A stretch of 64,000 bases of DNA from Rubrobacter tropicus (GTDB lineage: Bacteria; Actinomycetota; Rubrobacteria; Rubrobacterales; Rubrobacteraceae): NCBI RefSeq assembly GCF_011492945.1, contig NZ_CP045119.1:248001-312000 (forward strand). Direction: 5' to 3'. This document shows positions 1 to 64,000 of the stretch, in pieces. The position numbers and the translations under genes are program-made. The number at the start of each line of letters is the position of its first letter. The stretch's first letter is position 1. The notes under the pieces are model-generated. The model searched no databases and was not told where the DNA came from. It saw only the letters and a list, made by a program, of their open reading frames with translations.

Positions 1-1455
1 GTTATCGTCGAGGGCCGTGCCTCCTTCGCCGACGGGACGCCCATCCCCGTCGACCGGCTCGACTCCGGTGAGCTGCGGCAGGCGAGCCCAAGGTTCCGCG
101 CGGCGCCAAGCGCCGTCGAGAGGATCCCGGGTACGACCGATGGCTGGCGTGCGATCTACCGGGCCCCGTACGATATCGTCCAGATGCCCGCGCCCCTCAC
201 GGCCCAGCAGCAGAAGGACGCCATCTTGAACGGCGATCACGCGATGGGCTACGGTCACGTGGCGCCCCTGCCGGCCGAGACCCAGCTCGTCGACGGCGTC
301 GGAGGCGGCGGCCCCGCCCTCGGGTGCGAGGCGCTCGCGCCGAAGCAGTCGAACGCCGTCGCCACCAGCGACGACGAGAACGTGAACATCGCCAGCGACA
401 CCCTCAACCTCAGCGGCACCGCGATGGAGGACGTCTCCGGCGTCGACATTACCCTGGGCGACGGCGACGCGGCAACCACCGATCCCACCGTCAGCGCCAC
501 CAACCTCGCCCCCGGCCCCGGCGGAGAGCAGACGTGGTCCGCGCAGTTCTCGCGGGCGGATCTCGACGCCCTGAGCGACGGCACCCTGACCGCCACGGGC
601 GCCTACGCCCTCTCCGGCGGCGGGACGACCACGGGCGCGACCCTGGAACTCCAAAAAGATACGGTCGCCCCCGGCCCGGCGACGTCCGACGTGCCTCCCG
701 GCATCTACAATACCGACAAATCCGTCACGCTCAGCGCGGAGGCGGGCGCGAAAGTCCGCTACACGACGGACGGGACGGACCCCTCCGCCACCACCGGCGC
801 CCTCTACGACGGCCAGCAGATAAACGTGACGAGCAGCCAGACCATAAAGGCGATAGTCGTGGACGCCGCGGGCAACCCCTCCAGCGTCGCCTCCTTCGGC
901 TACACTATTGACCGCGTCGCCCCGAGCCTGACCTCGAACTTCGTCAGCGGCTCCTACGACGCGGCGCAGATGGTTCCCTTCACCTCCGACGACCCGGGCG
1001 CGGAGATCCGCTACACCACCGACGGCTCCACGCCCAACAGGACCAGCAAACTGTACACGGGCCCGGTCCGGATAGCGAAAACCCAGACGGTCAAGGCGGT
1101 AGCCTACGACGCCGCGGGCAACGCCTCCGGGGTCCAGTCGAGGACCGTCACGATCCGCAAGGCCACGACGACCAACCTCAACGTCCCGACGGCCGACATG
1201 AAGCTCGGCAACACGCGGGCCATAGCGGGCGGGGTGAGCCCCAACCAGGCCGGCAGCTTCGTCAGGGTGACGATAGACCGCCCGGGCACGCTCTCGACCA
1301 TAACGAGGAGCGCAACGCTCAACGAGTTCTCGCGGTTCAGCACTACCTACAAGCCGACCGCGCCGGGCACGTACAGGATAACGGCGAGCTTCGTCAAGGA
1401 CGCCGACGCCCTGGCCTCCACGAGCGTGATGAAGAGCTTCAGGGTGGTCCGTTAG
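1..1455 (+). CDS. Secreted surface protein with two CHB_HEX_C-type repeats (5' truncated)
   Basis: The frame is open from the first base of the window, so the start and signal peptide lie outside it; 484 codons are visible. The upstream part matches the middle of the next gene (IVEG-ASYADG, DGWRAIY-APY, ILNGDHAMGYGHVAPLPAE). About 695-915 and 925-1162 encode two repeats of the chitobiase/hexosaminidase C-terminal type (PGIYN, RYTTDG, TIKA, DAAGN). The last ~95 residues form a shared C-terminal module ending in KSFRVVR. No LPXTG or other anchor is seen. An extracellular adhesive or structural role is inferred from domain type only. Positions 800-1271 are identical at DNA level to part of the next gene. 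Confidence 0.85.
   Translation, partial: VIVEGRASFADGTPIPVDRLDSGELRQASPRFRAAPSAVERIPGTTDGWRAIYRAPYDIVQMPAPLTAQQQKDAILNGDHAMGYGHVAPLPAETQLVDGVGGGGPALGCEALAPKQSNAVATSDDENVNIASDTLNLSGTAMEDVSGVDITLGDGDAATTDPTVSATNLAPGPGGEQTWSAQFSRADLDALSDGTLTATGAYALSGGGTTTGATLELQKDTVAPGPATSDVPPGIYNTDKSVTLSAEAGAKVRYTTDGTDPSATTGALYDGQQINVTSSQTIKAIVVDAAGNPSSVASFGYTIDRVAPSLTSNFVSGSYDAAQMVPFTSDDPGAEIRYTTDGSTPNRTSKLYTGPVRIAKTQTVKAVAYDAAGNASGVQSRTVTIRKATTTNLNVPTADMKLGNTRAIAGGVSPNQAGSFVRVTIDRPGTLSTITRSATLNEFSRFSTTYKPTAPGTYRITASFVKDADALASTSVMKSFRVVR
800..1271 (+). repeat. 472-bp identical tract, copy 1 (second copy 2909-3380)
   Basis: Read base by base, this stretch is the same as 2909-3380, silent positions included, while flanking sequence in the two genes differs clearly. 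The sharp edges suggest recent gene conversion or segmental duplication between the two surface-protein genes. Confidence 0.85.
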
Positions 1456-1490
1456 GCAAGGAAAACAAACGACGCGAGTAGCTGTCCTTC

Positions 1491-1519
1491 GAGGCCCCGC
1501 CCGGTGTGGGCGGGGCCTC
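1491..1519 (+). terminator. Rho-independent-like terminator
   Basis: A perfect 12-bp GC-rich stem (GAGGCCCCGCCC and its complement) with a 5-nt loop sits 36 bases after the first gene's stop and is followed by a short pyrimidine run. The same stem occurs at 7162-7190 behind the third long paralog. Confidence 0.75.
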
Positions 1520-1552
1520 TCTTGCGTGGGCCGGTCCCATCGGTACGACGAA

Positions 1553-1584
1553 TGGGCTAGAGAAAGTTCGCCTTTGCGGGGGAT
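1553..1584 (+). promoter_or_regulatory. Composite element A (half-site plus dyad)
   Basis: The heptamer TGGGCTA (1553-1559), 7 nt ending in AAAG, TTCGC (1567-1571), 8 nt, then GGGAT (1580-1584) and GGCGG. It has the same order and spacing as elements C, D and E. It ends 72 bases before the ATG at 1657. Only one heptamer of the palindrome is present here. It may be an operator, promoter or leader RNA element; the function is inferred. Confidence 0.6.
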
Positions 1585-1656
1585 GGCGGGGTGGCCGTGA
1601 GGCGGGATGATTAGCGGTGATCCGTCGTGTAGAAGACCTGAGAGGGGCAAAAGGCG

Positions 1657-3564
1657 ATGACCGATGAGAGCGCGGGACGGCAGGCGACCACCGGCGGCAG
1701 GCGGGCAAAGGTGCTGGCGGTCTGCGCCCTGTCCCTCCTGGTGGGCCTGACGCTGGCGATACCGGCGTCGGCCATGCCCACCGGGCCGGGGGTCAGGGAC
1801 GGCAGGAACATCACCGTCTTCGGCAACCTGGACTTCGTGGCGGCCTTCGGCTACCAGACGCGCGAGAAGCTCACCGTGGACGTCTACCGCGGCGACACCC
1901 GCATAGCCACGGCGTTCGGGCTGGCGGTCGACACCCCGGAGGGCGGCGGTCTCGAGGTGAACCACGGCGTGGAGGGCAACGTGGTCCAGGGCGACTGCTG
2001 GGAGAACTTCACGCCCGACGTGCGTCCCGGCGACCGCATCGTGGTCACGGACGCCGCCGGGGTTACCGACCAAATCCTCGTCGACAACATAACGATGCCG
2101 GGTCCCGCGCAAGACAACCCCGCCACCCTCGACCCGTTCGACGTGATCGTGGAGGGCACGGCCTCCTACGCCGACGGGAGTCCGATCCCCATCGACCAGC
2201 TCAACTCCGGCGAGGTCAGGAGCGTCTCTCCCAGGCTCAGGGCCAACCCGACCAGGGTGGAGAGGATAGACGGCACGCAGGACGGCTGGAGGGCCATCTA
2301 CGAGGCGCCGTACGAGATCTTCGATCAGCGGGGGGCGCTTACCACTCAGCAGCAGAAGCAGGCCATCTTGAACGGCGACCACGCGATGGGCTACGGCCAC
2401 GTGGCGCCCCTGCCGGCGGAGGCCCAGCTCGTCGAGGGCCTCGGCACGGGCGGTCCCGCGCCTGGTTGCGAGGCCCTCGCCCCCGACGCGCCGGACAGCG
2501 CGCTCGGCGTCGCCTCCCCCGAGCTCATCACCCAGGCAAACGTGAACGAGAACGTCGCGGTAAGCGGCGTCATACAGGACGGCGTGGACGTCGGCCTGCA
2601 GCTCAACGGCGTGGAAGCCCCGGCGGCCGACGTGGACCGGGCGAACGGCACGTGGTCGGCCCTGATCCCGGCCTCCGGCCTCAGGGAGGGAGATAACGAG
2701 GTAAAGGCAACCTTCACCGGACCGGGCGCCCCGGCACAGCCGCAGACGGCGACCGTCGAGAAGGACACGGTCTCCCCGCCGCCCGCCACGGCGACCCCGA
2801 GGCCAGGCCTCTACAACACGAACCAGTCCGTCTCCCTGGGCGTCACGGAGGCGGGCGCGAAGATCCGCTACACGACGGACGGCTCCGACCCGACCGCGAC
2901 CACGGGCACCCTCTACGACGGCCAGCAGATAAACGTGACGAGCAGCCAGACCATAAAGGCGATAGTCGTGGACGCCGCGGGCAACCCCTCCAGCGTCGCC
3001 TCCTTCGGCTACACTATTGACCGCGTCGCCCCGAGCCTGACCTCGAACTTCGTCAGCGGCTCCTACGACGCGGCGCAGATGGTTCCCTTCACCTCCGACG
3101 ACCCGGGCGCGGAGATCCGCTACACCACCGACGGCTCCACGCCCAACAGGACCAGCAAACTGTACACGGGCCCGGTCCGGATAGCGAAAACCCAGACGGT
3201 CAAGGCGGTAGCCTACGACGCCGCGGGCAACGCCTCCGGGGTCCAGTCGAGGACCGTCACGATCCGCAAGGCCACGACGACCAACCTCAACGTCCCGACG
3301 GCCGACATGAAGCTCGGCAACACGCGGGCCATAGCGGGCGGGGTGAGCCCCAACCAGGCCGGCAGCTTCGTCAGGGTGACCATAGACCGTCCCGGCGACC
3401 TCCCGAACGCGACGCGCGGCTTCACGCTCAATGCCTTCTCCCGGTTCGGCTTCACCTACAGGCCGACAGCGGTAGGCACCTACCGGGTAAAGGCGAGCTT
3501 CGTCAAGGACGCCGACGGCCTGGGATCGACGAGCGCCGTCAAGAGCTTCAGGGTCGTCCGCTAA
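1657..3564 (+). CDS. Secreted surface protein with two CHB_HEX_C-type repeats
   Basis: A 635-residue protein. Residues 1-39 are a Sec signal peptide (basic stretch, then LAVCALSLLVGLTLA, cleavage after ASA). Residues ~40-270 are an N-terminal module shared with the preceding and following paralogs (EVNHG-EGN, GDCWENFTPDV, GDHAMGYGHV). After an Ig-like segment come two CHB_HEX_C-like repeats (~380-545, each with RYTTDGS-P and DAAGN) and the C-terminal module ending KSFRVVR. The ATG at 1657 has a GAGGGG about 9 bases upstream. Element A precedes it. Extracellular; probably a cell-surface or matrix protein. No catalytic motif was recognised. Confidence 0.9.
   Translation: MTDESAGRQATTGGRRAKVLAVCALSLLVGLTLAIPASAMPTGPGVRDGRNITVFGNLDFVAAFGYQTREKLTVDVYRGDTRIATAFGLAVDTPEGGGLEVNHGVEGNVVQGDCWENFTPDVRPGDRIVVTDAAGVTDQILVDNITMPGPAQDNPATLDPFDVIVEGTASYADGSPIPIDQLNSGEVRSVSPRLRANPTRVERIDGTQDGWRAIYEAPYEIFDQRGALTTQQQKQAILNGDHAMGYGHVAPLPAEAQLVEGLGTGGPAPGCEALAPDAPDSALGVASPELITQANVNENVAVSGVIQDGVDVGLQLNGVEAPAADVDRANGTWSALIPASGLREGDNEVKATFTGPGAPAQPQTATVEKDTVSPPPATATPRPGLYNTNQSVSLGVTEAGAKIRYTTDGSDPTATTGTLYDGQQINVTSSQTIKAIVVDAAGNPSSVASFGYTIDRVAPSLTSNFVSGSYDAAQMVPFTSDDPGAEIRYTTDGSTPNRTSKLYTGPVRIAKTQTVKAVAYDAAGNASGVQSRTVTIRKATTTNLNVPTADMKLGNTRAIAGGVSPNQAGSFVRVTIDRPGDLPNATRGFTLNAFSRFGFTYRPTAVGTYRVKASFVKDADGLGSTSAVKSFRVVR
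2909..3380 (+). repeat. 472-bp identical tract, copy 2 (first copy 800-1271)
   Basis: Identical to 800-1271. It covers both CHB_HEX_C-like repeats and the start of the C-terminal module. The third paralog (from 5241) encodes the same domains but with many synonymous differences, so the identity here is recent. Confidence 0.85.
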
Positions 3565-3635
3565 AGCGGATCGCGGTGGCATTGAGCCACCGCAACCCGC
3601 GCCGTCGGCTATCGGCCCGCTCCGGCTTCGCCTCC

Positions 3636-3700
3636 GCTCTCAGCGATCAGCGGTCAGCTTTTTTGTTCTTGCTGAAGGCTGACCGCTGATCGCTGAGAGC
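3636..3700. repeat. Dispersed CAGC-type inverted repeat R1
   Basis: A perfect 23-bp inverted repeat (3636-3658 against 3678-3700) built from CTCAGC/GATCAGC/GGTCAGC words, with a 19-nt T-rich loop. It belongs to the repeat family found in many gaps of this window. It could also fold as a terminator-like hairpin behind the gene ending at 3564. Confidence 0.85.
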
Positions 3701-3752
3701 TTTGCAGAGAGGTTCTACCCCTCTGCAAACCGCTTCAGGCAGGGTCGGCCCT

Positions 3753-3793
3753 TAGCCCAATTGGACTACCCAAAAATCGTTGGAATTGACGAG
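3753..3793 (+). promoter_or_regulatory. Composite element B (7-2-7 palindrome plus dyad)
   Basis: TAGCCCA-AT-TGGACTA (3753-3768) is a palindrome of two heptamers two bases apart. Then come 7 nt and the dyad ATCGT-N8-ACGAG (3776-3793). The arrangement and spacing match elements C and D. It ends 73 bases before the ATG at 3867. The 7-2-7 geometry is that known for NarL-type HTH regulators; the binding factor is not known. Confidence 0.6.
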
Positions 3794-3866
3794 GAAGATC
3801 CCGGCGTTTCGCGGCATGATCGTGGCGTACGGAAAAGCCACGAGCAAGGACGATAGAGAGGTAAGC

Positions 3867-4214
3867 ATGAGGAAATTGGTGTTGATACTCACGGTCGCGG
3901 CGATGATGGTGGCCCTCAGCGCGGGCGCCGCCCTTGCGCTCAACCTTACGGGGGACAACGGCCCCGACAGGCTGGTCGGCACGGCCGAGAACGACACGCT
4001 TCGCGGCCTGGGCGGCAGGGACACCCTGATCGGGCGCGGCGACTCCGACCGCCTCTTCGGCGGCGACGGCAACGACTTCATAAACGCCGTCGACCCCGGC
4101 AGGGGCGAGACAGACCGCGTGAACTGCGGGGCCGGCTTCGACCGGGTGCTCATAGACCCCGGCACCGAGGACATCGTCGGGGGCAACTGCGAGAGGGTGG
4201 TCGTCTCCCGGTAA
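3867..4214 (+). CDS. Small secreted RTX-like (hemolysin-type) calcium-binding protein
   Basis: A 115-residue protein. The ATG at 3867 is chosen over the in-frame start at 3780 because GAGAGG lies 5 bases upstream and a clean signal peptide follows (MRKLVLILTVAAMMVALSAG, cleavage near ALA). The mature part has RTX-like Gly/Asp repeats (LRGLGGRDTLIG, RLFGGDGND), known in this family to bind calcium as a beta-roll. It ends with a two-cysteine tail (DRVNCGAGFD ... GGNCERV) shared with the proteins at 14311 and 20353. Element B precedes the gene and a strong terminator follows. Extracellular; the exact role is unknown. Confidence 0.8.
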   Translation: MRKLVLILTVAAMMVALSAGAALALNLTGDNGPDRLVGTAENDTLRGLGGRDTLIGRGDSDRLFGGDGNDFINAVDPGRGETDRVNCGAGFDRVLIDPGTEDIVGGNCERVVVSR

Positions 4215-4235
4215 CGTGGGGGGATAGGCGAGACC

Positions 4236-4268
4236 GGGCCGGGGCGGGAGCTCCGGCCCTTCTCTTTT
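4236..4268 (+). terminator. Rho-independent terminator
   Basis: A GGGCCGG / CCGGCCC stem with a 10-nt loop is followed by TTCTCTTTT, 21 bases after the stop at 4214. Confidence 0.75.
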
Positions 4269-4276
4269 GCCGGGGC

Positions 4277-4317
4277 TAGTCCAGATGGGCTAGTCAAAGT
4301 TCGTCCATACACGCGAT
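4277..4317 (+). promoter_or_regulatory. Composite element C (7-2-7 palindrome plus dyad)
   Basis: TAGTCCA-GA-TGGGCTA (4277-4292), 7 nt ending in AAAG, then TTCGT-N8-GCGAT (4300-4317) followed by GGCGG. It ends 69 bases before the ATG at 4387. It is almost identical in layout to element D. Confidence 0.65.
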
Positions 4318-4386
4318 GGCGGGGTACGCCCTGCGGACGATCATAACGGCGCAGAGTCAAGAGCCGAAGTGGAGGCGCGAAACCCT

Positions 4387-4983
4387 ATGACCTCGCAGAC
4401 CGCGATCAGAGAGACCGAAGACCTTTCCGGGGCCGTCTCCCCGACGGTACCCAGGTATCGGGCGGTGGCGGGGGCTTTGATCCTGGCTTTTGCCGTCGCC
4501 GCGGCGCTGGTCGCGGGCGGGTGGGGCCTGGTCTCTTCCCTGACGGGCGAGGAGCCCCCTGCTCGTGTCGGGGAAGACGTAAAGGTGCCCGGTGGGCTGC
4601 TTCGGGTCGAGAAGGTGACGCCGGAGCACATGGCGCCCATGCAGACCTCCAAGTTCTCCGCCGGTGGCATGAACATGTCCTCCACGGGCATGGACATGGC
4701 CCCGGAGGGATACGAGCGCTTCGCCGTCGAGGTGACGCTGGTCTCGCGCGGCGGCCTCGAGTACGCGCCCGAAGACTTCCGCCTCTCCGGCAAAGGGGTC
4801 AAGGACCACCAGCCGATCCGGTCGCAACTCGGCGAGGACAACCTCGCGGGCGGCAACGCCGTCGCGGGCAACCTGGTCTTCCAGGCCCCCGAGAAGGCCG
4901 AAAACCTGATGCTCCGGTTCGACGGCGGCCGTGCCGTCGCCCTGGATCTCCCGGCCGGCGAGGGCGGGGGCCACGGCCACTAG
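4387..4983 (+). CDS. Membrane-anchored protein with Met-rich and His-rich segments
   Basis: A 198-residue protein. The ATG at 4387 is chosen because GGAGG lies 11 bases upstream; a GTG at 4369 is the alternative. One N-terminal membrane segment (residues ~24-48, GALILAFAVAAALVAGGWGLV) is followed by an extracellular domain. Residues ~77-105 hold a cluster of methionines (HMAPMQ, GMNMSSTGMDMAP) and the protein ends GGGHGH. Such Met/His patterns can bind copper in other proteins; that is only an inference here. The beta-rich remainder (YERFAVEVTLV, EDFRLSGKG) resembles DUF4352-type domains. Elements C (before) and D (after) flank it. Confidence 0.7.
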   Translation: MTSQTAIRETEDLSGAVSPTVPRYRAVAGALILAFAVAAALVAGGWGLVSSLTGEEPPARVGEDVKVPGGLLRVEKVTPEHMAPMQTSKFSAGGMNMSSTGMDMAPEGYERFAVEVTLVSRGGLEYAPEDFRLSGKGVKDHQPIRSQLGEDNLAGGNAVAGNLVFQAPEKAENLMLRFDGGRAVALDLPAGEGGGHGH

Positions 4984-5001
4984 ATTTGTGCCCCGCGTTT
5001 C

Positions 5002-5042
5002 TAGTCCACATGGGCTAGTAAAAGATCGCCCATAAACGCAAT
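5002..5042 (+). promoter_or_regulatory. Composite element D (7-2-7 palindrome plus dyad)
   Basis: TAGTCCA-CA-TGGGCTA (5002-5017), GTAAAAG, then ATCGC-N8-GCAAT (5025-5042) and GGCGG. ATGGGC (5010-5015) also pairs perfectly with GCCCAT (5028-5033), so overlapping alternative dyads exist. It lies 198 bases before the chosen ATG at 5241. Confidence 0.65.
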
Positions 5043-5240
5043 GGCGGATCGAACGCAACGGGCGAAGATTCGCAGACCAAAGCAGGAGGCGGAGGAGGTG
5101 GGTTCCACGAACAACGCGACGATCTACGATCCGGCAGGCCAGACGCATGCTTGTCCGTTGTCCAGGAGCCCGGATACATAAAGAAGGCAAAGACACCACC
5201 AGGCGAAACCGACGAGAAAAGCAACGAAAGGAAGAAAAGA

Positions 5241-7115
5241 ATGACTGCCAGGCCCACAAACATATTAGAGAGCGGAAGCAAGCTCAAGAAGCTGCTCGCC
5301 CTCTCGGCCACCGCCCTCGTGATGGGCGCGGCCGCCGCGAGCCCTTCCTGGGCCGCCGTGAACAACCCGCACGCCTTGACCGTGTTCCCCGACCGCGACA
5401 TGGTGGTCGCCGAGAACTATCAAAACGGCATAGACATGCGGATCGAGGTGCTCAGGAACGGCGTCGTCATAGGCGATACCGGGGCGGCCAGGACCGTCGC
5501 GGGGGCCGCGGGGTCCGGCCTCGAGGTCAACCACGGGGCCGAAGGAAATCCGGGACCGGGCGACTGCTGGGTCGGCGCCACCCCGGACATCCAGGGCGGC
5601 GACGTGGTGCGGGTTACAACCCCCGCCGGCGTCGAGACCACCACCGTCGCGGACATCGCCATCACCTCCGGGCCCACCGAAGACGCCAACGGCAACGTGG
5701 TCGTCGGGGGACGCGCGATCGCCCCGGGCGGCGGACAGTTCGCCGCGGGCGAGCTCGCCGAGGAGGTAAGGGACCTGACCCCGCGCTGGCGCGGCGAACC
5801 CGACAGCATCGACTACGTGGGCGCCACCACCGACTGGCAGGCCATCTACGAGGCCCCGTTCTCGGACAACGCGGTCCAGGAGGACGGCGGCATGACCGAG
5901 GCCGGGCGCAAGGATTCCATCCTCACCGGCGGGCACTCCATCATCTGGGCCAACGGCGCCGGCAACGAGACCACCATCTCCGAGCTCGGCGAGCCCGGCG
6001 GGCCCGCCGCCGGCTGCGAGGAAACTGCTCCGGCCGCGAAGACCGCGATGTCGAGCGTCTCGCGCGACCTGATCAACACGGCCAACGCCAACGAGAACCT
6101 GGTGGTCAGCGGCGTCGCCACGGCCGACATCACCAACGTCAACATAGCGCTCGGCGGCCAGAACTTCGCGGCGGCCCCGGCCAACGGGACGTGGGAGATC
6201 ACCGTCCCCGCCTCCGCGCTGGCGAACCTGCCCCAGGGACCCTCCAACCTCGTCGCCAGCTTCACCAGCAACACCAACACGGCCCCGGCGAACCAGTCGC
6301 GGACCATCAACAAGGACACGGTGGCGCCGAACGCCGCGACGGCAAGCCCGGGCGGCGGCATCTACAACACCGACCAGTCCGTCTCCCTGGGCTCGCCCGA
6401 GGGTAATGCCCAGATCTACTACACTACGGACGGCTCCGAGCCGACGGCCGCCACCGGCACCCCCTACACGGGCCAGCAGATCGTCGTGACCGGCAGCCAG
6501 ACCATAAAGGCGATAGTCGTGGACGCCGCGGGCAATTCCTCCAGCGTCGCCTCCTTCGGCTACACCATAGACCGCGTCGCCCCGGGCCTCAGCATGACCC
6601 CGGCCACGGGCTCCTACGACGCGGCCCAGACGGTGACCCTCGCCTCCGACGACCCTGACGCGGAGATCCGCTACACCACCGACGGCACCACCCCAAACAG
6701 GGGCAGCGACCCCTACTCAGGCCCGATCCAGGTGTCGAGGACCCAGACGGTCAAGGCGATAGCCTACGACGCGGCCGGCAACGCCTCCCAGGTGCAGTCG
6801 AGGACTATCACGATCCGCACCCAGAGCACGACCACGCTCAACGTCGCCACCGCCGATATGAAGCTCGGCAACACGCGGGCCATAGGCGGGGGGGTGAGCC
6901 CGAACAACTCCGGCGGGACGGTCAGGTTGACGATAGACCGGCCCGGGACCCTCACGACGATAACGAGGAACCTCACGCTCAACGAGTTCTCGCGGTACTC
7001 CACGAGCTACAGGCCGACCGCGGTTGGCACCTACAGGATAAAGGCTGCGTTCGCCAAGGACGCCGACAACCTGGCCTCCACGAGCGAGACGAAGAGCTTC
7101 AGGGTGGTGCGCTAG
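5241..7115 (+). CDS. Secreted surface protein with two CHB_HEX_C-type repeats
   Basis: A 624-residue paralog of the two preceding long surface proteins. The ATG at 5241 is preferred over an in-frame start at 5151 because an AAAGGA lies upstream and the signal peptide follows directly (KLKKLLALSATALVMGAAAA, cleavage near SWA). The mature part has the shared N-terminal module (EVNHGAEGN, GDCWVG-TPDI), an Ig-like segment, two CHB_HEX_C-like repeats (YYTTDGSEPTAA, RYTTDGTTPN, DAAGN) and the C-terminal module ending KSFRVVR. It lacks the 472-bp identity of the first two genes. Element D lies upstream and a terminator follows. Exported; function unknown, probably structural or adhesive. Confidence 0.88.
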   Translation: MTARPTNILESGSKLKKLLALSATALVMGAAAASPSWAAVNNPHALTVFPDRDMVVAENYQNGIDMRIEVLRNGVVIGDTGAARTVAGAAGSGLEVNHGAEGNPGPGDCWVGATPDIQGGDVVRVTTPAGVETTTVADIAITSGPTEDANGNVVVGGRAIAPGGGQFAAGELAEEVRDLTPRWRGEPDSIDYVGATTDWQAIYEAPFSDNAVQEDGGMTEAGRKDSILTGGHSIIWANGAGNETTISELGEPGGPAAGCEETAPAAKTAMSSVSRDLINTANANENLVVSGVATADITNVNIALGGQNFAAAPANGTWEITVPASALANLPQGPSNLVASFTSNTNTAPANQSRTINKDTVAPNAATASPGGGIYNTDQSVSLGSPEGNAQIYYTTDGSEPTAATGTPYTGQQIVVTGSQTIKAIVVDAAGNSSSVASFGYTIDRVAPGLSMTPATGSYDAAQTVTLASDDPDAEIRYTTDGTTPNRGSDPYSGPIQVSRTQTVKAIAYDAAGNASQVQSRTITIRTQSTTTLNVATADMKLGNTRAIGGGVSPNNSGGTVRLTIDRPGTLTTITRNLTLNEFSRYSTSYRPTAVGTYRIKAAFAKDADNLASTSETKSFRVVR

Positions 7116-7161
7116 GAAGGATCGCTCGTGTAGGCAAAAGACACGAATAGCCCCGCCCATC

Positions 7162-7190
7162 GAGGCCCCGCCCACACCGGGCGGGGCCTC
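7162..7190 (+). terminator. Rho-independent-like terminator
   Basis: A 12-bp stem identical in its arms to that at 1491-1519 with a 5-nt loop, followed by CCTTCTTGTT. It closes the gene ending at 7115. Confidence 0.8.
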
Positions 7191-7323
7191 CCTTCTTGTT
7201 CTCGCGGCGAACGACTCTCGGAGCCGACCTTCGGAATCCACAATGCTCGGGGCCCCTGGTCCCACGCGCAGCCCCGGCTCTTCCCCTCTTCTTCCTCTTG
7301 TGCCACCGGCCGGACACCACAAC
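7191..7323. other. Intergenic sequence without recognisable feature
   Basis: No coding frame with a convincing ribosome binding site, repeat or structured RNA could be supported between the terminator and element E. Confidence 0.5.
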
Positions 7324-7392
7324 TAGCCCATATGGGCCATTGCAATCAAGGTAGCAAGAATGGGCTACGCAAAGATCGCCCATTCGCGCGAT
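7324..7392 (+). promoter_or_regulatory. Composite element E (palindrome, extra half-site, dyad)
   Basis: TAGCCCA-TA-TGGGCCA (7324-7339) is an imperfect 7-2-7 palindrome around a perfect 12-bp GCCCATATGGGC. A second TGGGCTA (7361-7367) is followed by 7 nt ending AAAG and the dyad ATCGC-N8-GCGAT (7375-7392). It precedes the two-gene unit starting at 7577 by 184 bases, leaving a long leader. Confidence 0.6.
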
Positions 7393-7576
7393 GCTCGGAG
7401 AGGTCCCCCAAGGCGACCATGTTCGGCAGGAAGCGCGACGCTACGAGAAGGACTTGCGCATGACATTTTCGCCACCTCAACCCGGCCGCGCCGGGCGTGC
7501 GGTCCGGACGCGTCCCCCCTGACTGCCCGATAAGTTCGGGTTCGCCGGGGAGCAGTCTACGAAGGAGAGGGAAACG

Positions 7577-8965
7577 ATGACCATAGAGGGAAAAGGCGGG
7601 AGAGGCGGCATGTTGAAGGGTGTCATCGTGGCGGCGCTACTCGCGGCCGTCCTCGCCGCCGGGGTTCTGGCGGGGTCCGCCTCGGCCGCCGATCAGGTCC
7701 AGGCGGGCCGCACTATCGAGGCCTTCACGGGGACCGACCTAGTGGACTTACAGGGCTACCCGGCCAACGCGGACGTCACCGTGGAGGTGATCCGCAGCGG
7801 CGTGCTCGTCGGGAGGGTGGGCGGTACGACCGACGATACGGGGTTCGTGGAGTTCAACCACGCCGGCGGCGGCCAGGTCCCCGCGGGCGACTGCTTCCAG
7901 CCGAACGCCACGCCTGACATCCGGGCGGGGGACGTGATCCGCACGAGGACAGCGGGAGATCCCGCGGGCGTCTTCGACTCCGCCGTCGCGCGAGACATAG
8001 GCGTCAACTTCGCGACGATCACGACCAACACCACGAACAACACGATCACGATCTCCGGCCACGTTCGCAGCAGGCCCGACGCGGTCGTGGTCCCCGGCAC
8101 GGACGTTCTGGAGCTGCGCCTCAACAAGGCCAACCGCAATAACAACTGGGACTCCAACGGCAGGCGCGACCTGCGCGTGGACATCGGCGCGAACGTCGGC
8201 GCCAACGGCCTCTGGACCAGGGTCCTGCGCGTGAGCCACGACGACGCCCTGGACTGGAGGGCCAACCCCGGAGAGGTCTCCCTGGAGTGGTCGACCGCGG
8301 CCGCGGGCGAGGAAGAGGCGGCGCCGCCGGCGATCTTCGTCGCCGACGAGGGGGGCGGGGAGGCCATCGTCGGATGCCCGCCCGTCGCCGAGTACGCGGT
8401 CAAGGGCGCGAGCCACAGGGTCATCAACAAGAGCTTTGTCGACGGCACGTCGGACCTCGTGCTGACGGGCACCTCCTTCAACGCCCAGGCCGTGACCGTG
8501 AGGCTCAACAACAGGATCTCCGCGGACGCCGTGATCTCCACGCAGCCGTCCGGCCACCAGACGTGGCGGGCCGTCTTCACCAACGCCCAGGTCTCGGGCC
8601 TGGCCGACGGGGCCATCACGGCTGGCGCCACGTACACGGTCGACAGGGACGTCACCGGCGCGAACGTCACCCCGACGAACTTCGCCGGGACGCTGCTGAC
8701 CCTCAGGAAGGACACGGTGGCGCCGGCCGCCAAGCCGGTCGCCAGGCCCGAGCCCGGCGTCTACAACAGGCCGGTCTCGGTCTTCCTCAAGGCACCGGCG
8801 GGGACAAAGGTCCGCTACACCGTCGGCGGGGGCGCGCCGACCATTAACAGCCAGCTCTACACGGGTCCGATCCGGGTGACCGGCACCCAGACGATCCGGG
8901 CCGCCGCTTTCGACCCGGCGGGCAACAGGGGCCCCGTCGGCTTCTTCCGGTACAGGATTCGCTAG
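7577..8965 (+). CDS. Secreted protein with one C-terminal CHB_HEX_C-type repeat
   Basis: A 462-residue protein. The ATG follows AAGGAGAGG by 6 bases. Signal peptide: residues 1-37 (LKGVIVAALLAAVLAAGVLAG, cleavage SASA). The N-terminal module (FNHAGGGQVPAGDCF, TPDIRAGDVIRTR) is distantly like that of the longer paralogs. The middle holds LRLNKANRNNNWDSNGRRDLR, and the end is a single CHB_HEX_C-like repeat (PGVYNRPVSV, VRYTVGGGAPT, FDPAGNRGPVGFFRYRIR). The next gene, 58 bases on, is its paralog, so both are probably one transcript under element E. Extracellular, function unknown. Confidence 0.85.
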   Translation: MTIEGKGGRGGMLKGVIVAALLAAVLAAGVLAGSASAADQVQAGRTIEAFTGTDLVDLQGYPANADVTVEVIRSGVLVGRVGGTTDDTGFVEFNHAGGGQVPAGDCFQPNATPDIRAGDVIRTRTAGDPAGVFDSAVARDIGVNFATITTNTTNNTITISGHVRSRPDAVVVPGTDVLELRLNKANRNNNWDSNGRRDLRVDIGANVGANGLWTRVLRVSHDDALDWRANPGEVSLEWSTAAAGEEEAAPPAIFVADEGGGEAIVGCPPVAEYAVKGASHRVINKSFVDGTSDLVLTGTSFNAQAVTVRLNNRISADAVISTQPSGHQTWRAVFTNAQVSGLADGAITAGATYTVDRDVTGANVTPTNFAGTLLTLRKDTVAPAAKPVARPEPGVYNRPVSVFLKAPAGTKVRYTVGGGAPTINSQLYTGPIRVTGTQTIRAAAFDPAGNRGPVGFFRYRIR

Positions 8966-9023
8966 AGGGCCCCGGCAACCGGCAGGCAGCCACGGGCGCA
9001 GCCCGGGGAGAGGAGAGAGAACG

Positions 9024-10448
9024 ATGACGATAGGGAGAAGCACCCGGCAGGAGAAGGGGGGTGGCGCGGTGAAGAAGGCGCTCGCGGCTTCGTTGCTCGC
9101 CGCCGCCCTCGCCGCCGGAGCGCTTGCCGGGGTGGCCTCAGCGGCCGACCAGGTGAGGGCGGGGAGGACCATCGAGGCCTTTATCGGGACGAACCTCGTC
9201 AACGTGCAGGGCTATCCGGCCAACAAGGCGATCACCATAGACGTGCTCAGGAACGGGGTTCTAGTAGGCTCCGTGGGCGGGAGGACAGACGCCACAGGGT
9301 TCGCGGAGTTCAACCACACCGGCGGCGGGCAGGTCCCCGCCGGCGATTGCTTCAAGCCGCCTGTCTCGCCCGACGTCATGCCGGGTGACACCGTCCGTAC
9401 CAGGGTAGCCGGTGAGACGGCCTTCGACTCGGCCGTCGTGCGCGACATCGCCCTCGATTTCCCGGTCGAGTCCGAGACGGTCACCGACCCCACGACCGGT
9501 CAGGTCTCCTACACGGGCAGGATCATCGCGACCGGCAACGTCAACAGCTTCGCTGAAGGGGTCGTGGTCCCCGGCACGGACGTCCTGGAGTTGCGCCTGA
9601 ACAAGGGCAACAGGGATGATCCTTGGGACTCCAACGGCAGGCGCGACCTGCGCGAGGATGTGGGCGCGGACGTGAGGTCCGATGGCAGCTTCACGCACGT
9701 ATTCGATGTCGGTGTGGCCGACGCAAGAGATTGGGACCTCAACCCCGGCGAGGCGGCGCTGGAGTGGTCTGCGGCGCCCGGCGCCGACGAGGCGGCTGGC
9801 CCGCCGGCGATCTTCGTCGCCGACGAGGGGGGCGGGGAGGCCATCGTCGGCTGTCCGCCTGAGGCCGAGTACGCCATCACGAACGGTTCCCCCAGGGTGC
9901 TCAACAAGACAACCGTGGGCGGCGGCATCCGTCTCTCCGGTATCGCCAGGAACGCCACCGCGGTTTCGGTAACCGTTGACGACGCCGACGCCGCGACGGA
10001 CCCCGTCGTGCTCGACGCTACGCTTCAGGACGCGCGTGTGGCCACCTTCCAGACCTGGAGAACAGACGCGATGACCGCGGGCCAGATCTCCCTCCTCAGG
10101 GGCCTGGACGACGGGACGCTCACGGCCGCGGCCTCCTACACGGTCGGCGGCGCGGACCGCGCCGGCGTGAACCTGAGGATGCTCAAGGACACCGTGGCGC
10201 CCGCGAGCGCCCCCCGGGCCACGCCCAGACCGGGCGTATACCCGAGAAAGCAACTCGTGACGCTGAGTTCGCCGTCCGGGACGACCATCCACTACCGGGT
10301 GGGCGGCACGGCCCCCGTGACCGCCGATGCCCCGACGTTCGTGAGGCCGATCGGGGTCGGCACCACCAGGACGATCCGGGCCGCCGCCTTCGACCCGGCG
10401 GGCAACAGGGGGCCCGTCGGCTTCTTCCGGTATGTGATCCGCCGCTAG
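9024..10448 (+). CDS. Secreted protein, paralog of the preceding gene
   Basis: A 474-residue protein with a GGAGAGGAGAG ribosome site upstream of the ATG. Signal peptide ends near VASA (residue ~41). It shares with its upstream neighbour the GGGQVPAGDCF motif, the WDSNGRRDLREDVGAD segment, the AIFVADEGGGEAIVGCPP stretch (nearly identical at DNA level) and the closing GPVGFFRY. One C-terminal CHB_HEX_C-like repeat (PGVYPRKQLVTL, IHYRVGG). It is the promoter-distal gene of the pair and ends at a canonical terminator. Exported; role unknown, presumably the same structural class as the rest of the cluster. Confidence 0.85.
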   Translation: MTIGRSTRQEKGGGAVKKALAASLLAAALAAGALAGVASAADQVRAGRTIEAFIGTNLVNVQGYPANKAITIDVLRNGVLVGSVGGRTDATGFAEFNHTGGGQVPAGDCFKPPVSPDVMPGDTVRTRVAGETAFDSAVVRDIALDFPVESETVTDPTTGQVSYTGRIIATGNVNSFAEGVVVPGTDVLELRLNKGNRDDPWDSNGRRDLREDVGADVRSDGSFTHVFDVGVADARDWDLNPGEAALEWSAAPGADEAAGPPAIFVADEGGGEAIVGCPPEAEYAITNGSPRVLNKTTVGGGIRLSGIARNATAVSVTVDDADAATDPVVLDATLQDARVATFQTWRTDAMTAGQISLLRGLDDGTLTAAASYTVGGADRAGVNLRMLKDTVAPASAPRATPRPGVYPRKQLVTLSSPSGTTIHYRVGGTAPVTADAPTFVRPIGVGTTRTIRAAAFDPAGNRGPVGFFRYVIRR

Positions 10449-10472
10449 AAGGAGCGGATCCGCAGCACTTCC

Positions 10473-10505
10473 GGCCCCGTCCTTCATACCGACGGGGCCT
10501 TTTTT
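10473..10505 (+). terminator. Rho-independent terminator
   Basis: A GGCCCCGTC / GACGGGGCC perfect stem with a 9-nt loop is followed directly by TTTTTT, 24 bases after the stop at 10448. Confidence 0.9.
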
Positions 10506-10522
10506 GAGGCCGACTTCTTTAC

Positions 10523-10555
10523 TGGATTGTCACAAAAATCACGCAGATGAGTGAT
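10523..10555 (+). promoter_or_regulatory. Degenerate composite element F upstream of response regulator
   Basis: A weak heptamer (TGGATTG, 10523-10529), then an A-rich spacer and the dyad ATCAC-N8-GTGAT (10538-10555) followed by GGCGG. The dyad arms differ from elements C and E by paired changes, so symmetry is kept. It ends 67 bases before the GTG at 10623, the same distance as elements A, B and C. Confidence 0.5.
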
Positions 10556-10622
10556 GGCGGGCGCGCGGCCGTGTGCCAGTATTGGTGGTGCGTGGACCTC
10601 TGCCCGCCCCGGAGACGATAGT

Positions 10623-11291
10623 GTGGACTCGGGGACGACTAAAATACTGCTGGTCGAAGACCATCACCTGCTCCGCCAGGCGCTTGCCGAAATCCTCGGG
10701 CGGGAGCGGGACTTCCTCGTGGTCGCCCAGGCCGGATCGCTGGCCGAGGCGCGCGGTCTGCTGGAGGGGGTGGACGTCGCCATCGTGGACCCCGGGCTCC
10801 CCGACGGGGACGGAACGGAGCTCATAAGCGAGCTACGCGAGGCCAGCCCCGGCTGCATCGCCCTGATCATGACGGCAAGCCTGGACAGGACTCGCTTCGC
10901 GCGGGCGGTGGAGGCCGGCGCGGCGGGCATGATTCACAAGGCTTCTTACCTGCAAGAGGTCATCGACGCCGTGCGCCGCGCACGCGCGGAGGGGACACTT
11001 CTCTCGACCGGCCAGATCATCGAGTTGATGGGCCTGGCGTCCAGCCAGAGGGACCGGGCCGCCGCCGCCCGGGCGGCGGCGGAGAGGCTTACGCCGCAGG
11101 AGAAGGAGATCCTCCAGGGGCTCGGCCAGGGGTTGGGCAACAAGGAGATAGCGCGCCGCCTGGGCGTCGCCATCGATACGGAGCGCAACTACATGGCGAC
11201 CCTACTGACCAAGCTCGGCGCCCGCACCCGCCTCCAGGCGCTCGTTATCGCGATCCGCCACGGCCTCGTGGACCTCCACCCGAAAGACTGA
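10623..11291 (+). CDS. NarL/FixJ-family response regulator
   Basis: A 222-residue two-component response regulator. The GTG at 10623 is chosen because GGAG lies 8 bases upstream and the receiver domain begins at once; the earlier in-frame ATG at 10551 falls inside element F. Receiver domain ~6-120: acidic E12/D13, phospho-acceptor D56 (DVAIVDPGLPDGDG), T in IMTAS, K in IHKAS. LuxR-type HTH ~160-215 (LTPQEKEILQGL, NKEIARRL, MATLLTKLGARTR). No histidine kinase lies nearby, so its input is unknown. It has its own copy of the element found before the surface-protein genes, which would fit autoregulation; not proven. Confidence 0.88.
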   Translation: MDSGTTKILLVEDHHLLRQALAEILGRERDFLVVAQAGSLAEARGLLEGVDVAIVDPGLPDGDGTELISELREASPGCIALIMTASLDRTRFARAVEAGAAGMIHKASYLQEVIDAVRRARAEGTLLSTGQIIELMGLASSQRDRAAAARAAAERLTPQEKEILQGLGQGLGNKEIARRLGVAIDTERNYMATLLTKLGARTRLQALVIAIRHGLVDLHPKD

Positions 11292-11298
11292 CCCAGGG

Positions 11299-11325
11299 GG
11301 CGGTCCGCGGGCGCCGCGGACCGCC
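11299..11325. terminator. Bidirectional terminator-like hairpin
   Basis: A perfect 12-bp stem (11299-11310 against 11314-11325) with a 3-nt loop in the 34-base gap between two convergent genes. There is no U tract on either side. Confidence 0.6.
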
Positions 11326-12060
11326 TTACGAGAGTCCCTGTATTAGCGCCTTGAGCCTCGGGGCCAGGTCTTCGATGTCGTCGGGATCGCAGTTGATGTG
11401 CAGGTGGATCTGGACCGGCGGCGCCCCCGCCGCGCCCGCATCCGACGCGCCGTTGGCCTCGACTACCGCGGAGACCCCGGCTTCTGACGGCTCGGGTGAT
11501 CCCCCCTCCTCCGGTTCGCCTTCGATGGGTTCCTCGGGCATCGGGTCCTCGTCGAAGACCGCGACGAGCTCCCCGGCCTCTTCCCTCAAGAGTTCCGCGG
11601 CCTTGAGGATCTCCACGATCGCGCCGGCCCCCGTCATCACGGGCTTGTTGCGAGGCTGGCCGGCGGCGTGGGCTATGTAGGCCTGGACGGTCGGGAAGAG
11701 CATCCCCTCGCGCAGCTTCACGGCAGAGACGACGTTCTGCAGGAATTCCGTGGAGCCGACGATCCCCCGCCAGTTCGCCCTTATACCCTCCCTGTCCTTG
11801 CGGGCAAGCGCAAGCGCGAGGGCGCGTCCCCTGCGCGTAATAAGCTTCTTCGTCTCCCCCTGCAGGACGCCGATCTCCGTCAGAAAACCGTTGGTCCGGC
11901 TAACGCTCGACTGATGCACCGAATCGAGCTTCCCCACGTCCCCGGTCCTCGAAGCCTCGTCCCTGGTCCCGTAGGCCACGATGATGTTCGCCAACTCCTC
12001 GTAAGGAGAACCCGGAAGCCGAAATTGCCTCTCCGCCACAATACCCCTCTCGCCAGACAC
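11326..12060 (-). CDS. Unknown protein with HTH-like N-terminus and acidic linker
   Basis: A 244-residue protein, family not recognised. Residues 1-~165 are helical and basic (YEELANIIVAYG, SSVSRTNGFLTEIGV, KLITRRGRALALAL) and read like a winged-helix domain of the kind seen in archaeal and actinobacterial DUF proteins; this is a weak resemblance. Residues ~170-215 are a Glu/Pro/Gly/Ser-rich linker (EEPIEGEPEEGGSPEPSE). The C-terminus has a compact block, VQIHLHINCDPDDIEDLAPRL. Start ATG/GTG near 12060. It is convergent with the response regulator and separated from it by a hairpin. Confidence 0.65.
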   Translation of the reverse strand: MSGERGIVAERQFRLPGSPYEELANIIVAYGTRDEASRTGDVGKLDSVHQSSVSRTNGFLTEIGVLQGETKKLITRRGRALALALARKDREGIRANWRGIVGSTEFLQNVVSAVKLREGMLFPTVQAYIAHAAGQPRNKPVMTGAGAIVEILKAAELLREEAGELVAVFDEDPMPEEPIEGEPEEGGSPEPSEAGVSAVVEANGASDAGAAGAPPVQIHLHINCDPDDIEDLAPRLKALIQGLS

Positions 12061-12074
12061 CCGAAGGGCATTAT

Positions 12075-12248
12075 AGAGCTATCAGCGGTCAGCCCGCTCC
12101 GGCCTTGCGGCCTCCGCTTTCAGCTATCAGCTTCGCAGTCTCGGACGATGCCCGTCTCGACTTCGTTGCCTGTCGGCCACGTCCTGTTGACGCCAGACTT
12201 CCACGCGAGCGCGGCCTCTGTGTCTGAAAGCTGACCGCTGATAGCTCT
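12075..12248. repeat. Dispersed CAGC-type inverted repeat R2
   Basis: A perfect 19-bp terminal inverted repeat (12075-12093 against 12230-12248) with nested copies of TTTCAGC/TATCAGC words inside. The right edge abuts the TAG stop codon of the phosphatase gene (12249-12251 on the minus strand). It fills the gap between two minus-strand genes. Confidence 0.8.
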
Positions 12249-14081
12249 CTACGCGAAGCCGGTTATTGCGACGACGGAGCTTTTCGGCTCGTCGCCGTTG
12301 GGCCAGGTGCTGGTCGGCTCTTTGGGGTTCTCGGTCTCTTCGCCGGGGTGCTGGACGGCGAGGAAGAGGGTCTTGCCGTCGGGGGTGAAGGCGGGGCCCG
12401 TGAGCTCGGCCTCGACGGGGGCGCTGGCGAACTGGACGATGTCCCCGCCGCTCGCGCCGCCTTCGAGGCCGCCCGGCAGGACGAAGGCGCCGTTGTTCTT
12501 GAAGGTCGAGTAGATGCCGGAGCCCAAAGAGCTGCTGGAGATGTCCGTTATGACCCAGAGGTTGTCGTCGTCGTCGAAGAGGAGGTTGTCTGGGGAGGCG
12601 AAGCCGGTCTGTGGGCCGCCGGTGGCGAAGATCTCGTACGAGAACTCCTCTGCTTCCGGGTCGTCGTCCTTCTCGGTCATGCGGATGATCTGGCCGAAGA
12701 AGTTGCCGTGCAGGGCGTTGTTGGTGAGCGCCGCGTAGACCTGGCCCGTCCCCGGGTGGACTTCGATGTCCTCGCAGCGGTCCATCGGGGTGCCTATGGG
12801 GAGCTCGGTCTCGGGGTCTTCGAGCTTGGCCGCGTCGATGGTGCGGACGAGGACGTCGCCCTGATCCTTGTAGCCGTTGTCCTTGAAGATGGGGTTGTTC
12901 TCGTAGTCCATGGCGACCCACTTGCCCTGGCCGAAGTCCGCGACGTAGAGCATCCCGTCCGAGAGCAGGTCCATGTTCGCCTCCCGGTCGCCCTCGTCGT
13001 AGGTGCCGGAGGAGACGAACTTGTAGATGCACTGGTCTTCTTCGTCGTGGCCGGTGTAGACGACGACCTTGCCCGAGCCGGAGACGGTTATCGCGGCGTT
13101 CTCGTGGCGCACCCTCCCGAGCCAGGTGTGCTTACGCGGCTTTGAATCGGGGTCGAAGGGGTCTATCTCGACGATCCAGCCGTAGTGCTCGGGCGGCTGG
13201 GCGTTGTCCGGGTCGTCGAGCCAGCGGTAGGTCTCGGCGATCTCCAACGGCTCGGGGGAGTCGTCCGTCCCCTGGCCGGCCTCGCCCTGGTCATCGGTGC
13301 GCTGGCCGTAGTAGTCCTGGAAGTTCTCCTCGCAGGTGAGCACGGTGTTCCACGGGGTCACCCCGCCGCCGCAGTTGGCGAGCGTCCCGATGACCTCCGT
13401 CGCCCCCTTCATCCTGTCCGAGCCGGCGGCCGGTCCCGTAACGCCCATCGGCGTCGTGGCGTCGATGCGGCGGTTCATCCCGTCGCCCTCGACGAACTTC
13501 CAGGCGTCCCCGCTCTTCTTTACCCTGACGACGGAGCCGCCGACGCCCGCCTTCTCCCGGTCTACCTGCTCCTTGGTCTTCTTCGTGGCCCCTTCGGTGT
13601 CCGTGTAGTCGGACCAGAACATCGGGTTGACGTACTCGTGGTTTACCCAGAGTATGCCGTCTTCGGAGTTGTCCCCGCCGTCGAGGGCGTCCACGGGGAA
13701 GTACGCGACGAAGTCGTTGTGGTCGCCGTAGACCATGTCCCCGCCCATGGGGTCGCCGGACGAGCGGACGATCTCGTACTTAAAACCTTCGGGGAGCACG
13801 ACGTCGTCCTCGCCGCTCGGCTGTATGGGGCCGAAGGAAGCCGCGGCCTTCTGCCCGCCGGGAGACCCGGAAGAGCCGCTCCGATCTTGTGAGCCGCCCT
13901 GCTGGGTTTGCTCCTCGCCCTCGGCGCAGCCGACCAGGACGCCCGAGCTGCCGGCGGCGAGCGCCGCCGAGCCCGTCCCGAGGAAGGTCAGGAACCGCCG
14001 GCGGCTCAGCCCCTCCTTCGGCTGGATCTCCAGGCCCCTCTTCTCTTTCTTGATCCTCTGAACGCTCGGCCTGGTAGCCAC
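12249..14081 (-). CDS. phoX: PhoX-family alkaline phosphatase (DUF839), Tat-exported
   Basis: A 610-residue secreted phosphomonoesterase of the PhoX type; the family uses Ca/Fe and releases phosphate from organic esters. The N-terminus carries a twin-arginine signal (LSRRRFLTFLGTGSAALAAG) followed by VLVGC, a possible lipobox. Body motifs typical of the family: LPEGFKYEIVRSSGDPM, GDHNDFVAYFP, WVNHEYVNP, GGGVTPWNTVLTCEENFQDYY, RCEDIEVHPGTGQVYAALTNN, FASPDNLLFD. The GTG start at 14081 follows a G-rich run. A three-unit PHO-box-like array lies about 65-95 bases upstream on the same strand, which fits phosphate-starvation control. A dispersed repeat abuts the stop codon. Confidence 0.9.
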   Translation of the reverse strand: MATRPSVQRIKKEKRGLEIQPKEGLSRRRFLTFLGTGSAALAAGSSGVLVGCAEGEEQTQQGGSQDRSGSSGSPGGQKAAASFGPIQPSGEDDVVLPEGFKYEIVRSSGDPMGGDMVYGDHNDFVAYFPVDALDGGDNSEDGILWVNHEYVNPMFWSDYTDTEGATKKTKEQVDREKAGVGGSVVRVKKSGDAWKFVEGDGMNRRIDATTPMGVTGPAAGSDRMKGATEVIGTLANCGGGVTPWNTVLTCEENFQDYYGQRTDDQGEAGQGTDDSPEPLEIAETYRWLDDPDNAQPPEHYGWIVEIDPFDPDSKPRKHTWLGRVRHENAAITVSGSGKVVVYTGHDEEDQCIYKFVSSGTYDEGDREANMDLLSDGMLYVADFGQGKWVAMDYENNPIFKDNGYKDQGDVLVRTIDAAKLEDPETELPIGTPMDRCEDIEVHPGTGQVYAALTNNALHGNFFGQIIRMTEKDDDPEAEEFSYEIFATGGPQTGFASPDNLLFDDDDNLWVITDISSSSLGSGIYSTFKNNGAFVLPGGLEGGASGGDIVQFASAPVEAELTGPAFTPDGKTLFLAVQHPGEETENPKEPTSTWPNGDEPKSSVVAITGFA

Positions 14082-14147
14082 GCGTCCCCCCTCTCTGTTG
14101 TCTCAAGGTCTCTCCGGCACATGTTAGGGAGCCTACCGGAACGTAGG

Positions 14148-14176
14148 GTTACACGCGCGTGAAACCTGGGTTAAAT
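14148..14176 (-). promoter_or_regulatory. PHO-box-like array upstream of phoX (3 units, 11-bp period)
   Basis: Read on the minus strand: ATTTAAC (14176-14170), GTTTCAC (14165-14159), GTGTAAC (14154-14148). Heptamers start exactly 11 bases apart with 4-nt spacers. This is the architecture of actinobacterial PhoP direct-repeat units (GTTCACC with 4-nt spacers in Streptomyces). Binding is inferred. Confidence 0.6.
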
Positions 14177-14245
14177 GTCCGTTTCGCCGGTAAGCAGTCT
14201 CACAAGTCTTGGCGGGGACGGGGCCATCTCGGGGCCCACGGTCCG

Positions 14246-14285
14246 CATTAACAGAGATTTAAGCCGGATGTTTCGGAGCTTTAAC
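14246..14285 (+). promoter_or_regulatory. PHO-box-like array (4 units, 11-bp period)
   Basis: Units CATTAAC (14246), ATTTAAG (14257), ATGTTTC (14268) and CTTTAAC (14279) start exactly 11 bases apart. It lies between phoX (divergent) and the RTX-like gene at 14311, and could serve either. Confidence 0.55.
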
Positions 14286-14310
14286 CAGGGGGTCTTCGGC
14301 GACCTCTAGA

Positions 14311-14823
14311 ATGCGTTGGTATGAACTATCTCGTGCCGAGATCCGGGCCGTACGGAACACCATCTTGAGCTCCAGGGGCACCACCGTTCTGCCCGTCCCC
14401 GCCCCCCGCGGGGAGCGGCGTCCGGCGGAGGGAGGGCTGCGGTGGGCCGGGCTCCTCTTCGCCGCGATCGGGGCCCTGCTGCTCGTCTTGGCCGCGGGGG
14501 ACGCCCTGGCGGGCGTCGAGCTCGGAGGTGGGGGAGACAATACCCTGCGCGGCACCGACGGGGCCGACAGGATCGCCGGCTTCAACGGTGAAGACGCCCT
14601 CTACGGCGGTTCAGGCGACGATGCCCTTTACGGCGGCGCCGGGAAGGACGAGATCTACGCCGGCGATGGCGGCGACGACGTGCTGGCAGGCGCCGGCGAC
14701 GACTTTATCGAGTCAAAAGACGGGGCCGTGGACCGTGTAGGCTGCGGCCCAGGCGACGACTCGATCAGCGCTGACCGCGAAGACCTCGTATCCCCCGACT
14801 GCGAATCAGTCTACGCGGGGTAG
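14311..14823 (+). CDS. RTX-like calcium-binding protein with N-terminal membrane segment
   Basis: A 170-residue protein. A basic N-terminus of ~42 residues precedes one hydrophobic helix (~43-68, LLFAAIGALLLVLAAGDALAG) acting as signal or anchor. Then come RTX-type nonapeptide repeats (NTLRGTDGADRIAG, DALYGGSGDDALYGG, DEIYAGDGGDDVLAG), which bind calcium in known relatives. The C-terminal tail has two cysteines (DRVGCGPGDDSI ... SPDCESV), as in the proteins at 3867 and 20353. The ATG at 14311 has no clear ribosome site. A PHO-box-like array lies just upstream. A dispersed repeat begins at the TAG stop. Role unknown; exported. Confidence 0.75.
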   Translation: MRWYELSRAEIRAVRNTILSSRGTTVLPVPAPRGERRPAEGGLRWAGLLFAAIGALLLVLAAGDALAGVELGGGGDNTLRGTDGADRIAGFNGEDALYGGSGDDALYGGAGKDEIYAGDGGDDVLAGAGDDFIESKDGAVDRVGCGPGDDSISADREDLVSPDCESVYAG

Positions 14824-14825
14824 AG

Positions 14826-15024
14826 AGCTGGTCAGCACTTCAGCCTGTCAGCATCTCAGCACCCAGTTACTCAAGTCGTGGCTCTGCTGGAAAACAGAGA
14901 CTCCACGCAGGCGCGCCACCGGAACACGTGCAATCCGGCGCCACGCGCGTCATCCGTTGTCGGTTGGAGCATGCGCTACCAAAGAAGGCTGACAGGCTGA
15001 AGTACTGACCCGCTGACAAGCTAC
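14826..15024. repeat. Dispersed CAGC-type inverted repeat R3, stop to stop
   Basis: Arms 14831-14852 and 14988-15009 pair over 21 of 22 bases. The element fills the gap between two convergent genes: it starts after the TAG at 14821-14823 and ends at the TAG of the minus-strand gene (15025-15027). The ~130-nt core has no recognised feature. Confidence 0.8.
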
Positions 15025-16233
15025 CTAAGCGACAAACCTCCAGGTCACGAACAGGGCGCAGAAGACCAGCGAGAGGAGCGTGCTGAAGGCGAGCCCGGCC
15101 AGGAAAACCGGGCGGTTCTTCGCCAGGAGGCCTAGCACTATGAAGAGGGGGAAGGCCACTAGTACGTAGCGGGGGGCGCCCATGAGTGGACTCTGGGGGG
15201 TTCCGAAGAGGGCGGCGGGGAGGACGAGCAGGAAGGCGTAGAGGGCTAGGTCGGGCGGGAGGTCCCGCAGGCCGGCCAGCAGGACCGCGAGGGCGAAGAC
15301 GAAGAAGAGCAGGTTGTAGAGGTCCCTCGCCTGGGACAGGTGGTCGGCGAAGCCCGCCAGGGAAGGGTTGGACCAGAGCGCCGGGTCGAGAAGGCGCCCC
15401 GAGCCCTCGACCGCCGATTGCCAGGCCCTCGCGGCGGTGGCTAGGGGGCCCGCCGGTTCGCGGCCCCACTTTTGCTGGTCCGTGTAGAACAGGAGCGGAT
15501 CGCCGAAGCGTAGCCAGAGATAGGTCGCGTAGGCGGCGAGGCCGGAGGGCGCGAGCGCCAGGTAGACGCCCCGCCAGTTGTAGAGGTCCCTGTTCCTGAA
15601 CCACTCGTAGGCCAAAGGAGCCAGCAGGAAGACGCCGACGTTGCGCGTTGCCGTTGCGAGGCCAGCGAGCAGGCAGGCGAGCAGCAGGTCCTTCCTCACC
15701 CTGGCCGCCCACAGGGAGCCCGCGGAGAGGGCGAGGAAGAGGCTCTCCGTGTAGGCCGCGTTCAAGAAGAAAGTGGTTGGGAAGAGGGCTAGGGCGAGGA
15801 CGGCGCCGCGGGCGACGCCCGTGTCCCAGCCGTCTTCGGCGATACGGTAGACGAAGAAGAGGGCGAAGGGGAGTGCTATCAGCGAGATCAGGGTCCCCCA
15901 CACCGAGAGGGCCCCCCACGAGACGGGCCCCCCGAAGAGCTCCGCGAAAGACCGCATCAGGAGCGGATAGAGTGGAAAGAAAGCGGGAGAGACCTGCTCC
16001 GGCGGCCGCAGATAACCACCGGCCGCGAGCGCGACGTAGTGCTCCCCATCCCAGTGGGACCAGAGGCCCATCCTGCCGAAAGGCACGTCCATGGTAACCG
16101 TCTGGAAGCGCGAGATCGGCACCACACCCGCGAGCACGGACCCGGCGGCCAGATAGAGCAGGCGACTCGCGCCGTACACGAGCAGCACGAAGGTTATGCC
16201 TTCCCTCTTTGTCGTCTCCTTCAGATACTCCAT
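15025..16233 (-). CDS. PIG-V-type mannosyltransferase-family membrane protein (GT-C)
   Basis: A 402-residue polytopic protein with about 9-10 membrane helices. The large first outer loop holds LWSHWDGEHYVALAAGGY, the acidic loop motif typical of GT-C enzymes of the PIG-V family, followed by SPAFFPLYPLLMR and FPTTFFLNAAYTESLF, both family landmarks. Members use lipid-linked sugars as donors and act at the outer membrane face. Donor and acceptor here are unknown. It probably belongs to the surface-glycan set with the other GT-C genes. Start ATG at 16233. Dispersed repeats flank both ends. Confidence 0.8.
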   Translation of the reverse strand: MEYLKETTKREGITFVLLVYGASRLLYLAAGSVLAGVVPISRFQTVTMDVPFGRMGLWSHWDGEHYVALAAGGYLRPPEQVSPAFFPLYPLLMRSFAELFGGPVSWGALSVWGTLISLIALPFALFFVYRIAEDGWDTGVARGAVLALALFPTTFFLNAAYTESLFLALSAGSLWAARVRKDLLLACLLAGLATATRNVGVFLLAPLAYEWFRNRDLYNWRGVYLALAPSGLAAYATYLWLRFGDPLLFYTDQQKWGREPAGPLATAARAWQSAVEGSGRLLDPALWSNPSLAGFADHLSQARDLYNLLFFVFALAVLLAGLRDLPPDLALYAFLLVLPAALFGTPQSPLMGAPRYVLVAFPLFIVLGLLAKNRPVFLAGLAFSTLLSLVFCALFVTWRFVA

Positions 16234-16274
16234 CTCTCGCCCGGACTCGGTGGCGCGCCGCGCCGGGCATTATA

Positions 16275-16399
16275 GAGCCTGCCAGCTTGTCAGCACGCTC
16301 CAGCCTTCGGCTTCCGCTCATCAGCACTTCAGCTTCTTGCCGACAAGCTGAGAGCGAGGCCCGCGAAGCGGGCCGATGCGTGCTGACTGGCTGACAGGC
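16275..16399. repeat. Dispersed CAGC-type inverted repeat R4
   Basis: The left arm (16278-16300) and right arm (16379-16401) are near-perfect complements (about 21 of 23), with internal short hairpins (CTTCGGCTTCCG; CCCGCGAAGCGGG). The right arm runs into the TAA stop of the minus-strand gene at 16400. Confidence 0.75.
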
Positions 16400-18523
16400 T
16401 TATCCCGCCGATACTATGAGAACGTCCTTATTCTCGAAGACCGCGGGATAGAGGTCCGGGTGGGCCTCGAAGCGTCTCCAGTAGTCGGCCGTCGGCCTGT
16501 CTGGCATGTTTTTGTAGAGGACGATGTAGCGAATATCGTACTCTTTCAGGGTGTTCGAGGCCTGTTCGCCTGTCGGGTTTATCATGGTGCGCAGGACGTC
16601 CATGAGGGGTTCGGGGCCGGTGGGGGGTAGGTCTCTGGGGGTCAGGATCTGGCCGTACTCGAACGACTGGAGCGCGGAGTACTCGCCCATCGCGAGCATC
16701 ATCCGGCTCGGAACCTGGTTGGCGTGCGGGCTTACCATGATGTTGCCGCCCTCGTTGTGGCTTTCGAGCCAGGCCCCGGCCTCGGCTATGGCCGGCGTCG
16801 TGGTCATCTGGACGCTCGGCTTGGCCGCCCAGCGGAGGCTCTGGACCGTTCCGGTCCCGACGAGCGCCACCGCCAGCAACACCACCACCGAGGCTGCGAA
16901 GACGGATGCTGTTCTTCTGCGGGGTCCCGCGGACTTGAGCACGGCGACGAGGCCGAGGGCGGCCAGCAGGGCGAGCGGGATGCCCAGGTCTCGCCCGAAG
17001 CGTTGGGGGAAGCCGGTCACCGAGAGGCGGCTGCCGGCAAAGAGGATCGCGGCCCACAAGAACACCGTCAGGTGCGCCAGGGAGACGGGCATCCCGCCCG
17101 TCTCCCTTACCCTGACGACCAGGAGGAAGATACCAAGCAGGCCGAGCCAGGCTACGGGCTGGGAGACCATCGTCCCGACCAGGAAACCCTCGGCGTAGAT
17201 CGCCTGCGTGTTCACCGCCATTCCGACGGCCTCACCGGTCGTCCCCCCGCCACCGCCGCCGAAGAACCGGGAAATCTCACCGCCCAGATCGTAGGTGTGC
17301 CAGGCGTACGCGACGGCGAGGGAGCCCAAAAGCGCCAGCGAGAGCGTCAGGGCGAGGCCCCCGCGCCTGTCGCGGAAGAGGAGCGGCAGCGCGAAGTACA
17401 CCCCGACGAGCGCGAGCAGGGCCGCCAGGTACATGCTCGCGACCGGGTGGTAGAGGGCGACCGCGGAGCCAAGGATAGCCAGCGAGAGGCCGTTTCGAGC
17501 CGAAGGCGAACGGTACATCACGACCAGCGAGGCGAGCGCCATTACCAGCAGGAACTGCGAGGTGACCAGGTTCGGGTACATGGCGTCGTTGAAGTAGTAG
17601 TACGTGCCGCCGAGGAGAACGGTGAAGAAGGCCGCGGCCACCCCGTAGCCCCAGCCCCAGAGCCTGTTGCCGAGGGTGTAGAGGGCGAGGGCCGGGAGAA
17701 GTAGCAAGGCGGGGCCGAGGACGGGGAAGATCTCCAGCGGGTCGAGGCCCGTCAGGCGGGAGACGGAGGCGGTCAGGGTGTGGAAACCCGGGGGGTAGAT
17801 CAGGTACGGCTCGATCCTCCCCGCGTCCATCAGCCGGTTCGCCATCACGGCGTGCGAGTAATGATCTACCCCCCGCATGAAGGGCCAGTCGTGCAACACG
17901 GGCCCGGTGTATCCCCGCGCCAGCGCGAGCAAGAGCACCGCGGGCAATAGAAGCCGCCGTACGCCCGGCGGGACCGTCGGCAGGAGAGATTCGGACCTTG
18001 CCTGCTCTTCCGGCGCCTCCGGGCGTTGGCGGAAGATCAGGTACAGCACCCCCGATGCTCCGACCAGCAACGCGAGGACGAGCGACATCCCCCTCGTAGG
18101 AACGACGCTGCCCGTGATCGCCGGCGCCACCACCTCCCCCGGCACGGCCCCGACCAGGACCCCGAGCGCCAGGGCCAGAGCCACCGCGAGCGGCGCGAGC
18201 GCGGGTGCCGGGAGCGGCACGGCCGGGTCGGGGACGACGGGCTCGTCGTCACCCTTGGCCCGTCCGAACCTCGCGTGGGCCGCGAAGCCCGCCAGAAACA
18301 CAAAGAGGGCCGAGGCGACGACCACGGGAAGCGTCAGGCCGAGGCCGAGCAGGCGCGTCGGTACGAGTGCTACGGCCGGCATGAGCGCCATGGAGAAGGC
18401 CACGGAGAGGGCCGCCCGTTCGGCGAGGTCCGTCGGCGCGCGCAGCAGCCCGGCCCAGAACCATCCGGGGGCGACCCCCACCGCGACGGCGGCCAGGGAC
18501 GCCAGGGTCAGATCCAGCAACAC
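16400..18523 (-). CDS. Large polytopic GT-C-like membrane protein
   Basis: A 707-residue protein with roughly a dozen or more membrane helices in its first ~560 residues and a soluble C-terminal domain (GAWLESHNEGGNIMVSPHANQVPSRMMLAMGEYSALQSF, IRYIVLYKNMP). A landmark is DHYSHAVMANRLMDAGRIEPYLIYPPGFHTLTA, matched closely in the paralog at 20878. Architecture resembles DUF6541/arabinofuranosyltransferase-like GT-C proteins; an outer-face glycosyltransferase for a surface polymer is inferred. Start ATG/GTG at 18523 near GAACGAAGAG. A PHO-box-like array lies 82-121 bases upstream. It runs opposite to the LOV regulator. Confidence 0.75.
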   Translation of the reverse strand: MLLDLTLASLAAVAVGVAPGWFWAGLLRAPTDLAERAALSVAFSMALMPAVALVPTRLLGLGLTLPVVVASALFVFLAGFAAHARFGRAKGDDEPVVPDPAVPLPAPALAPLAVALALALGVLVGAVPGEVVAPAITGSVVPTRGMSLVLALLVGASGVLYLIFRQRPEAPEEQARSESLLPTVPPGVRRLLLPAVLLLALARGYTGPVLHDWPFMRGVDHYSHAVMANRLMDAGRIEPYLIYPPGFHTLTASVSRLTGLDPLEIFPVLGPALLLLPALALYTLGNRLWGWGYGVAAAFFTVLLGGTYYYFNDAMYPNLVTSQFLLVMALASLVVMYRSPSARNGLSLAILGSAVALYHPVASMYLAALLALVGVYFALPLLFRDRRGGLALTLSLALLGSLAVAYAWHTYDLGGEISRFFGGGGGGTTGEAVGMAVNTQAIYAEGFLVGTMVSQPVAWLGLLGIFLLVVRVRETGGMPVSLAHLTVFLWAAILFAGSRLSVTGFPQRFGRDLGIPLALLAALGLVAVLKSAGPRRRTASVFAASVVVLLAVALVGTGTVQSLRWAAKPSVQMTTTPAIAEAGAWLESHNEGGNIMVSPHANQVPSRMMLAMGEYSALQSFEYGQILTPRDLPPTGPEPLMDVLRTMINPTGEQASNTLKEYDIRYIVLYKNMPDRPTADYWRRFEAHPDLYPAVFENKDVLIVSAG

Positions 18524-18604
18524 GGCTCTTCGTTCCTTGTCCGGCGGCCAGGCACGCCGAACAGGTTAGCAAGCACGCCGCCCGCCACGGGCCCCATCCG
18601 GCGC

Positions 18605-18644
18605 ATTTAACCCATTCTTTACCCGGCTTTAAGACCCGTTTTAC
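18605..18644. promoter_or_regulatory. PHO-box-like array (4 units, 11-bp period)
   Basis: Plus-strand units ATTTAAC (18605), TCTTTAC (18616), CTTTAAG (18627) and GTTTTAC (18638) start exactly 11 bases apart. It is placed in a divergent intergenic region between the GT-C gene (start 18523) and the LOV regulator (start 18820). Confidence 0.55.
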
Positions 18645-18779
18645 GCACCACGGACAAACCCCGCCCGGCGGGCCGCTCGGCCAGGGTTTCGGAGGGGCCA
18701 ATTGCTTGGTCCGTGCCGGTAGGCCCTATCTCACTTGACCGCAACCAGGCATCTTGCGTAACATACGGGCATCTATGCG

Positions 18780-18795
18780 TAGCCCTGTTGGGCTA
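18780..18795 (+). promoter_or_regulatory. 7-2-7 palindrome upstream of the LOV-LuxR gene
   Basis: TAGCCCT-GT-TGGGCTA: the left arm TAGCCCT differs from the TAGYCCA consensus of elements B, C and D only at its last base, which pairs T with T across the dyad. It lies 24 bases before the ATG at 18820, so it may be an autoregulatory operator. The second dyad of the composite elements is absent here. Confidence 0.55.
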
Positions 18796-18819
18796 GATGT
18801 GGGTGTGGCGGAGGAGAGG

Positions 18820-20166
18820 ATGGCCATGCGTAACCCGGCTGACGACGCGCGCAGGACCCCGCCCGGACGGGCCGTTGGGCCCGAAAGCATGCCCTTCGTG
18901 GTGTTCGCGCTGGACGCGGACGGGGTGTTCACCGCCTCCGACGGCGAGGGGCTGTCCGCTTTGGGCCTGGAGCCCGGCGAGGTCGTCGGAAGGTCCGCCT
19001 TCGAGATGTACCGCGGGGAGCCGGGGGTGCTGGAGAACCTCGACCGGGCGCTTCTGGGCGAGTCCTTCTCCTCCGTGGTCGAGGTCGGCGGGAAGGCCTT
19101 CCGGTGTCGCTACGACCCTTTGCGCGACGCCGCGGGCGGGGTGGTCGGCGCGGTCGGCCTCGCGGCGGAGGCCGAGGAGATCTCAAGATCCGCGAGCGAC
19201 GTCCGCCTAAAAGAGCGGGCGATGGCCGCGAGCTCGGACGGGATAGTCATAACCGACCCGAACCGTCCGGATGACCCCATCGTCTACGTCAACCCCGCCT
19301 TCGAGAAGATGACCGGCTACTCGGAGGCCGAGGTGCTCGGGCGAAACTGCCGTTTCCTGCAGGGGGAGGACCGCGTCCAGCCGGCGCTGGACGAGCTCAG
19401 GGCTGCGCTCCGGGACGGCCGGGAGTGCTCCGTGGTCCTGAAGAACTACCGCAAGGACGGCACGCCCTTCTTCAACGAGCTCTCCGTCTCGCCCGTCTTC
19501 GATGGGGAAGGGCATCTTTTCAACTACATAGGGGTCCAGAAGGACGTAACCGAACGGGTCCGGCACGAGGAGGAGCTCAAAGAGAGCGAAGAGCGCTTCC
19601 GGATGACCTTCGAGGCGGCGGGGGTTGGCATGGCCCACGTCGCGCCCGACGGGAGGTGGCTCAGGATCAACGGCAAGCTCGCCGAGATAGTGGGCTACCC
19701 CAGAGAAGAGTTGCTGTCGCTAACGTTTCAGGACATCACCCATCCGGAAGACCTCGAGAAGGATCTGGAGCACGTGAACAGGATGCTCCTCGGGGAGATA
19801 GACGGCTACTCGATGGAGAAGCGCTACGTCAGGAAGGACGGGCTCAGGGTCTGGGTCGAGTTGACCGTCTCTGCGCTGCGCTCTGGCTCCGGGGGATTGG
19901 CATGTTTCGTTTCCGTCGTAGAGGACATAACCGGGCGCAAGCTCGCGGAACTGGTGTCGGACCCACTAACCGGGAGGGAGCTCGAGGTTCTGGAGCTCGT
20001 CGCGGGGCGCCGCACGAACGGGGAGATAGCGGAGACGCTCAACTACAGCGTGGCCACCGTCAAGCTGCACGTCGGGCGCCTGATCTCCAAGCTGGGCGTC
20101 GAGAACCGGGCCCGTGCCGCGGGACGGGCCGTCGAGATCGGGCTCATACCCCCTCCGCCCCAATAA
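18820..20166 (+). CDS. PAS-LOV-PAS-LuxR transcription factor (putative blue-light receptor)
   Basis: A 448-residue protein. The ATG at 18820 has GGAGG 5 bases upstream; an in-frame start at 18754 would overlap the operator. Order: PAS ~25-125; LOV ~133-243; PAS ~258-375; LuxR HTH ~382-440 (LTGRELEVLELVAG, TNGEIAETLNYSVATVKLHV). The LOV domain has all flavin-photochemistry residues: GRNCRFLQG with the adduct-forming Cys (residue ~177), N in NYRKDG and FFNEL, and the Gln in YIGVQKD. Known LOV-HTH proteins such as EL222 dimerise and bind DNA on blue light. Two extra PAS domains are unlike EL222. Cytoplasmic; targets probably include genes with the 7-2-7 palindrome (inference). Confidence 0.9.
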   Translation: MAMRNPADDARRTPPGRAVGPESMPFVVFALDADGVFTASDGEGLSALGLEPGEVVGRSAFEMYRGEPGVLENLDRALLGESFSSVVEVGGKAFRCRYDPLRDAAGGVVGAVGLAAEAEEISRSASDVRLKERAMAASSDGIVITDPNRPDDPIVYVNPAFEKMTGYSEAEVLGRNCRFLQGEDRVQPALDELRAALRDGRECSVVLKNYRKDGTPFFNELSVSPVFDGEGHLFNYIGVQKDVTERVRHEEELKESEERFRMTFEAAGVGMAHVAPDGRWLRINGKLAEIVGYPREELLSLTFQDITHPEDLEKDLEHVNRMLLGEIDGYSMEKRYVRKDGLRVWVELTVSALRSGSGGLACFVSVVEDITGRKLAELVSDPLTGRELEVLELVAGRRTNGEIAETLNYSVATVKLHVGRLISKLGVENRARAAGRAVEIGLIPPPPQ

Positions 20167-20352
20167 TCCCACCGCGCGCGAAACACCACTCGTAGCTGTC
20201 CGGAAAGATCCCGGAGCGCCGGACCGTTGGTTTTTGTGGCGGTAGCGGCCGGCCGGTGCCGCAAGGGGCATAAAGGAAGAGGCTAAACATCCCCCCTTCC
20301 GTTGCCGAGTATGCGAGCAAGGATGTACGGGTTCTTGCGGGAGGTTGGAAAG

Positions 20353-20718
20353 ATGCGGAGAAGGTTCGCGGTGATCCTGGTTGCGGTTTCGGTTCTCATT
20401 CCGACGTTGGGGGGAGGGGCGGCCCTGGCGGCCACGCTCATCGGTACCGGGGGGCCGGATCGCATCGTCGGCTCGGTCCGGGCGGACTGGATCGACGGGC
20501 GGGCGGGCGACGACAGGATATCCGGGGGCGGCGGCGAGGACAGGATACAGGGCGGACCCGGAAACGACCTCGTACGGGCCAACGACGACTGGTCCAGAGA
20601 TTACGTCGATTGCGGTCCCGGCTTCGACACCGTCTCCGCGGACCCCGGATCTTCCTCGCCACGCGACTTATACGTAGACTGCGAGTTCCGTTCGGCACCG
20701 TACCAGCCAACGCCGTGA
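20353..20718 (+). CDS. Small secreted RTX-like calcium-binding protein
   Basis: A 121-residue protein. The ATG at 20353 is favoured by GGAGG about 8 bases upstream; starts at 20302 and 20323 are in frame but would leave a long basic leader. Signal peptide: MRRRFAVILVAVSVLIPTLGG, cleavage near ALA. Mature part: RTX-like repeats (LIGTGGPDRIVGS, DWIDGRAGDDRISGGGGEDRIQGGPGND) and the two-cysteine tail (YVDCGPGFDTVSADP ... YVDCEF). Third member of this small family in the window, with 3867 and 14311. Neither the composite element nor a clear PHO box is seen directly upstream. Extracellular; function unknown. Confidence 0.78.
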   Translation: MRRRFAVILVAVSVLIPTLGGGAALAATLIGTGGPDRIVGSVRADWIDGRAGDDRISGGGGEDRIQGGPGNDLVRANDDWSRDYVDCGPGFDTVSADPGSSSPRDLYVDCEFRSAPYQPTP

Positions 20719-20877
20719 GGCCAACGAATCGGCGAAACGCGAGACCCGGCCGGGCTGCTAGCCGACGGCGCGGAATGTAGGGGCACAACGTCTTCGCATT
20801 CCACTTCAGCGAGAACGCACAAAGTTGTTTTCGTGCTCCTTTGCCCTTGCGGTCAGCCCGTGGAAGTTGGGCGGTCG

Positions 20878-22944
20878 TCAGGTGTCGCGGGGCTCGAAGA
20901 TGACGACGCTCTCGTTCTGGTAGGCGATCCTGTACAGGTCCTTTTGTTGGGCGTATGGGAGCCAGCTTATGCCTGGGTAGCGCTTGTGGAAGACGACGTA
21001 GCGGATGTCGTTCTCCCGCATTATTCGCTCCGTTTTCCCACCCGTGGGATGCTTGAGTACCCACAGGGCGTCCAGGAGGGGGCCTTCGCCGAAGGGGGGG
21101 AGGTCCCTCGCGCGCAGGATGCGGGCGTAGTCGTAGGACTGCATCTTCGTGTAGCCGCCCATCGCGAGCATCCCCCGGCTCGGGACGTAATCGAGGTAGG
21201 GCGTCGCGACGATGCTGCCGCCCCCGTTGTTCTCGCCAAGCCAGGAGCCCGCGGCCGCTACCTGTGGCGGGGCCGGCCTGTCCCTCGGGCGCTCGCTCGG
21301 GCCCGACGCCTGCTCCAGGTTGCGGGTCGTCTGGACTACCAGGAGCCCCGCGGAGAGTAGGGCTGCGAACAGGGACGCCGCTAGCGCCGCGCGGGACGGG
21401 GTGAGGCGGGGCGAGGCGCGCAGGAGCAGGACGAGCGCCGGGGCGGCGAGCAGGGCGAGGGGGGCGCCGAGGTCCCGGTCGAAGCGGTCGGGGAAGCCTG
21501 AGTAGCTCGTCTGGCTGCCGACGAAGAGGAGGGCGGCCCACACGATCAGGGTGAGGTGCGCCAGCCTGGCGGGCGCGTTGCCGCCCGCGCGGTTCGGGAG
21601 GAGCATCATCGCGCCGAAGAGGCCCAGCCAGAGGACCGGGGCCGTGATCGTCACCAGAAGGTACGTCGGGTGGTTGGCCGGTTTGGTCCCTATGGCCATC
21701 GCCACCGCGTCCCCGCCCCGACCGGTCCCCGAGCCGCCGAAGAGGCCCGCGACGAGGTCGGGCAGGTCGTAGGTGTCCCAGGCAAAGGCCGCGGCGAGCA
21801 CGAAGAGTAGGGCGAGCGAGCCGAGGAGGAAGATACCCGTCCTGCGGTGCCTGAGCAGCAAATACGGCAGGAAGAACAGGGCGACGACGGCGAGCAGCAC
21901 GGCCATGACGTAGCCCGCGATCTGGTGGTAGAAGACCGCCGACGAGCCGAGCAGGGCGAGCAGCAGGCCGGCCCGGATCGTCGGGGTGGCGTAGGCCCCG
22001 ATCAGGGCCGCGACCGCCAGGATTATGATGATCTGCTCCCCCACGAAGTTCGGGTACCGCGCCTCGACAAAGTGCAAATACGCCCCGCCGAGCACGGGCC
22101 CGGACAGGAACGCCGCCGCCACGCCCACCGTCCTCCCCCAGAGCCGCGCCGCGAGGGCGTAGCTCGACAGCGACGTCAGCGCCAGAAGCGCCGGGGCGAG
22201 CGCGGGGAAGAGGGCCATCGGCTCCAGCCCGCTGAGGTTGGAGATCATGGCCGAGAGCGCGTGGAAGCCAGGGGGGTAGAGCATGAACGACTCCGTGGAC
22301 CCGCCCTCCGCCATCATGCTCGTCATGATCGCGTGCTCGTAACGGTCGACCCCCCGCGGGAAAGGCCATCCGTTCAAAACGGGCCCGAGATACCCCCTCG
22401 CCAGCGCCAGCAAGAGCGCCACGGAGAGCAGGCCGTACACGAGCGTGGGCGAGGCTTCGTCCTGCGTCTCTTCCGGCCCCGTCTCTCCCCTCCTTCGCAT
22501 CGAGAGCCAGTAGAGAACGCCCGAGAGGACGATGAGTGCCGCCGTCGGGATCATGGCCCAGCCGCCGAGGAGGCCGAAGAACGTGCCGAGCGCCAGAAGC
22601 AGCGCCAGGCAGAGCGGCACGAGCGTGGCGATGTCCGGCGCCGGGGGCAGCGGTGCCAGCGGGCGTGAGGACCCTTTCGCGGCGCCGAACAGGAGCCTGG
22701 CGGCGAGACCTGCGGCGAACACGAGGACCACGGAGATTATGGAGACCGTCGTGGTGACGCCCGTGCCGAGGATGCTAGAGAAGATCAGGGCGACGGCGGG
22801 AACCAGCGTTACGGAGAGGGCTATCGCGTAGGCGAGGCGTTCGGCGAGGTCGTCCGTGGCCGCCAGGCATCGCGCCCAGAAATAGCCCGGCACGAGGCCG
22901 ACGAGCAGGGCCACGGGGACGGCCCGGATCAGGTCGAGCAGCAC
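20878..22944 (-). CDS. Large polytopic GT-C-like membrane protein
   Basis: A 688-residue paralog of the protein at 16400-18523. Shared landmarks: a membrane start (LLDLIRAVPVALLVGLVPGYFWA), the RGVDRYEHAIMTSMM segment, LYPPGFHALSAMISNLSGLEP, YFVEARYPNFVGEQ-type loop, and a soluble C-terminal domain (GSWLGENNGGGSIVATPYLDYVPSRGMLAMGGYTKMQSYDYA, IRYVVFHKRYP). About 14 membrane helices. An outer-face sugar transferase acting on lipid-linked donors is inferred by family resemblance. The two paralogs flank the LOV regulator and an RTX-like gene. Start ATG/GTG at 22944. Confidence 0.75.
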   Translation of the reverse strand: MLLDLIRAVPVALLVGLVPGYFWARCLAATDDLAERLAYAIALSVTLVPAVALIFSSILGTGVTTTVSIISVVLVFAAGLAARLLFGAAKGSSRPLAPLPPAPDIATLVPLCLALLLALGTFFGLLGGWAMIPTAALIVLSGVLYWLSMRRRGETGPEETQDEASPTLVYGLLSVALLLALARGYLGPVLNGWPFPRGVDRYEHAIMTSMMAEGGSTESFMLYPPGFHALSAMISNLSGLEPMALFPALAPALLALTSLSSYALAARLWGRTVGVAAAFLSGPVLGGAYLHFVEARYPNFVGEQIIIILAVAALIGAYATPTIRAGLLLALLGSSAVFYHQIAGYVMAVLLAVVALFFLPYLLLRHRRTGIFLLGSLALLFVLAAAFAWDTYDLPDLVAGLFGGSGTGRGGDAVAMAIGTKPANHPTYLLVTITAPVLWLGLFGAMMLLPNRAGGNAPARLAHLTLIVWAALLFVGSQTSYSGFPDRFDRDLGAPLALLAAPALVLLLRASPRLTPSRAALAASLFAALLSAGLLVVQTTRNLEQASGPSERPRDRPAPPQVAAAGSWLGENNGGGSIVATPYLDYVPSRGMLAMGGYTKMQSYDYARILRARDLPPFGEGPLLDALWVLKHPTGGKTERIMRENDIRYVVFHKRYPGISWLPYAQQKDLYRIAYQNESVVIFEPRDT

Positions 22945-23155
22945 CCGCGCCCCCCCACTCTCGCTACCATCCTGGCCCTCTGCTATTGGACTCGCACATC
23001 GTCAGAATGTATAACAGAGTTTTTGGCCCCGGTAGGGCCGCGCTCGCGGGGTGCGTGCATGGGCGCCGCGGAGGGTACAAAAACAGAGCGTTCGCGGTCC
23101 CAGGGGCCGCGCGGTTGGTGAGGGATTGGTTTCTGACGAGGGAAGATCTGAGAGC

Positions 23156-24742
23156 GTGCTACTGAAGGCCGGCCGGGTGGTCCTCCTGCTGGCCCTCCTC
23201 TTCGCGCTCGTCTCCTGCCTGCCGACCGCCGAGGGCAAACAACAGCCCGACGAGCCGCAACGAGAGGAGCCCGAGCGGCCGAACGTGGTCTTCATCCTCA
23301 CGGACGACCTGGCCTACGAGGACATCTCCCCGGCGATGCTGGAGGAGATGCCGAACCTGAGGAAGGAGCTGGTCGAGGGGGGCACGACCTTCGAGAACGC
23401 CTTCGTCACCAACTCCCTGTGCTGCCCGAGCCGGGCTACGACCCTGCGCGGCCAGTACGTCCACAACCACCAGGTCCTCTCCAACGAGCCGCCACGCGGC
23501 GGCTTCCAGAAGTTCCGCTTCCTGGGCCACGAGAACTCCACCTTCGCCACCTGGCTGCAGGAGGACGGCTACCGCACTTCGTTTTTCGGGAAGTACATGA
23601 ACGGTTACGCCGAGACCCACGTCCCGCCCGGCTGGGACGAGTGGTACGGGGTGGCCGGCAACTACCTCAGCCACGTGCTCAACGAGAACGGCCACATGGT
23701 CAACTACGACCCGGCCGAGTCCTATGACACCGACGTCCTCTCGGACAAGGCCTCCGACTACGTCGAGCGGACCGCGGGCGCCGACCCGCCCTTCTTCACA
23801 ACCGACCGCCCGTTCCTGATGTGGCTCGGCACGAAGGCCCCCCACCAGCCCGCCACCCCCGCCCCCCGCCACAAAGACGACCTGAAAGACGTGGAGCTTC
23901 CGCGTCCGCCGTCCTTCAACGAGAAGGAGGTTAGGGACAAGCCCCGCTGGGTGCAGGACAATCCGCCCCTGGGCCCCGACCAGGTCGCGTACATGGAAGA
24001 GCTTCACCGCAAACGACTCCAGTCCATGCTGGCCGTGGACGACATGATAGGCGACCTCTTCGACTCGCTGCGCGAGACGGGCGAGCTGGACAACACCTAC
24101 GTCTTCTTCACCTCCGACAACGGCTTCCACCTGGGCCAGCACCGCCTCGGCGCGGGCAAGTGGACGGCCTACGAGGAGGACATCCGGGTGCCCCTGATGG
24201 TGCGCGGGCCCGGCGTGCCGGAGGGGAGGAAGCTCCCGCACATGGTCCTCAACAACGACCTCGCCCCGACCTTCGCCGACCTCGCGGGGGTCGATCCCCC
24301 GGGCTTCGTCGACGGCCGCTCGCTCGCGCCGCTTCTCGCGGACGACCCGCCTCCCGAAGAAGACTGGCGCCAGAGGTTCCTGGTCGAGGCCGTCGCCGAG
24401 AGGAACAGCGTCCCCCATCCTCCGTTCGTCAACGAGAGCCAGGTGAGGCCCCTGCTAACCGGCGACCCGCTGCCCAGAGACTGGCGCAAGACCTCCTCCG
24501 GCAGGGCCGATTCGAGCGAGGAGTGGGGCCGCCCCTGGCTGAAAGCCCTCAGAACCAAGAACTACCTCTTCGTGTACTACAAGACGGGCGAGAGAGAACT
24601 CTACGACCTGAGAAAAGACCCCCACCAACTCGACAACATCTACGATTCCGCCCCCGAAAAGCTGACCCGGTGGCTGGAGTCCAAGCTCGTAGCGCTGAAC
24701 CAGTGCGAGACGGACGACTGTCGCGCCGCTGAGGATGAATAG
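23156..24742 (+). CDS. Sulfatase, Cys-type, predicted lipoprotein
   Basis: About 528 residues from the GTG at 23156. This start gives a standard lipoprotein signal (LLKAGRVVLLLALLFALVSC, lipobox LVSC). A start at 23051 is open but adds a long unlikely leader. Family landmarks: NVVFILTDDLAYED (metal-binding DD), the formylglycine motif CCPSR in LCCPSRATTLRGQYVHNH, FFGKYMNGY, KAPHQP, TSDNGFHLGQHRLGAGKWTAYEEDIRVPL. Such enzymes hydrolyse sulfate esters, often on glycans, outside the cell. Cys-type sulfatases need a formylglycine-generating enzyme, which is not in this window. Ends convergently with the DUF2723 gene across repeat R5. Confidence 0.87.
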   Translation: MLLKAGRVVLLLALLFALVSCLPTAEGKQQPDEPQREEPERPNVVFILTDDLAYEDISPAMLEEMPNLRKELVEGGTTFENAFVTNSLCCPSRATTLRGQYVHNHQVLSNEPPRGGFQKFRFLGHENSTFATWLQEDGYRTSFFGKYMNGYAETHVPPGWDEWYGVAGNYLSHVLNENGHMVNYDPAESYDTDVLSDKASDYVERTAGADPPFFTTDRPFLMWLGTKAPHQPATPAPRHKDDLKDVELPRPPSFNEKEVRDKPRWVQDNPPLGPDQVAYMEELHRKRLQSMLAVDDMIGDLFDSLRETGELDNTYVFFTSDNGFHLGQHRLGAGKWTAYEEDIRVPLMVRGPGVPEGRKLPHMVLNNDLAPTFADLAGVDPPGFVDGRSLAPLLADDPPPEEDWRQRFLVEAVAERNSVPHPPFVNESQVRPLLTGDPLPRDWRKTSSGRADSSEEWGRPWLKALRTKNYLFVYYKTGERELYDLRKDPHQLDNIYDSAPEKLTRWLESKLVALNQCETDDCRAAEDE

Positions 24743-24868
24743 CGGTCAGCTTTCAGCTTCTTTGTTCGGTGTTTGGCGGCGGAACCCGGATCCCTCGCGG
24801 AGACGCTTCGGTCAGAATCCGGCTTCTATCTTCGAATTTCTTGCTGAAAGCCGACCGCTGAAAGCTGC
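24740..24868. repeat. Dispersed CAGC-type inverted repeat R5, stop to stop
   Basis: The TAG stop of the sulfatase is followed directly by CGGTCAGCTTTCAGC, and the complement GCTGAAAGC...GACCGCTGAAAGC ends at the TGA stop of the minus-strand gene (24869). It bridges two convergent genes stop to stop. Confidence 0.8.
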
Positions 24869-26530
24869 TCACTCCGCAGGAGTGAGCTTGTAGAGTATGT
24901 TCTCCTCCACCTCTCTTACTTCGAAGCCGAAAGCTTCGTAGCGTTTGGGGTCGGGGATGTATTCGCTGTCGAGGACGTAGACGGGGCCTTTTTGGGCGGC
25001 GATCTTCGCGGCTTTGACGCCGCTGAAGTCGTCCGTGCCGTAGCGGCGGTCGGTCTCTTTCAGGGTCAGGTCTGCGGGCCATACGATGTCCGCGTACTCG
25101 ACTTCCGTGTTGTGGAGGTAGGGGTCCACGAGGGTGAGGTCCTGGCGGCGCCTCTCGACGAGGACCAGGTACCACGCGCTGCTGCGGTGGTGCAGGATCG
25201 TCGCGTTCGGGGCGGCCTTCTCGGCGATGGCGTCTACCTGCTGCCGGCCCAGGTTCGCCTCGCTCATGTCGTTCGCCGCCGAGGTCTCCCGCACCCCGAT
25301 GAGCGGAATGAGCAGCAACGCCACCGATAGAACGACCAGGATCGCCCTCTGCGGCATCCGCGGGAGGCGTTCGGTAAGGTGCTCCGCCTCCGTCAGCAAC
25401 GCCCCGAGGCCCACGGCCGTCCAGAGGCAGAGGACGAGGTAGGTCGGGATGAAATACAGGTTGATGTCCGGGATGTCGTTCTCGATGGAGTAGAAAGCCC
25501 AGCCGAGAAACAGGAAGCCCAGGAGCAGGCCGACGGGCCGGTCGCGGGCCACCATGAGCGCGGCACCCGTGAGGCCGACCATGACGAGGACGGGGTTTAT
25601 GTTGTCCGTAAGGTGCCCCCAGTAGAAGAGCAGCCTGCCCGGCAGTTCCGCCGGACCGTAGGCGAAGAAAGAGCCCGTGAGGTTGCCGCCGCTCACCACG
25701 TACCAGAAGCGCTCGAAGTTGGACGGGTTGTTCGCCTCCATCGGCGCGTCCATCCAGGACCGTATGGGCAGGTAGAGGTAGGGCGTGAGCCCGAGCAAGA
25801 AGAGCCCGGCGCACTTGAGCATCAGGCGCCACTCCAGGAGCCGTCTCCGGTCGACGAGGCCAACGAAGAGGAGGCTCGCGGGCAAGAGCAACCCGCTCGT
25901 CAGGTGGTGGGTGAGGCAGAGGCCGCAGAGAAGGGCGGCCAGGAGCAGGTAGCGGTCCCTCTCGCGGTCGCGCCAGAGGAGCAGGCAGACGAGGGTCAGC
26001 GCTATGAAGAGCGCGTTCATCGTGTAGACCTCGGCGATCACGGCCTGGGACCAGATCGCCCCCCCGAGCCCGAAAGCCACCGCCGCGACCGCGGCCGCCA
26101 CGACACGTCGGCTCAACAGATACCCCGCCCCGAAGACGACCCCCACCGCGAGCGCCGCGTAGGCCGCGCTCGCCAGGTTGACCCTGTAGGCTACGTCGCC
26201 CACCGGCAGGTAGGTGAAGAAGTGGGTGAGGGTGAGGTACGTCGGGTAGCCCGTCGGGTGCGTGATGCCGAGTACGGCGACCTGCATCTGGAGCATGACC
26301 GCGTCGAGCATGTCGGGGTCGTCGTAATAGAGGACCGTCGGCGCCAGCGTCCTCACGTAGAGCACGAAGACGAAGAGGCCGGCTGCCGTACCGGCCAGCG
26401 CCGGGCCGAGCCTGCCGAGGCGTCCCTTCCCGCTCGGGAGGGTGCCGGACGGGGCAAGGGTCCTGCCGTTGTGTTCTCTCTCCTGGGCCAAGCTGCGGAT
26501 CATCCTCGGTCCGGTTTCGGGCCGGGACAT
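24869..26530 (-). CDS. DUF2723 family GT-C-like membrane protein
   Basis: A 553-residue protein with about 11 membrane helices and a C-terminal soluble domain. The N-terminal outer loop has VLYYDDPDMLDAV followed by GITHPTGYPTYLTLTHFF, the DUF2723 hallmark (acidic pair, then HPTGYP). This family is related to protein O-mannosyltransferases and uses lipid-linked sugars at the outer face. Start ATG at 26530. Three 10-bp repeats ending TTAATA lie about 20-50 bases upstream, and the divergent neighbour is the sulfoquinovose synthase gene. Donor and acceptor unknown; likely part of the same glycan pathway. Confidence 0.82.
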   Translation of the reverse strand: MSRPETGPRMIRSLAQEREHNGRTLAPSGTLPSGKGRLGRLGPALAGTAAGLFVFVLYVRTLAPTVLYYDDPDMLDAVMLQMQVAVLGITHPTGYPTYLTLTHFFTYLPVGDVAYRVNLASAAYAALAVGVVFGAGYLLSRRVVAAAVAAVAFGLGGAIWSQAVIAEVYTMNALFIALTLVCLLLWRDRERDRYLLLAALLCGLCLTHHLTSGLLLPASLLFVGLVDRRRLLEWRLMLKCAGLFLLGLTPYLYLPIRSWMDAPMEANNPSNFERFWYVVSGGNLTGSFFAYGPAELPGRLLFYWGHLTDNINPVLVMVGLTGAALMVARDRPVGLLLGFLFLGWAFYSIENDIPDINLYFIPTYLVLCLWTAVGLGALLTEAEHLTERLPRMPQRAILVVLSVALLLIPLIGVRETSAANDMSEANLGRQQVDAIAEKAAPNATILHHRSSAWYLVLVERRRQDLTLVDPYLHNTEVEYADIVWPADLTLKETDRRYGTDDFSGVKAAKIAAQKGPVYVLDSEYIPDPKRYEAFGFEVREVEENILYKLTPAE

Positions 26531-26550
26531 TGTACTTCAGCCGGCCATGG

Positions 26551-26580
26551 GTTATTAATAGACATTAATATGGGTTAATA
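26551..26580. repeat. Three 10-bp phased TTAATA repeats
   Basis: GTTATTAATA, GACATTAATA and TGGGTTAATA follow each other without gap, an AT-rich island in GC-rich DNA. It sits just upstream of the minus-strand DUF2723 gene. One-helical-turn spacing suggests a binding site; the factor is unknown. Confidence 0.6.
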
Positions 26581-26639
26581 TACATGCCGTCGGGTAAAGC
26601 CTGACGGGCAGGGCCTGTCGCGTCCGGCGTGCCGGTGAG

Positions 26640-26679
26640 GTTGAACAGAGCGTTTACCGGGGTTTAAGAACCGTTTAAC
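26640..26679 (+). promoter_or_regulatory. PHO-box-like array upstream of sulfoquinovose synthase gene
   Basis: GTTGAAC (26640), GTTTACC (26652), GTTTAAG (26662) and GTTTAAC (26673) keep an 11-base average period (12, 10, 11). A TATACA -10-like hexamer follows at 26689-26694, 9 bases after the array, the usual place for an activator replacing the -35. Confidence 0.6.
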
Positions 26680-26782
26680 CGTTTATCCTATACAATCGGC
26701 GGCTGGCGTGTGCGGCGCGGGCCGAAGCGCGAAAAAAGCGGTGTGATCCGCGACAGATGCCCGGAAGAAGGGAGCACGAAAA

Positions 26783-27982
26783 ATGAAGGTACTGGTTCTC
26801 GGCGGCGACGGCTTCTGTGGCTGGCCCACCTCGCTGCACCTCTCGGCGCAGGGATACGAGGTGGCCATAGTCGACAATCTCTCCCGGCGCAAGATAGATG
26901 TCGAGTTGGAATGCGAGTCCCTCACCCCGATCCGCCCCATGGGCGAGCGCCTTCGCGTCTGGGAGGAGCTGACCGGCAACCGGATAGACTTCCACAACAT
27001 AAACGTCGCCCAGAACTACCAGCGGCTTCTTGATCTGCTCCTCGAGTGGCAGCCCGACGCGGTCATCCACTTCGCCGAGCAACGGGCCGCGCCCTACTCG
27101 ATGAAGTCCAGCTACCACAAGCGCTACACCGTGGACAACAACCTCAACGCTACCAACAACCTGCTGGCGGCGATCACCGAGAGCGGGCTCGACACCCACG
27201 TGGTGCACCTGGGGACCATGGGCGTCTACGGTTACGGCACGGCCGGGATGCAGATCCCCGAGGGGTATCTGACGGTCAAGGTCGAGACCGAAGAGGGCGA
27301 GCTCGTAGAGCAGGAGATCCTCTACCCGCCTAACCCCGGCAGCATCTACCACATGACCAAGACCCAGGATCAGCTCCTGTTCGCCTACTACAACAAGAAC
27401 GACGGGACGCGCGTCACCGACCTGCACCAGGGCATCGTGTGGGGGACCCAGACCCAGGAGACCAGGCTGGACGAGCGCCTCATAAACCGCTTCGACTACG
27501 ACGGCGACTACGGCACCGTCCTCAACCGCTTCCTGATGCAGGCCGCCGTGGGCTACCCGCTCACCGTCCACGGCACGGGCGGCCAGACCCGCGCTTTCAT
27601 CCACATCCAGGACACCGTGCGCTGCATACAGCTCGCCCTGGAGAACCCGCCCGAGAGGGGCGACCGCGTCAACGTCTACAACCAGATGACCGAGACCCAC
27701 CGTTTGCGCGACCTCGCCAAGATGGTCTCCGAGCGCACGGGTGCCGAGATAGACTACGTGCCCAATCCGCGCAACGAGGCCGCCGAGAACGATCTGCACG
27801 TCCGCAACGATCGCTTCCTGGACCTGGGCCTGCAACCGACCACTTTAAGCGAAGGGTTGCTGGAGGAGGTCACCGAGATAGCCCGCCGGTACGCCCACCG
27901 CTGCGACACCTCGAAGATCCCCGCCACCTCGCTGTGGAGGCCGCGGGAGGAGATCGCGCACCAGCAGGAGGGACATCGGTAA
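26783..27982 (+). CDS. sqdB: UDP-sulfoquinovose synthase (SQD1/SqdB/Agl3 family)
   Basis: A 399-residue extended SDR enzyme that makes UDP-sulfoquinovose from UDP-glucose and sulfite. Landmarks: NAD-binding GGDGFCGWPTSLHLS, DNLSRRKIDVELECESLTPI, the substrate loop with IRPMGERLRVWEE, LGTMGVYGYGT, the catalytic YHMTK (YxxxK), and GQTRAFIHIQDTVRCIQ. AAGGGAGC precedes the ATG. The following GT2 gene starts 2 bases after the stop. In bacteria and plants the product feeds sulfolipid made under phosphate limitation; in Sulfolobus (Agl3) it feeds an N-glycan. The PHO-box-like array fits the first use and the DPM1-like neighbour the second. Confidence 0.92.
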   Translation: MKVLVLGGDGFCGWPTSLHLSAQGYEVAIVDNLSRRKIDVELECESLTPIRPMGERLRVWEELTGNRIDFHNINVAQNYQRLLDLLLEWQPDAVIHFAEQRAAPYSMKSSYHKRYTVDNNLNATNNLLAAITESGLDTHVVHLGTMGVYGYGTAGMQIPEGYLTVKVETEEGELVEQEILYPPNPGSIYHMTKTQDQLLFAYYNKNDGTRVTDLHQGIVWGTQTQETRLDERLINRFDYDGDYGTVLNRFLMQAAVGYPLTVHGTGGQTRAFIHIQDTVRCIQLALENPPERGDRVNVYNQMTETHRLRDLAKMVSERTGAEIDYVPNPRNEAAENDLHVRNDRFLDLGLQPTTLSEGLLEEVTEIARRYAHRCDTSKIPATSLWRPREEIAHQQEGHR

Positions 27983-27984
27983 GG

Positions 27985-29037
27985 ATGTTCGCGGCAGAAC
28001 ACATAAGCATCGCCGGCGTCGTCATTGCGCTGCTCTTCGTGGCGTACGGCATCTTCAAGTTCCGCGGCGGGGGGAGCAGGCTCGACCTGCTCCTCTCGCT
28101 CGCGATCGCGCTCGGCGTGGCGCTCGTCTCCGTGGTGCCCCAGATCTTCGAGCCCGTAAGCCGCCTGCTCGGCCTCGAGAACCGCGCCTTCGCCCTGCTC
28201 GGGCTGGCGAACCTCCTGCTCTTCGCGCTCTTTCTGAACCTTTTGGGTAGGGTCCGGTTGGCGGGACGCAAGAGCGGCGAGATCGTCACCGGCCTCGCCG
28301 TCAAGGAGTACACCGAGAAGCACCTCTCGCCCAAGGAGAGGCTCGAAGGGCACCCCGGCGAGATCCTGATAATCGTCCCGGCCTACGACGAGGAAGGCGG
28401 CATCCAGGGCGTGCTGCGCCGCATCCCCGACGAGGTCCTGGGCCACGAGGTCAAGACCGTGGTCGTGGACGACGGCTCGAAGGACGCCACGGCGGCCAGG
28501 GCCAGGGCCGAGGGCGTCCCCGTAGTCTCCCACGTCGTCAACCGGGGCCAGGGCGACGCCTTGCGCACCGGCTTCGCCATCGCCGAGGCCGAGCGTTCCC
28601 TCGCCGTCGTCAACCTCGACGCCGACGGACAGTACAAGCCGGAAGAGCTCGACCGCCTCGTCGGGCCCATCATCGAGGGGAAGGCCGACTTCGTGCTCGG
28701 GAGCCGGTTCATGGGCTTCTACGAGGAGGCGGGGAGCGTCAGGCACGTCGGCGTCGTGTTTTTCTCGCGCCTGATCTCGCTTCTCACAGGCGTAAAGGTC
28801 TCGGACTGCACGAACGGCTACCGGGCCATAAGGGTCTCGGAGCTCCACAAGATGGACCTCCGGGAAGACCGCTTCAACGCCAACGAGATCACCCTCGAAG
28901 CCCTCAGGAACAGGCTGCGCTTCCACCAGGTCCCCGTCTCCATGATGACCCGGGCCGCCGGCGAGACGAAGAAGCCCCCGAGGTTGGCCTACCCGCTGGG
29001 CGTCTTCCGCGTCATCATCTCGACCTGGCTCAGGTAG
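27985..29037 (+). CDS. GT2 glycosyltransferase, DPM1-like, with DUF2304-type N-terminal membrane domain
   Basis: A 350-residue protein starting 2 bases after the sulfoquinovose synthase stop, with GGAGG upstream; translational coupling is likely. Residues 1-~90 carry three membrane helices, resembling DUF2304 (FAAEHISIAGVVIALLFVAYG). Residues ~115-330 are a GT-A/GT2 catalytic domain of the polyprenyl-phosphate sugar synthase kind: ILIIVPAYDEEGGI, VVVDDGSKDAT, NRGQGDALRTGF, the metal-binding DADGQY, GSRFMG, DCTNGYRAI. Such enzymes load sugars on a polyprenyl phosphate for GT-C enzymes. Sulfoquinovose as substrate is inferred from operon position only. In most bacteria DUF2304 is a separate protein. 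Confidence 0.85.
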   Translation: MFAAEHISIAGVVIALLFVAYGIFKFRGGGSRLDLLLSLAIALGVALVSVVPQIFEPVSRLLGLENRAFALLGLANLLLFALFLNLLGRVRLAGRKSGEIVTGLAVKEYTEKHLSPKERLEGHPGEILIIVPAYDEEGGIQGVLRRIPDEVLGHEVKTVVVDDGSKDATAARARAEGVPVVSHVVNRGQGDALRTGFAIAEAERSLAVVNLDADGQYKPEELDRLVGPIIEGKADFVLGSRFMGFYEEAGSVRHVGVVFFSRLISLLTGVKVSDCTNGYRAIRVSELHKMDLREDRFNANEITLEALRNRLRFHQVPVSMMTRAAGETKKPPRLAYPLGVFRVIISTWLR

Positions 29038-29198
29038 CACGGCGCTTCGCGGGCTTTCGGCTTTTTGTTTTTGGCCGGGTGTTGGTCGTTTGCGGAGGGG
29101 GCCAGACATCAGGTTTGTGGTGTCTGACGGCGGGGCTTGGCGTATTCTTCTTGGGTGAGGATGCCACTGGTTTCGCCGTTCGGTAGTGGGAAAGCCCT

Positions 29199-30308
29199 TT
29201 GACGTTGCGCGTCCTGTCTTTGCGGGAGTTGAACCGGGCCACGCTCGCCCGCCAGATGCTGCTCGAACGGGCGGAGGTCTCTCCTTATGAGGCGGTCCGG
29301 CGATTGGTCGGACTTCAGGCGCAGGTGCCGAACCCGCCCTACGTCGGGCTCTGGACGAGGTTGCGCGACTTCGGGCGCGGGGATCTTACGGGTCTGATGG
29401 AGCGTCGGCGGGTCGTCCGGGCTCCGCTCATGCGCTCCACCCTGCATCTGATGGCGGCCGAGGACTACCTCTCGCTGTGGCCGGCCCTCCAGCCCGCCCT
29501 CGTGCGCGCCCTGAACGCCTTTTTCGGCAAGAGGGCGAAAGACGTAAAGATCCGGAGGCTCGTAGCGGCGGCGCGTGACGCCCTGGACGAAGCGCCGCGC
29601 ACCATGGGCGAGCTCAAGAGGGTGCTCGCGGAGGTCGAACCGGGCCGCGACGGGGACGCGCTCAACTACGCCGTGCGGGCCCACCTCCCGCTCGTGCAGG
29701 TGCCGCCCGGCGGCACGTGGGGCTCCGGCGCCGCGGCCGCCTACGCGACCGCCGAATCCAGGCTCGGCCCACCGGCGCCGGACCCCGAGGCCGCCCTGCG
29801 CGACCTCCTCTTCCGCTACCTGGCGGCGTTTGGCCCCGCGAGCGTCAAGGATTTCCAGGCGTGGTCCGGCCTCGTCCGCCTGAAAGGGCCGGTTGAGGAG
29901 ATGAAGGGTGAGTTGCGTCTGCTCAGGGACGAGCGCGGCGGCGAACTGCTGGATCTGCCGGACGCCCCACTGCCACCGCCCGACGCCCTCGCTCCGCCCC
30001 GCTTCGTGCCAGAGTACGACAACCTCGTACTCTCCCACGCCGACAGGCGAAGGGTTATCGCCGACGAGGACCGCAAGAAAGTGTTTCTCTCGGCGGCGCG
30101 GGTCAGGGCGACTTTCCTGCTCGACGGTTTCGTGGCCGGGGTGTGGAAGATCGAGAAAACGAAAAATGCGGCATCCCTCATCGTCGAACCGTTCGCGCCG
30201 CTGTCCACAGAAGACCGCGACGCGCTTGCCGAGGATGGCGAACGCCTCCTGCGCTTCGCCACCGACGGCGAACCGGAGATCGACATCCATTTCGCGCCAC
30301 CCGGTTGA
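29199..30308 (+). CDS. AlkZ/AlkX-like winged-helix DNA glycosylase family protein
   Basis: A 369-residue member of the HTH_42 (YcaQ/AlkZ) family. The N-terminal block RRLVGLQAQVPNPPYVGLWTRL includes the Q-x-Q motif (QAQ) that in AlkZ enzymes is needed to excise alkylated or crosslinked bases. RAPLMRSTLHLMAAEDYLSLWPALQ and the late FDGFVAGVWKIEK-type segment are also family features. Start TTG at 29199 after GGGAAAG is the best guess; another TTG at 29205 is possible. Cytoplasmic DNA repair, possibly against a self-made genotoxin in some actinobacteria, but no such cluster is visible here. Confidence 0.8.
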   Translation: MTLRVLSLRELNRATLARQMLLERAEVSPYEAVRRLVGLQAQVPNPPYVGLWTRLRDFGRGDLTGLMERRRVVRAPLMRSTLHLMAAEDYLSLWPALQPALVRALNAFFGKRAKDVKIRRLVAAARDALDEAPRTMGELKRVLAEVEPGRDGDALNYAVRAHLPLVQVPPGGTWGSGAAAAYATAESRLGPPAPDPEAALRDLLFRYLAAFGPASVKDFQAWSGLVRLKGPVEEMKGELRLLRDERGGELLDLPDAPLPPPDALAPPRFVPEYDNLVLSHADRRRVIADEDRKKVFLSAARVRATFLLDGFVAGVWKIEKTKNAASLIVEPFAPLSTEDRDALAEDGERLLRFATDGEPEIDIHFAPPG

Positions 30309-30370
30309 TGCCCGGCGCGTCGGTGTAAGGGGCAACCGTTACGCGCCCACACACCGACAGACGGACGTAG

Positions 30371-30390
30371 GGGCGGTTCGCGAACCGCCC
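30371..30390. repeat. 20-bp perfect palindrome
   Basis: GGGCGGTTCG followed by its exact complement, flanked by GTAG and TTAC that extend the symmetry imperfectly, in the 137-base gap before the flippase gene. It resembles short palindromic repeats that recur in many thermophilic genomes, or it could be a terminator without a U tract. Confidence 0.7.
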
Positions 30391-30445
30391 TTACGCAACC
30401 GACAGGTCCACGGACCCGCGTCCGGTCCCCATCGTATGGCGTAAG

Positions 30446-31711
30446 ATGCGCGGTGTGAGGTTCGCGAACGTACTCAAGGGAAGGCAGGGCGCGGGGGCGG
30501 GTAGCGTTGCTATCGCGGTTTCGTTCGGGATCTCCGGCGTGCTGACCTATGCTTTCCACAGCCTGGCGGCCCGGACGCTTGGAGAAGAGGGTTATGCGCC
30601 CCTCGCGCTTCTGTGGTCGGCCACCTTTCTGACGGTTCAGGTCCTTTGGGTCGGGGGTACTCAGACCCTCGGGCGTTACATAGCCGAGCGTGAGGCGCAG
30701 GGCCAGAACTGGCGACCGGTAGAGTCTTCGGTGATGCGCTGGCAGGCGGTATTGCTCGGCGTGTTCGTTGTCGTGGCGTTGCTTGCCAGCCCGTTGCTAA
30801 CGGCGACCGTTTTCGAGGATTGGTGGCTGACGGCGGCCTTTATCCTGGTCGTGGCGCTCTACGCGCCGGAGTACTTCCGGCGCGGCATCTTCAACGGGCA
30901 TCGGCAGTCACTCCGCCTGGGGGGGCAGATCGTGGCGGAGGCGGCGGGACGTCTGCTCCTGGCAGCCGTCTTGCTGTTCGTTGGCTGGGGCGTGTTCGGA
31001 CCCGCGCTCGCCATAGTGCTCGCGCCGGTGATCGGCGTGCTCGCCGTTCGGCCGGCGCCCGTCGCCGTCCCGGACGTCGAAGGCGAGTCGTTCTCCGCCG
31101 GCAAAGCCTTCCGTTTCGCCGGTCCGGTCCTGGCGTGCATGGCCTTCGCCCAGGCCCTGATGAACGGGGGACCGATCCTCGCGAGCCTTCTCGGGGGTAC
31201 CAACGCCCAGGTCGCCGTCCTCGGCGCCGCGCTCATCCTGACCCGAATCCCGCAGTACGTCTTGAGCCCGGCCATCGGCGCCCTGCTGCCCCGCGCCAGC
31301 CGCATACTCTCTACGGAAGGCCGTGCTTCCTTCAACCGCTTCGTGGTCGGGGCCGCGAGCATCGTGGGCCTCGTCGGCGCCATTATGGTAGGGGGGACGT
31401 GGCTGCTGGGCGAGTGGGGGCTCAGGCTGTTCGCGGACTTCGAGGCGAGCCGGGGTGTGCTCGTAGCCTTGGCGGCGATGGCGGCCTTCTACATACTCTC
31501 CGAGACCCTAAATCAAGCCCTCTTCGCCCTCGGACGCGAACGCCTCGCCGCCTTCGGCTGGCTACTCGGCCTCCTTGCTTCCATCTTCTGCGTGGCGACC
31601 TTGAACCTCGGCGTGGTCGAGAGGGTCTCTTTCTCCCTCACCGTGGGCGCAACCGTAGCAGCCCTCGCCCAGATAATCTTCTACCTCATCGCCCGCCGCA
31701 GACCTTCCTGA
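30446..31711 (+). CDS. Polysaccharide flippase (Wzx/MVF family)
   Basis: A 421-residue protein with about 12 membrane helices, matching O-antigen/teichoic-type flippases (oligosaccharidyl-lipid/polysaccharide exporter superfamily). The start FGISGVLTYAFHSLAARTLGEEGYAPLALLWS is typical of the first two helices. Later LGAALILTRIPQYVLSPAIGALLPRASR and the closing helix pair also match. Members move lipid-linked glycan units across the membrane. ATG at 30446 has a weak ribosome site. It sits within the GT-C and epimerase region, so it may flip the unit those enzymes build; the substrate is inferred from context. Confidence 0.82.
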   Translation: MRGVRFANVLKGRQGAGAGSVAIAVSFGISGVLTYAFHSLAARTLGEEGYAPLALLWSATFLTVQVLWVGGTQTLGRYIAEREAQGQNWRPVESSVMRWQAVLLGVFVVVALLASPLLTATVFEDWWLTAAFILVVALYAPEYFRRGIFNGHRQSLRLGGQIVAEAAGRLLLAAVLLFVGWGVFGPALAIVLAPVIGVLAVRPAPVAVPDVEGESFSAGKAFRFAGPVLACMAFAQALMNGGPILASLLGGTNAQVAVLGAALILTRIPQYVLSPAIGALLPRASRILSTEGRASFNRFVVGAASIVGLVGAIMVGGTWLLGEWGLRLFADFEASRGVLVALAAMAAFYILSETLNQALFALGRERLAAFGWLLGLLASIFCVATLNLGVVERVSFSLTVGATVAALAQIIFYLIARRRPS

Positions 31712-31735
31712 GACCCGAAACCTGTAGCCCGACTT

Positions 31736-31936
31736 TCAGGTTCCGCGGGGGTGGAGGGTTCGGTCCCAGAGGTCCCTGAGTTCCTCTTCCACGGCCGAGA
31801 TCACCCGCTCCAGGTGCAGGTCGTCGAGGCGGGTGCGCATGTCGTGGCCTTCGGGATAGGTCTGGGCGATCTCCTCGACCCCCCGCAGCCTGTCCCGCAC
31901 AAGCTCCAGCTTGCGGATCTCCTCCGCCATAGCCAT
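31736..31936 (-). CDS. Small unknown helical protein (66 aa)
   Basis: A short frame starting ATG at 31936 with AAGGAG 7 bases upstream, a strong initiation site. The peptide (MAMAEEIRKLELVRDRLRG ... HLERVISAVEEELRDLWDR) is highly charged and reads as two long amphipathic helices, probably a coiled coil. Family not recognised. It lies 103 bases downstream of the epimerase gene on the same strand and may share its transcript. A longer reading of the same frame up to 32206 runs through the epimerase gene and is not credible. Confidence 0.55.
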   Translation of the reverse strand: MAMAEEIRKLELVRDRLRGVEEIAQTYPEGHDMRTRLDDLHLERVISAVEEELRDLWDRTLHPRGT

Positions 31937-32039
31937 CCGGCGCTCCTTGCCCGCCCTTACCTCTGGCCCTTCTCTCTCCACCGCTGCCTCCCGGTTCGCT
32001 GCCGAACATATCCTACGACATCCAGGATATACCCCGTTT

Positions 32040-33029
32040 CTAGCGGTTCTTCTCCATAAACCATTCCACGGTGCGGCGCAGGCCCTCATCGAGGTCCGTC
32101 TCGGCCTGCCAGCCGAGGAGGCGTTTGGCCTTCGAGGTGTCGGCGAAGTTGCGGCGGACCTCGCCGCGGCGGGCTTCGGTGTAGCGGACCTCGACGTCCT
32201 TGACACCCGCTTCGGCCAGGGCGGGGAGGAGTTTGTCGGTGAGCTCGCGGACGGTCGTCTCCGCGCTCGTGGCGATCTGGAACGTCTCGCCGCCGACGCC
32301 TTCTGTGGTGGCGGAGAGCTTTATGGCCCTTACCAGGTCCCCGATAAATATGTAGTCGCGGGTCTGGGTGCCGTCGCCGTAGATCTCGAGCGTCTCCCCG
32401 CCTGCGGCTCTTTTTATGAACCTGGCGACGACGCTGTTCTTGTGGCCCGAGAGCGGGCCGTAGACGTTGCCGAAGCGTAAGGCCACGCTCCCTATGTCGA
32501 AGGTCTGGAAGTAGGCGGAGCAGTAGCCCTCGCCGGCGAGCTTGCTGGCGCCGTAGGGCGCGACCGGGTGGGGGGCCATCTCCTCGTGGATGGGCGGTTC
32601 CGCGTCCCCGATCACGGTCCCCCCGCTGGAGGCGAAGACGAACCGACCCACGCCGTTGTGCCTGGCGGCCTCGAGGTAGTTCAGGGTGCCGAAGACGTTG
32701 CTCCGGCAGTCGCCCATCGGGTCTTCGACGGAGGGAAGGACGCCGGTGTTGGCGGCGAGGTGGACTATCACGTCCGCGCCCTCGGCCGCCCGCAAGGCGA
32801 GGTCGGCGTCCGTGATGTCGCCGACGACGAGCTCGACGGGCCCGTCCGGGTCTATCGGGCCCGGGGATTCCGAGGGTTTCTCCACGAATTCCGCCGCCGT
32901 TTTCAAGTCGTCGCGGTCGCCGACGGTGAGGTTGTCGACGACGCGGATGCCGTGGTTGCCCTCTTGTTTGAGGGACCGGATCAGGGCCGTCCCTATAAAC
33001 CCGCAGCCGCCCGTTATGAGCCAGTTCAA
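32040..33029 (-). CDS. NAD-dependent sugar epimerase/dehydratase (GalE-like SDR)
   Basis: A 329-residue extended SDR. NAD motif TGGCGFIGT at residues ~6-14; D in RVVDNL for adenosine ribose; FVFASSGGTVIGD; the catalytic YGASK (YxxxK); LRFGNVYGP; TRDYIFIGDLVRAI. These are typical of UDP-glucose 4-epimerase or related UDP-sugar epimerases and dehydratases; the exact substrate cannot be told. Cytoplasmic supply of a sugar nucleotide for the surrounding glycan genes is likely. Start ATG at 33029. It is divergent from the Tat-exported sulfatase. Confidence 0.85.
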   Translation of the reverse strand: MNWLITGGCGFIGTALIRSLKQEGNHGIRVVDNLTVGDRDDLKTAAEFVEKPSESPGPIDPDGPVELVVGDITDADLALRAAEGADVIVHLAANTGVLPSVEDPMGDCRSNVFGTLNYLEAARHNGVGRFVFASSGGTVIGDAEPPIHEEMAPHPVAPYGASKLAGEGYCSAYFQTFDIGSVALRFGNVYGPLSGHKNSVVARFIKRAAGGETLEIYGDGTQTRDYIFIGDLVRAIKLSATTEGVGGETFQIATSAETTVRELTDKLLPALAEAGVKDVEVRYTEARRGEVRRNFADTSKAKRLLGWQAETDLDEGLRRTVEWFMEKNR

Positions 33030-33277
33030 ACCGATCTCCTCTTCGAATCGTGAAAGTGCGCGCCCGTCTTTTTGCCGCGCCTACCTTAATGCAACCAGGG
33101 ACGGAGCGCGAGCCCCGGGCCTCTCCTGCGAAGAGCGGCGCGGCACGTTACAATCTCCGGCGGCCCGGCGCCGTTTGGCGGGCCGTTGTAGAAAAGCGGG
33201 GCACCCGCTCCGAGAGAGAATCCCGAAACCACAGACGGCCCGCCGCGGTTCCCGCCATGGCCGTCAGGAGGAACAGA

Positions 33278-34771
33278 TTGACCAACCGTACCCTGACACG
33301 CCGCGATTTCTTGAAGGTCGCGGGCGCCGGGGCTGCCGGGGCGGCCACGCTTGGGGCGGCCGGGTGCGGCAGCTTCACCAACACGATCACGCAGATGCCA
33401 GAAGAGTACCTTCCGAGTGGGGGATCCCGGATGAACGTAGTCCTTGTCTTGATCGACTCCTTGAGAAAAGACCACGTGGGCGCCTACGGCTCGAAGGTCG
33501 CCAAAACGCCGAACCTCGACGCGGTTGCGAAGGACAGCCTCCGCTTCACGCGCTCCTACCCCGAATCCATTCCGTCCATCCCCGCCCGGCGCGGCATCCA
33601 CACGGGTATCAGGACCTTCCCCTTCAAGAATTGGGAGCGGTGGTACTCCGAGGACGTCGGCCTCTGGGGCTGGCAGCCCATCCCAAGGGACCAGACCACG
33701 CTCGCCGAGATACTCAGCGAGGAAGGCTTCTACAACCTCTTCGTGACGGACACCCTCCACCAGTTCAGGCCCTTCTACGACTTCCACCGCGGCTTCCACG
33801 CCTTCCACTTCGTCCGGGGGCAGGAGCGGGACTTCTTCAGGCCGCAGACGGCCGAGTCCAAGAAGAAGATAGAGGAGGCGCTTATCGGCGGGCCCAACGG
33901 TTCGCACGCCGAGGAGATCATGCTCCAGTACTACGCGAACACCCTGGGCCGCGAACGCGAGGAGGACTGGTTCGCCCCCCAGGTTTTCCTGAAGGGCATG
34001 GAGTTCTTGGAGGCCGCCCAGCAGGGCCAGCCGTTCTTCCTGACGGTGGACGTCTACGACCCGCACGAGCCCTGGGACCCGCCGGAGAAGTATACGAAGA
34101 TGTACTCAGACGGCTACGGCGGCCCCGAGCCCATCACTTCGAGCAGCGGCCGTTCGGACTGGATGACGGAGGCGCAACTCGAGAGGATGCGCGCCCTCTA
34201 CGCCGGCGAGGTCTCGATGATGGACCACTGGCTCGGCAACTTCATGCAGAAGGCCGAGGAGCTCGGCCTGATGGAGAACACGATGTTCGTCTTTCTCTCC
34301 GACCACGGCCACGCCTTCGGGGAGCACGGCTACGCGGGGAAAGTGGTCACGGCCCTCTACCCCGAGCTGACGGACACGGTGTTCATGATCAAGCACCCCC
34401 AGGGCAAGTCGGCCGGCAAGACGAGCGACTTTTTCGTCTCGACCCACGACGTTACCCCGACGATACTTGGCGCCCTTGGCATAGAACCCCCGTCCCCGCT
34501 GCAGGGCCAGGACCTGACCCCGCTTCTTGACGGCGGCGAGACCGAAGAGGCGCGCCCGTACTTCACGGCCGGCTACCACGACCACGTCTGGGCCCGCGAC
34601 GACCGCTACGCGATGTTCGCCCGCTACGACGGGGCCGAGGCGAAGCTCTTCGACCTGGAGAACGACCCGAAGATGGACAAGAACGTCTCCTCCGGGAACC
34701 CCGGCGTGGCGAAGAAGATGTTCACGGACTACGTGATAAAGGACGCGGGCGGCCCGCTGCCCAGCTACTAG
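33278..34771 (+). CDS. Sulfatase, Ser-type motif, Tat-exported
   Basis: A 497-residue protein. The TTG at 33278 is chosen because AGGAGG lies 6 bases upstream; ATG at 33257 is the in-frame alternative. A twin-arginine signal follows (LTRRDFLKVAGAGAAGAA) with AAGC as possible lipobox. Alkaline-phosphatase-superfamily landmarks: NVVLVLIDSLRKDHVGAYG, the modification motif SIPAR (S-x-P-x-R) in place of C-x-P-x-R, VDVYDPHEPWD, LSDHGHAFGEHG, STHDVTPTILGALG. Ser-type sulfatases are matured by radical-SAM anSME enzymes in known cases; none is seen here. It probably acts on a sulfated or phosphorylated surface glycan. The next gene starts 1 base after the stop. Confidence 0.83.
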   Translation: MTNRTLTRRDFLKVAGAGAAGAATLGAAGCGSFTNTITQMPEEYLPSGGSRMNVVLVLIDSLRKDHVGAYGSKVAKTPNLDAVAKDSLRFTRSYPESIPSIPARRGIHTGIRTFPFKNWERWYSEDVGLWGWQPIPRDQTTLAEILSEEGFYNLFVTDTLHQFRPFYDFHRGFHAFHFVRGQERDFFRPQTAESKKKIEEALIGGPNGSHAEEIMLQYYANTLGREREEDWFAPQVFLKGMEFLEAAQQGQPFFLTVDVYDPHEPWDPPEKYTKMYSDGYGGPEPITSSSGRSDWMTEAQLERMRALYAGEVSMMDHWLGNFMQKAEELGLMENTMFVFLSDHGHAFGEHGYAGKVVTALYPELTDTVFMIKHPQGKSAGKTSDFFVSTHDVTPTILGALGIEPPSPLQGQDLTPLLDGGETEEARPYFTAGYHDHVWARDDRYAMFARYDGAEAKLFDLENDPKMDKNVSSGNPGVAKKMFTDYVIKDAGGPLPSY

Positions 34772-34772
34772 G

Positions 34773-35396
34773 ATGAAGGTCGTGCGCCGGTTGGTCTGGT
34801 TCCTGGTCAGGTGGTCCGGGTTGCTGGTGGTGCCGGGCGGCGTGCTGTGGACGCTCTCCCCGGTAGGCGCCTCCATCTCCGAGACCGCCTTCGGCACGCC
34901 GAACGTGTTCTGGAAGCTCTTCCCGTCGGCGCCGTTGTTGCTCCTGGCGGGGCTGGTTGGGGTCCAGATCCTGCAGTGGGGCCGTTCTGGAACCCTGCAG
35001 AAGATCGGGTTCGGGCTGGCCCTCCTCGGGCTCGTCCTCGTCGTCGCGGGCGACCTCGGCCTTTACTGGCTCGGGCTGGACGACGTCTACATCATGACGG
35101 CGCCGGCCTACCGCGCGTTCCGGATCGGCCTGCTGCTGCTCGGCGTCGGGTCCATCCTGTTCGGCGTCGCGGCCCCGCGGGACGGGGCGCTCCCGACCTG
35201 GGGCCTCCTGCCCTTCGTCGTGGGCTCCCTGTGCGGCCTGGTCGCGTTCGTCGTCGACCTCGGCTCTTTCGGGGCTGCGCTCTGGATGCTCTTCGGCCTC
35301 GGATGGGCGTGGCTGGGCCTCTCGCTGGCGGTCGACGGGTTCCTGTCCTGGCGCTCGGGCCGGTCCGCGCGCGGCGGGGCCGCCGCGAAGGGGTGA
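34773..35396 (+). CDS. Polytopic membrane protein, unknown
   Basis: A 207-residue protein with about five to six hydrophobic segments (LLLLAGLVGVQILQ, FGLALLGLVLVVAGDLGLYWLG, IGLLLLGVGSILFGVA, LLPFVVGSLCGLVAFVVDLG, ALWMLFGLGWAWLGLSLAV). No catalytic motif or family was recognised. The ATG lies 1 base after the sulfatase stop, so the two are almost certainly co-translated. The C-terminus is basic (SGRSARGG). It may help anchor or supply the exported sulfatase, but that rests only on coupling. Confidence 0.7.
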   Translation: MKVVRRLVWFLVRWSGLLVVPGGVLWTLSPVGASISETAFGTPNVFWKLFPSAPLLLLAGLVGVQILQWGRSGTLQKIGFGLALLGLVLVVAGDLGLYWLGLDDVYIMTAPAYRAFRIGLLLLGVGSILFGVAAPRDGALPTWGLLPFVVGSLCGLVAFVVDLGSFGAALWMLFGLGWAWLGLSLAVDGFLSWRSGRSARGGAAAKG

Positions 35397-35516
35397 GGGG
35401 CCGGTTTTCGGGACGCCGGGTCTCCCGGCCAGGCGGGTCTCGGTCGCGCCTGCTTGTTAGAATTGCCACCGCCGAACGGCCGCACCGCGCGCTGGCGACT
35501 TTCTAGGAGGGTGGTG

Positions 35517-37619
35517 TTGGGAAAGGCCAAGCTCGCGCAACGCGCGCGCTCACCGGAGTTTCTCGTCGTGCTGGCCGGCGTCCTCGCCTCACTCGCGCTC
35601 TGGCCCCTGAGGGGGGGGCTTTCTGCCTTCCCCGGCGTACTCTACGCGGCCACCCTCGTCCTGTACCTGGCGCCCGGGCTTCTGGCCACGCGCTGGTTTC
35701 TCGGGGAACGGTTCTCCGGGGTGGCGGCGTTGCCGGTGGCGTTCGTGCTCAGCACGGGCCTCTTCGGGATGCTTGGCGTCCCGTTCCTGATGGCGCACAG
35801 CGGCCTCGACCTCTACCTCCTCGTCTCGGGCGCGGTCGTGGCCGCGTTCTTGCTCGCCGCTTTCGTCTTCGCCCTCACGCGCGGCCGTCCGGTCGAGATG
35901 GCCTCCGGCACGGGGGAGGGGGCCCGGCGCCTGCTCTGGCTGCCCTTCGTGGCTTCGGGGGCCGTTCTGGCCTACGCGTCCCGGATGCGGGTGCCCCACT
36001 CGTACAACGATTTGTGGGTCTACCTGGCCTACGTTCGGGAGTTCCTGAACACGGAGGCGCTCGCCCGCTTCGAGCCGTACTTCGGCAACGAGACGGGGGC
36101 CTCGCGCGTCAGGATCAACGGCTGGTTACTCGAGCAGGCCGCCCTCTCCAGGGTCTCCGGCATCGACCCGATCGACCTCGTCCTGCGCTACCTGAACCCG
36201 ACGGTCGTCGTGCTCGCCCTGCTCGCCGCCTACGCCCTGATGCGCCTGCTACTCAAGAACGAGGCGGCAGCGCTCGTCGCCGGCACCGTGTACGCGCTCT
36301 TCTTTCTCCTATACCTCGGCCCGAACATCTTTACATTCGGCGGCGAGTTCATCACGCGCGCGGTCGAGGACAAGTTCACGGCCCGGTTCCTCTTCCTTCC
36401 CGTCTCGCTCTGCCTGGCTGCCGCGTTCCTGGAGGGCCGGAAGAAGCGCCACCTGCTCTTCTTCGGGTTCGTGTGCTGGTCCGTCGTGGCCGTGCACCCG
36501 GTCGGGCTGGCTATCATCGGCCTCTGCGTGACGGGTTTCGGCCTCGCCCACCTGGCGGTCAAATGGCGCGACCCCGTGGTCTGGAGGACCGTGATCTCGC
36601 TCGGGGCCGCGCTGCTTAGCATCCTCGTCTTGCCCCTCCTGTTCGTCGTGACGACCGGCGAGCCCCTCTCGGCGGTGCTCAAGGGCGCCGATATAAACGC
36701 CCACGACCCCGAGGTGCTCGCGAACGCGGTCTTCGTCAGGCCGGGGTGGCGGCGCATCCTCCTGCTCGGGGGCGGCTACTACATGATGCACCCGTCCCTG
36801 ATCCTGAACCCCGTCGTAGCGTTCGCCTACCTGGCCGGCCTTCCGTTCCTGTTCTGGCGGGTAAAGACGAGCCTCGCCGCGCGGTTGCTCCTCGGGGTGC
36901 TGTTGCTCGTCACGGCCGTCTGCTTCTTCCCGCCGCTCACCACCTTCGTCGGGGACAACGTGGTGCTGCCGGGCCAGATCTGGCGCCTCGCCTGGCCCAT
37001 AACGCTGGTGGCCCCGCTAATCGTCGGGTGGATGGCTTGGGAGGGCGCCCGCCACGCGGGCATAGTCCTCGCGCGGCGGAACTGGCGGCCAGGCCTCGCG
37101 CCTTTTCTGCCCCTCGCGCTCGTCTGCGTCCTGATGGTCGCGGTCTCGCCGGCGGCGGGCGTCGCCATGAACAAGGTGCTCGCCACGCGGTCTGTCCCCC
37201 AGGCGTTCGCGTATCCGCTCGACCCCGCGTTCCGCTGGATGCGGGACAACATAGACGAGCCGGCCGTCGTGCTCGCGCCCGACCTGGAGAACACCATCAT
37301 CCCGGCGCACTCGGCCGAGGCAAACGTGGCGAGCCTGAGGGGGAACCTGATCCTGAGCATCCTCCCCGCCCTCGAAGAGCGCGTGCCGGGGGAGATCGAA
37401 CGCCCCCAGGGCGCGCTGGACATGAACCGATTCTTCTCCGGCCCGAGCATCCCCGAGGCCGCGAGCATCCTCCGCCGCTACGAGGCCGACTACCTCTTTC
37501 TCAAGGCCAACACCCCCCTCGACGGACAGCTCCTCGACACCCCCGGCTTTACACCGCTCGACGTCCCCGGCGAACGCTACAGCATGTACAGCGTGGACCG
37601 CCGGGGGCTGCCTGGGTAG
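35517..37619 (+). CDS. Large polytopic GT-C-like membrane protein
   Basis: A 700-residue protein. TTG at 35517 has AGGAGG six bases upstream; GTG codons at 35511 and 35514 and a start at 35454 are in frame but worse placed. About 14 membrane helices precede a soluble C-terminal domain (RWMRDNIDEPAVVLAPDLENTIIPAHSAEANVASLRG, LRRYEADYLFLKANTP). The loop RMRVPHSYNDLWVYLAYVREFLNTE resembles the D/E-containing first outer loop of GT-C enzymes. It is of the same general class as the proteins at 16400 and 20878 but more diverged. An outer-face glycosyl transfer role is inferred. Confidence 0.72.
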   Translation: MGKAKLAQRARSPEFLVVLAGVLASLALWPLRGGLSAFPGVLYAATLVLYLAPGLLATRWFLGERFSGVAALPVAFVLSTGLFGMLGVPFLMAHSGLDLYLLVSGAVVAAFLLAAFVFALTRGRPVEMASGTGEGARRLLWLPFVASGAVLAYASRMRVPHSYNDLWVYLAYVREFLNTEALARFEPYFGNETGASRVRINGWLLEQAALSRVSGIDPIDLVLRYLNPTVVVLALLAAYALMRLLLKNEAAALVAGTVYALFFLLYLGPNIFTFGGEFITRAVEDKFTARFLFLPVSLCLAAAFLEGRKKRHLLFFGFVCWSVVAVHPVGLAIIGLCVTGFGLAHLAVKWRDPVVWRTVISLGAALLSILVLPLLFVVTTGEPLSAVLKGADINAHDPEVLANAVFVRPGWRRILLLGGGYYMMHPSLILNPVVAFAYLAGLPFLFWRVKTSLAARLLLGVLLLVTAVCFFPPLTTFVGDNVVLPGQIWRLAWPITLVAPLIVGWMAWEGARHAGIVLARRNWRPGLAPFLPLALVCVLMVAVSPAAGVAMNKVLATRSVPQAFAYPLDPAFRWMRDNIDEPAVVLAPDLENTIIPAHSAEANVASLRGNLILSILPALEERVPGEIERPQGALDMNRFFSGPSIPEAASILRRYEADYLFLKANTPLDGQLLDTPGFTPLDVPGERYSMYSVDRRGLPG

Positions 37620-37656
37620 GGAGCTATCAGCCTTCAGCTTTCAGCGGTCGGCTACC
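37620..37656. repeat. Dispersed CAGC-type repeat R6 (half element)
   Basis: GGAGCTATCAGCCTTCAGCTTTCAGCGGTCGGC-type words start directly after the TAG stop at 37619. No complementary arm is present nearby, so this is a single arm. Confidence 0.6.
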
Positions 37657-37678
37657 CCGTCGTCATGGGCGGAGCGGG

Positions 37679-38146
37679 TTGATCGTCAGGGATTACAGAG
37701 AGCACGACGCGGGGGAGATCTGCCGCCTGTTCTACGGGACGGTCCGCGCGGTAAACCTCGGGGATTACTCGCCGGAGCAGGTGCGAGCCTGGGCGCCGGC
37801 TCCTCCCGACCCGGACCTCTGGCACGAACGGATGTCCGGGCGGCACACGCTGGTCGTCGGGGGAGACGATGGGGTGGTCGGTTTCGCCGAGCTCGAGGAG
37901 GACGGGCACCTGGACATGTTCTACTGCCGGTGGGACGTCGTCGGCCGGGGCGTCGGGTCTCTGCTCTACGCGGCGGTCGAGGAACGGGCCAGGGAGCTTG
38001 GGGTCGGCAGGATCTTTACGGAGGCGAGCATCACGGCCCGTCCGTTCTTCGAGCGCAAAGGGTTCTCTGTTCTGCGGCGCAACACCGTCGCGAGGGGCGG
38101 CGTGGAGCTCACGAATTTTTCGATGGAGAAGGTGCTGGGTCCGTAA
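37679..38146 (+). CDS. GNAT family N-acetyltransferase
   Basis: A 155-residue protein starting at TTG 37679 with GGAGCGGG just upstream. GNAT fold: IVRDYREHDAGEICRLFY (first strand and helix), LVVGGDDGVVGFAELEEDGHLDMFY (strands 2-4), the acetyl-CoA loop VVGRGVGSLLYAAVEERARELG, and FTEASITARPFFERKGFSVLRRNTVARGGVELTNFSMEK, with the hallmark FERKGF. The acceptor is unknown; close relatives are often annotated as YafP-like acetyltransferases. Cytoplasmic. Repeat R6 precedes it. The longer overlapping frame upstream is only a reading through the GT-C gene. Confidence 0.8.
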   Translation: MIVRDYREHDAGEICRLFYGTVRAVNLGDYSPEQVRAWAPAPPDPDLWHERMSGRHTLVVGGDDGVVGFAELEEDGHLDMFYCRWDVVGRGVGSLLYAAVEERARELGVGRIFTEASITARPFFERKGFSVLRRNTVARGGVELTNFSMEKVLGP

Positions 38147-38212
38147 GGTCCCGGGCCCGTGGTGGGTTAGTATGCCGGCGGTCGTTGCGGCTACGAATGG
38201 GAGGTGAGGGCC

Positions 38213-38617
38213 TTGAACCTGGAAGACCTTATGAGGAACGACGAAGGCGTTACCGGGAGCCTCGGCGTCGAGTTCGTGGAGCTCACGCCGGAGCGCGTCG
38301 TGGCCACGATGCCGGTCGACGGGAGGCACCACCAGCCTTTCGGGTACCTGCACGGCGGGGTCAGCGTAGTGCTCGCCGAGAGCGTGGCGAGCATCGGCGG
38401 CTACCTCAATTGCCCGCCGGGCAAGGTCGCTTTCGGCTCCGAGATCAGCGCCAGCCACGTCCGCCCGAAGAGGAGCGGAACGCTGAAGGCCGTCGGCACC
38501 CCGGCCCACGTCGGGCGCACGAGCCAGGTCTGGGAGGTCCGAATAACCGACGAGAACGACAAGACGGTCTGCATCTCGCGCTGCACCGTCGCCGTCGTCG
38601 CCGCCGAACCGTCCTGA
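38213..38617 (+). CDS. Hotdog-fold thioesterase (PaaI/MenI-like)
   Basis: A 134-residue single hotdog domain. The core helix motif HHQPFGYLHGGVSVVLAES is that of EntH/PaaI/1,4-dihydroxy-2-naphthoyl-CoA thioesterases (HGG plus a following Glu). SEISASHVRPKRSGTLKAVGTPAHVGRTSQVWEV is the standard C-terminal half. TTG at 38213 sits 8 bases after GGGAGG; a GTG at 38204 overlaps the ribosome site and is less likely. It hydrolyses an acyl-CoA thioester in the cytoplasm. A role in menaquinone synthesis is possible but no men gene is adjacent. Confidence 0.82.
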   Translation: MNLEDLMRNDEGVTGSLGVEFVELTPERVVATMPVDGRHHQPFGYLHGGVSVVLAESVASIGGYLNCPPGKVAFGSEISASHVRPKRSGTLKAVGTPAHVGRTSQVWEVRITDENDKTVCISRCTVAVVAAEPS

Positions 38618-38669
38618 TACCGTCCCTTTCCCACTCGGTGGGGACGGCGCCACCAAAACGGGCGCACCC

Positions 38670-39656
38670 CTACCCGGACAGGAACCTCCGTACTTCTTCG
38701 TTGAACGTCCCGGCCCGCTCGATATGGGGGAGGAGGGAGGCGTCCCTGAAGACGCGGGGTTCGGCGCGGGGATTGTTCCGCGTGAAGCCGTTCAGGCCCG
38801 AGAGGGGTACGGTCTTTGCCTCCTGGCCCCAGCAAAGGAGGCTTTTCTGCGGCACCCTGGGCCAGAGGTCCGAGATGCCGAGGTTGAGTTTGCCGGCGAC
38901 GAAGGCCGCGGGGAAGTGCCTGGCACCCGGTCCGTGTCCGGCCCGGTAGTAGTCTTCGATCACCCCGTCGGTCACGAGCTTCGGGTCGCGGTAGGCCATC
39001 TTCTCCAGGTAGTAGCGGATGCCGGCGCGCGAAATGAGGGCGTGGTAGAGGCTGTTACCAACGACCGGCGCCCGGAAGAGTCCGTAGACGGCGTCCCCGA
39101 GAAGGCCGGAAGGGCGGTCCAGGGTTCCGTAGCCGGTCGGGCAGATGAGGACGAGTTTCTTGAAGAGCCTGGGGCTCCGCACGGCGGCAGGCACGGCGAG
39201 GGCCGCGGAGAGCGAGCTCGCGACGAGGTGGGCTCCCGCCCCGATCTCGTCCCTCACGAAGCCCTCGACCTGCGAGGTAACGTCCTCCGGCCCGTAACGC
39301 CGCCGGGGCTTCTGGGAGAACCCGCACCCGAGCAGGTCCGGGGCGTACACCCTGAAGCTCTTGGACAACTCCTCGAAGTTGGCCCGGAACTCGAGCGAGG
39401 ACGCCCCCGCGTAGACGCCGTGAACCAGCAGCAGCGGCTCGCCTTCCCCGGCAACGGAGTAAGCGATCTTCCCCCCACCCCAACGGTAGCGGCGCGCCTC
39501 GCCGCCCAACCTGGCAGGGGAAGTGGTCCTCTCCAACCTCCTGTTCAGCGCCCAGAGCCCGCCCGCAGCACCGGCCGCCACGGCAGCCTTCAGCCTGACC
39601 ATAAACCTCCCCATCTCACGAACCTTCCGGCGGACCGGATCGTACCCGATCTCCAT
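38670..39656 (-). CDS. Alpha/beta hydrolase
   Basis: A 328-residue alpha/beta hydrolase fold protein. Oxyanion strand LLLVHGVYAGASS, YAPDLLGCGFSQKP, nucleophile elbow HLVASSLSAAL (A-S-S-L-S in place of the usual G-x-S-x-G), a cap segment, and a late SLLPHIERAGTFNEEVRRFL with the catalytic His. The N-terminus has a hydrophobic stretch (LKAAVAAGAAGGLWAL) that may anchor it. The longest start (39656) is given; the ATG at 39614 with GGAAGG upstream is equally plausible. Substrate unknown. It is divergent from the MarR-RND operon. Confidence 0.8.
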   Translation of the reverse strand: MEIGYDPVRRKVREMGRFMVRLKAAVAAGAAGGLWALNRRLERTTSPARLGGEARRYRWGGGKIAYSVAGEGEPLLLVHGVYAGASSLEFRANFEELSKSFRVYAPDLLGCGFSQKPRRRYGPEDVTSQVEGFVRDEIGAGAHLVASSLSAALAVPAAVRSPRLFKKLVLICPTGYGTLDRPSGLLGDAVYGLFRAPVVGNSLYHALISRAGIRYYLEKMAYRDPKLVTDGVIEDYYRAGHGPGARHFPAAFVAGKLNLGISDLWPRVPQKSLLCWGQEAKTVPLSGLNGFTRNNPRAEPRVFRDASLLPHIERAGTFNEEVRRFLSG

Positions 39657-39674
39657 ACCCCGCGAAAAACTCCC

Positions 39675-39702
39675 TTGACAGACACATGTCCTCGCATACC
39701 AT
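39675..39702 (+). promoter_or_regulatory. Predicted promoter of marR-RND operon
   Basis: TTGACA (39675-39680), 16 bases, TACCAT (39697-39702): a full -35 consensus and a 4 of 6 match at -10. The operator dyad overlaps its downstream end. Confidence 0.55.
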
Positions 39703-39728
39703 TAAGCGAGTTAAGTAAGTAGCTTAAT
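39701..39728. promoter_or_regulatory. Probable MarR operator
   Basis: ATTAAGC (39701-39707) and GCTTAAT (39722-39728) form a 7-bp dyad around an inner GTTAAGTAAG. It lies across the predicted start of transcription and 20 bases before the marR GTG, a classic place for autorepression. Confidence 0.6.
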
Positions 39729-39748
39729 AATACGCGGACGGGACGGGT

Positions 39749-40237
39749 GTGGACCGGGAAAAGTTGGTAGACGAGATCGTGTTGTTGTTGCCGGAGTTGG
39801 GGCGTGAGTTGAGTCGTCCGGTGCCGCTGGAGATGGAGGCTTCCGTGAAAGCCGGGGCGCCCGAGCATGCGTTTCCGTCCGACGCGCACATCTCGCCGGG
39901 CCACATACAGGTTCTCATAGCGCTCGCGAAGGGGCCTTGTTCGGTAGGCCACATCGCCCACACTTTAGGGGTATCGCGGCCGGCGGCCACGCAGCTCGTG
40001 GACAGGCTCTCGGAGCACGGCATGATCGAACGCCGCCACGACCCTGACGACAGGAGGGTCGTGTTGGTCGATTACGTGCCGGGGATGCACGAGGTGGCGC
40101 GCAGGATCATGGACGTCCGGCGCACCCAGCTGAACTCCGCCCTCGACGCTTTGACGGACGAAGAGGCGGTCGCTTTCTACAAGGGCCTCAAAGAGATCAC
40201 GGCGGCGCTCGGACGGGTGCCCGGGGAGGACAATTAG
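39749..40237 (+). CDS. MarR-family transcriptional regulator
   Basis: A 162-residue winged-helix repressor or activator. Dimerisation helices at both ends; the wHTH core is ISPGHIQVLIALAKGPCSVGHIAHTLGVSRPAATQLVDRLSEHGMIERRHDPDDRRVVLVDYV, with the DDRR wing motif of MarR proteins. GTG at 39749. It overlaps the following RND gene by one base (TAGTG), so both are co-translated. By analogy it controls the pump in response to a small molecule. The dyad at 39701-39728 is the likely operator. Confidence 0.9.
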   Translation: MDREKLVDEIVLLLPELGRELSRPVPLEMEASVKAGAPEHAFPSDAHISPGHIQVLIALAKGPCSVGHIAHTLGVSRPAATQLVDRLSEHGMIERRHDPDDRRVVLVDYVPGMHEVARRIMDVRRTQLNSALDALTDEEAVAFYKGLKEITAALGRVPGEDN

Positions 40238-43200
40238 TGCAGGCGATAGTCCGCTGGTGCCTGAAAAACAAGTCCGTCGTCTTCCTGGCGGCCGTGATCC
40301 TCGTTGCGGCCGGCTCCTACGCGACGACGCGGCTCAACCAGGAGCTTTTGCCCGACATCGAGTTCCCGCTCATCACCGTCTCCACACCCGTGCCGGGTGC
40401 CGGGCCGGACCTGGTGGACGAGCAGGTCACGCAGCCGTTGCAGGACTCTGTCGAGGGGATCGAGGGCATAGAGAGCGTCCAGGCCACCAGCTCGCCCGGC
40501 TTCTCCGTGCTCGTCGTCGAGTTCGGGCTCGACGTGGACACCGAGCAGGCCGAAGACGAGATCAACGACGCCATAAACGGCGTCTCCCTCCCCGAACAGG
40601 CGGTAGCCCCCGAGGTGAACCGCCAATCCGCCTCGCAGTTCCCGATCCTCAACGTCTCCCTCTCGGCCAAAGACGGCGACCTCGCCCGCGTTACCGAGTA
40701 CGCCGAGGACGAGGCCATACCGCTCATAGAAGACGTCGAGGGCGTGGCGAGCGCCGACCTCGTCGGGGGCTCGGAGCGCCAGATCGAGGTAGACCTCAAG
40801 CCCGCCGAGCTCGAAGAGCGCGGGATACCCGCCGAGGCGATTATCGGGGCCATCCAGGGCTCCAACGTGAACGCCCCCGTCGGCGACGTGAGCGTGGAGG
40901 GCCTCGCAACCCCCGTCCGAACCACGAGCGAGCTGTCCACGGTCGAGGATCTGCGCGACCTGCCCGTGGGAGCCGCCGGAGCCCCGGCGGCTCCCACGGG
41001 TGCCCCGTCTGGTGCGCCAACCGGAGCGCCGGCCGGGGCGTCGGCGCCCCCGTCCGGCGCGTCCGCGCCGGCGGCTGCTTCGGCGGCGGCGAGCGCGGCT
41101 CCCACGGCGGAGGCGCCCGAGCCCGTCTTGCTCTCGGACGTGGCGGAGGTCAGCGAGTCGAGTTCGGACATCTCCGGGATCTCCCGGACCAACGGCGAGC
41201 CGAGCCTCGGGTTGAACGTGGTCAAGGAACCGGAGGCGAACACCGTCGAGGTCGCCGAGGGCGTCACGCGGGCGCTCGGGCAGGTGCGCGAGGACCTCGG
41301 GGAGGACGAGGTTATCGTCGTCTTCAACTCGGCCGAGGACGTCGAGGAGTCGGTAAACGGGCTGGTCGAGAAGGCGCTCATCGGCGGGTTGCTGGCCGTC
41401 GGGATCATCTTCCTCTTCCTGCGCTCCTTGCGGGCCACGCTCGTAACGGCGGTGAGCCTGCCGACCTCCATCCTGGCGGCGCTTCTCTTCTCCTGGGCCG
41501 ACAACCTGACGCTGAACATCATCACCCTCGCGGGCCTGACGATAGCCGTCGGGCGCGTGGTGGACGACGCTATAGTGGTCCTCGAGAACTCCTACCGCTA
41601 CGTCCAGGAGGGCTACAGCCCGGAGGAGGCGGCCCTCAAGGGCACGACGGAGGTGGCGAGCGCCATCACCTCCTCCACGCTGACCACCACCGCCGTCTTC
41701 CTGCCGCTCGGGCTCGTCGGCGGCATCGTCAGCAAGTTCTTCCTGCCGCTCTCGCTTACCGTGGCCTTCGCCCTCATAGCCTCCCTCATCGTCTCGATAA
41801 CGGTAATCCCGGTTTTGACGAGCGTCTTTATCAAGCGCCAGGCGAAGCGGGGGGCGATCCCGGAGGCGCGGACGGAACAGGACGACCGCGAAATAGACCC
41901 GGAAGATTACGACGACGGGTACCTGGACTACGAGAGCCGCCGCTCGCGCCGGACCAACGGGCGCGGACCCGGCGCGCTGCGTTTGCTGGTCTTCTCGTCG
42001 CTGGTGATCGGCGCGCTCTTCGCCGGGGCCGTGGTCGCGGCGGGTGCCGGGTTGCTGAACGGGCTCTCCTTCGTCCCGGACGGCCTCGTCGATGGTCTCG
42101 GCGGCATCGCCGATGGCGTGCGAAACGTAGTTGGCGGGATAGACACGGGTTCGCCCGTCTTCCTGGTGGTCGCCGGGGCCGTGGCAGCGCTGGTGGTCGT
42201 GGGGCTGGCGCTTCTCGCGGCGCGGGCGGCGCGGCGTTCCGCCCGCCGCGGCGAGGACTCGGACGGTTTGCTCGTGAACCTCTACGCTCCGTTGCTGCTC
42301 TGGAGCCTCAGGCACAGGCTGGCGGTCTTGCTTCTGGCGCTGCTGGCTTTCGTCGGGGGGCTCGCGGCGATACCGTTCCTCGCGGTCAGCTTCTTTCCGC
42401 CGAGCGAGGAGCGCCTGCTTCAGGCGACCGTCGAGTTGCCGGCTGGGACCGCCATCGGCGAGACCAGCGATGAGCTGCGGCCTTTCGAAGATTTCATGAA
42501 CGAGGACCGCGGCGTGGAGAGCTACCAGCTCTCCATCGGTGGGGAGGACAACTTCAACCCGGACTCTCCTTTACGCACGGGGAACCAGGCCCAGGCCTTC
42601 GTCGTGGTCGGGGAGAACGCGAACGTGCAGCGGACGCTCTCGCGGCTGGCCGATGAGGGGCGCGACCTCTACGGCGAGGGTTTCCAGGTCCAGGTATTGC
42701 AGCAGGGGCCGCCGACCGGGGGGATCGAGGTCACCATAACCGGCGGCAGCGAGGACGAGCTCAGGCAGGCCTCAGAGACCGTGGTCGACGAGATCGAGAA
42801 GAACGACGACATAACAAACGTCCAGAGCGACCTCTCCGAGGTCAGCCCGGAGATAGAGGTCTCCGTCAACGCCGCCGACGCCGCGGAGGCCGGCCTCTCC
42901 CCCGGCGCCGTCTCGACCTCGCTCGGGACCCTGCTCGGCGGCACCGGCTCCCAGGTTACGCTCGGAGACGAGCCCGTGGCCATCGGCCTGCCCGAGGGCT
43001 CGGTCGATTCCATAGAGGAAGTCCGCGGGCTTCCCCTGGGTTCGGGCCAGACCGTGGGGGACGTGGCCGAGGTCAGGGAGGTCCAGGCGCCGTCGGCCAT
43101 CAGCCGCGACGACGGGGACCGGGCCGTGACCGTGACGGGCACCATCACCTCCGAGGACACGAGTTCCGTCTCGAATGAGGTGAACGCAGCCCTGCCGACG

Positions 43201-43776
43201 CTGGACCTTCCCGACGGCGTTACGGCGAGCGTCGGGGGGGAGAGCGAGGACATCGAGGAGAGCTTCAGGAACCTGCTCCTCTCCATACTGGTGGCGCTCG
43301 TGCTGGTGTACCTGATCCTGGTGGTCTTCTTCGGCTCCCTCGTCACGCCGCTTATCATCCTGCTCGCCGTCCCGCTCACGACGGCCGGCGCCTTCGGGGC
43401 CCTGCTCATCACCGGGACGGCCCTGAGCCTGCCGGCCCTCCTCGGCGTCTTGCTGCTGATAGGTATTGTCGTCTCGAACGCGATCTTGCTGGTCGACTTC
43501 GCCCAGAACGCCCGCGACCATCACGACACCGTGGACGCCGCCATCTTCGAGGCCGGGCGCGCCAGGTTGCGCCCCATCCTGATGACCGCCCTCGCCACCA
43601 TTTTCGCCCTCATCCCGCTCGCCTTCGGGTTCGGCGGCGGGGGGAGCGCGCTCATCTCCAGCAGCCTCGCCATACCCGTGATAGGCGGCCTCATCACCTC
43701 GACGTTCCTGACGCTTCTCGTCGTCCCCGTCGGCTACTCGCTCGTCAGGGGCGGCCTCAGGCGAAAGAAGGGCTGA
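40237..43776 (+). CDS. RND efflux transporter (AcrB/HAE1-like), with unusual insertions
   Basis: A 1179-residue inner-membrane proton-driven exporter, ~130 longer than typical AcrB. Landmarks: LNQELLPDIEFPLITVSTPVPGA, the second-helix region LAGLTIAVGRVVDDAIVVLENSYRY (proton-relay acidic residues), RPILMTALATIFALIPLAFGFGGG. Two odd parts: a Gly/Ala/Pro/Ser-rich insert at residues ~243-298 in the first porter domain, containing a perfect 17-bp DNA inverted repeat, and a central loop (~545-660) with an acidic stretch and two extra hydrophobic helices. GTG overlaps the marR stop. No membrane-fusion or outer-membrane partner is nearby, as expected in a monoderm. Substrates unknown. Confidence 0.9.
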   Translation: MQAIVRWCLKNKSVVFLAAVILVAAGSYATTRLNQELLPDIEFPLITVSTPVPGAGPDLVDEQVTQPLQDSVEGIEGIESVQATSSPGFSVLVVEFGLDVDTEQAEDEINDAINGVSLPEQAVAPEVNRQSASQFPILNVSLSAKDGDLARVTEYAEDEAIPLIEDVEGVASADLVGGSERQIEVDLKPAELEERGIPAEAIIGAIQGSNVNAPVGDVSVEGLATPVRTTSELSTVEDLRDLPVGAAGAPAAPTGAPSGAPTGAPAGASAPPSGASAPAAASAAASAAPTAEAPEPVLLSDVAEVSESSSDISGISRTNGEPSLGLNVVKEPEANTVEVAEGVTRALGQVREDLGEDEVIVVFNSAEDVEESVNGLVEKALIGGLLAVGIIFLFLRSLRATLVTAVSLPTSILAALLFSWADNLTLNIITLAGLTIAVGRVVDDAIVVLENSYRYVQEGYSPEEAALKGTTEVASAITSSTLTTTAVFLPLGLVGGIVSKFFLPLSLTVAFALIASLIVSITVIPVLTSVFIKRQAKRGAIPEARTEQDDREIDPEDYDDGYLDYESRRSRRTNGRGPGALRLLVFSSLVIGALFAGAVVAAGAGLLNGLSFVPDGLVDGLGGIADGVRNVVGGIDTGSPVFLVVAGAVAALVVVGLALLAARAARRSARRGEDSDGLLVNLYAPLLLWSLRHRLAVLLLALLAFVGGLAAIPFLAVSFFPPSEERLLQATVELPAGTAIGETSDELRPFEDFMNEDRGVESYQLSIGGEDNFNPDSPLRTGNQAQAFVVVGENANVQRTLSRLADEGRDLYGEGFQVQVLQQGPPTGGIEVTITGGSEDELRQASETVVDEIEKNDDITNVQSDLSEVSPEIEVSVNAADAAEAGLSPGAVSTSLGTLLGGTGSQVTLGDEPVAIGLPEGSVDSIEEVRGLPLGSGQTVGDVAEVREVQAPSAISRDDGDRAVTVTGTITSEDTSSVSNEVNAALPTLDLPDGVTASVGGESEDIEESFRNLLLSILVALVLVYLILVVFFGSLVTPLIILLAVPLTTAGAFGALLITGTALSLPALLGVLLLIGIVVSNAILLVDFAQNARDHHDTVDAAIFEAGRARLRPILMTALATIFALIPLAFGFGGGGSALISSSLAIPVIGGLITSTFLTLLVVPVGYSLVRGGLRRKKG
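40963..41000. repeat. Perfect 17-bp inverted repeat inside the RND gene
   Basis: Arms 40963-40979 and 40984-41000 are exact complements with a 4-nt spacer. It sits at the start of the low-complexity insert. It reads in frame as part of the protein and may be a relic of a palindromic element that entered the coding sequence. Confidence 0.8.
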
Positions 43777-43779
43777 AGC

Positions 43780-44271
43780 TTGGAAGCGAGGCTAGAGAGC
43801 GGGGAGCTGGCGCCGGATTTCGACCTCGTCGCCGCGGGTTCCGGGCGGCGGGTTGGCCTGCGGGATCAGGCCGGACGCAAGGTCGTGCTCATCTTCCATT
43901 TGCAGGGCACGGCGCCGACGGCGCGTGAGATCAACCACGCCGTCCGCAACCGCTTCCCCGACCCCGAGGACGTCCTGGTCGCCAGCGTCATAGACCTCTC
44001 CATCGTCCCCCCGGCCTACTGGATAACCGTCGGCCTGGTCCTCGGCAACGCCTACGACCAGGCGACGCGCGAACTACCCCCGGACGTGGAACCCGCCGAC
44101 TACCTGGTCTTCTTGCCCGACTGGGGAGGACGGGTGAGCCGGCGGTACGGCGCCCGCGACACGGGCCGCGCCGCGGCCATAACCGTAATCGACGGGGACT
44201 CGAACATAACCCTCTCGTACCAGGGGGAGGGCCCCGTCGAGGCGGTGCTCGGTGCCCTCGAAAGCGGTTAA
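43780..44271 (+). CDS. Thioredoxin/peroxiredoxin-fold protein without cysteine
   Basis: A 163-residue protein beginning LAPDFDLVAAGSGRRVGLRDQAGRKVVLIFHLQGTAPTAREINHAV, the normal opening of AhpC/TSA-type proteins. Where the peroxidatic or CxxC site should be it has GTAPTA, and no cysteine exists anywhere in the sequence, so it cannot act as a standard thiol peroxidase. The later YLVFLPDWGGRVSRRYGARD and ITVIDGDSNI match strands of the fold. TTG at 43780, 3 bases after the RND stop; likely the third gene of that operon. A binding or chaperone role is possible; function unknown. Confidence 0.65.
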   Translation: MEARLESGELAPDFDLVAAGSGRRVGLRDQAGRKVVLIFHLQGTAPTAREINHAVRNRFPDPEDVLVASVIDLSIVPPAYWITVGLVLGNAYDQATRELPPDVEPADYLVFLPDWGGRVSRRYGARDTGRAAAITVIDGDSNITLSYQGEGPVEAVLGALESG

Positions 44272-44346
44272 CGTGTTTTGTACGACAGTCTCGTAGCGAG
44301 GCAGGCTACAGACTGGACGGAGTAGGACCCGGCACAGGAGGTCGGC

Positions 44347-44607
44347 ATGGCCATCAGGGAGGGAAGGCACCGGACCCCGGACAGGCGGCAGCAGATCCGG
44401 ATGCGCGAAGCCCTCAAAGAAAGGTTCGAGACCATCCCGGTCCACGTCCCACGCAGCGAGGTGGAAGCCCTGGGCGCCGAGATAGGCCTCGAAGACCCAA
44501 CCGAAGCCGCCCGCCTCTTCGACCGCCTCAAAGGCGTCTCCTGGCGCGGCGACTACGTCCGTTCGGAGACCGGCTGGACCGCCGCGTGGGTGAAAGAGAT
44601 AAGCTAG
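44347..44607 (+). CDS. Small unknown protein (86 aa)
   Basis: ATG at 44347 follows AGGAGG by about 6 bases, a strong initiation site. The 86-residue product is basic and helical at the N-terminus (HRTPDRRQQIRMREALKERFE), followed by VHVPRSEVEALGAEIGLEDPTEAARLFDRLKGVSWRGDYVR and GWTAAWVKEIS. No family recognised; no membrane segment or cysteine. It lies 75 bases after the thioredoxin-fold gene on the same strand. A dispersed repeat starts directly at its TAG stop codon. Confidence 0.65.
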   Translation: MAIREGRHRTPDRRQQIRMREALKERFETIPVHVPRSEVEALGAEIGLEDPTEAARLFDRLKGVSWRGDYVRSETGWTAAWVKEIS

Positions 44608-44731
44608 TCAGCACGCTGGCTTCGCCAGCTCTCAGCACGCTGGCTTCGCCAGCTCTCAGCACGCTTCGGGCCTGCGGCCCTCGTTTTCAGCTTGTTGCCT
44701 TTGGCTGAAAGCTGACCGCTGATAGCTTTAC
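44605..44731. repeat. Dispersed CAGC-type repeat R7 with tandem hairpin unit
   Basis: It starts at the TAG stop of the small gene. Contains two consecutive copies of a ~24-bp unit (CAGCACGCTGGCTTCGCCAG), each a small hairpin, then CTTCGGGCCTGCGGCCCTCG and a right arm GCTGAAAGCTGACCGCTGATAGC. Confidence 0.75.
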
Positions 44732-44752
44732 AAACAGCCTTGCAACCCGCTC

Positions 44753-44786
44753 TGGGCTTCATCCAAGAATCACCCGTTTGCGTGAT
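44753..44786 (+). promoter_or_regulatory. Composite element G (half-site plus dyad) upstream of serine hydrolase
   Basis: TGGGCTT (44753-44759), 9 nt, then ATCAC-N8-GTGAT (44769-44786) followed by GCG. Strong similarity to element E despite lying 37 kb away. It ends 64 bases before the GTG at 44851, in line with elements A, B, C and F. Confidence 0.5.
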
Positions 44787-44850
44787 GCGCCGACCCCAAC
44801 TTTGTAGGATTCTGACCTCGTAGGTTGTGTATCAACGGTGGCAGGCCGGG

Positions 44851-46053
44851 GTGACCAAGCGCGAGGTCCGTGGGGAACGTAGGTGGTGCGGCGCCCCGCT
44901 GCTGGGGACTCCGGCGAGGGGGCTATCGTGCCTTTTGGTGGTCTTTCTATCGGCCCTCGTGCCGTTCTTCGGTTGCGGGAACGATGCCCGGGACGCTCCC
45001 CGTTTCTCCGACGACGTCGTCCGGCAGTTGGACGATGCCGTCGCGGACCAGATGCGGTTCAACGACCTGCCCGGGGCCGTGGTCGGCGTGTGGGTGCCCG
45101 GCGAAGGCCGGTACGTTGTCGCCAAAGGCAAGGCCAACCTCGAGACGGGAGAGGTACGGAACGTGGACGACCCGTTCCGTATCGGCAGCATCACGAAGAC
45201 GTTCGTGGCCACCGCCGTACTGCGGCTCGTCGACGAGGACGAAATCAGCAAATCCGACAAATTGTCCCGATGGTACCCGGACTTTCCGAACGCCGATCGG
45301 ATCACCATAGACGACCTCCTCAGCATGCGCAGCGGGATCGCGGAAGCGTCGGACATCGACATCTTGTGGGACGCCTACAAGGAGGACCGTCTCGCCGGCA
45401 TCTCCACCGGGGAGGTGATAGAACGCTCGATGGGCAGGTCGGCCCGGTTCGGCCGCCCTCCAGATCAGAGGACCGAGTACACGAACGTCAACTACATCCT
45501 TCTCGGAGAGATCGTCGAGAGGGTCAGCGGTGAGGACCTCGGCACCCACATCACCCGAAACGTCCTCGAGCCGTTGGGCATGAAGAACACCATCTACCCC
45601 GTCGAGGACGACCTGCCGGGCAGCCTGCACGGTTACCACCGGGACATCGCCCGCGTGAAGCTGGTGGACACGACGACCATAAACCCCGCGCCGATAGCGG
45701 GGGCAGGCGCGATGATCTCGGACGTCTCGGACCTGAAGATCTGGGCCAGGGCCTTGTGTACCGGGAAGCTGCTCGAACCCGAAACGCACGGGGCGCGCCT
45801 CCAGACACGGCCCGTACGGGGGTGGCCGGGTCACATCGAGTACGGAGAAGGCATCGTGAACGCGGGCGGTTTCTGTGGGCACGGTGGCGACCTTTTCGGC
45901 TTCAACAGCCAGATGCTCTACCTGCCCCAGAGGGACGCCGTCCTGGTGATCAACGTCAACAGAACCGACCCGTACGATGAACCCGCCGCCGAAGCCATCA
46001 CCCGGGACATCATTAGAATCCTCTTTCCCAAGTACGCCGCGAACGGTTGGTAG
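44851..46053 (+). CDS. Beta-lactamase-fold serine hydrolase (class C/PBP4*-like), lipoprotein
   Basis: 400 residues from the GTG at 44851; a GTG at 44827 is in frame, but 44851 fits the usual distance from the upstream element. Lipoprotein signal with lipobox PFFGC (LLVVFLSALVPFFGC). Active-site motifs of the family: GSITKTF (SxxK), YTNVNY (YxN) and GHGG (HxG, replacing KTG). ILRL-type strands VVGVWVPGEGRYVVAKG and FNSQMLYLP complete the fold. It may be a D-alanyl-D-amino-acid peptidase or esterase on the cell wall. Exported. Regulated, if the element acts, with the surface-protein set. Confidence 0.85.
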   Translation: MTKREVRGERRWCGAPLLGTPARGLSCLLVVFLSALVPFFGCGNDARDAPRFSDDVVRQLDDAVADQMRFNDLPGAVVGVWVPGEGRYVVAKGKANLETGEVRNVDDPFRIGSITKTFVATAVLRLVDEDEISKSDKLSRWYPDFPNADRITIDDLLSMRSGIAEASDIDILWDAYKEDRLAGISTGEVIERSMGRSARFGRPPDQRTEYTNVNYILLGEIVERVSGEDLGTHITRNVLEPLGMKNTIYPVEDDLPGSLHGYHRDIARVKLVDTTTINPAPIAGAGAMISDVSDLKIWARALCTGKLLEPETHGARLQTRPVRGWPGHIEYGEGIVNAGGFCGHGGDLFGFNSQMLYLPQRDAVLVINVNRTDPYDEPAAEAITRDIIRILFPKYAANGW

Positions 46054-46086
46054 ATCAAGGACGACGCGGGCCCCCGAAACCGAGAT

Positions 46087-47757
46087 TTACCCTTCCAGCC
46101 TCACCGTTCCGGCCTTCTCGCTGCGGACCTCCACCCCGACCGCACCTTCGCCCCGGACGACCCAGACCTGGCGCCTGGCGTAGTCCGATGGCAGGCCCTG
46201 GAAGAACGCCGGTCCTTTCCACCCGCCGCCCACGAGCGCCGAGCGCCCGGCGAGGTGGCCCAGGTCCGCCTCGAGCTCGCCGGAGATGAGGGTCGCGCCT
46301 GCTGGCAGGCTCAAGGCGGCCTTTACCGGCTTGACGAGTTTCTTGTCGGCGGCGAGGCGGGTGACGTTGGTCGGCAGGTAGCCCGTGTTCTCGACCCGCA
46401 ACTCCAGGCGTCGCACGCCGGGGGAGAGACGTTCGGCTCGTAGCTCCGCTTCGAGGCGGGGGGCTGTCGAGGCGTGGGCGAGGGCGAAGCGGTACAGTTT
46501 TTCGCATTCGGCTTCGAGAAACGCCGGGGGCGGGTTCTGGTGGGTGAACTTGGTCTTCCAGCCGCCGACCTCGACGCGCCCTAGCTGCGGGTGGTCGAAG
46601 GGTGTCCAGGGGGAGAAGCCTTCGCCGCCCAACTCCCCGTCGTTCCAGGCGAGCATCTTGAGGGAGGCTTCCTCCGGCGGGTCGCGGAAAAAGGAGATGA
46701 AGTCTTTTACCTCGACGCCGGCGGCCGCGGGCAGGGACCAGAACTCTATGGTGAAGGCGAAGACGCCGTAGTAGTCGAAGGCCCAGTCGTCGAAGGCGCC
46801 GGTTATGAACTTGTTCTCCTCGTAGCGGAAGTCGTGGTAGACGGAGATGTTCGGGTAGCCGGTCAGCTCGGTTCCGCGGTCGCCGATGGCCTTGTAGACG
46901 GCGAGGTCGTGGTCCGGCATCTCCTTGTCGTCCCGGTCGGAGTAGGGGCGCAAGATCGCGCCGCAGAAGGTGTGGTGGCTGTGGATCGAGAAGACGTTCC
47001 GGCGGGCCAGCAGGGCGTCCACGTGCGACCTGGACTCCGGCTCCGAGAGGGGATACGGGCCGGCGCCGCCCTGGTCGGCGTCCTCCCGCCAGCGGTAGGG
47101 GTACTGGCGGTTCATGTCCAGGCCGTGGAAGGGACGCGCTATCTTCCTCTCGAAGCCGTCGAAGTCCTTGAAGAAGCCCTCTTTGTAGAGGCGGTAGTAG
47201 GTGCCGCCCGCCTCGTCCGGGGCGCGCGGCACCATCAGCCGTTCGTCCCCGTCCGAGACGCGCCACTCGCCGTTTGGGTCCTCGACGCGCATCTGGAGGA
47301 CGTTGCCGTCGCCGTCGACGTCCTCGGGCTGGAGGCCCGGGTCGGGCTCCGGCTCGGGCCAGGGGCGGGGGTTGGAGCGAAGGGTGTGGGGCGTCATCAG
47401 GTAGTGCTCGGCGCCGTCGGGGGAGATGCGGGGGAGGACGTAGAAGGTTTGCTCATCCAGGAGGCGGGTGACGAGGGGGTCTTTGCCGTATCCCTCAAGG
47501 AGGTTTTCGATCAGGTACAGCGCGGCCATCGAGCCTGTTACCTCGCCGGCGTGGGTGTTGCCGTCCACCCAAAACGCCGGTTTCTCCGAGGCGGGTCCGG
47601 TCTCGCCGTTGGTAAGCTCCGCCAGCCAGATCTCACGCCCCTCCACGCTCCTCCCTACGGGCTCGACCCGGCACAGGGCAGGATGTTCTTCGGCGAGCGC
47701 GTGCAGGGTTCGCGTCAGCTCTTCGTGGCGCAGGTACCTGTCGAAGGTCGTCTTCAT
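46087..47757 (-). CDS. M14 family zinc carboxypeptidase
   Basis: A 556-residue protein with an N-terminal M14 peptidase domain. Zinc ligands: HAGE in VDGNTHAGEVTGSMAALY (HxxE) and the later His in FSIHSHHTFCGAILRPYSD. Also GLDMNRQYPYRW (Arg/Asn substrate binding), DWAFDYYGVFAFTIEFWSLP with the catalytic Glu. Residues ~430-556 form a beta-rich C-terminal domain (LRVENTGYLPTNVTRLAADKK) of unknown role. No signal peptide is visible, so it may be cytoplasmic or exported by another route. ATG at 47757 with GAGGTGA upstream. Trims C-terminal residues from peptides; substrate unknown. Confidence 0.87.
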   Translation of the reverse strand: MKTTFDRYLRHEELTRTLHALAEEHPALCRVEPVGRSVEGREIWLAELTNGETGPASEKPAFWVDGNTHAGEVTGSMAALYLIENLLEGYGKDPLVTRLLDEQTFYVLPRISPDGAEHYLMTPHTLRSNPRPWPEPEPDPGLQPEDVDGDGNVLQMRVEDPNGEWRVSDGDERLMVPRAPDEAGGTYYRLYKEGFFKDFDGFERKIARPFHGLDMNRQYPYRWREDADQGGAGPYPLSEPESRSHVDALLARRNVFSIHSHHTFCGAILRPYSDRDDKEMPDHDLAVYKAIGDRGTELTGYPNISVYHDFRYEENKFITGAFDDWAFDYYGVFAFTIEFWSLPAAAGVEVKDFISFFRDPPEEASLKMLAWNDGELGGEGFSPWTPFDHPQLGRVEVGGWKTKFTHQNPPPAFLEAECEKLYRFALAHASTAPRLEAELRAERLSPGVRRLELRVENTGYLPTNVTRLAADKKLVKPVKAALSLPAGATLISGELEADLGHLAGRSALVGGGWKGPAFFQGLPSDYARRQVWVVRGEGAVGVEVRSEKAGTVRLEG

Positions 47758-47798
47758 GTCACCTCTGAGTAATTTGGGTTCGGAGAGAGGATATTAAA

Positions 47799-47952
47799 GC
47801 TTTCAGCGGTCGGCTTTCAGCCGTCAGCAACAGGGGTGGTTCGATGTTTCGGGAGGCAGGCCCCATCCGAGAGAAGCCCGAAAACCTCTGTATCCGCCAC
47901 GACAACGCGCTTCCCGGAAGAAGCTGACAGCTGAAAGCCGACCGCCGAAAGC
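47799..47952. repeat. Dispersed CAGC-type inverted repeat R8
   Basis: Arms 47799-47828 and 47923-47952 are complementary over 28 of 30 bases. The 94-nt core has no recognised feature. It lies between two divergent genes, not at a stop codon, unlike most copies. Confidence 0.8.
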
Positions 47953-47954
47953 GC

Positions 47955-47981
47955 CCGCGGGCCACTATATGTGGCCCGCGG
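47955..47981. other. Perfect 11-bp hairpin upstream of kinase promoter
   Basis: CCGCGGGCCAC, loop TATAT, and its exact complement, ending two bases before a TTGACA. It could be an insulating terminator or an operator. Confidence 0.6.
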
Positions 47982-47983
47982 AT

Positions 47984-48012
47984 TTGACATGACTCCCTAT
48001 CTTGGGTAACGT
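47984..48012 (+). promoter_or_regulatory. Predicted promoter of PASTA kinase gene
   Basis: TTGACA (47984-47989), 17 bases, TAACGT (48007-48012; 3 of 6 to consensus). Transcription from here would start about 10 bases before the ATG at 48028, so the mRNA leader would be very short. Confidence 0.45.
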
Positions 48013-48027
48013 CGTTATCCTCCTTCG

Positions 48028-49518
48028 ATGCCGTTTCTGGAGGGCATCGGGGGCTTTATAATTTTGTTGTATTACAGGCTGGGTACGGTCAGAGGTGGTA
48101 GGGCGCTGGAGACCTCGGTTGGAACCGTCCTCTCGGGACGGTACAGGGTAAAGAGCACGCTCGGCTCGGGCGGGATGGCGGTCGTCTACAAGGCCCAGGA
48201 CGCCATTCTCGGACGTTCCGTCGCGCTCAAGACGCTCCACCGCCACTACGCCGAGACGCCTTCTTTCCAGGCTCGCTTCAGGCAGGAGGCGCGGGCGATG
48301 GCCTCCCTGGACCACGAGAACATAGTCAAGGTCTACGACATCTCGCAGGATGGCGAGGTGCCGTTCATAGTCGTCGAGTGCGTGGCGGGGAGGGACCTCG
48401 GCAGGCTCCTCGGCGGGCAGGGCGGGGGGCGGCTGAGCGAGGCGTTCGTCAGGCGGATGGCAGAGCAACTCTTGCGGGCGCTTTCGTACGCGCACAGGCG
48501 CGGGATCATCCACAGGGACATAAAGCCATCGAACATCCTCCTCACCCCCGAGGGCACCGTCAAGGTGGCCGACTTCGGGATAGCGCGCATCGTCGAGGAG
48601 GACGACCTGGCCGGCGGCGAGCCGGGGGAGATAGTCGGCAGCGCCCGCTACATGTCGCCGGAGCAGCTCAGGGGCGACGAGGCGAAGCCGGAGAGCGACA
48701 TCTACTCGGTCGGGGTTCTGCTCTACCACTGCCTCACCGGAAGGCCGCCCTTCTCGGGCGACGTCAAGAGCCTGGCCCGCCAGCACATGCGCGAGCAGCC
48801 GACCCCGCCCCGCCGGCTGAACAAGAAGATCTCACCGGGCATGGAGGCCGTGATCCTGAAGGCCCTGGCCAAGGACCCGAGGGACCGCTACCCTTCCGCC
48901 TGCGCGATGCTCGACGACATAGAGGTCGGGCCGCTCCCCGTCGCCTCCCGCGCGACCGAGACGGCCAAGTCATCGCCCCGCAGGCGGCGCGGCGGGCTCG
49001 TCCTCGCCTCGGTCCTCGCCCTCCTGCTCCTGCTCGGCGGCGCCGCCGCCCTTGCCTCGGGCTACGTGGGCCTGCCGCAGGACGGCGTGCAGAGCGCCCT
49101 GGACCGCATAAACCCCGTCGAGACCGACACGGCCGCGGCGCCCACGCCGCCGGAATCCTCCCAGGAGACGGCCGCGGAACCGCAGAACCCCGACGGGGCG
49201 CGGGAAGACCCCACCAACACCGAGAGCGCCCCGCAGCCGGCCGCCCCTGGCGCGGAGACGGCGTCCCGCCGGGAGCAGCAGGAGCCCCGCAGGTCGCTCG
49301 TCCCGGTCCCCGACGTTACGGCCTACTACGACTACTACGCGGCCGACACCCTGGCGGCGAGCGGCCTCGACGTCGTGTATGTCAGGGACTACCGGGAGGG
49401 CTTCGCCGCCCGCGGCGTCACCTGGGCCACCGAACCAGCCGCCGGCACGCTCGTCCCCGAAGGCTCGACCGTCACGGTCTACGCCACGCCCGAGGACCTG
49501 CCGCAGCCGGTTTTTTAG
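48028..49518 (+). CDS. Serine/threonine protein kinase with one PASTA domain (PknB-like)
   Basis: A 496-residue membrane kinase. Kinase domain ~38-300: LGSGGMAVVYKAQ (P-loop), VALK (ATP lysine), HRDIKPSN (catalytic loop), DFGIARI (metal), ARYMSPEQL. One membrane helix at ~330-350 (LVLASVLALLLLLGGAAAL), then a Pro/Glu/Ala-rich linker and a single C-terminal PASTA domain (VPVPDVTAYYDYYAADTLAASGLDVVYV ... EPAAGTLVPEGSTVTVYA). PASTA domains of relatives sense muropeptides or lipid II; most PknB proteins have three or four. ATG at 48028 lacks a clear ribosome site and follows the predicted promoter closely, so initiation may be leaderless. Coordinates cell-wall growth by analogy. Confidence 0.9.
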   Translation: MPFLEGIGGFIILLYYRLGTVRGGRALETSVGTVLSGRYRVKSTLGSGGMAVVYKAQDAILGRSVALKTLHRHYAETPSFQARFRQEARAMASLDHENIVKVYDISQDGEVPFIVVECVAGRDLGRLLGGQGGGRLSEAFVRRMAEQLLRALSYAHRRGIIHRDIKPSNILLTPEGTVKVADFGIARIVEEDDLAGGEPGEIVGSARYMSPEQLRGDEAKPESDIYSVGVLLYHCLTGRPPFSGDVKSLARQHMREQPTPPRRLNKKISPGMEAVILKALAKDPRDRYPSACAMLDDIEVGPLPVASRATETAKSSPRRRRGGLVLASVLALLLLLGGAAALASGYVGLPQDGVQSALDRINPVETDTAAAPTPPESSQETAAEPQNPDGAREDPTNTESAPQPAAPGAETASRREQQEPRRSLVPVPDVTAYYDYYAADTLAASGLDVVYVRDYREGFAARGVTWATEPAAGTLVPEGSTVTVYATPEDLPQPVF

Positions 49519-49576
49519 AGCACGCCGCCTTTGGCGGCTTGTCAGCACGCTTCGGCCTGCTCCGCAGGCCTCGCTT
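49519..49576. repeat. Dispersed CAGC-type repeat R9, stop to stop
   Basis: AGCACGCCGCCTTTGGCGGC, CTTGTCAGCACGC and a GGCCTGCTCCGCAGGCC hairpin fill the gap between the TAG of the kinase gene and the TGA of the convergent gene, whose stop lies inside the last TTTCAG word. Confidence 0.7.
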
Positions 49577-50104
49577 TCAGGTGGTTCGGTAGGCCTCTCT
49601 TCGGAGTTTGAAGGTGTGGTGGAGGAGGAAGATGGCGATGGGGAGCGCGCCAGGGGCTTGTGGATTGAAGGTCGCCACGTAGCGGCGGTTCGTAAAGCCG
49701 CCGGAGACGCGGACGGTTTCTTCTCCGTCGTGCGAGCGGGCCACGGCGCTGTTTCGGAGCGGTGAGATGTTCGCCTCGTAGGCGCTGTTGCCGGATCTGA
49801 GCCGCAGGGCGGTCGCGGAGCCGGCGGGCTCGGCGGCCAACGTATCGGCGTCCCCCGTCGTCATCCTATAGCCCCTGTCTGACGCCGGCGCGATCGTCGC
49901 CGATAGGTCGCCGGCCCGAACCTGTGTTCCACCTATCTTGTCCGCCCGGATGTGGCCGAAAGGCTCGCCCCGAGCCGAGAGCAAGGTCAGTTCCGGCGAA
50001 ACCATGCCGCGGGCGCGGGCCGTGAAAGAGCCACCGAGGCTCCGGGCCAGGGCCTCCCACAACGAAGCCGCGTCGTTTCTACCAAGGTCCATGCACCAGA
50101 TCAT
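49577..50104 (-). CDS. Unknown protein (175 aa) with C-terminal hydrophobic segment
   Basis: Family not recognised. A beta-rich sequence (LTLLSARGEPFGHIRADKIGGTQVRAGD, DADTLAAEPAGSATALRL, VARSHDGEETVRVSGGFTNRRYVATF) closes with a hydrophobic helix ALPIAIFLLHHTFKLRREAYR. The layout is weakly like LURP-one/scramblase-type beta-barrel proteins, which pack on a C-terminal helix; treat this as a guess. Start ATG at 50104 or the in-frame ATG four codons later. It is convergent with the PASTA kinase. Confidence 0.55.
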   Translation of the reverse strand: MIWCMDLGRNDAASLWEALARSLGGSFTARARGMVSPELTLLSARGEPFGHIRADKIGGTQVRAGDLSATIAPASDRGYRMTTGDADTLAAEPAGSATALRLRSGNSAYEANISPLRNSAVARSHDGEETVRVSGGFTNRRYVATFNPQAPGALPIAIFLLHHTFKLRREAYRTT

Positions 50105-50156
50105 ACGACGGCTGACGCGGCGAAGTCTCTCTGACCACTGTTCAGTCCTCGCAAAT

Positions 50157-50196
50157 AGCCGAAAGCCGAAAGCTGACTGCCGACAGCCGAAAGCGT
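50157..50196. repeat. Dispersed CAGC-type repeat R10 (single arm)
   Basis: Four consecutive AGCCGAAAGC/AGCTGACTGC-type words between two divergent genes. No second arm is found close by. Confidence 0.55.
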
Positions 50197-50235
50197 TTAG
50201 ACTATCTTCGGAGACAAGAGAAGGCTTGGAGTCAA

Positions 50236-50595
50236 ATGGAGCTACAAAGCAAAGAAGAGATACGTAACGAGATCCTGCAGCTCTGGCTTCGCAGCGCCTG
50301 GGTCTACCCGTTCGAGGCGCCGGACGGGAAGAGCTACCTGCGCCTGACCCCCGGCGGGCGGCTGAAGGTCAGGCGCAGGATCCGCGACCTCGAAAACGCT
50401 CTGGGCGTCGAGGGCGAAGAGTTGGCGAAACAGGAGGAGGCGGGCACCCTTCCCGTCGAGCGCGAGAAGCTGGAGCTGGCGATGATGGTCCAGGCTTACG
50501 ACTCCGAGCGCCGGTTCATCCGCAGCCAGGGCGGCGTCCTCGGAACCCCCGCCGTGACCCTCGGAGACGCCGAAGAACCAGAAGCTGAAAGCTGA
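50236..50595 (+). CDS. Unknown protein (119 aa)
   Basis: ATG at 50236 with GGAG five bases upstream. Highly charged, helical: MELQSKEEIRNEILQLWLR, then WVYPFEAPDGKSYLRLTPGGRLKVRRRIRDLENALGVEGEELAKQEE and KLELAMMVQAYDSERRFIRSQGG. No family, membrane segment or cysteine is recognised. The last codons and the TGA stop are made from a dispersed-repeat word (GAAGCTGAAAGCTGA), so the C-terminal tail (PEAES) was probably contributed by repeat R11. Cytoplasmic location inferred. Confidence 0.6.
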   Translation: MELQSKEEIRNEILQLWLRSAWVYPFEAPDGKSYLRLTPGGRLKVRRRIRDLENALGVEGEELAKQEEAGTLPVEREKLELAMMVQAYDSERRFIRSQGGVLGTPAVTLGDAEEPEAES

Positions 50596-50616
50596 CCGCC
50601 GAAGGCTGACGGCTTA
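50578..50616. repeat. Dispersed CAGC-type repeat R11 overlapping a gene end
   Basis: AGAAGCTGAAAGCTGACC, GCCGAAGGCTGACGGC words start inside the last codons of the 119-aa gene and supply its stop. Confidence 0.6.
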
Positions 50617-50842
50617 TTCGCCAGATGTGGTGGCCGGATCTTCGGTGGCGCACATCCGATGGTGTAGAAGCGGGCCTCCGAAGGTGGCGTATCACCCCGG
50701 CCCGTGATAGGCTCTTCTGGCGATAAGCGCCCGCCTTCGGCGGGGCTCCGCCGCGGAAGAGAGAGGGGGGACCTCTCCAGGAGCGCGTAACGCTGGTGTT
50801 GTCGGGGTGTGCCGAAGAAAAGCACGCGGAGGGTACTGGATC

Positions 50843-52651
50843 TTGAGCCTCATAAATCGGAAGAAGAGAGACAGGCGAACCGGCGGAGACGGGTACGGCA
50901 ACTACGGTCCCGCTTACGGCAGCACGGGCAGCCGCCGCTCCCGGCGCCGCGGCTTCGCCGGCCCGATCATCATAATCTGCGCCCTCGTCGCCGTGCTGGT
51001 GGCCGCCGACTTCTGGATGAACTCGGGCAAGGTCCACCGCGGGGTCGAGGTCGGCAACGTCTCTTTGGGCGGCATGGAGCCCGCCGAGGCGCGGGAAGTG
51101 GTGAGGGAGCGGGCGATGGGCCCGCTGCAGGACATCGAGCTCAGCGGCCCCGACCGGTTCTCCCGGTCCGCCGAAGAGCTCGGCGTGAACTTCCACATCG
51201 ACTCCACCGTCGACAAAGCCTACGCCGTGGGCCGCGACGGAAACGTCCTCGAACGCCTCTCCGAGCGGCTGCGCGCCGCATTCCCCGGCATCACCATAGA
51301 CCCGAACATAAGCTACCGCTCCGACAACGTGCAAACCGAGGTCGAGGAGATAGCCTCCCAGGTCAACGCCCAGCCGCAGGACGCCACGGTCAAGGTCGTG
51401 GGCTCAGAGGTCGAGGTCGCCCAGTCCCAGGAGGGCTACAGGCTAAACGTCGAGGACACCATGACGAGCGTGGACGGGGCGATCGACGGCATGACCGGCG
51501 AGGCGAAGATAAAGGGTGACGTGCTCGGGCCCGACATCACCACCGCCGAGGCCGAGACGGCCGCGGAGAAGGCCCGCGGCGCCGTCTCCGAGCAGCTGGT
51601 CTTCGAGCACGAGGACCAGAACTGGACCGTCTCCCCGGCCGACATCGGCTCGAGCCTCGACGTCGCGCCGAACGACGGCAAGATCTCCGTAAGCCTCAAC
51701 CGCGATCGCATGAGCGACCGCCTGGCCCCCGTCTACTCCGACCTCGCCGTAAAGCCAAAGAACGCCTCCTACGACTTCGACGACAACGGGGACGTGATAG
51801 TCCTACCCAGCCGTGAGGGCCGGACGATCGAGTGGGAGAACCTGCTCGACTCGGTCGAGAACAACATCTTCGAGGGCAAGCGCGAGTACCAGGTGAACAC
51901 CACCGTGGACAAGCCCAAGTACACGACCGCGGGCCTAGAAGCCAAGAAGCCGACCGAGCTTCTCGGCTCCTACAAGACCGACTACATGGCGACCTCAGAC
52001 CAGGGCGCCGAGCGGGCGGAGAACCTGGAAATCGCCGCTAATGAGGTCAACGGCACCTTCGTCGCCCCCGGCGAGACCTTCTCCATGGTCGAGCACGTCC
52101 AGGACGCCAGGTACAATGCCGCGCACGTTATCGTGGAGAGCGGGACGCAGACGGCCGAGGGCGGTGGCCTCTGCCAGGTTACCTCCACCCTCTACAACGC
52201 GGTCCTCTACGCCGGCCTGCCGGTGACGAAGCGCGAGCCCCACGACTCGGTCCTGCCCTACATCCGGCCCGGGATGGACGCGACGATCTGGTACGGCGAT
52301 ACGACGACGACGGCCGACGACACGGACATGCAGTTCAAGAACAACACCGATGGTTACGTGCTCATCGAAGAGTACGTCTCAGGCGACGGCTACATGTACG
52401 CCAACGTCTACGGCGTCCCGAACAACATAGAGGTGGAGATGTCGTCCAAGCCGGTCTGGGAAAACGCGGACGGCGCCGAGTGGGTCACGTACTACACGAG
52501 GTACAAGAACGGTGAGGTTGAGTACGAGGATAGCTGGAACAGCTTGTACAGCGCTCTGTACGACGAGAAGGGCAAGAAGATACCGGCCGATCAGGTCCCG
52601 ACCGCCGAAGTGGACGGTAGCTACCTGGGACCGAACATAGCGGCGGAATAG
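50843..52651 (+). CDS. VanW family protein with peptidoglycan-binding-like domains
   Basis: About 602 residues from TTG 50843 (GGAGG upstream; GTG at 50807 is the in-frame alternative). A basic N-terminus precedes one membrane helix (IIIICALVAVLVAADFWM). Extracellular: repeated PG_binding_4-type modules (VSLGGMEPAEAREVV, ELGVNFHIDSTVDKAYAVGRDG), then the VanW domain (TDYMATSDQGAERAENLEIAANEVNGTFVAPGETFSM, GGGLCQVTSTLYNAVLYAGLP, RPGMDATIWYG). VanW occurs in vancomycin-resistance clusters but its activity is unsettled; many actinobacterial copies are housekeeping. It ends at a strong terminator. A paralog starts at 57421. Confidence 0.88.
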   Translation: MSLINRKKRDRRTGGDGYGNYGPAYGSTGSRRSRRRGFAGPIIIICALVAVLVAADFWMNSGKVHRGVEVGNVSLGGMEPAEAREVVRERAMGPLQDIELSGPDRFSRSAEELGVNFHIDSTVDKAYAVGRDGNVLERLSERLRAAFPGITIDPNISYRSDNVQTEVEEIASQVNAQPQDATVKVVGSEVEVAQSQEGYRLNVEDTMTSVDGAIDGMTGEAKIKGDVLGPDITTAEAETAAEKARGAVSEQLVFEHEDQNWTVSPADIGSSLDVAPNDGKISVSLNRDRMSDRLAPVYSDLAVKPKNASYDFDDNGDVIVLPSREGRTIEWENLLDSVENNIFEGKREYQVNTTVDKPKYTTAGLEAKKPTELLGSYKTDYMATSDQGAERAENLEIAANEVNGTFVAPGETFSMVEHVQDARYNAAHVIVESGTQTAEGGGLCQVTSTLYNAVLYAGLPVTKREPHDSVLPYIRPGMDATIWYGDTTTTADDTDMQFKNNTDGYVLIEEYVSGDGYMYANVYGVPNNIEVEMSSKPVWENADGAEWVTYYTRYKNGEVEYEDSWNSLYSALYDEKGKKIPADQVPTAEVDGSYLGPNIAAE

Positions 52652-52674
52652 TCAGCGTTTCGCCCCGTTAACAA

Positions 52675-52704
52675 GAGGCCCCCGGTTTTATAACCGGGGG
52701 CCTC
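52675..52704. terminator. Bidirectional rho-independent terminator
   Basis: A 13-bp stem (GAGGCCCCCGGTT and its complement) with a TTAT loop, followed by TCTT, between the convergent VanW and decarboxylase genes. Confidence 0.85.
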
Positions 52705-52728
52705 TCTTCGCGTCGAAGCTCTTGCTGA

Positions 52729-54063
52729 CTAGCTCCTCGTAAGCGCCTTCTGTCCGTTGAGCACGTCTTCCGGTTTGCCGCCAGCGCGGAGCAGGAGTGC
52801 CTCGCCGTTGTGGAGGAGCACCTCTGCGGGGGAGGGGTGGCTTAGGAAGCCGAGGTTGGAGGCGGAGTAGCCGTAGGCGCCGCTGTAGAAGACGCCTATC
52901 AGGTCGCCGACCTCGGGGGCGGCGAGGGGGATGTTGTTGCCGAAGGAGTCGAGCGGGGTGCAGCAGGGGCCCGCGACGGCGACGCCCTCCTCCGGGACGG
53001 CGCCGTCCGTGCGGGTGAGGTTCAGAATGGGGTAGGCCTTGCGGAAGACCTGGCCCATGTTGCCCGTGGCGGTGAGGTGGTGGTTCATGCCGCCGTCGGT
53101 GACGGCGAAGGTCTTGCCGCGGGTCTCCTTCACGTCGACGACGCGGGTGACGTAGACGCCCGCGTCGGCGACCAGGTAGCGGCCTAGCTCGAAGAGGAAG
53201 CGGCAGCCTTCCAGGCGGGAGTCCGAGCGGTAGCCAGAGACGATCTCCTTGAGTCCCTCGCCGAAGCGGTCTAGGTCGAACTCGCTGGTCTTCTCGAAGT
53301 AGGGGACGCCGAAGCCGCCGCCGAAGTCGATCATCTCCAAAGCGTGGCCGGCGTGGTCCGCCGCCTCCAGTGCTATATCGAAGATGTTGCGGCAGTGCTC
53401 GAGCAGGGGGTCGACCTCGAAGACCTGGGTGGCCGTGTAGACGTGGACGCCGCGCATGACGAGGCTCTCGTGGGAGAGGACTTTTTCGACGGCTTCGGCG
53501 AGGTCGGCTTGGTCGATGCCGAACTGGCCGACCGTGCCGCCCATGCGCATCCCGCTACCCATGAGCTGGGCCGTCGGGTTTATTCTGATCCCGACGCCTA
53601 TGGTCTTCCCGGCCTCCTCCGCGATGGCGGCCAACCGCTCTATCTCGCCGAGCGACTCGACGTTGACGGCGTGGATGCCCTCATCCACGGACATCCTCAG
53701 CTCCTCGTCCGTCTTGGCCGGCCCCGCGAAGACTATGTCCTCGGGCGCGAAGCCCGCGGCCCGCGCCACTATAAGCTCCCCGGAAGAGGCGACCTCCCCG
53801 CCCGCGCCGGCCTGCGCTATCAGCGAGCAGACGGCGAGGTTCGGGTTCGCCTTGAGTGAGTAGGCGACCTCGGTGCCGAGGGCTTCGCGGACGCGGCGGA
53901 CGCGGTCGGAGATCATGTCTGCGTGGTAGAGGTAGAACGGCGATCCGTACTCTTTCGCTATCTCCGAGACGGGTATGCCGCCGGGGGCGAACTCGCCGCC
54001 CTCGGTGGCGGAGTTGCCGAAGCGGTTCGCCAGGTCGTTTGCCTTATCCGTTTGTGTAAGCAC
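52729..54063 (-). CDS. PLP-dependent decarboxylase (DAP/ornithine class, group IV)
   Basis: A 444-residue alanine-racemase-fold decarboxylase. PLP lysine K71 in AYSLKANPN; GGEVASSGELIVARAAG; GVGIRINP; MIDFGGGFGVPY; FELGRYLVADAGVYVTRV; catalytic Cys in VAGPCCTPLDS; YGYSASNLGFLSHP. Genes of this type sit with an AMP ligase and carrier protein in exosortase-associated and small-molecule clusters, as here. The GTG at 54063 overlaps the ligase end by 20 bases. It may decarboxylate an amino acid, perhaps after tethering to the carrier; the substrate is unknown. A housekeeping LysA role is less likely in this operon. Confidence 0.85.
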   Translation of the reverse strand: MLTQTDKANDLANRFGNSATEGGEFAPGGIPVSEIAKEYGSPFYLYHADMISDRVRRVREALGTEVAYSLKANPNLAVCSLIAQAGAGGEVASSGELIVARAAGFAPEDIVFAGPAKTDEELRMSVDEGIHAVNVESLGEIERLAAIAEEAGKTIGVGIRINPTAQLMGSGMRMGGTVGQFGIDQADLAEAVEKVLSHESLVMRGVHVYTATQVFEVDPLLEHCRNIFDIALEAADHAGHALEMIDFGGGFGVPYFEKTSEFDLDRFGEGLKEIVSGYRSDSRLEGCRFLFELGRYLVADAGVYVTRVVDVKETRGKTFAVTDGGMNHHLTATGNMGQVFRKAYPILNLTRTDGAVPEEGVAVAGPCCTPLDSFGNNIPLAAPEVGDLIGVFYSGAYGYSASNLGFLSHPSPAEVLLHNGEALLLRAGGKPEDVLNGQKALTRS

Positions 54064-55630
54064 TGCTGATCCCCTTGCGGTCTATCTTGCCTGAACCCGT
54101 CTTCGGGAGCTCGTCCCTGACGATTATCTCCTTCGGGATCATGTACGGCGGGCCGTTCTTTATGGCGTACTCCCGGATGGAGTCGAGCGCCCCGTCGCCC
54201 GTTGTGTTCCTCAAGGAGATCACGGCTATAACGTCCTGCCCGACCGCCGGGTTCTCCACCCCGAAGGCGCACGCCTCGTTGACGAGGCCCGAGGCTATAA
54301 GGAGGTTCTCGACCTCCTCGGGGCTCAGGCGGTAGCCCTGGTTCTTTATCATGGCGTCCTCGCGACCGAGGAAGTAAAGGTACCCTTCCTCGTCCCGCGT
54401 CACCGTGTCGCCCGAATAGACGACCCGCTCCACGTCCAGCAACTCCGGCGGGGCGAGCGGGTTCGGGCGGTAGGCCTTCTGGGTGGCCTCCTCGTTGCCC
54501 CAGTAGCCCATCGCGACGGTGGGACCGCGGTGGACGAGTTCGCCCGGTTCGCCGGGGGCTGCCTCTTTGCCCTCTTTGGTTATTACCATGATCTCGGAGT
54601 TCGGGATCGCCTTGCCGATGCAGTTGCCCTGCTCGGGAGAGGAGCGGTGGATCTCCGCGGGGTCGAGGTAGGTCGAGCGGAACGCCTCCGTGAGGCCGTA
54701 CATCAGGTAGATCTTGGTCCCCGCCGGTTCGAGCAGGTTCCTCATCTCGTCCAGGTTGGCCTGCGGGATGCGTCCGCCGGTGTTGGCGACGTATCGCAGG
54801 TGGGTCATCGGGTTCTCCCGCAGGGACTTCGCGCCGCGCAGCAGCAGCGCCCACAGCGGCGGGACGCCCGTCACACCCGTGATCTCGTGCCGGCGCAACG
54901 CCTTGAGCAGATCCCCCGGCAGCCTGGACCGGAGCAGATAAAGCGTCGCCCCGGACCTGAGCGACGTCGTGAACTGGCTCATCCCGGCGTCGAAATTCAA
55001 GGGAAGCGCCGAGAGGATGCGGTCGTCCGGAGTATTCTCCAGGTAAGAGGAGACGATCTGTGCCCCCACCGTCACGTTGCGCTGGCTCGTCGCCACGCCC
55101 TTCGGCATCCCCGTCGAGCCGGACGTGTACAGGATGGTTCCGAGGTCGATCTCGGAGACGGTGCGGTCCTCTTTCAGGCCGCCGCCCTTGAGCGCTTCGG
55201 CGACGTCCACGTAGGACTTCGCGGCGGCCCCTTCGGGCTTTTCGCCCCTGTAGAATGCGGTCTCGACCGTTTTCGGTTGAAGTTCGTCGAGCTTCGGGGT
55301 GTCCCCGATCATGACGCGGATGTCGCAGTCTTGGGCCAGGTACTCGATCTGGGGCGCCTTGAAGAGCGGGTTGACGTTTACGTAGGCCGCCCCGATGCGG
55401 GAGGCCGCCAGCATCGAGACTATGGCCTCCCACGACTTCTCGACGAGCACGCCCACCCTGTCGCCCTTGTTTACCCCGGCCTCGACGAGGGCGGCACCCA
55501 AAGAGCTGCTCTCGCGTTCGAGATCCTCGTAGGAGTATTCCGCGTCGCCGTCGACGACCGCCGCTCTCTGCGGGTCGCGTTCTACGGAGTTGTGGAGGAG
55601 GTCGTGGAGGGTGAATTCCGGGCGGGGCAT
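54044..55630 (-). CDS. AMP-dependent acyl/aminoacyl ligase
   Basis: A 528-residue ANL-superfamily enzyme starting at the ATG that overlaps the carrier-protein stop by one base (TGATG). Core motifs: ILYTSGSTGMPKGV, YGLTEAFRST, YSGDTVTRDEEGYLYFLGREDAMIKNQGYRLSPEEVE and LPKTGSGKIDRKG with the catalytic Lys. It activates a carboxylate with ATP and loads it on a thiol. With the acyl carrier protein just upstream, loading of that carrier is the likely job. It matches the ligase found with PEP-CTERM/exosortase-type systems, but no exosortase is in the window. The substrate cannot be told. Confidence 0.87.
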   Translation of the reverse strand: MPRPEFTLHDLLHNSVERDPQRAAVVDGDAEYSYEDLERESSSLGAALVEAGVNKGDRVGVLVEKSWEAIVSMLAASRIGAAYVNVNPLFKAPQIEYLAQDCDIRVMIGDTPKLDELQPKTVETAFYRGEKPEGAAAKSYVDVAEALKGGGLKEDRTVSEIDLGTILYTSGSTGMPKGVATSQRNVTVGAQIVSSYLENTPDDRILSALPLNFDAGMSQFTTSLRSGATLYLLRSRLPGDLLKALRRHEITGVTGVPPLWALLLRGAKSLRENPMTHLRYVANTGGRIPQANLDEMRNLLEPAGTKIYLMYGLTEAFRSTYLDPAEIHRSSPEQGNCIGKAIPNSEIMVITKEGKEAAPGEPGELVHRGPTVAMGYWGNEEATQKAYRPNPLAPPELLDVERVVYSGDTVTRDEEGYLYFLGREDAMIKNQGYRLSPEEVENLLIASGLVNEACAFGVENPAVGQDVIAVISLRNTTGDGALDSIREYAIKNGPPYMIPKEIIVRDELPKTGSGKIDRKGISSAYTNG

Positions 55631-55881
55631 CAGGCTGCCTTGCCCTCCACCAGGGTGGCGATGGCGTCGACGGAGCCGAAGTTCTCCTCGTCGAACTCGT
55701 CGTCCTCGATCATGATGCCGAACTCGTCTTCGAGGAAGGTGACGAGCTCCACCGTCTGGAGCGAGGTCATGACGCCGTTCTCTATGAGGGGCTCGTCGTT
55801 GGCGACGTCGCGCCCGCCCGTCACGTTCTCCTGCAGCCAGCCGCGTATCGCGGCCCGTGCGTCTGTGTTGTTTGCAACCAT
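55630..55881 (-). CDS. Acyl/peptidyl carrier protein
   Basis: An 83-residue four-helix carrier, strongly acidic (FLEDEFGIMIEDDEFDEENF). The phosphopantetheine serine is S40 in ENGVMTSLQTVEL, where the usual DSL is TSL. GGAG seven bases before the ATG at 55881. It lies 11 bases after the acetyltransferase gene and overlaps the ligase start by one base, so all four minus-strand genes are one operon. It holds an activated acyl or amino acid while the decarboxylase or acetyltransferase acts (inference). Confidence 0.88.
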   Translation of the reverse strand: MVANNTDARAAIRGWLQENVTGGRDVANDEPLIENGVMTSLQTVELVTFLEDEFGIMIEDDEFDEENFGSVDAIATLVEGKAA

Positions 55882-55892
55882 AACGTATCTCC

Positions 55893-57095
55893 TTATCTGA
55901 GCCAGAAGCTCGCTTCGCCGTCGCCGATGTTATACGACCAGTTGGTAAGATCGAGCGCCATCCGGTGCTGGTCGCCGTCCTTGAACTTGACCAGAAGGTT
56001 GTTGCGTCTCCCCCTGCGGGAGAAGAAGCCCAGGCGCGTGAGGTCGCCCGACCGCGCCGAAGTGGGGGAGTCGAGGTACCTGTAGCGGATGATCTGGGCC
56101 CCCTCATCCCTGAAGTGCCGCACGATTCCCCGCAGCAGCGCCCGCGTCACGTCCCGCCGCCCCGGCAGCGCCACGAGGTCGAGCACGTACCCGTCCTGCC
56201 CCTTGGAAGCGGCCCTGAGCACGGCGTACCCGAGCAGCCTGCCGCCGGAGCGGACGCCGAGCACGGTCACCGGCGCCTGGGGGGAGCCCGGGCCGTACCG
56301 CCACCTCAGAAAAGACGAGTCTTTCTCCGCGACGCAGGGGACCACGGCCGCCACCCTCTCGAAGAGGTCGTCGAAAGACTCGTCGAACCCGTCGAGCACC
56401 TCCGCCCGCAGGTCGCCGCCGAAGTTTCTGCCCAGGGCCTCGTCCACGGCCCCGAGGCCGCGGTTCAGGAGGTTCTTGAGCGGGCCGGGCAGCGGGGCCC
56501 TGGGTCGCGGCGCGGGCGGGGCCACGTATTCGTCGGCCTCCTCGGTCTCGACGCCGGGGCGGTCCGTAAAGCCGCGGGACGGGGCGAAGCTATCGGGGAG
56601 GTTGAGGGCGCGCCGGATCGGACCCGGAACCGGCGGCATGGGGAGCCTGGAGACGTTCAAGAGCTTCGCCGCGTAGTTCATCTCACCCGCGACCTTGGCC
56701 CCGAGCTTGGTCTCTATCTCGATGACCGCAGGGACCATGTCGCAGACCACGCAGTTCTCGGTGGTCCGGAAAAAGTTGCGCATGAGGGAGAGTGCCTGGA
56801 AGCCGTACCCCTCGTCCACCATGTAGTCGCCCGGCGTGTGGGCGACCACCCTCTGCCCGTCTACCCTGTAGTACTGGGGCGTCGCCGCCAGGTGCCCTAC
56901 CACTTTGTCCCCGTCGAGCGCGACCCACCTGTGCACCTCGTCGGCCAGCGGGTGGCTCTCGAACCAGCGGTAGACGTCGGCGTAGAAGGCGGTGTCCCTG
57001 GTCTCGGGAAAGAAGGGGAAGGCGCGGATGCGCAGTTTGCCCACGCCCTCCTCGAGCCCGGGACCGTCCATCGGCTTGACGACCACCTTCTTCAT
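55893..57095 (-). CDS. GNAT-fold acetyltransferase-like protein of carrier-protein operon
   Basis: A 400-residue protein, first gene of the four-gene operon. ATG at 57095 (MKKVVVKPMDGPGLEEG) chosen because the frame upstream is not protein-like. N-terminal GNAT-like half: LRIRAFPFFPETRDTAFYADVYRWFESHP, HRWVALDGDKVVGHLAATPQYYRVDG, GDYMVDEGYGFQALSLMRNFF; C-terminal half with a second such region (DSSFLRWRYGPGSPQAPVTVLGVRSGGRLLGYAVLRA). Tandem GNAT folds resemble FemX/exosortase-associated acyltransferases. It would use the acyl group carried by the ACP as donor; acceptor unknown. A Pro-rich linker joins the halves. Confidence 0.75.
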   Translation of the reverse strand: MKKVVVKPMDGPGLEEGVGKLRIRAFPFFPETRDTAFYADVYRWFESHPLADEVHRWVALDGDKVVGHLAATPQYYRVDGQRVVAHTPGDYMVDEGYGFQALSLMRNFFRTTENCVVCDMVPAVIEIETKLGAKVAGEMNYAAKLLNVSRLPMPPVPGPIRRALNLPDSFAPSRGFTDRPGVETEEADEYVAPPAPRPRAPLPGPLKNLLNRGLGAVDEALGRNFGGDLRAEVLDGFDESFDDLFERVAAVVPCVAEKDSSFLRWRYGPGSPQAPVTVLGVRSGGRLLGYAVLRAASKGQDGYVLDLVALPGRRDVTRALLRGIVRHFRDEGAQIIRYRYLDSPTSARSGDLTRLGFFSRRGRRNNLLVKFKDGDQHRMALDLTNWSYNIGDGEASFWLR

Positions 57096-57323
57096 GGTCG
57101 CGGCCCCGAGAAGCCGGGATACCCGGAGGACGCCCCCCCGCTCTCTCGTGTTTTTTCCGCCACGGCCGCACGACCCTTCTTCTGTTATTTCATCGACTCC
57201 CTGCCGGATGGCAGGACTCAAAGACCAGAGTGTAAAGGAGCAGGCACGCAAAATCCAAAAGAGGAGGTTCAGGTCGTACGAGCGGTGCCGGAGGCGTCCG
57301 TCGAACCAGTTTTCCTCCGAAAC
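57096..57323. other. Divergent intergenic region, mostly featureless
   Basis: The 325-base gap between the divergent carrier operon and second VanW gene. Apart from the promoter at 57324-57352, only a short CGAACC ... GGTTCG dyad (around 57302 and 57328) is seen. Confidence 0.45.
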
Positions 57324-57352
57324 TTGAAGGTTCGGCTGGTTGCCCCGATAAT
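57324..57352 (+). promoter_or_regulatory. Predicted promoter of second VanW gene
   Basis: TTGAAG (57324-57329), 17 bases, GATAAT (57347-57352): 4 of 6 and 5 of 6 to consensus, with a leader of about 60 bases to the TTG at 57421. Confidence 0.5.
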
Positions 57353-57420
57353 TAGCGCCTGCGCGCCGCTGCTGGTCAACGATAAGGCGGCGCGGGTCGC
57401 ACTGTAGGAGGGGCGGACGT

Positions 57421-58890
57421 TTGAAGGAGATAAGCAAGGAAGGCGGGCCGCGGGCCGCCCGGAGGTCGGGCCGCGATCGGCCGCAGGCCAACGGCGGGTC
57501 GCCGCGCAGCCGCAAGTCGCGCAGCCGCAAGTCGCGTAACTACGCCCGCAGGCGCGGGCTGGCCGTCGTCGCCGTCGTAGCGGGCGTTCTCCTGCTCGGT
57601 TTCGCGGCGGTAGACCTCGCCTCGGGGGACGGCGGCATCCAGCGCGGCGTCCGGATCGGGGACGTCAACGTCGGCGGGATGAGCAAGGACGAGGCCCGGG
57701 CCGCCGTGGAGCGCAACGCATCGGAGACCTTCCAGGAGATCTCCTTCGGAGAAGGCCCCGACGCCGTCTCGGTCGGCGCCGACAGGCTCGGCGTAGAGGT
57801 GAACGCCGACGCGGCCGTGGAGGAGGCTTACTCCATCGGGCGCAGCGGCGGCCCTTTTCAGAGGATCTCCGACTTCTTCGGCTCGTACCTGGGCGGGACG
57901 CAGGTCGACCTGAAGGCCGGCTACGACGAGAGGGCCGCGAACGAGACCCTCGGCGGGATCGCCGAGGGCTTCAATCGGGAGCCTAAAGACGCGACCTTCA
58001 CCGTCACCGACGGCGGCAAGGTCGAGGTCCAGGAGGCGAAGGACGGGCGGGTGCTCGACGAGAAGGCGACCCTCGCGAACCTCGAAGGGGCGCTCCAGAA
58101 CATGAGCGGCCGGGTGCCGCTGGCAGAGGGCACGGCACCTAAGCCCGAGATCACCACCGCCGAGATCCAGAAGAGCAAGCCCGAAGAGGTCATAGGCGAA
58201 TACCAGACGGACTTTCGCTGGGACTCGAATCCGAACCGGAAAGAGAACATGAAGCTCGCGGCCGGCGCCGTGGACAACACGGTCGTCAAGCCCGGCGAGG
58301 TCTTCTCCTTCAACGAGTTGGCAGCGCAGCTCGACTACAAGGAGGCGAAGACCTTCTCCAACGGCGGCGTCGGCATCGACAACGGGGGCGGGCTCTGCCA
58401 GGTCTCATCAACGCTTTACATGGCGGCCCAGTACGCCGGGCTCGACATCGAGGAGCGCCACCCGCACTACGCGGTCCTGCCATACATCAAGCCGGGCTTC
58501 GACGCGACGGTGTGGTTCGGGGACGAGTACGGCTACGGCGTGCAAGACATGAAGTTCAGGAACTCGACGGAGGCCCCCATCCTCATCCGCGAGTGGGTGG
58601 ACGGCGAGGGCTTCCTGAACGCCCAGATCCTCGGCCAACCGACCGGCAAGAAGGTCGAGATGACGACGGAGAAGATCTTCGAGGACACCACCCGCGGTAT
58701 CCGGTGGGACACGTACAAGAAGGTCACCGAGAACGGCGAGGTTATCTACGACGACATGATCCACACCTACACCTACTCGTACAACCCGCCCCCGCCCGAG
58801 GACGGGCCTCACTACGACACCTCGGCCCCGCGGGTGGCCGGCTGGAACGACCCGGGCAACACCACCGGCTGGGCCGAAGTCCCCGAGTAA
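57421..58890 (+). CDS. VanW family protein with peptidoglycan-binding-like domain
   Basis: A 489-residue paralog of the protein at 50843. TTG at 57421 has AGGAGG about 10 bases upstream. Very basic N-terminus with repeats (RSRKSRSRKSRNYARRR), one membrane helix (GLAVVAVVAGVLLLGFAAVDLA), one PG_binding_4-like region (VNVGGMSKDEARAAVERN, DRLGVEVNADAAVEEAYSIG), and the VanW domain (NPNRKENMKLAAGAVDNTVVKPGEVFSFNELA, GGGLCQVSSTLYMAAQYAGLD, KPGFDATVWFG). Outer-face cell-wall protein. It is followed within 45 bases by the beta-lactamase-fold gene, probably co-transcribed. Confidence 0.88.
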   Translation: MKEISKEGGPRAARRSGRDRPQANGGSPRSRKSRSRKSRNYARRRGLAVVAVVAGVLLLGFAAVDLASGDGGIQRGVRIGDVNVGGMSKDEARAAVERNASETFQEISFGEGPDAVSVGADRLGVEVNADAAVEEAYSIGRSGGPFQRISDFFGSYLGGTQVDLKAGYDERAANETLGGIAEGFNREPKDATFTVTDGGKVEVQEAKDGRVLDEKATLANLEGALQNMSGRVPLAEGTAPKPEITTAEIQKSKPEEVIGEYQTDFRWDSNPNRKENMKLAAGAVDNTVVKPGEVFSFNELAAQLDYKEAKTFSNGGVGIDNGGGLCQVSSTLYMAAQYAGLDIEERHPHYAVLPYIKPGFDATVWFGDEYGYGVQDMKFRNSTEAPILIREWVDGEGFLNAQILGQPTGKKVEMTTEKIFEDTTRGIRWDTYKKVTENGEVIYDDMIHTYTYSYNPPPPEDGPHYDTSAPRVAGWNDPGNTTGWAEVPE

Positions 58891-58934
58891 CGCGGTGGAC
58901 GGGCCAGGGTCGGACACCCGAGAGTAGGGCACCC

Positions 58935-60434
58935 TTGAACTTCTTTCAGCGCAAAAAAATGTTCGTCTCGCGCTCCGAGGCGCGCCGCCGCCGGCGCAGG
59001 GTTCGCCTCGGCGTCCTGGCCGCCCTCCTGGTGGCCGTCGTCGGCGGCGTGTTCCTGGCGGGCCAGTTGTCCGGCGGGACCTCCTCCGCGGGCCTCTCCC
59101 CGCTCTCGGACGACGGGTCCCGCCAGGAGCCCCGGCAGGAGGAGCCCGCCCCCGGACCCGGCAAAGAAGGTCCACGCGCGGAGGGTAAAGAGGAGCAATC
59201 CCCGCCCGAGGAACCCGCCCCCGACCCCGAGCAGAAGACGCCCGAGGCCGCGGCCTTCGTCGCCGTCGCCCCCGAGTTTCCCGGGGTGAAAGAGGGGAAC
59301 GTCGCGGGCGTGTACAGGAGCAGGATGGACCCTTCCTGGGCCTCCGTCAGGTTCTCGCCGGAGGGCGAGAACAAGGACTTCGTCGTCTTCTCGCACAAGG
59401 AGGGGGACCTCTGGCGGGCCGAGAAGTCGATAAGGGCGGACGAGCCAGACTACCCGGACAACGACGTCGTCCCGCTCGCCGGCGTCCCCAAAGACCTGCT
59501 CGACTACCTCTACGAGGAGAACCTCTTCGCCGCCGAGGTGCCAGAGCCCAAGCGGGAGGAGATCGGCGGCCTGCCCGACCTCGATCCCGCCGAGAAGCCC
59601 CCGGCCGAGACGACGACCGACGACGTGCCGGAAGACGAGCAGGAGCGCGTCGATGAGGTGGTCGGAAAGTTGGAGGACCGGGTAAAGGGCTACGACGGGG
59701 TCGCGGGCGTCTACGTGCGGGACCTCGAAGGGGACTTCGGCTACGGGGTGCGCGCAGACGAGACGTTCTTCTCTGCCTCGATCATCAAGGTCCCCGTCAT
59801 GGTCGCCGTCTACCGGAAGGTCGAGAAGGGGGACCTGAGCTTCTCCCAGGAAGTCGAGCTGAAGGAGGAGGACTGGGCCGCGGGCGCCGGCTGGCTGCAG
59901 TGGGAGAAGGCGGGCACGAAGCAGACGGTCGGAGACCTCTTGCTCCTGATGATGACCCAATCCGACAACGTCGCTACCAACGCCCTCGTACGCATGGTCG
60001 GCGGCAAGGACCACGTCAACGACGTGGCCGAGTCCCTCGGGGCCAAGGACACCCTCCTCTACCAGAAGGTGAGCAGCGAGCGGGGCGCCGTCCCCGCCCT
60101 CGACAACAGGACCACCCCCCGCGACATGGCGACCATGATGCAGAAGATAGCCGACGACGAGGCCGCCAGCGAGAAGAGCTGCGGGTACATGAAAGACCTG
60201 ATGCGCACCAACGAGCTCGACTGGTGGCTCGACGCCGGCCTCCCCGCCGACGTGGACGCCGCCAACAAGGCGGGCTGGCTCTACCAGGTCTACGGCGACG
60301 TCGGCATAGTCGAGCACGAAGGCAACCGCTATGCCATCGCCATCCTCAGCAAACACGGCTCCGCCACGGTCGACGAGGGCGCCGTGCTAATAGAAGACCT
60401 CTCGAGAACGACCTGGGAGTCGCAGGCGCCGTAG
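58935..60434 (+). CDS. Class A beta-lactamase-fold serine hydrolase, membrane-anchored
   Basis: About 499 residues from TTG 58935; an ATG at 58959 is the other candidate, and the open frame further upstream only reads through the VanW gene. A basic start and one membrane helix (LGVLAALLVAVVGGVFLAG) precede a long Pro/Glu-rich linker and a ~100-residue domain of unknown type. The C-terminal ~260 residues are a class A fold: SASIIKVPV (SxxK), TQSDNVATNAL (SDN), KAGWLYQVYGD (KAG replacing KTG). It may be a penicillin-interacting or D,D-peptidase-like enzyme; lactamase activity is not assured. Repeat R12 starts at the stop. Confidence 0.82.
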   Translation: MNFFQRKKMFVSRSEARRRRRRVRLGVLAALLVAVVGGVFLAGQLSGGTSSAGLSPLSDDGSRQEPRQEEPAPGPGKEGPRAEGKEEQSPPEEPAPDPEQKTPEAAAFVAVAPEFPGVKEGNVAGVYRSRMDPSWASVRFSPEGENKDFVVFSHKEGDLWRAEKSIRADEPDYPDNDVVPLAGVPKDLLDYLYEENLFAAEVPEPKREEIGGLPDLDPAEKPPAETTTDDVPEDEQERVDEVVGKLEDRVKGYDGVAGVYVRDLEGDFGYGVRADETFFSASIIKVPVMVAVYRKVEKGDLSFSQEVELKEEDWAAGAGWLQWEKAGTKQTVGDLLLLMMTQSDNVATNALVRMVGGKDHVNDVAESLGAKDTLLYQKVSSERGAVPALDNRTTPRDMATMMQKIADDEAASEKSCGYMKDLMRTNELDWWLDAGLPADVDAANKAGWLYQVYGDVGIVEHEGNRYAIAILSKHGSATVDEGAVLIEDLSRTTWESQAP

Positions 60435-60703
60435 GCGTCTGCGAGCACGCTCGCTTCGCGAGCTTGTCAGCCCGGCGCCTGACGGCGCGTCGGCCTGCTC
60501 CGCAGGCCTCGCTCTCAGCACGCCTCCTTCGGAGGCTCTCAGCCAAGTCGTCCGGACTCGCCGCGCATCTCGACATCCGAACCGCCCCGCATGGCGCAGC
60601 CCGGTTGCGCCCCGCACGGCTGAAAGCTGACAAGCTGAGAGCGAGGGGCCGCGGAGCGGACCCAAAGCGGGCTGAAAGCGGAGGCGAAGCCGGAGCGCGC
60701 TGA
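60435..60703. repeat. Dispersed CAGC-type inverted repeat R12, stop to stop
   Basis: A large copy (about 270 bases) filling the gap between two convergent genes. It holds several small hairpins (CTCGCTTCGCGAG, GGCCTGCTCCGCAGGCC, GCCTCCTTCGGAGGC). A core segment near 60543-60563 is the reverse complement of one in R13. It ends in GCTGACTAGCTG overlapping the TAG stop of murJ. Confidence 0.8.
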
Positions 60704-62284
60704 CTAGCTGCCCGAAGGGCCGGCGCGCCGCCTGAGAAGCTCTGCCACGGACTTCAGCTCTTCCGTGCGGAGCAGGAAGGCGGTGGCGAGGTAGGCGGCC
60801 AGGGAGACGGTTCCCACGGTCGTGAGGATCAGTAGGCGTTCGGTGAAGTCGGTGCCGGTGCCCAGGAGGGTCGTGCCCGCAAGGGCCACCGCATACATGA
60901 CCGTTCCTGCGGCCAGGATCTTGGTGAGGGAGATGAGGGTGCGGCGGCCGTCGATCCGGCCTATCTCGCGCCGGGTCGTGATGAGGGCGAGGATCGCGAG
61001 CAAGGCGTAGGCGATGGAGAGGGCCAGCACGACGCCCACGGCCTCGAAGAGGTGGGAGAGCCCGTAGGCGAGGGCCGCGTAGGCGACGAGGATGCCGACG
61101 TTCAGGAGGGCGGGGGTCATCGTGTTCTGGCGGGAGTAGAAGGCCCGGACGAGGAAGAAGTACGCGGAGTATCCCAAGAGGCCGACCGCGTAGGCGACGA
61201 GCAGGCCGGCGACGATTCTGGTGTCCTGCGCCCCCCACTCGCCGCGCTGGTAGAGGATGCCGACGATGGGCTTCGCGAGCACGATCAGGCCGACCGTGGA
61301 AGGCACCACCACGAAGGTCATCGTCCTGAGGCCGAAGGAGAGCGTCTCCCTGTAGCCTTCGACGTCCTCGCGGGAGTGCTTTTCGGAGAGCTCCGGCATC
61401 AGGGCCGTCGCTATGGCGACGACGAAGATGCCGTAGGGCAGGGAGAATATCGTGAACGCGTAGGTGAGTTCCGCGTACCGGCTGAAGCCGGTCGCGAGGC
61501 TGGCCGCCAGAAGCTGGAACGCCACCGAGGCGGCCACGAGCACCACCATCGGCCCGGCGAGCTTCGCGGTCGGAAGCAGGGCCGGGTGTCCGAGTTGCGG
61601 GCGTGGCCTGTAACCGAGGGCGAGCAGCGTCGGCACCAGGGCGAGCGCCATCACCGCGACGCCTACAGTCACCCCGAAGGCGAGGACGTAGAGGGCCAGG
61701 CTCTGGTTGTCGTCCTCCAGGAGGATGTAGGCCGCGAAGGAACCTATGATGATCAGGTTGTTGAGCACGGGGGCGAAGGTGGGTAGAAAGAAGCGCCGGT
61801 GGGCCTGGAGCACCCCGGTCGCGATGGTGGTAACGCCGTAGAAGAGCATCTGCACGGCGAAGACGCGGAAAAAGAACACGGCGAGCTCCGTGGTCTCCCT
61901 GGCGTCGGCGGGTGAGATGTTCGCGGAAGGGCTCAGGCCCACGACCAGCGCCACGAGCGGGCCGGCAAAGACGACGCCCAGGAGGGCCAGAAGCGCCATC
62001 AGCGGCATTACCAGCGTGATCAGGGCGTTTGTCAGGCGGCGGGCGTCCTCCTCGCCGTGGCCCGTGATGCGGTCGACCAGGACCGGGATGAAGATCGAGT
62101 ACAGGATGCCGCCCAGAAAGAGCTCGTAGATCAGGCTCGGCAGGAGCACCGCGAGGGCGTAGGCGTCCGCCACCACGGCCGTGCCAAGAACCGCGCCCTG
62201 CGCCGCGATGCGCACGTACCCCGTAGCCCGCGAGAGCACGGTCGCCGCGGAGATCGAGAGCATCGACCGCAGAACGCCGGTCAT
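60704..62284 (-). CDS. murJ: Lipid II flippase MurJ (MviN)
   Basis: A 526-residue protein with 14 predicted membrane helices, the usual length for MurJ. Landmarks: SMLSISAATVLSRATGYVRIAAQGAVLG (first helix with the conserved Arg), ADAYALAVLLPSLIYELFLGGILYSIFIPVL, FFFRVFAVQMLFYGVTTIATGVLQAHRRFFLPTFAPVLNN, YAFTIFSLPYGIFVVAIATALMPELSE. It moves lipid II across the membrane for peptidoglycan synthesis. ATG at 62284. It stands apart from the flippase at 30446, which is of the polysaccharide branch. Both gene ends touch dispersed repeats. Confidence 0.92.
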   Translation of the reverse strand: MTGVLRSMLSISAATVLSRATGYVRIAAQGAVLGTAVVADAYALAVLLPSLIYELFLGGILYSIFIPVLVDRITGHGEEDARRLTNALITLVMPLMALLALLGVVFAGPLVALVVGLSPSANISPADARETTELAVFFFRVFAVQMLFYGVTTIATGVLQAHRRFFLPTFAPVLNNLIIIGSFAAYILLEDDNQSLALYVLAFGVTVGVAVMALALVPTLLALGYRPRPQLGHPALLPTAKLAGPMVVLVAASVAFQLLAASLATGFSRYAELTYAFTIFSLPYGIFVVAIATALMPELSEKHSREDVEGYRETLSFGLRTMTFVVVPSTVGLIVLAKPIVGILYQRGEWGAQDTRIVAGLLVAYAVGLLGYSAYFFLVRAFYSRQNTMTPALLNVGILVAYAALAYGLSHLFEAVGVVLALSIAYALLAILALITTRREIGRIDGRRTLISLTKILAAGTVMYAVALAGTTLLGTGTDFTERLLILTTVGTVSLAAYLATAFLLRTEELKSVAELLRRRAGPSGS

Positions 62285-62548
62285 GGGAGCACGCTGGCTT
62301 CGCTAGCTTTCAGCGCGCTCCGCCCCAGGGGCTTCGCTCTCAGCACGCTTCGGCCTGCTTTGCGGCCCTCGCTCTCAGCCCGTCAGCTTCCTGCCGCGCA
62401 GGGGCCGAGCGGGCAGCGTCATTCGCGACGATTCTGTTGACGGGTGGCGTGGCGAGTCCGGACGACTGGCTGACAAGCTGAGAGCGAGGGCCGAAGGTCC
62501 GAAGCGTGCCGAAAGCGGAGGCGCAGCCGGAGCGTGCCGGCAAGCTCT
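62285..62548. repeat. Dispersed CAGC-type repeat R13
   Basis: About 260 bases of CAGC-rich words and small hairpins (CTGGCTTCGCTAG, GCCTGCTTTGCGGC) with a core near 62451-62470 that is the reverse complement of the R12 core. It runs up to the TAG stop of the binding-protein gene (62549-62551, minus strand). Confidence 0.78.
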
Positions 62549-63376
62549 CTACGGTATCTCTTCCGGGGCGCGGCCGATCCACTTCTTGTAGATCTCCTCG
62601 TAGGTGCCGTCTTCTTTTATCTCGGCCAGGGCCTGGTTGACGGGTTCGACGAGGGGGCTCTCTTTCGGCAGGGCTATGCCGTACTGTTCGCCCGTCGGGA
62701 TGGTCTCCACGAGCTCAAGCTCTCCGTTGGACTCGTCGACCTTCTCCTGGGCGGCCGGCAGGTCGTAGATGACGCCGTCGATGACCTCGTTCTCGAGCGC
62801 GGCGAAGGCGTCCTCGATGGTGTCGAAGGTGCGGACCTCTTCGACGTCGCCGGCGTTCAGGAGTTCCCCTGCTTCCGCCTGCCCCATCGTACCGGGCTGA
62901 ACCCCCAGAACCTCTTCTTCCAGGTCGCCCGTGGACTCTATCCCGGAGCCTGCCCGGACCACCAGCGCCTCCTGCACGTTGTAGTAGGGATCGGAGAAGT
63001 CAACCTGCTGGCGGCGGGTCTCGGTTATGGTCATCCCGGAGATCACCGCGTCGAACAACTCCGAGCTGAGGCCCCGCAAGAGGCTGTCGAACTGGACGTC
63101 CCTGTACTGGACCTCGAGGTCCATCCGGTCGGCTATCTCGTTCATCAGGTCTATGTCGAAGCCCTTGGGCCCCGTGCGCGGGGCGAACTCGAAGGGCGGG
63201 TAGGCGACGTTCGAGGCGACGACTATCTTTCCGTCGGCAAGCGCCGGGCTGGTGGTCTCCTCCTGCCGCACGACGTCGGCCGGGGAAGACGCGTCGTCCC
63301 CGGCGCTGCATCCGGCCGCAAACGAGGCGCCCAGGACGAGCATCGCCGCGAAGAGCCTCACCAACCACCCTGTCAC
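62549..63376 (-). CDS. Amino acid ABC transporter substrate-binding lipoprotein
   Basis: A 275-residue polar amino acid binding protein (SBP_bac_3). Lipoprotein signal LFAAMLVLGASFAAGC with lipobox AAGC. Domain landmarks: GKIVVASNVAYPPFEFAPRTGPKGFDIDLMNEIADRM, DAVISGMTITETRRQQVDFSDPYYNVQEALVV, VLGVQPGTMGQAEAGELL, YDLPAAQEKV, YGIALPKESPLVEPVNQALAEIKEDGTYEEIYKKWIG. It captures the amino acid outside and hands it to the permease encoded next (63509 on). The transport genes share strand and likely transcript; the permease is downstream in gene order toward the window end but upstream in transcription. Confidence 0.9.
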   Translation of the reverse strand: MTGWLVRLFAAMLVLGASFAAGCSAGDDASSPADVVRQEETTSPALADGKIVVASNVAYPPFEFAPRTGPKGFDIDLMNEIADRMDLEVQYRDVQFDSLLRGLSSELFDAVISGMTITETRRQQVDFSDPYYNVQEALVVRAGSGIESTGDLEEEVLGVQPGTMGQAEAGELLNAGDVEEVRTFDTIEDAFAALENEVIDGVIYDLPAAQEKVDESNGELELVETIPTGEQYGIALPKESPLVEPVNQALAEIKEDGTYEEIYKKWIGRAPEEIP

Positions 63377-63508
63377 CCTGAGCTTTCCTCCCGCGTCTGC
63401 GACCCGGGGGTTCCTCCCGTCGTGCGGGCGGGCCGGGTGTGGCGTCTCCTGGACGCAATACTATTCATCAGGACCCACGAGGTCAAGATACTCGACGGGC
63501 GCCCTCCG

Positions 63509-64000
63509 CTACGCCACGCGGCGGTTCAGGCGCCGCTCGAGGCCGTTCGCCAGGTAGATCAGGGGCAGGCAAATAGCCAGATAGAAGAGCGCCGCCGCCA
63601 CCAGCGGCGTTGCGTTGGCCGTCGCCGACTGGAGCACCCGCGCCGAGCGCAGCAGCTCTTCGAGCCCTATTACCGAGACTATGGAAGTGTCCTTTATGAG
63701 CATCACGAACTCGTTGGTCAGGGGAGGAATGACGCGGCGGAAAGCCTGCGGGACGATGATGTGGCGCATGGTCTGGGCGTAGGTCAGGCCCGAGGCCCGG
63801 CCTGCCTCCATCTGTCCCTTATCTATGCTCTGGATGCCGGAGCGGAATATCTCCGCGACGTATGCCGCGCTGTTGAGGGTGAGCGCCACGAGGCCGGCGA
63901 AGAACAGGCTCTCGATGCGGATGCCGATGTTGGGCGTGGCGAAGTAGATGAAGATAATCTGGACCAACAGCGGCGTCCCCCGGAAGACGTCTATGTAGAC
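63509..64000 (-). CDS. Amino acid ABC transporter permease (HisM/GlnP family), 5' truncated
   Basis: The frame is open to the window edge, so the N-terminus is missing; 163 codons are visible. The visible start VYIDVFRGTPLLVQIIFIYFATPNIG is typical of the permease after its first helix. The EAA loop contact with the ATPase is EAGRASGLTYAQTMRHIIVPQAFRRVIPPLTNEF. Helices around SLFFAGLVALTLNSAAYVAEIF and PLVAAALFYLAICLPLIYLANGLERRL. It pairs with the binding protein at 62549, 132 bases downstream in the transcript. A TTG at 63967 should not be taken as the start. Confidence 0.9.
   Translation of the reverse strand, partial: VYIDVFRGTPLLVQIIFIYFATPNIGIRIESLFFAGLVALTLNSAAYVAEIFRSGIQSIDKGQMEAGRASGLTYAQTMRHIIVPQAFRRVIPPLTNEFVMLIKDTSIVSVIGLEELLRSARVLQSATANATPLVAAALFYLAICLPLIYLANGLERRLNRRVA

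Follow-up and report, generated by a model that had tools for sequence, protein, structure and literature searches.

The region analyzed here (the window) is a 64,000-nucleotide stretch of the Rubrobacter tropicus genome (contig NZ_CP045119.1, assembly GCF_011492945.1, positions 248,001 to 312,000), and all coordinates refer to positions within it. Four genes lie closely packed on the minus strand between 57095 and 52729: a tandem-GNAT acyltransferase (57095–55893, 400 aa), a stand-alone carrier protein (55881–55630, 83 aa), an AMP-forming ligase of the adenylation-domain type (55630–54044, 528 aa), and a fold-type III PLP decarboxylase with a GTG start (54063–52729, 444 aa). There are 11 bases between the GNAT and carrier genes, a 1-base overlap between carrier and ligase, and a 20-base overlap between ligase and decarboxylase. 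Pfam supports all four assignments. The operon that the first-pass annotation described is real, and the same gene order recurs in many other genomes, so it is not chance.

The operon is flanked on both sides by genes with VanW and PG_binding_4 domains. On the decarboxylase side is vanW1 (50807–52651, plus strand, 614 aa), a homologue of which is present on this side in 14 of the 16 complete operon loci described below; between the stops of the decarboxylase and vanW1 genes there is a 13-bp perfect hairpin (52675–52704, −28.1 kcal/mol as RNA), which is probably a terminator although a consensus terminator scan did not list it. On the GNAT side is the divergent vanW2 (57421–58890, plus strand, 489 aa), followed by a frame (58512–60434, plus strand) holding a Beta-lactamase2-fold gene (PF13354, 202 bits) whose true start is probably after vanW2; vanW2 or the beta-lactamase-fold gene is found on this side in 12 of the 16 complete loci. 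A homologue of the lipid II flippase MurJ (60704–62284, minus strand; PF03023, 266.6 bits) is a conserved neighbour.

The four predicted proteins were compared with profile databases and, for the GNAT, ligase and decarboxylase, also with structure databases. The GNAT matches Acetyltransf_1 (26.5 bits, cut-off 20.7), has no match in NCBIfam, and at E ≤ 0.1 matches only Acetyltransf_1 and Acetyltransf_9 in Pfam, with no match to FemAB (PF02388). Sequence searches of the PDB with the GNAT gave nothing below E 0.29, but an AlphaFold (AF2) model with a pLDDT of 83.8 has a predicted GNAT-like fold in both halves, with matches over residues 1–397, and resembles N-myristoyltransferase (Z 21) and Eis2 (Z 19.9); no FemABX chain is among the 50 rows of this structural comparison (VIA-align), which does not exclude similarity. 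The carrier matches PP-binding (23.7 bits, cut-off 20.8), and Ser40, in a TSL motif and invariant in 15 aligned sequences, is the expected phosphopantetheine site. The best NCBIfam model for the carrier is the OlsHI carrier (47.6 bits, cut-off 130), which led us to consider ornithine lipid synthesis; however, the OlsH paper (PMC12493201) concerns a GH3-like enzyme, and the words ‘decarboxylase’ and ‘acyl carrier protein’ do not occur in its text, so this reading was dropped.

The ligase matches AMP-binding (267 bits) and scores best in NCBIfam against TIGR03098, the exosortase A system-associated ligase, at 566.8 bits, below the curated cut-off of 592.35. In the PDB the VinN structure 3wvn is listed at 168 bits, behind gramicidin synthetase modules (3wv4 and 3wv5 are also VinN). 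D214, in an FD motif, and R318, after YGLTE, are invariant in 14 aligned ligase sequences; VinN-type beta-carboxyl ligases are marked by Asp230 and Ser299/Arg331, to which D214 and R318 might correspond, this comparison being made without an alignment to VinN. The decarboxylase likewise scores best against TIGR03099, the exosortase A system-associated decarboxylase (418.4 bits, below the cut-off of 478.45). Its best PDB matches are BtrK, the L-glutamyl-[BtrI ACP] decarboxylase, at 293 bits, against 190 bits for the best chain labelled diaminopimelate decarboxylase, and it is thus closer to BtrK among solved structures; the genome has a separate homologue that is 33% identical. K71, in the motif SLKAN, is invariant in 14 sequences.

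A survey of gene neighbourhoods shows that the operon is conserved in the Rubrobacteraceae. Of 26 GNAT loci read, 16 carry a complete copy, a MurJ homologue is present in 14 of the 26 by tblastn, and a FemAB gene is in the locus in 9 of the 16; seven of the 26 show no carrier, ligase or decarboxylase in the sequence examined, some of these being on short contigs. The same four genes are found in a Thermomicrobiales (L102), a Chloroflexota (L106), and two bacteria of unstated phylum (L080 and L104), with MurJ homologues near in L102, L104 and L106. In a Chloroflexota genome (G508) carrier, ligase and decarboxylase lie beside murE and a distant MurJ homologue, although no GNAT is seen in that locus. 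Sphaerobacter thermophilus carries GNAT-GNAT-carrier-ligase-decarboxylase. No PKS or NRPS genes were noticed in the loci on reading, without a systematic scan for natural-product clusters.

The occurrence of the module was also compared with that of FemAB genes. In 36 Rubrobacteraceae genomes GNAT and decarboxylase occur in the same 21, and an ancestral FemAB gene is present in 2 of these 21 but in 13 of the 15 without the module (Fisher p = 4e-6, not corrected for kinship). Three further module-bearing genomes (G803, G827 and G848) lie outside this set and came from a search that scored at most four candidates per genome; G803 has the ancestral FemAB and the other two only the module type, giving 3 of 24 in all. 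The three module-bearing genomes that keep the ancestral FemAB are Rubrobacter marinus, G023 and G803; G023 was entered in the comparison as having a module-type FemAB by position, which a later search confirmed. Two fragmented genomes, G007 and G026 (640 and 620 contigs), have neither module nor FemAB, and when any FemAB is scored against the module the association is not significant (p = 0.14). No FemAB was found in the R. tropicus genome in three separate searches; with the A6 profile, genome G001 has a weak 27.8-bit match and G004 a 44-residue remnant. In S. thermophilus PF02388 at E ≤ 1e-5 found none, but the A6 profile found four distant FemAB/Acetyltransf_6 proteins elsewhere in the genome, and of three scanned, two pass the Pfam FemAB cut-off, so we do not claim absence there and its transferase is not settled.

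We had expected the ancestral FemAB to occupy the site of the module in module-free genomes, but this is not observed. In the 12 such loci read, 11 show it in another recurrent neighbourhood with dnaK/dnaJ-like genes (named by eye) and without VanW, MurJ or module genes by BLAST; in the remaining one (L165) the gene call hid it, although tblastn finds it in that genome.

The first-pass annotation proposed that a carrier-bound amino acid or amine may be attached to a wall or surface polymer, citing the VanW flanks and noting the similarity of the enzyme pair to those accompanying exosortase systems in Gram-negatives. This interpretation is partly supported. The combination of carrier, ligase, decarboxylase and acyltransferase in one operon holds, and an envelope role is supported, with MurJ, VanW, FemAB and once murE as neighbours, and a search of the whole genome for an exosortase, the presence of one nearby having been set beforehand as a refutation, found none over the Pfam cut-off (PF09721; two sub-threshold matches at 11 bits). 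The VanW neighbours are weak evidence, however, because VanW relatives occur in 32 of the 36 Rubrobacteraceae genomes with or without the operon (E ≤ 1e-60), although vanW2 matches over 470 bits are listed only for module-bearing genomes. The exosortase comparison is a family resemblance only, since neither enzyme of the window reaches the curated cut-off. We refine the proposal in that the most likely acceptor is the peptidoglycan precursor and the most likely residue beta-alanine.

With moderate confidence, we favour a carrier-protein-dependent route to the peptidoglycan cross-bridge. In this view, the ligase would activate an acidic amino acid, most likely L-aspartate, through its side-chain carboxyl and load it on the carrier, the BtrK-like enzyme, as an isoaspartyl-carrier decarboxylase, would remove the alpha-carboxyl to give beta-alanyl-carrier, and the tandem-GNAT protein would transfer the beta-alanyl group to the side-chain amine of the position-3 diamino acid of the wall precursor, which MurJ would then export. 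In relatives a FemAB protein in the same locus may add or share a bridge step, whereas in this genome the GNAT is the only transferase candidate of the operon. In R. marinus (strain SCSIO 52915), which keeps the ancestral FemAB beside the module in its genome, a mixed bridge is possible. What the analysis establishes is the gene content, its conservation and envelope context, the near-exclusive occurrence of the module and an ancestral FemAB, and the presence of the module in a species with a published beta-alanine bridge; every enzymatic step, including action of the decarboxylase on a carrier-bound rather than a free amino acid, the substrate and the acceptor are inferred.

Beta-alanine is inferred from S. 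thermophilus, whose murein is A3beta, with ornithine, cross-linked via beta-alanine (PMC3035262), and the chemistry has precedents in antibiotic pathways: VinN/VinO convert 3-methylaspartate to 3-aminoisobutyryl-carrier (PMC11284099), and BolO/BolN are proposed to do the same with aspartate (PMC7756342). On the other hand, the one statement found on Rubrobacterales bridges is L-Lys ← L-Ala (PMC3035278), another paper gives L-Lys or meso-DAP for the genus (PMC6834744), and no murein analysis of a module-bearing Rubrobacteraceae strain was found in the open-licence literature searched. Beta-alanine also occurs in Dictyobacter of the Ktedonobacteria (PMC12453558), while only 2 of 400 Chloroflexota genomes carry this decarboxylase at E ≤ 1e-100 (at most four candidates being scored per genome), so beta-alanine there may have another origin.

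Several characterized systems are related in part. Butirosin BtrI/BtrJ/BtrK, which converts gamma-Glu-ACP to GABA-ACP, also has a stand-alone carrier, a ligase, and a fold-type III PLP decarboxylase acting on a carrier-bound amino acid, but serves an antibiotic pathway, whereas the operon here has an envelope context and a tandem-GNAT partner. In vicenistatin VinN/VinL/VinO and bolagladin BolO/BolC/BolN an aspartate-type acid is loaded through its side chain on a stand-alone carrier and decarboxylated to a beta-aminoacyl thioester (PMC11284099, PMC7756342), but this feeds a PKS or NRPS, and the bolagladin steps are proposals backed by a gene deletion. The FemX/FemAB bridge transferases (PF02388) have two GNAT-like halves and the same proposed acceptor, and they share loci with the module while the ancestral type is nearly exclusive with it; they use aminoacyl-tRNA, however, whereas the window GNAT would use an aminoacyl-carrier. 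In DltA/DltC D-alanylation an amino acid is adenylated and loaded on a stand-alone carrier for the wall, but there is no decarboxylation, the acceptor is different, and scores to these families are distant only.

Alternative explanations are less likely. The best of these, though unlikely, is that the same chemistry supplies another surface polymer (teichoic-like or a secondary wall polysaccharide), as D-alanine does through DltA/DltC; carrier and ligase match the DltC and DltA models at a distance, VanW genes are neighbours, and a GNAT+FemAB pair without the carrier (L051) has a sulfatase-like neighbour. However, no DltB/DltD-like gene is seen among the few neighbours scanned with Pfam, MurJ and, in G508, murE point to the peptidoglycan precursor, and the near-exclusive occurrence with the ancestral FemAB also argues against it. 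A polysaccharide-decoration module like the exosortase A loci of Gram-negatives, here without the sorting enzyme, is doubtful; TIGR03098 and TIGR03099 are the closest named families by profile, and the S. thermophilus ligase passes the TIGR03098 cut-off (631.6 bits), but the window enzymes fall below both cut-offs and no exosortase is over cut-off in the genome. Moreover, a module FemAB (L050) scores 41 bits and the ancestral one (L164) 57 bits to the XrtA FemAB model (cut-off 260), against about 83 for both to the FemX alanyltransferase model, itself below its cut-off of 500. It is similarly unlikely, but not excluded, that the carrier product is gamma-aminobutyryl, from glutamate, or another omega-amino acid, and forms the bridge by an otherwise identical mechanism; BtrK, the nearest solved relative, decarboxylates glutamyl-carrier, but the one species with known murein and this operon has beta-alanine. 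Least likely is a small secondary metabolite or modified amine or lipid unrelated to the wall, for although BtrK and VinN/VinO belong to antibiotic pathways, GNATs often acylate small molecules, and two loci (L059 and L086) have a second, distant AMP-ligase homologue nearby, no PKS/NRPS gene was noticed in the loci on reading without a systematic scan, and the envelope neighbours are stable over genera and phyla.

A broader reading is possible but remains tentative: that this is a third way to make peptidoglycan cross-bridges, independent of aminoacyl-tRNA and of ATP-grasp D-amino acid ligases, in which a carrier-protein assembly line of natural-product type makes beta-alanine bridges, has replaced the ancestral FemX in most of one set of Rubrobacteraceae genera, and has moved between Rubrobacteraceae and Thermomicrobiales/Chloroflexota. 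A beta-alanine cross-link in the murein of Sphaerobacter is already in print (PMC3035262, citing earlier work), but we found no paper in the open-licence literature searched that names a gene for it. Beta-alanine is not an amino acid of the standard tRNA set, so the usual Fem route does not explain it. The operon gives concrete genes, a stepwise chemistry, and named strains, S. thermophilus and Rubrobacter marinus, in which the proposal is open to test. It would join the carrier-bound amino acid chemistry of antibiotics with cell-wall branching, and would offer another reading of the ‘exosortase-associated’ label that such ligases and decarboxylases receive in databases.

The operon that the first-pass annotation placed between VanW genes at 52729-57095 is confirmed. 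All four genes lie on the minus strand of the window, bases 248001-312000 of contig 1 of a 4.58-Mb, two-contig genome, in the order GNAT, carrier, ligase and decarboxylase, with an 11-base gap followed by overlaps of 1 and 20 bases, and a 13-pair hairpin at 52675-52704 separates the decarboxylase from the convergent vanW1. Pfam assigns Acetyltransf_1 to the GNAT, PP-binding to the carrier, AMP-binding plus AMP-binding_C to the ligase, and Orn_Arg_deC_N plus Orn_DAP_Arg_deC to the decarboxylase; the flanking genes encode VanW/PG_binding_4 proteins, followed by a Beta-lactamase2-fold gene and MurJ. At 48028-49518 there is a serine/threonine kinase-like protein with a C-terminal stretch that, read by eye from the translation only, looks like a PASTA domain, a common partner of wall synthesis. 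Extra GNAT copies (48-50% identical) are present elsewhere in the genome, at two loci – L010 (5667-17148; contig 1, near 3.91 Mb) and L011 (7815-12220; the 205-kb contig 2, which may be a plasmid) – where they lie between vanW1 and vanW2 homologues without carrier, ligase or decarboxylase, and a further GNAT copy stands without them in a third locus, L009.

Each of the four products was compared with known families. The closest relative of the decarboxylase in the PDB is BtrK, L-glutamyl-[BtrI carrier] decarboxylase (293 bits), ahead of chains labelled diaminopimelate decarboxylase (190 bits and less); the genome has a separate homologue, 33% identical, which we take to be LysA. The ligase and decarboxylase fall below the cut-offs of the exosortase A models that they match best, and no exosortase over cut-off was found anywhere in the genome, in agreement with the first-pass annotation, which had seen none in the sequence at hand. 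The carrier has a Ser40 that is invariant in 15 aligned sequences. Sequence searches of the PDB identified no relative of the GNAT, but its AlphaFold model (pLDDT 83.8, pTM 0.82, with residues 169-198 under 50) has two GNAT-like halves and aligns over its length with N-myristoyltransferases (Z up to 21), a Kribbella GNAT (Z 20) and Eis2 (Z 19.9) at 9-14% identity; the top Foldseek match is 2hv2.

A search of 60 genomes (36 of the family Rubrobacteraceae and 24 of other families of the phylum) identified the GNAT in 21 at E <= 1e-10, all of them in the family. Of the 26 loci retrieved around these GNATs in other genomes, 16 hold the complete operon, three are cut by contig ends, and seven show the GNAT without the other genes in the sequence retrieved, some of these on short contigs. 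FemAB-family proteins (17 in 13 loci) were recognized as an unlabelled cluster, identified by Pfam in four examples, and sit within 9 of the 16 complete loci; MurJ homologues are present in 14 of the 26 loci. Two loci (L051 and L053) have GNAT+FemAB pairs without the carrier module, flanked by genes of shared clusters (the L051 copy at 5640-7589 is Sulfatase-like) and, in L051, by an ABC-transporter gene pair. In two genomes of the same genus as the one studied here (loci L066 and L067) the carrier, ligase and decarboxylase are 90-96% identical to ours but the GNAT only 58-59%, and several loci hold two GNATs, which may reflect changing acceptors or replacement of the GNAT. In 396 genomes of the phylum a decarboxylase profile finds 25 at E <= 1e-100, of which 24 are of the family and one is outside it, at 339 bits and with a stop inside.

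A scan of genome contigs with two peptide patterns derived from the GNAT alignment gave 34 loci; most of those with names are titled Rubrobacter or Rubrobacteraceae, but they include a Thermomicrobiales, a Sphaerobacter, a Chloroflexota and two titled only 'bacterium'. Four loci – L102 (Thermomicrobiales), L106 (Chloroflexota), and L080 and L104 (of unstated phylum) – hold GNAT (43-61%), carrier, ligase and decarboxylase together, with MurJ homologues in L102 and L104 (59-62%) and L106 (30%), and FemAB-like genes in L102 and L106. The decarboxylase is present in 4 of 61 genomes of the order of the Sphaerobacter genome (703-876 bits) and, at E <= 1e-100, in 2 of 400 Chloroflexota genomes. In one of these two, G508, the carrier start lies about 120 bases from a divergent murE homologue (TIGR01085, 481 bits, cut-off 257) and a distant MurJ homologue (26%) follows, although no GNAT was found in that 19.9-kb locus. 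A tree of the decarboxylases, from which one row was dropped, puts L102 and L104 with one Rubrobacteraceae genus, g3 (98/98), which suggests horizontal transfer.

The Sphaerobacter thermophilus DSM 20745 genome (G080) holds GNAT (44%), GNAT (42%), carrier (55%), ligase (54%) and decarboxylase (61%) in a row, and its cell wall is reported to give Glu:Orn:Ala:beta-Ala = 1:1.1:1.2:1.6, with a murein of type A3beta cross-linked via beta-alanine (PMC3035262). Beta-alanine is decarboxylated aspartate, which is what this enzyme set could make. VinN loads 3-methylaspartate on the stand-alone carrier VinL, where VinO decarboxylates it (PMC11284099); BolO and the BtrK-like BolN are proposed to do so with aspartate, through the beta-carboxyl, and free beta-alanine did not rescue a bolN deletion (PMC7756342). 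The S. thermophilus ligase (locus L121, 9294-10868) exceeds the cut-off of the 'exosortase A system-associated' model TIGR03098 (631.6 against 592.35), so databases may give it a misleading name. The same genome also has, elsewhere, a row of four distant FemAB/Acetyltransf_6 proteins (contig 1, 1263805-1268255; loci L208, L215 and L220), with similar rows in genomes G079 (four) and G061 (three).

The first-pass annotation had suggested that a carrier-bound amino acid or amine may be attached to a wall or surface polymer, and this interpretation is partly supported, and sharpened, by these data. We propose that the ligase would use ATP to load L-aspartate as beta-aspartyl (isoaspartyl)-carrier, that the decarboxylase would convert this to beta-alanyl-carrier, and that the GNAT would transfer the beta-alanyl group to the side-chain amine of Lys (Rubrobacteraceae) or Orn (Sphaerobacter) of the precursor, followed by export by MurJ and cross-linking. 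In this scheme activation through the side chain is needed because a PLP decarboxylase of this kind requires a free alpha-amino acid end, and a carrier would replace tRNA because beta-alanine is outside the standard tRNA set; where FemAB is present it may add a second residue or take part in the same step. Every one of these steps is inferred, and there are results against the scheme. Rubrobacter marinus, G023 and G803 have both the module and the ancestral FemAB, and S. thermophilus has the four distant FemAB/Acetyltransf_6 proteins elsewhere. Seven GNAT loci show no carrier set and G508 shows no GNAT in its locus, and Dictyobacter species have beta-alanine and ornithine in their walls (PMC12453558) although few Chloroflexota genomes have this decarboxylase. 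The published bridge of Rubrobacterales is L-Lys <- L-Ala (PMC3035278), the diamino acid of Rubrobacter is given elsewhere as L-Lys or meso-DAP (PMC6834744), and we found no murein data for any module-bearing Rubrobacteraceae. The components are relatives of known families; their use for a peptidoglycan bridge would be new, as far as our literature searches can tell.

The distribution of FemAB may reflect a replacement of FemX in part of the family. In the 36 Rubrobacteraceae genomes, GNAT and decarboxylase occur in exactly the same 21, and the FemAB proteins fall into two types by best match. The ancestral type, found at another recurrent locus, is in 13 of the 15 module-free genomes and in 2 of the 21 module-bearing ones (Fisher p = 4e-6, not corrected for kinship), although the presence of any FemAB does not differ significantly (p = 0.14). 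Of three additional module-bearing genomes (G803, G827 and G848) one, G803, has the ancestral type; the two module-free genomes without it, G007 and G026, are assemblies of 640 and 620 contigs. G027, a single-contig genome that is probably R. xylanophilus, has the ancestral FemAB and no module. Neither Pfam nor a 12-sequence profile identifies a FemAB in the genome studied here, whereas G004, of the same genus, keeps only a decayed C-terminal femAB piece between GNAT and vanW2 (locus L066, about 11197-11442), evidence of recent loss; no such piece is present in our window at E <= 0.05. So in this branch FemAB was probably lost while the operon was kept, and the GNAT is the only transferase candidate left in the operon.
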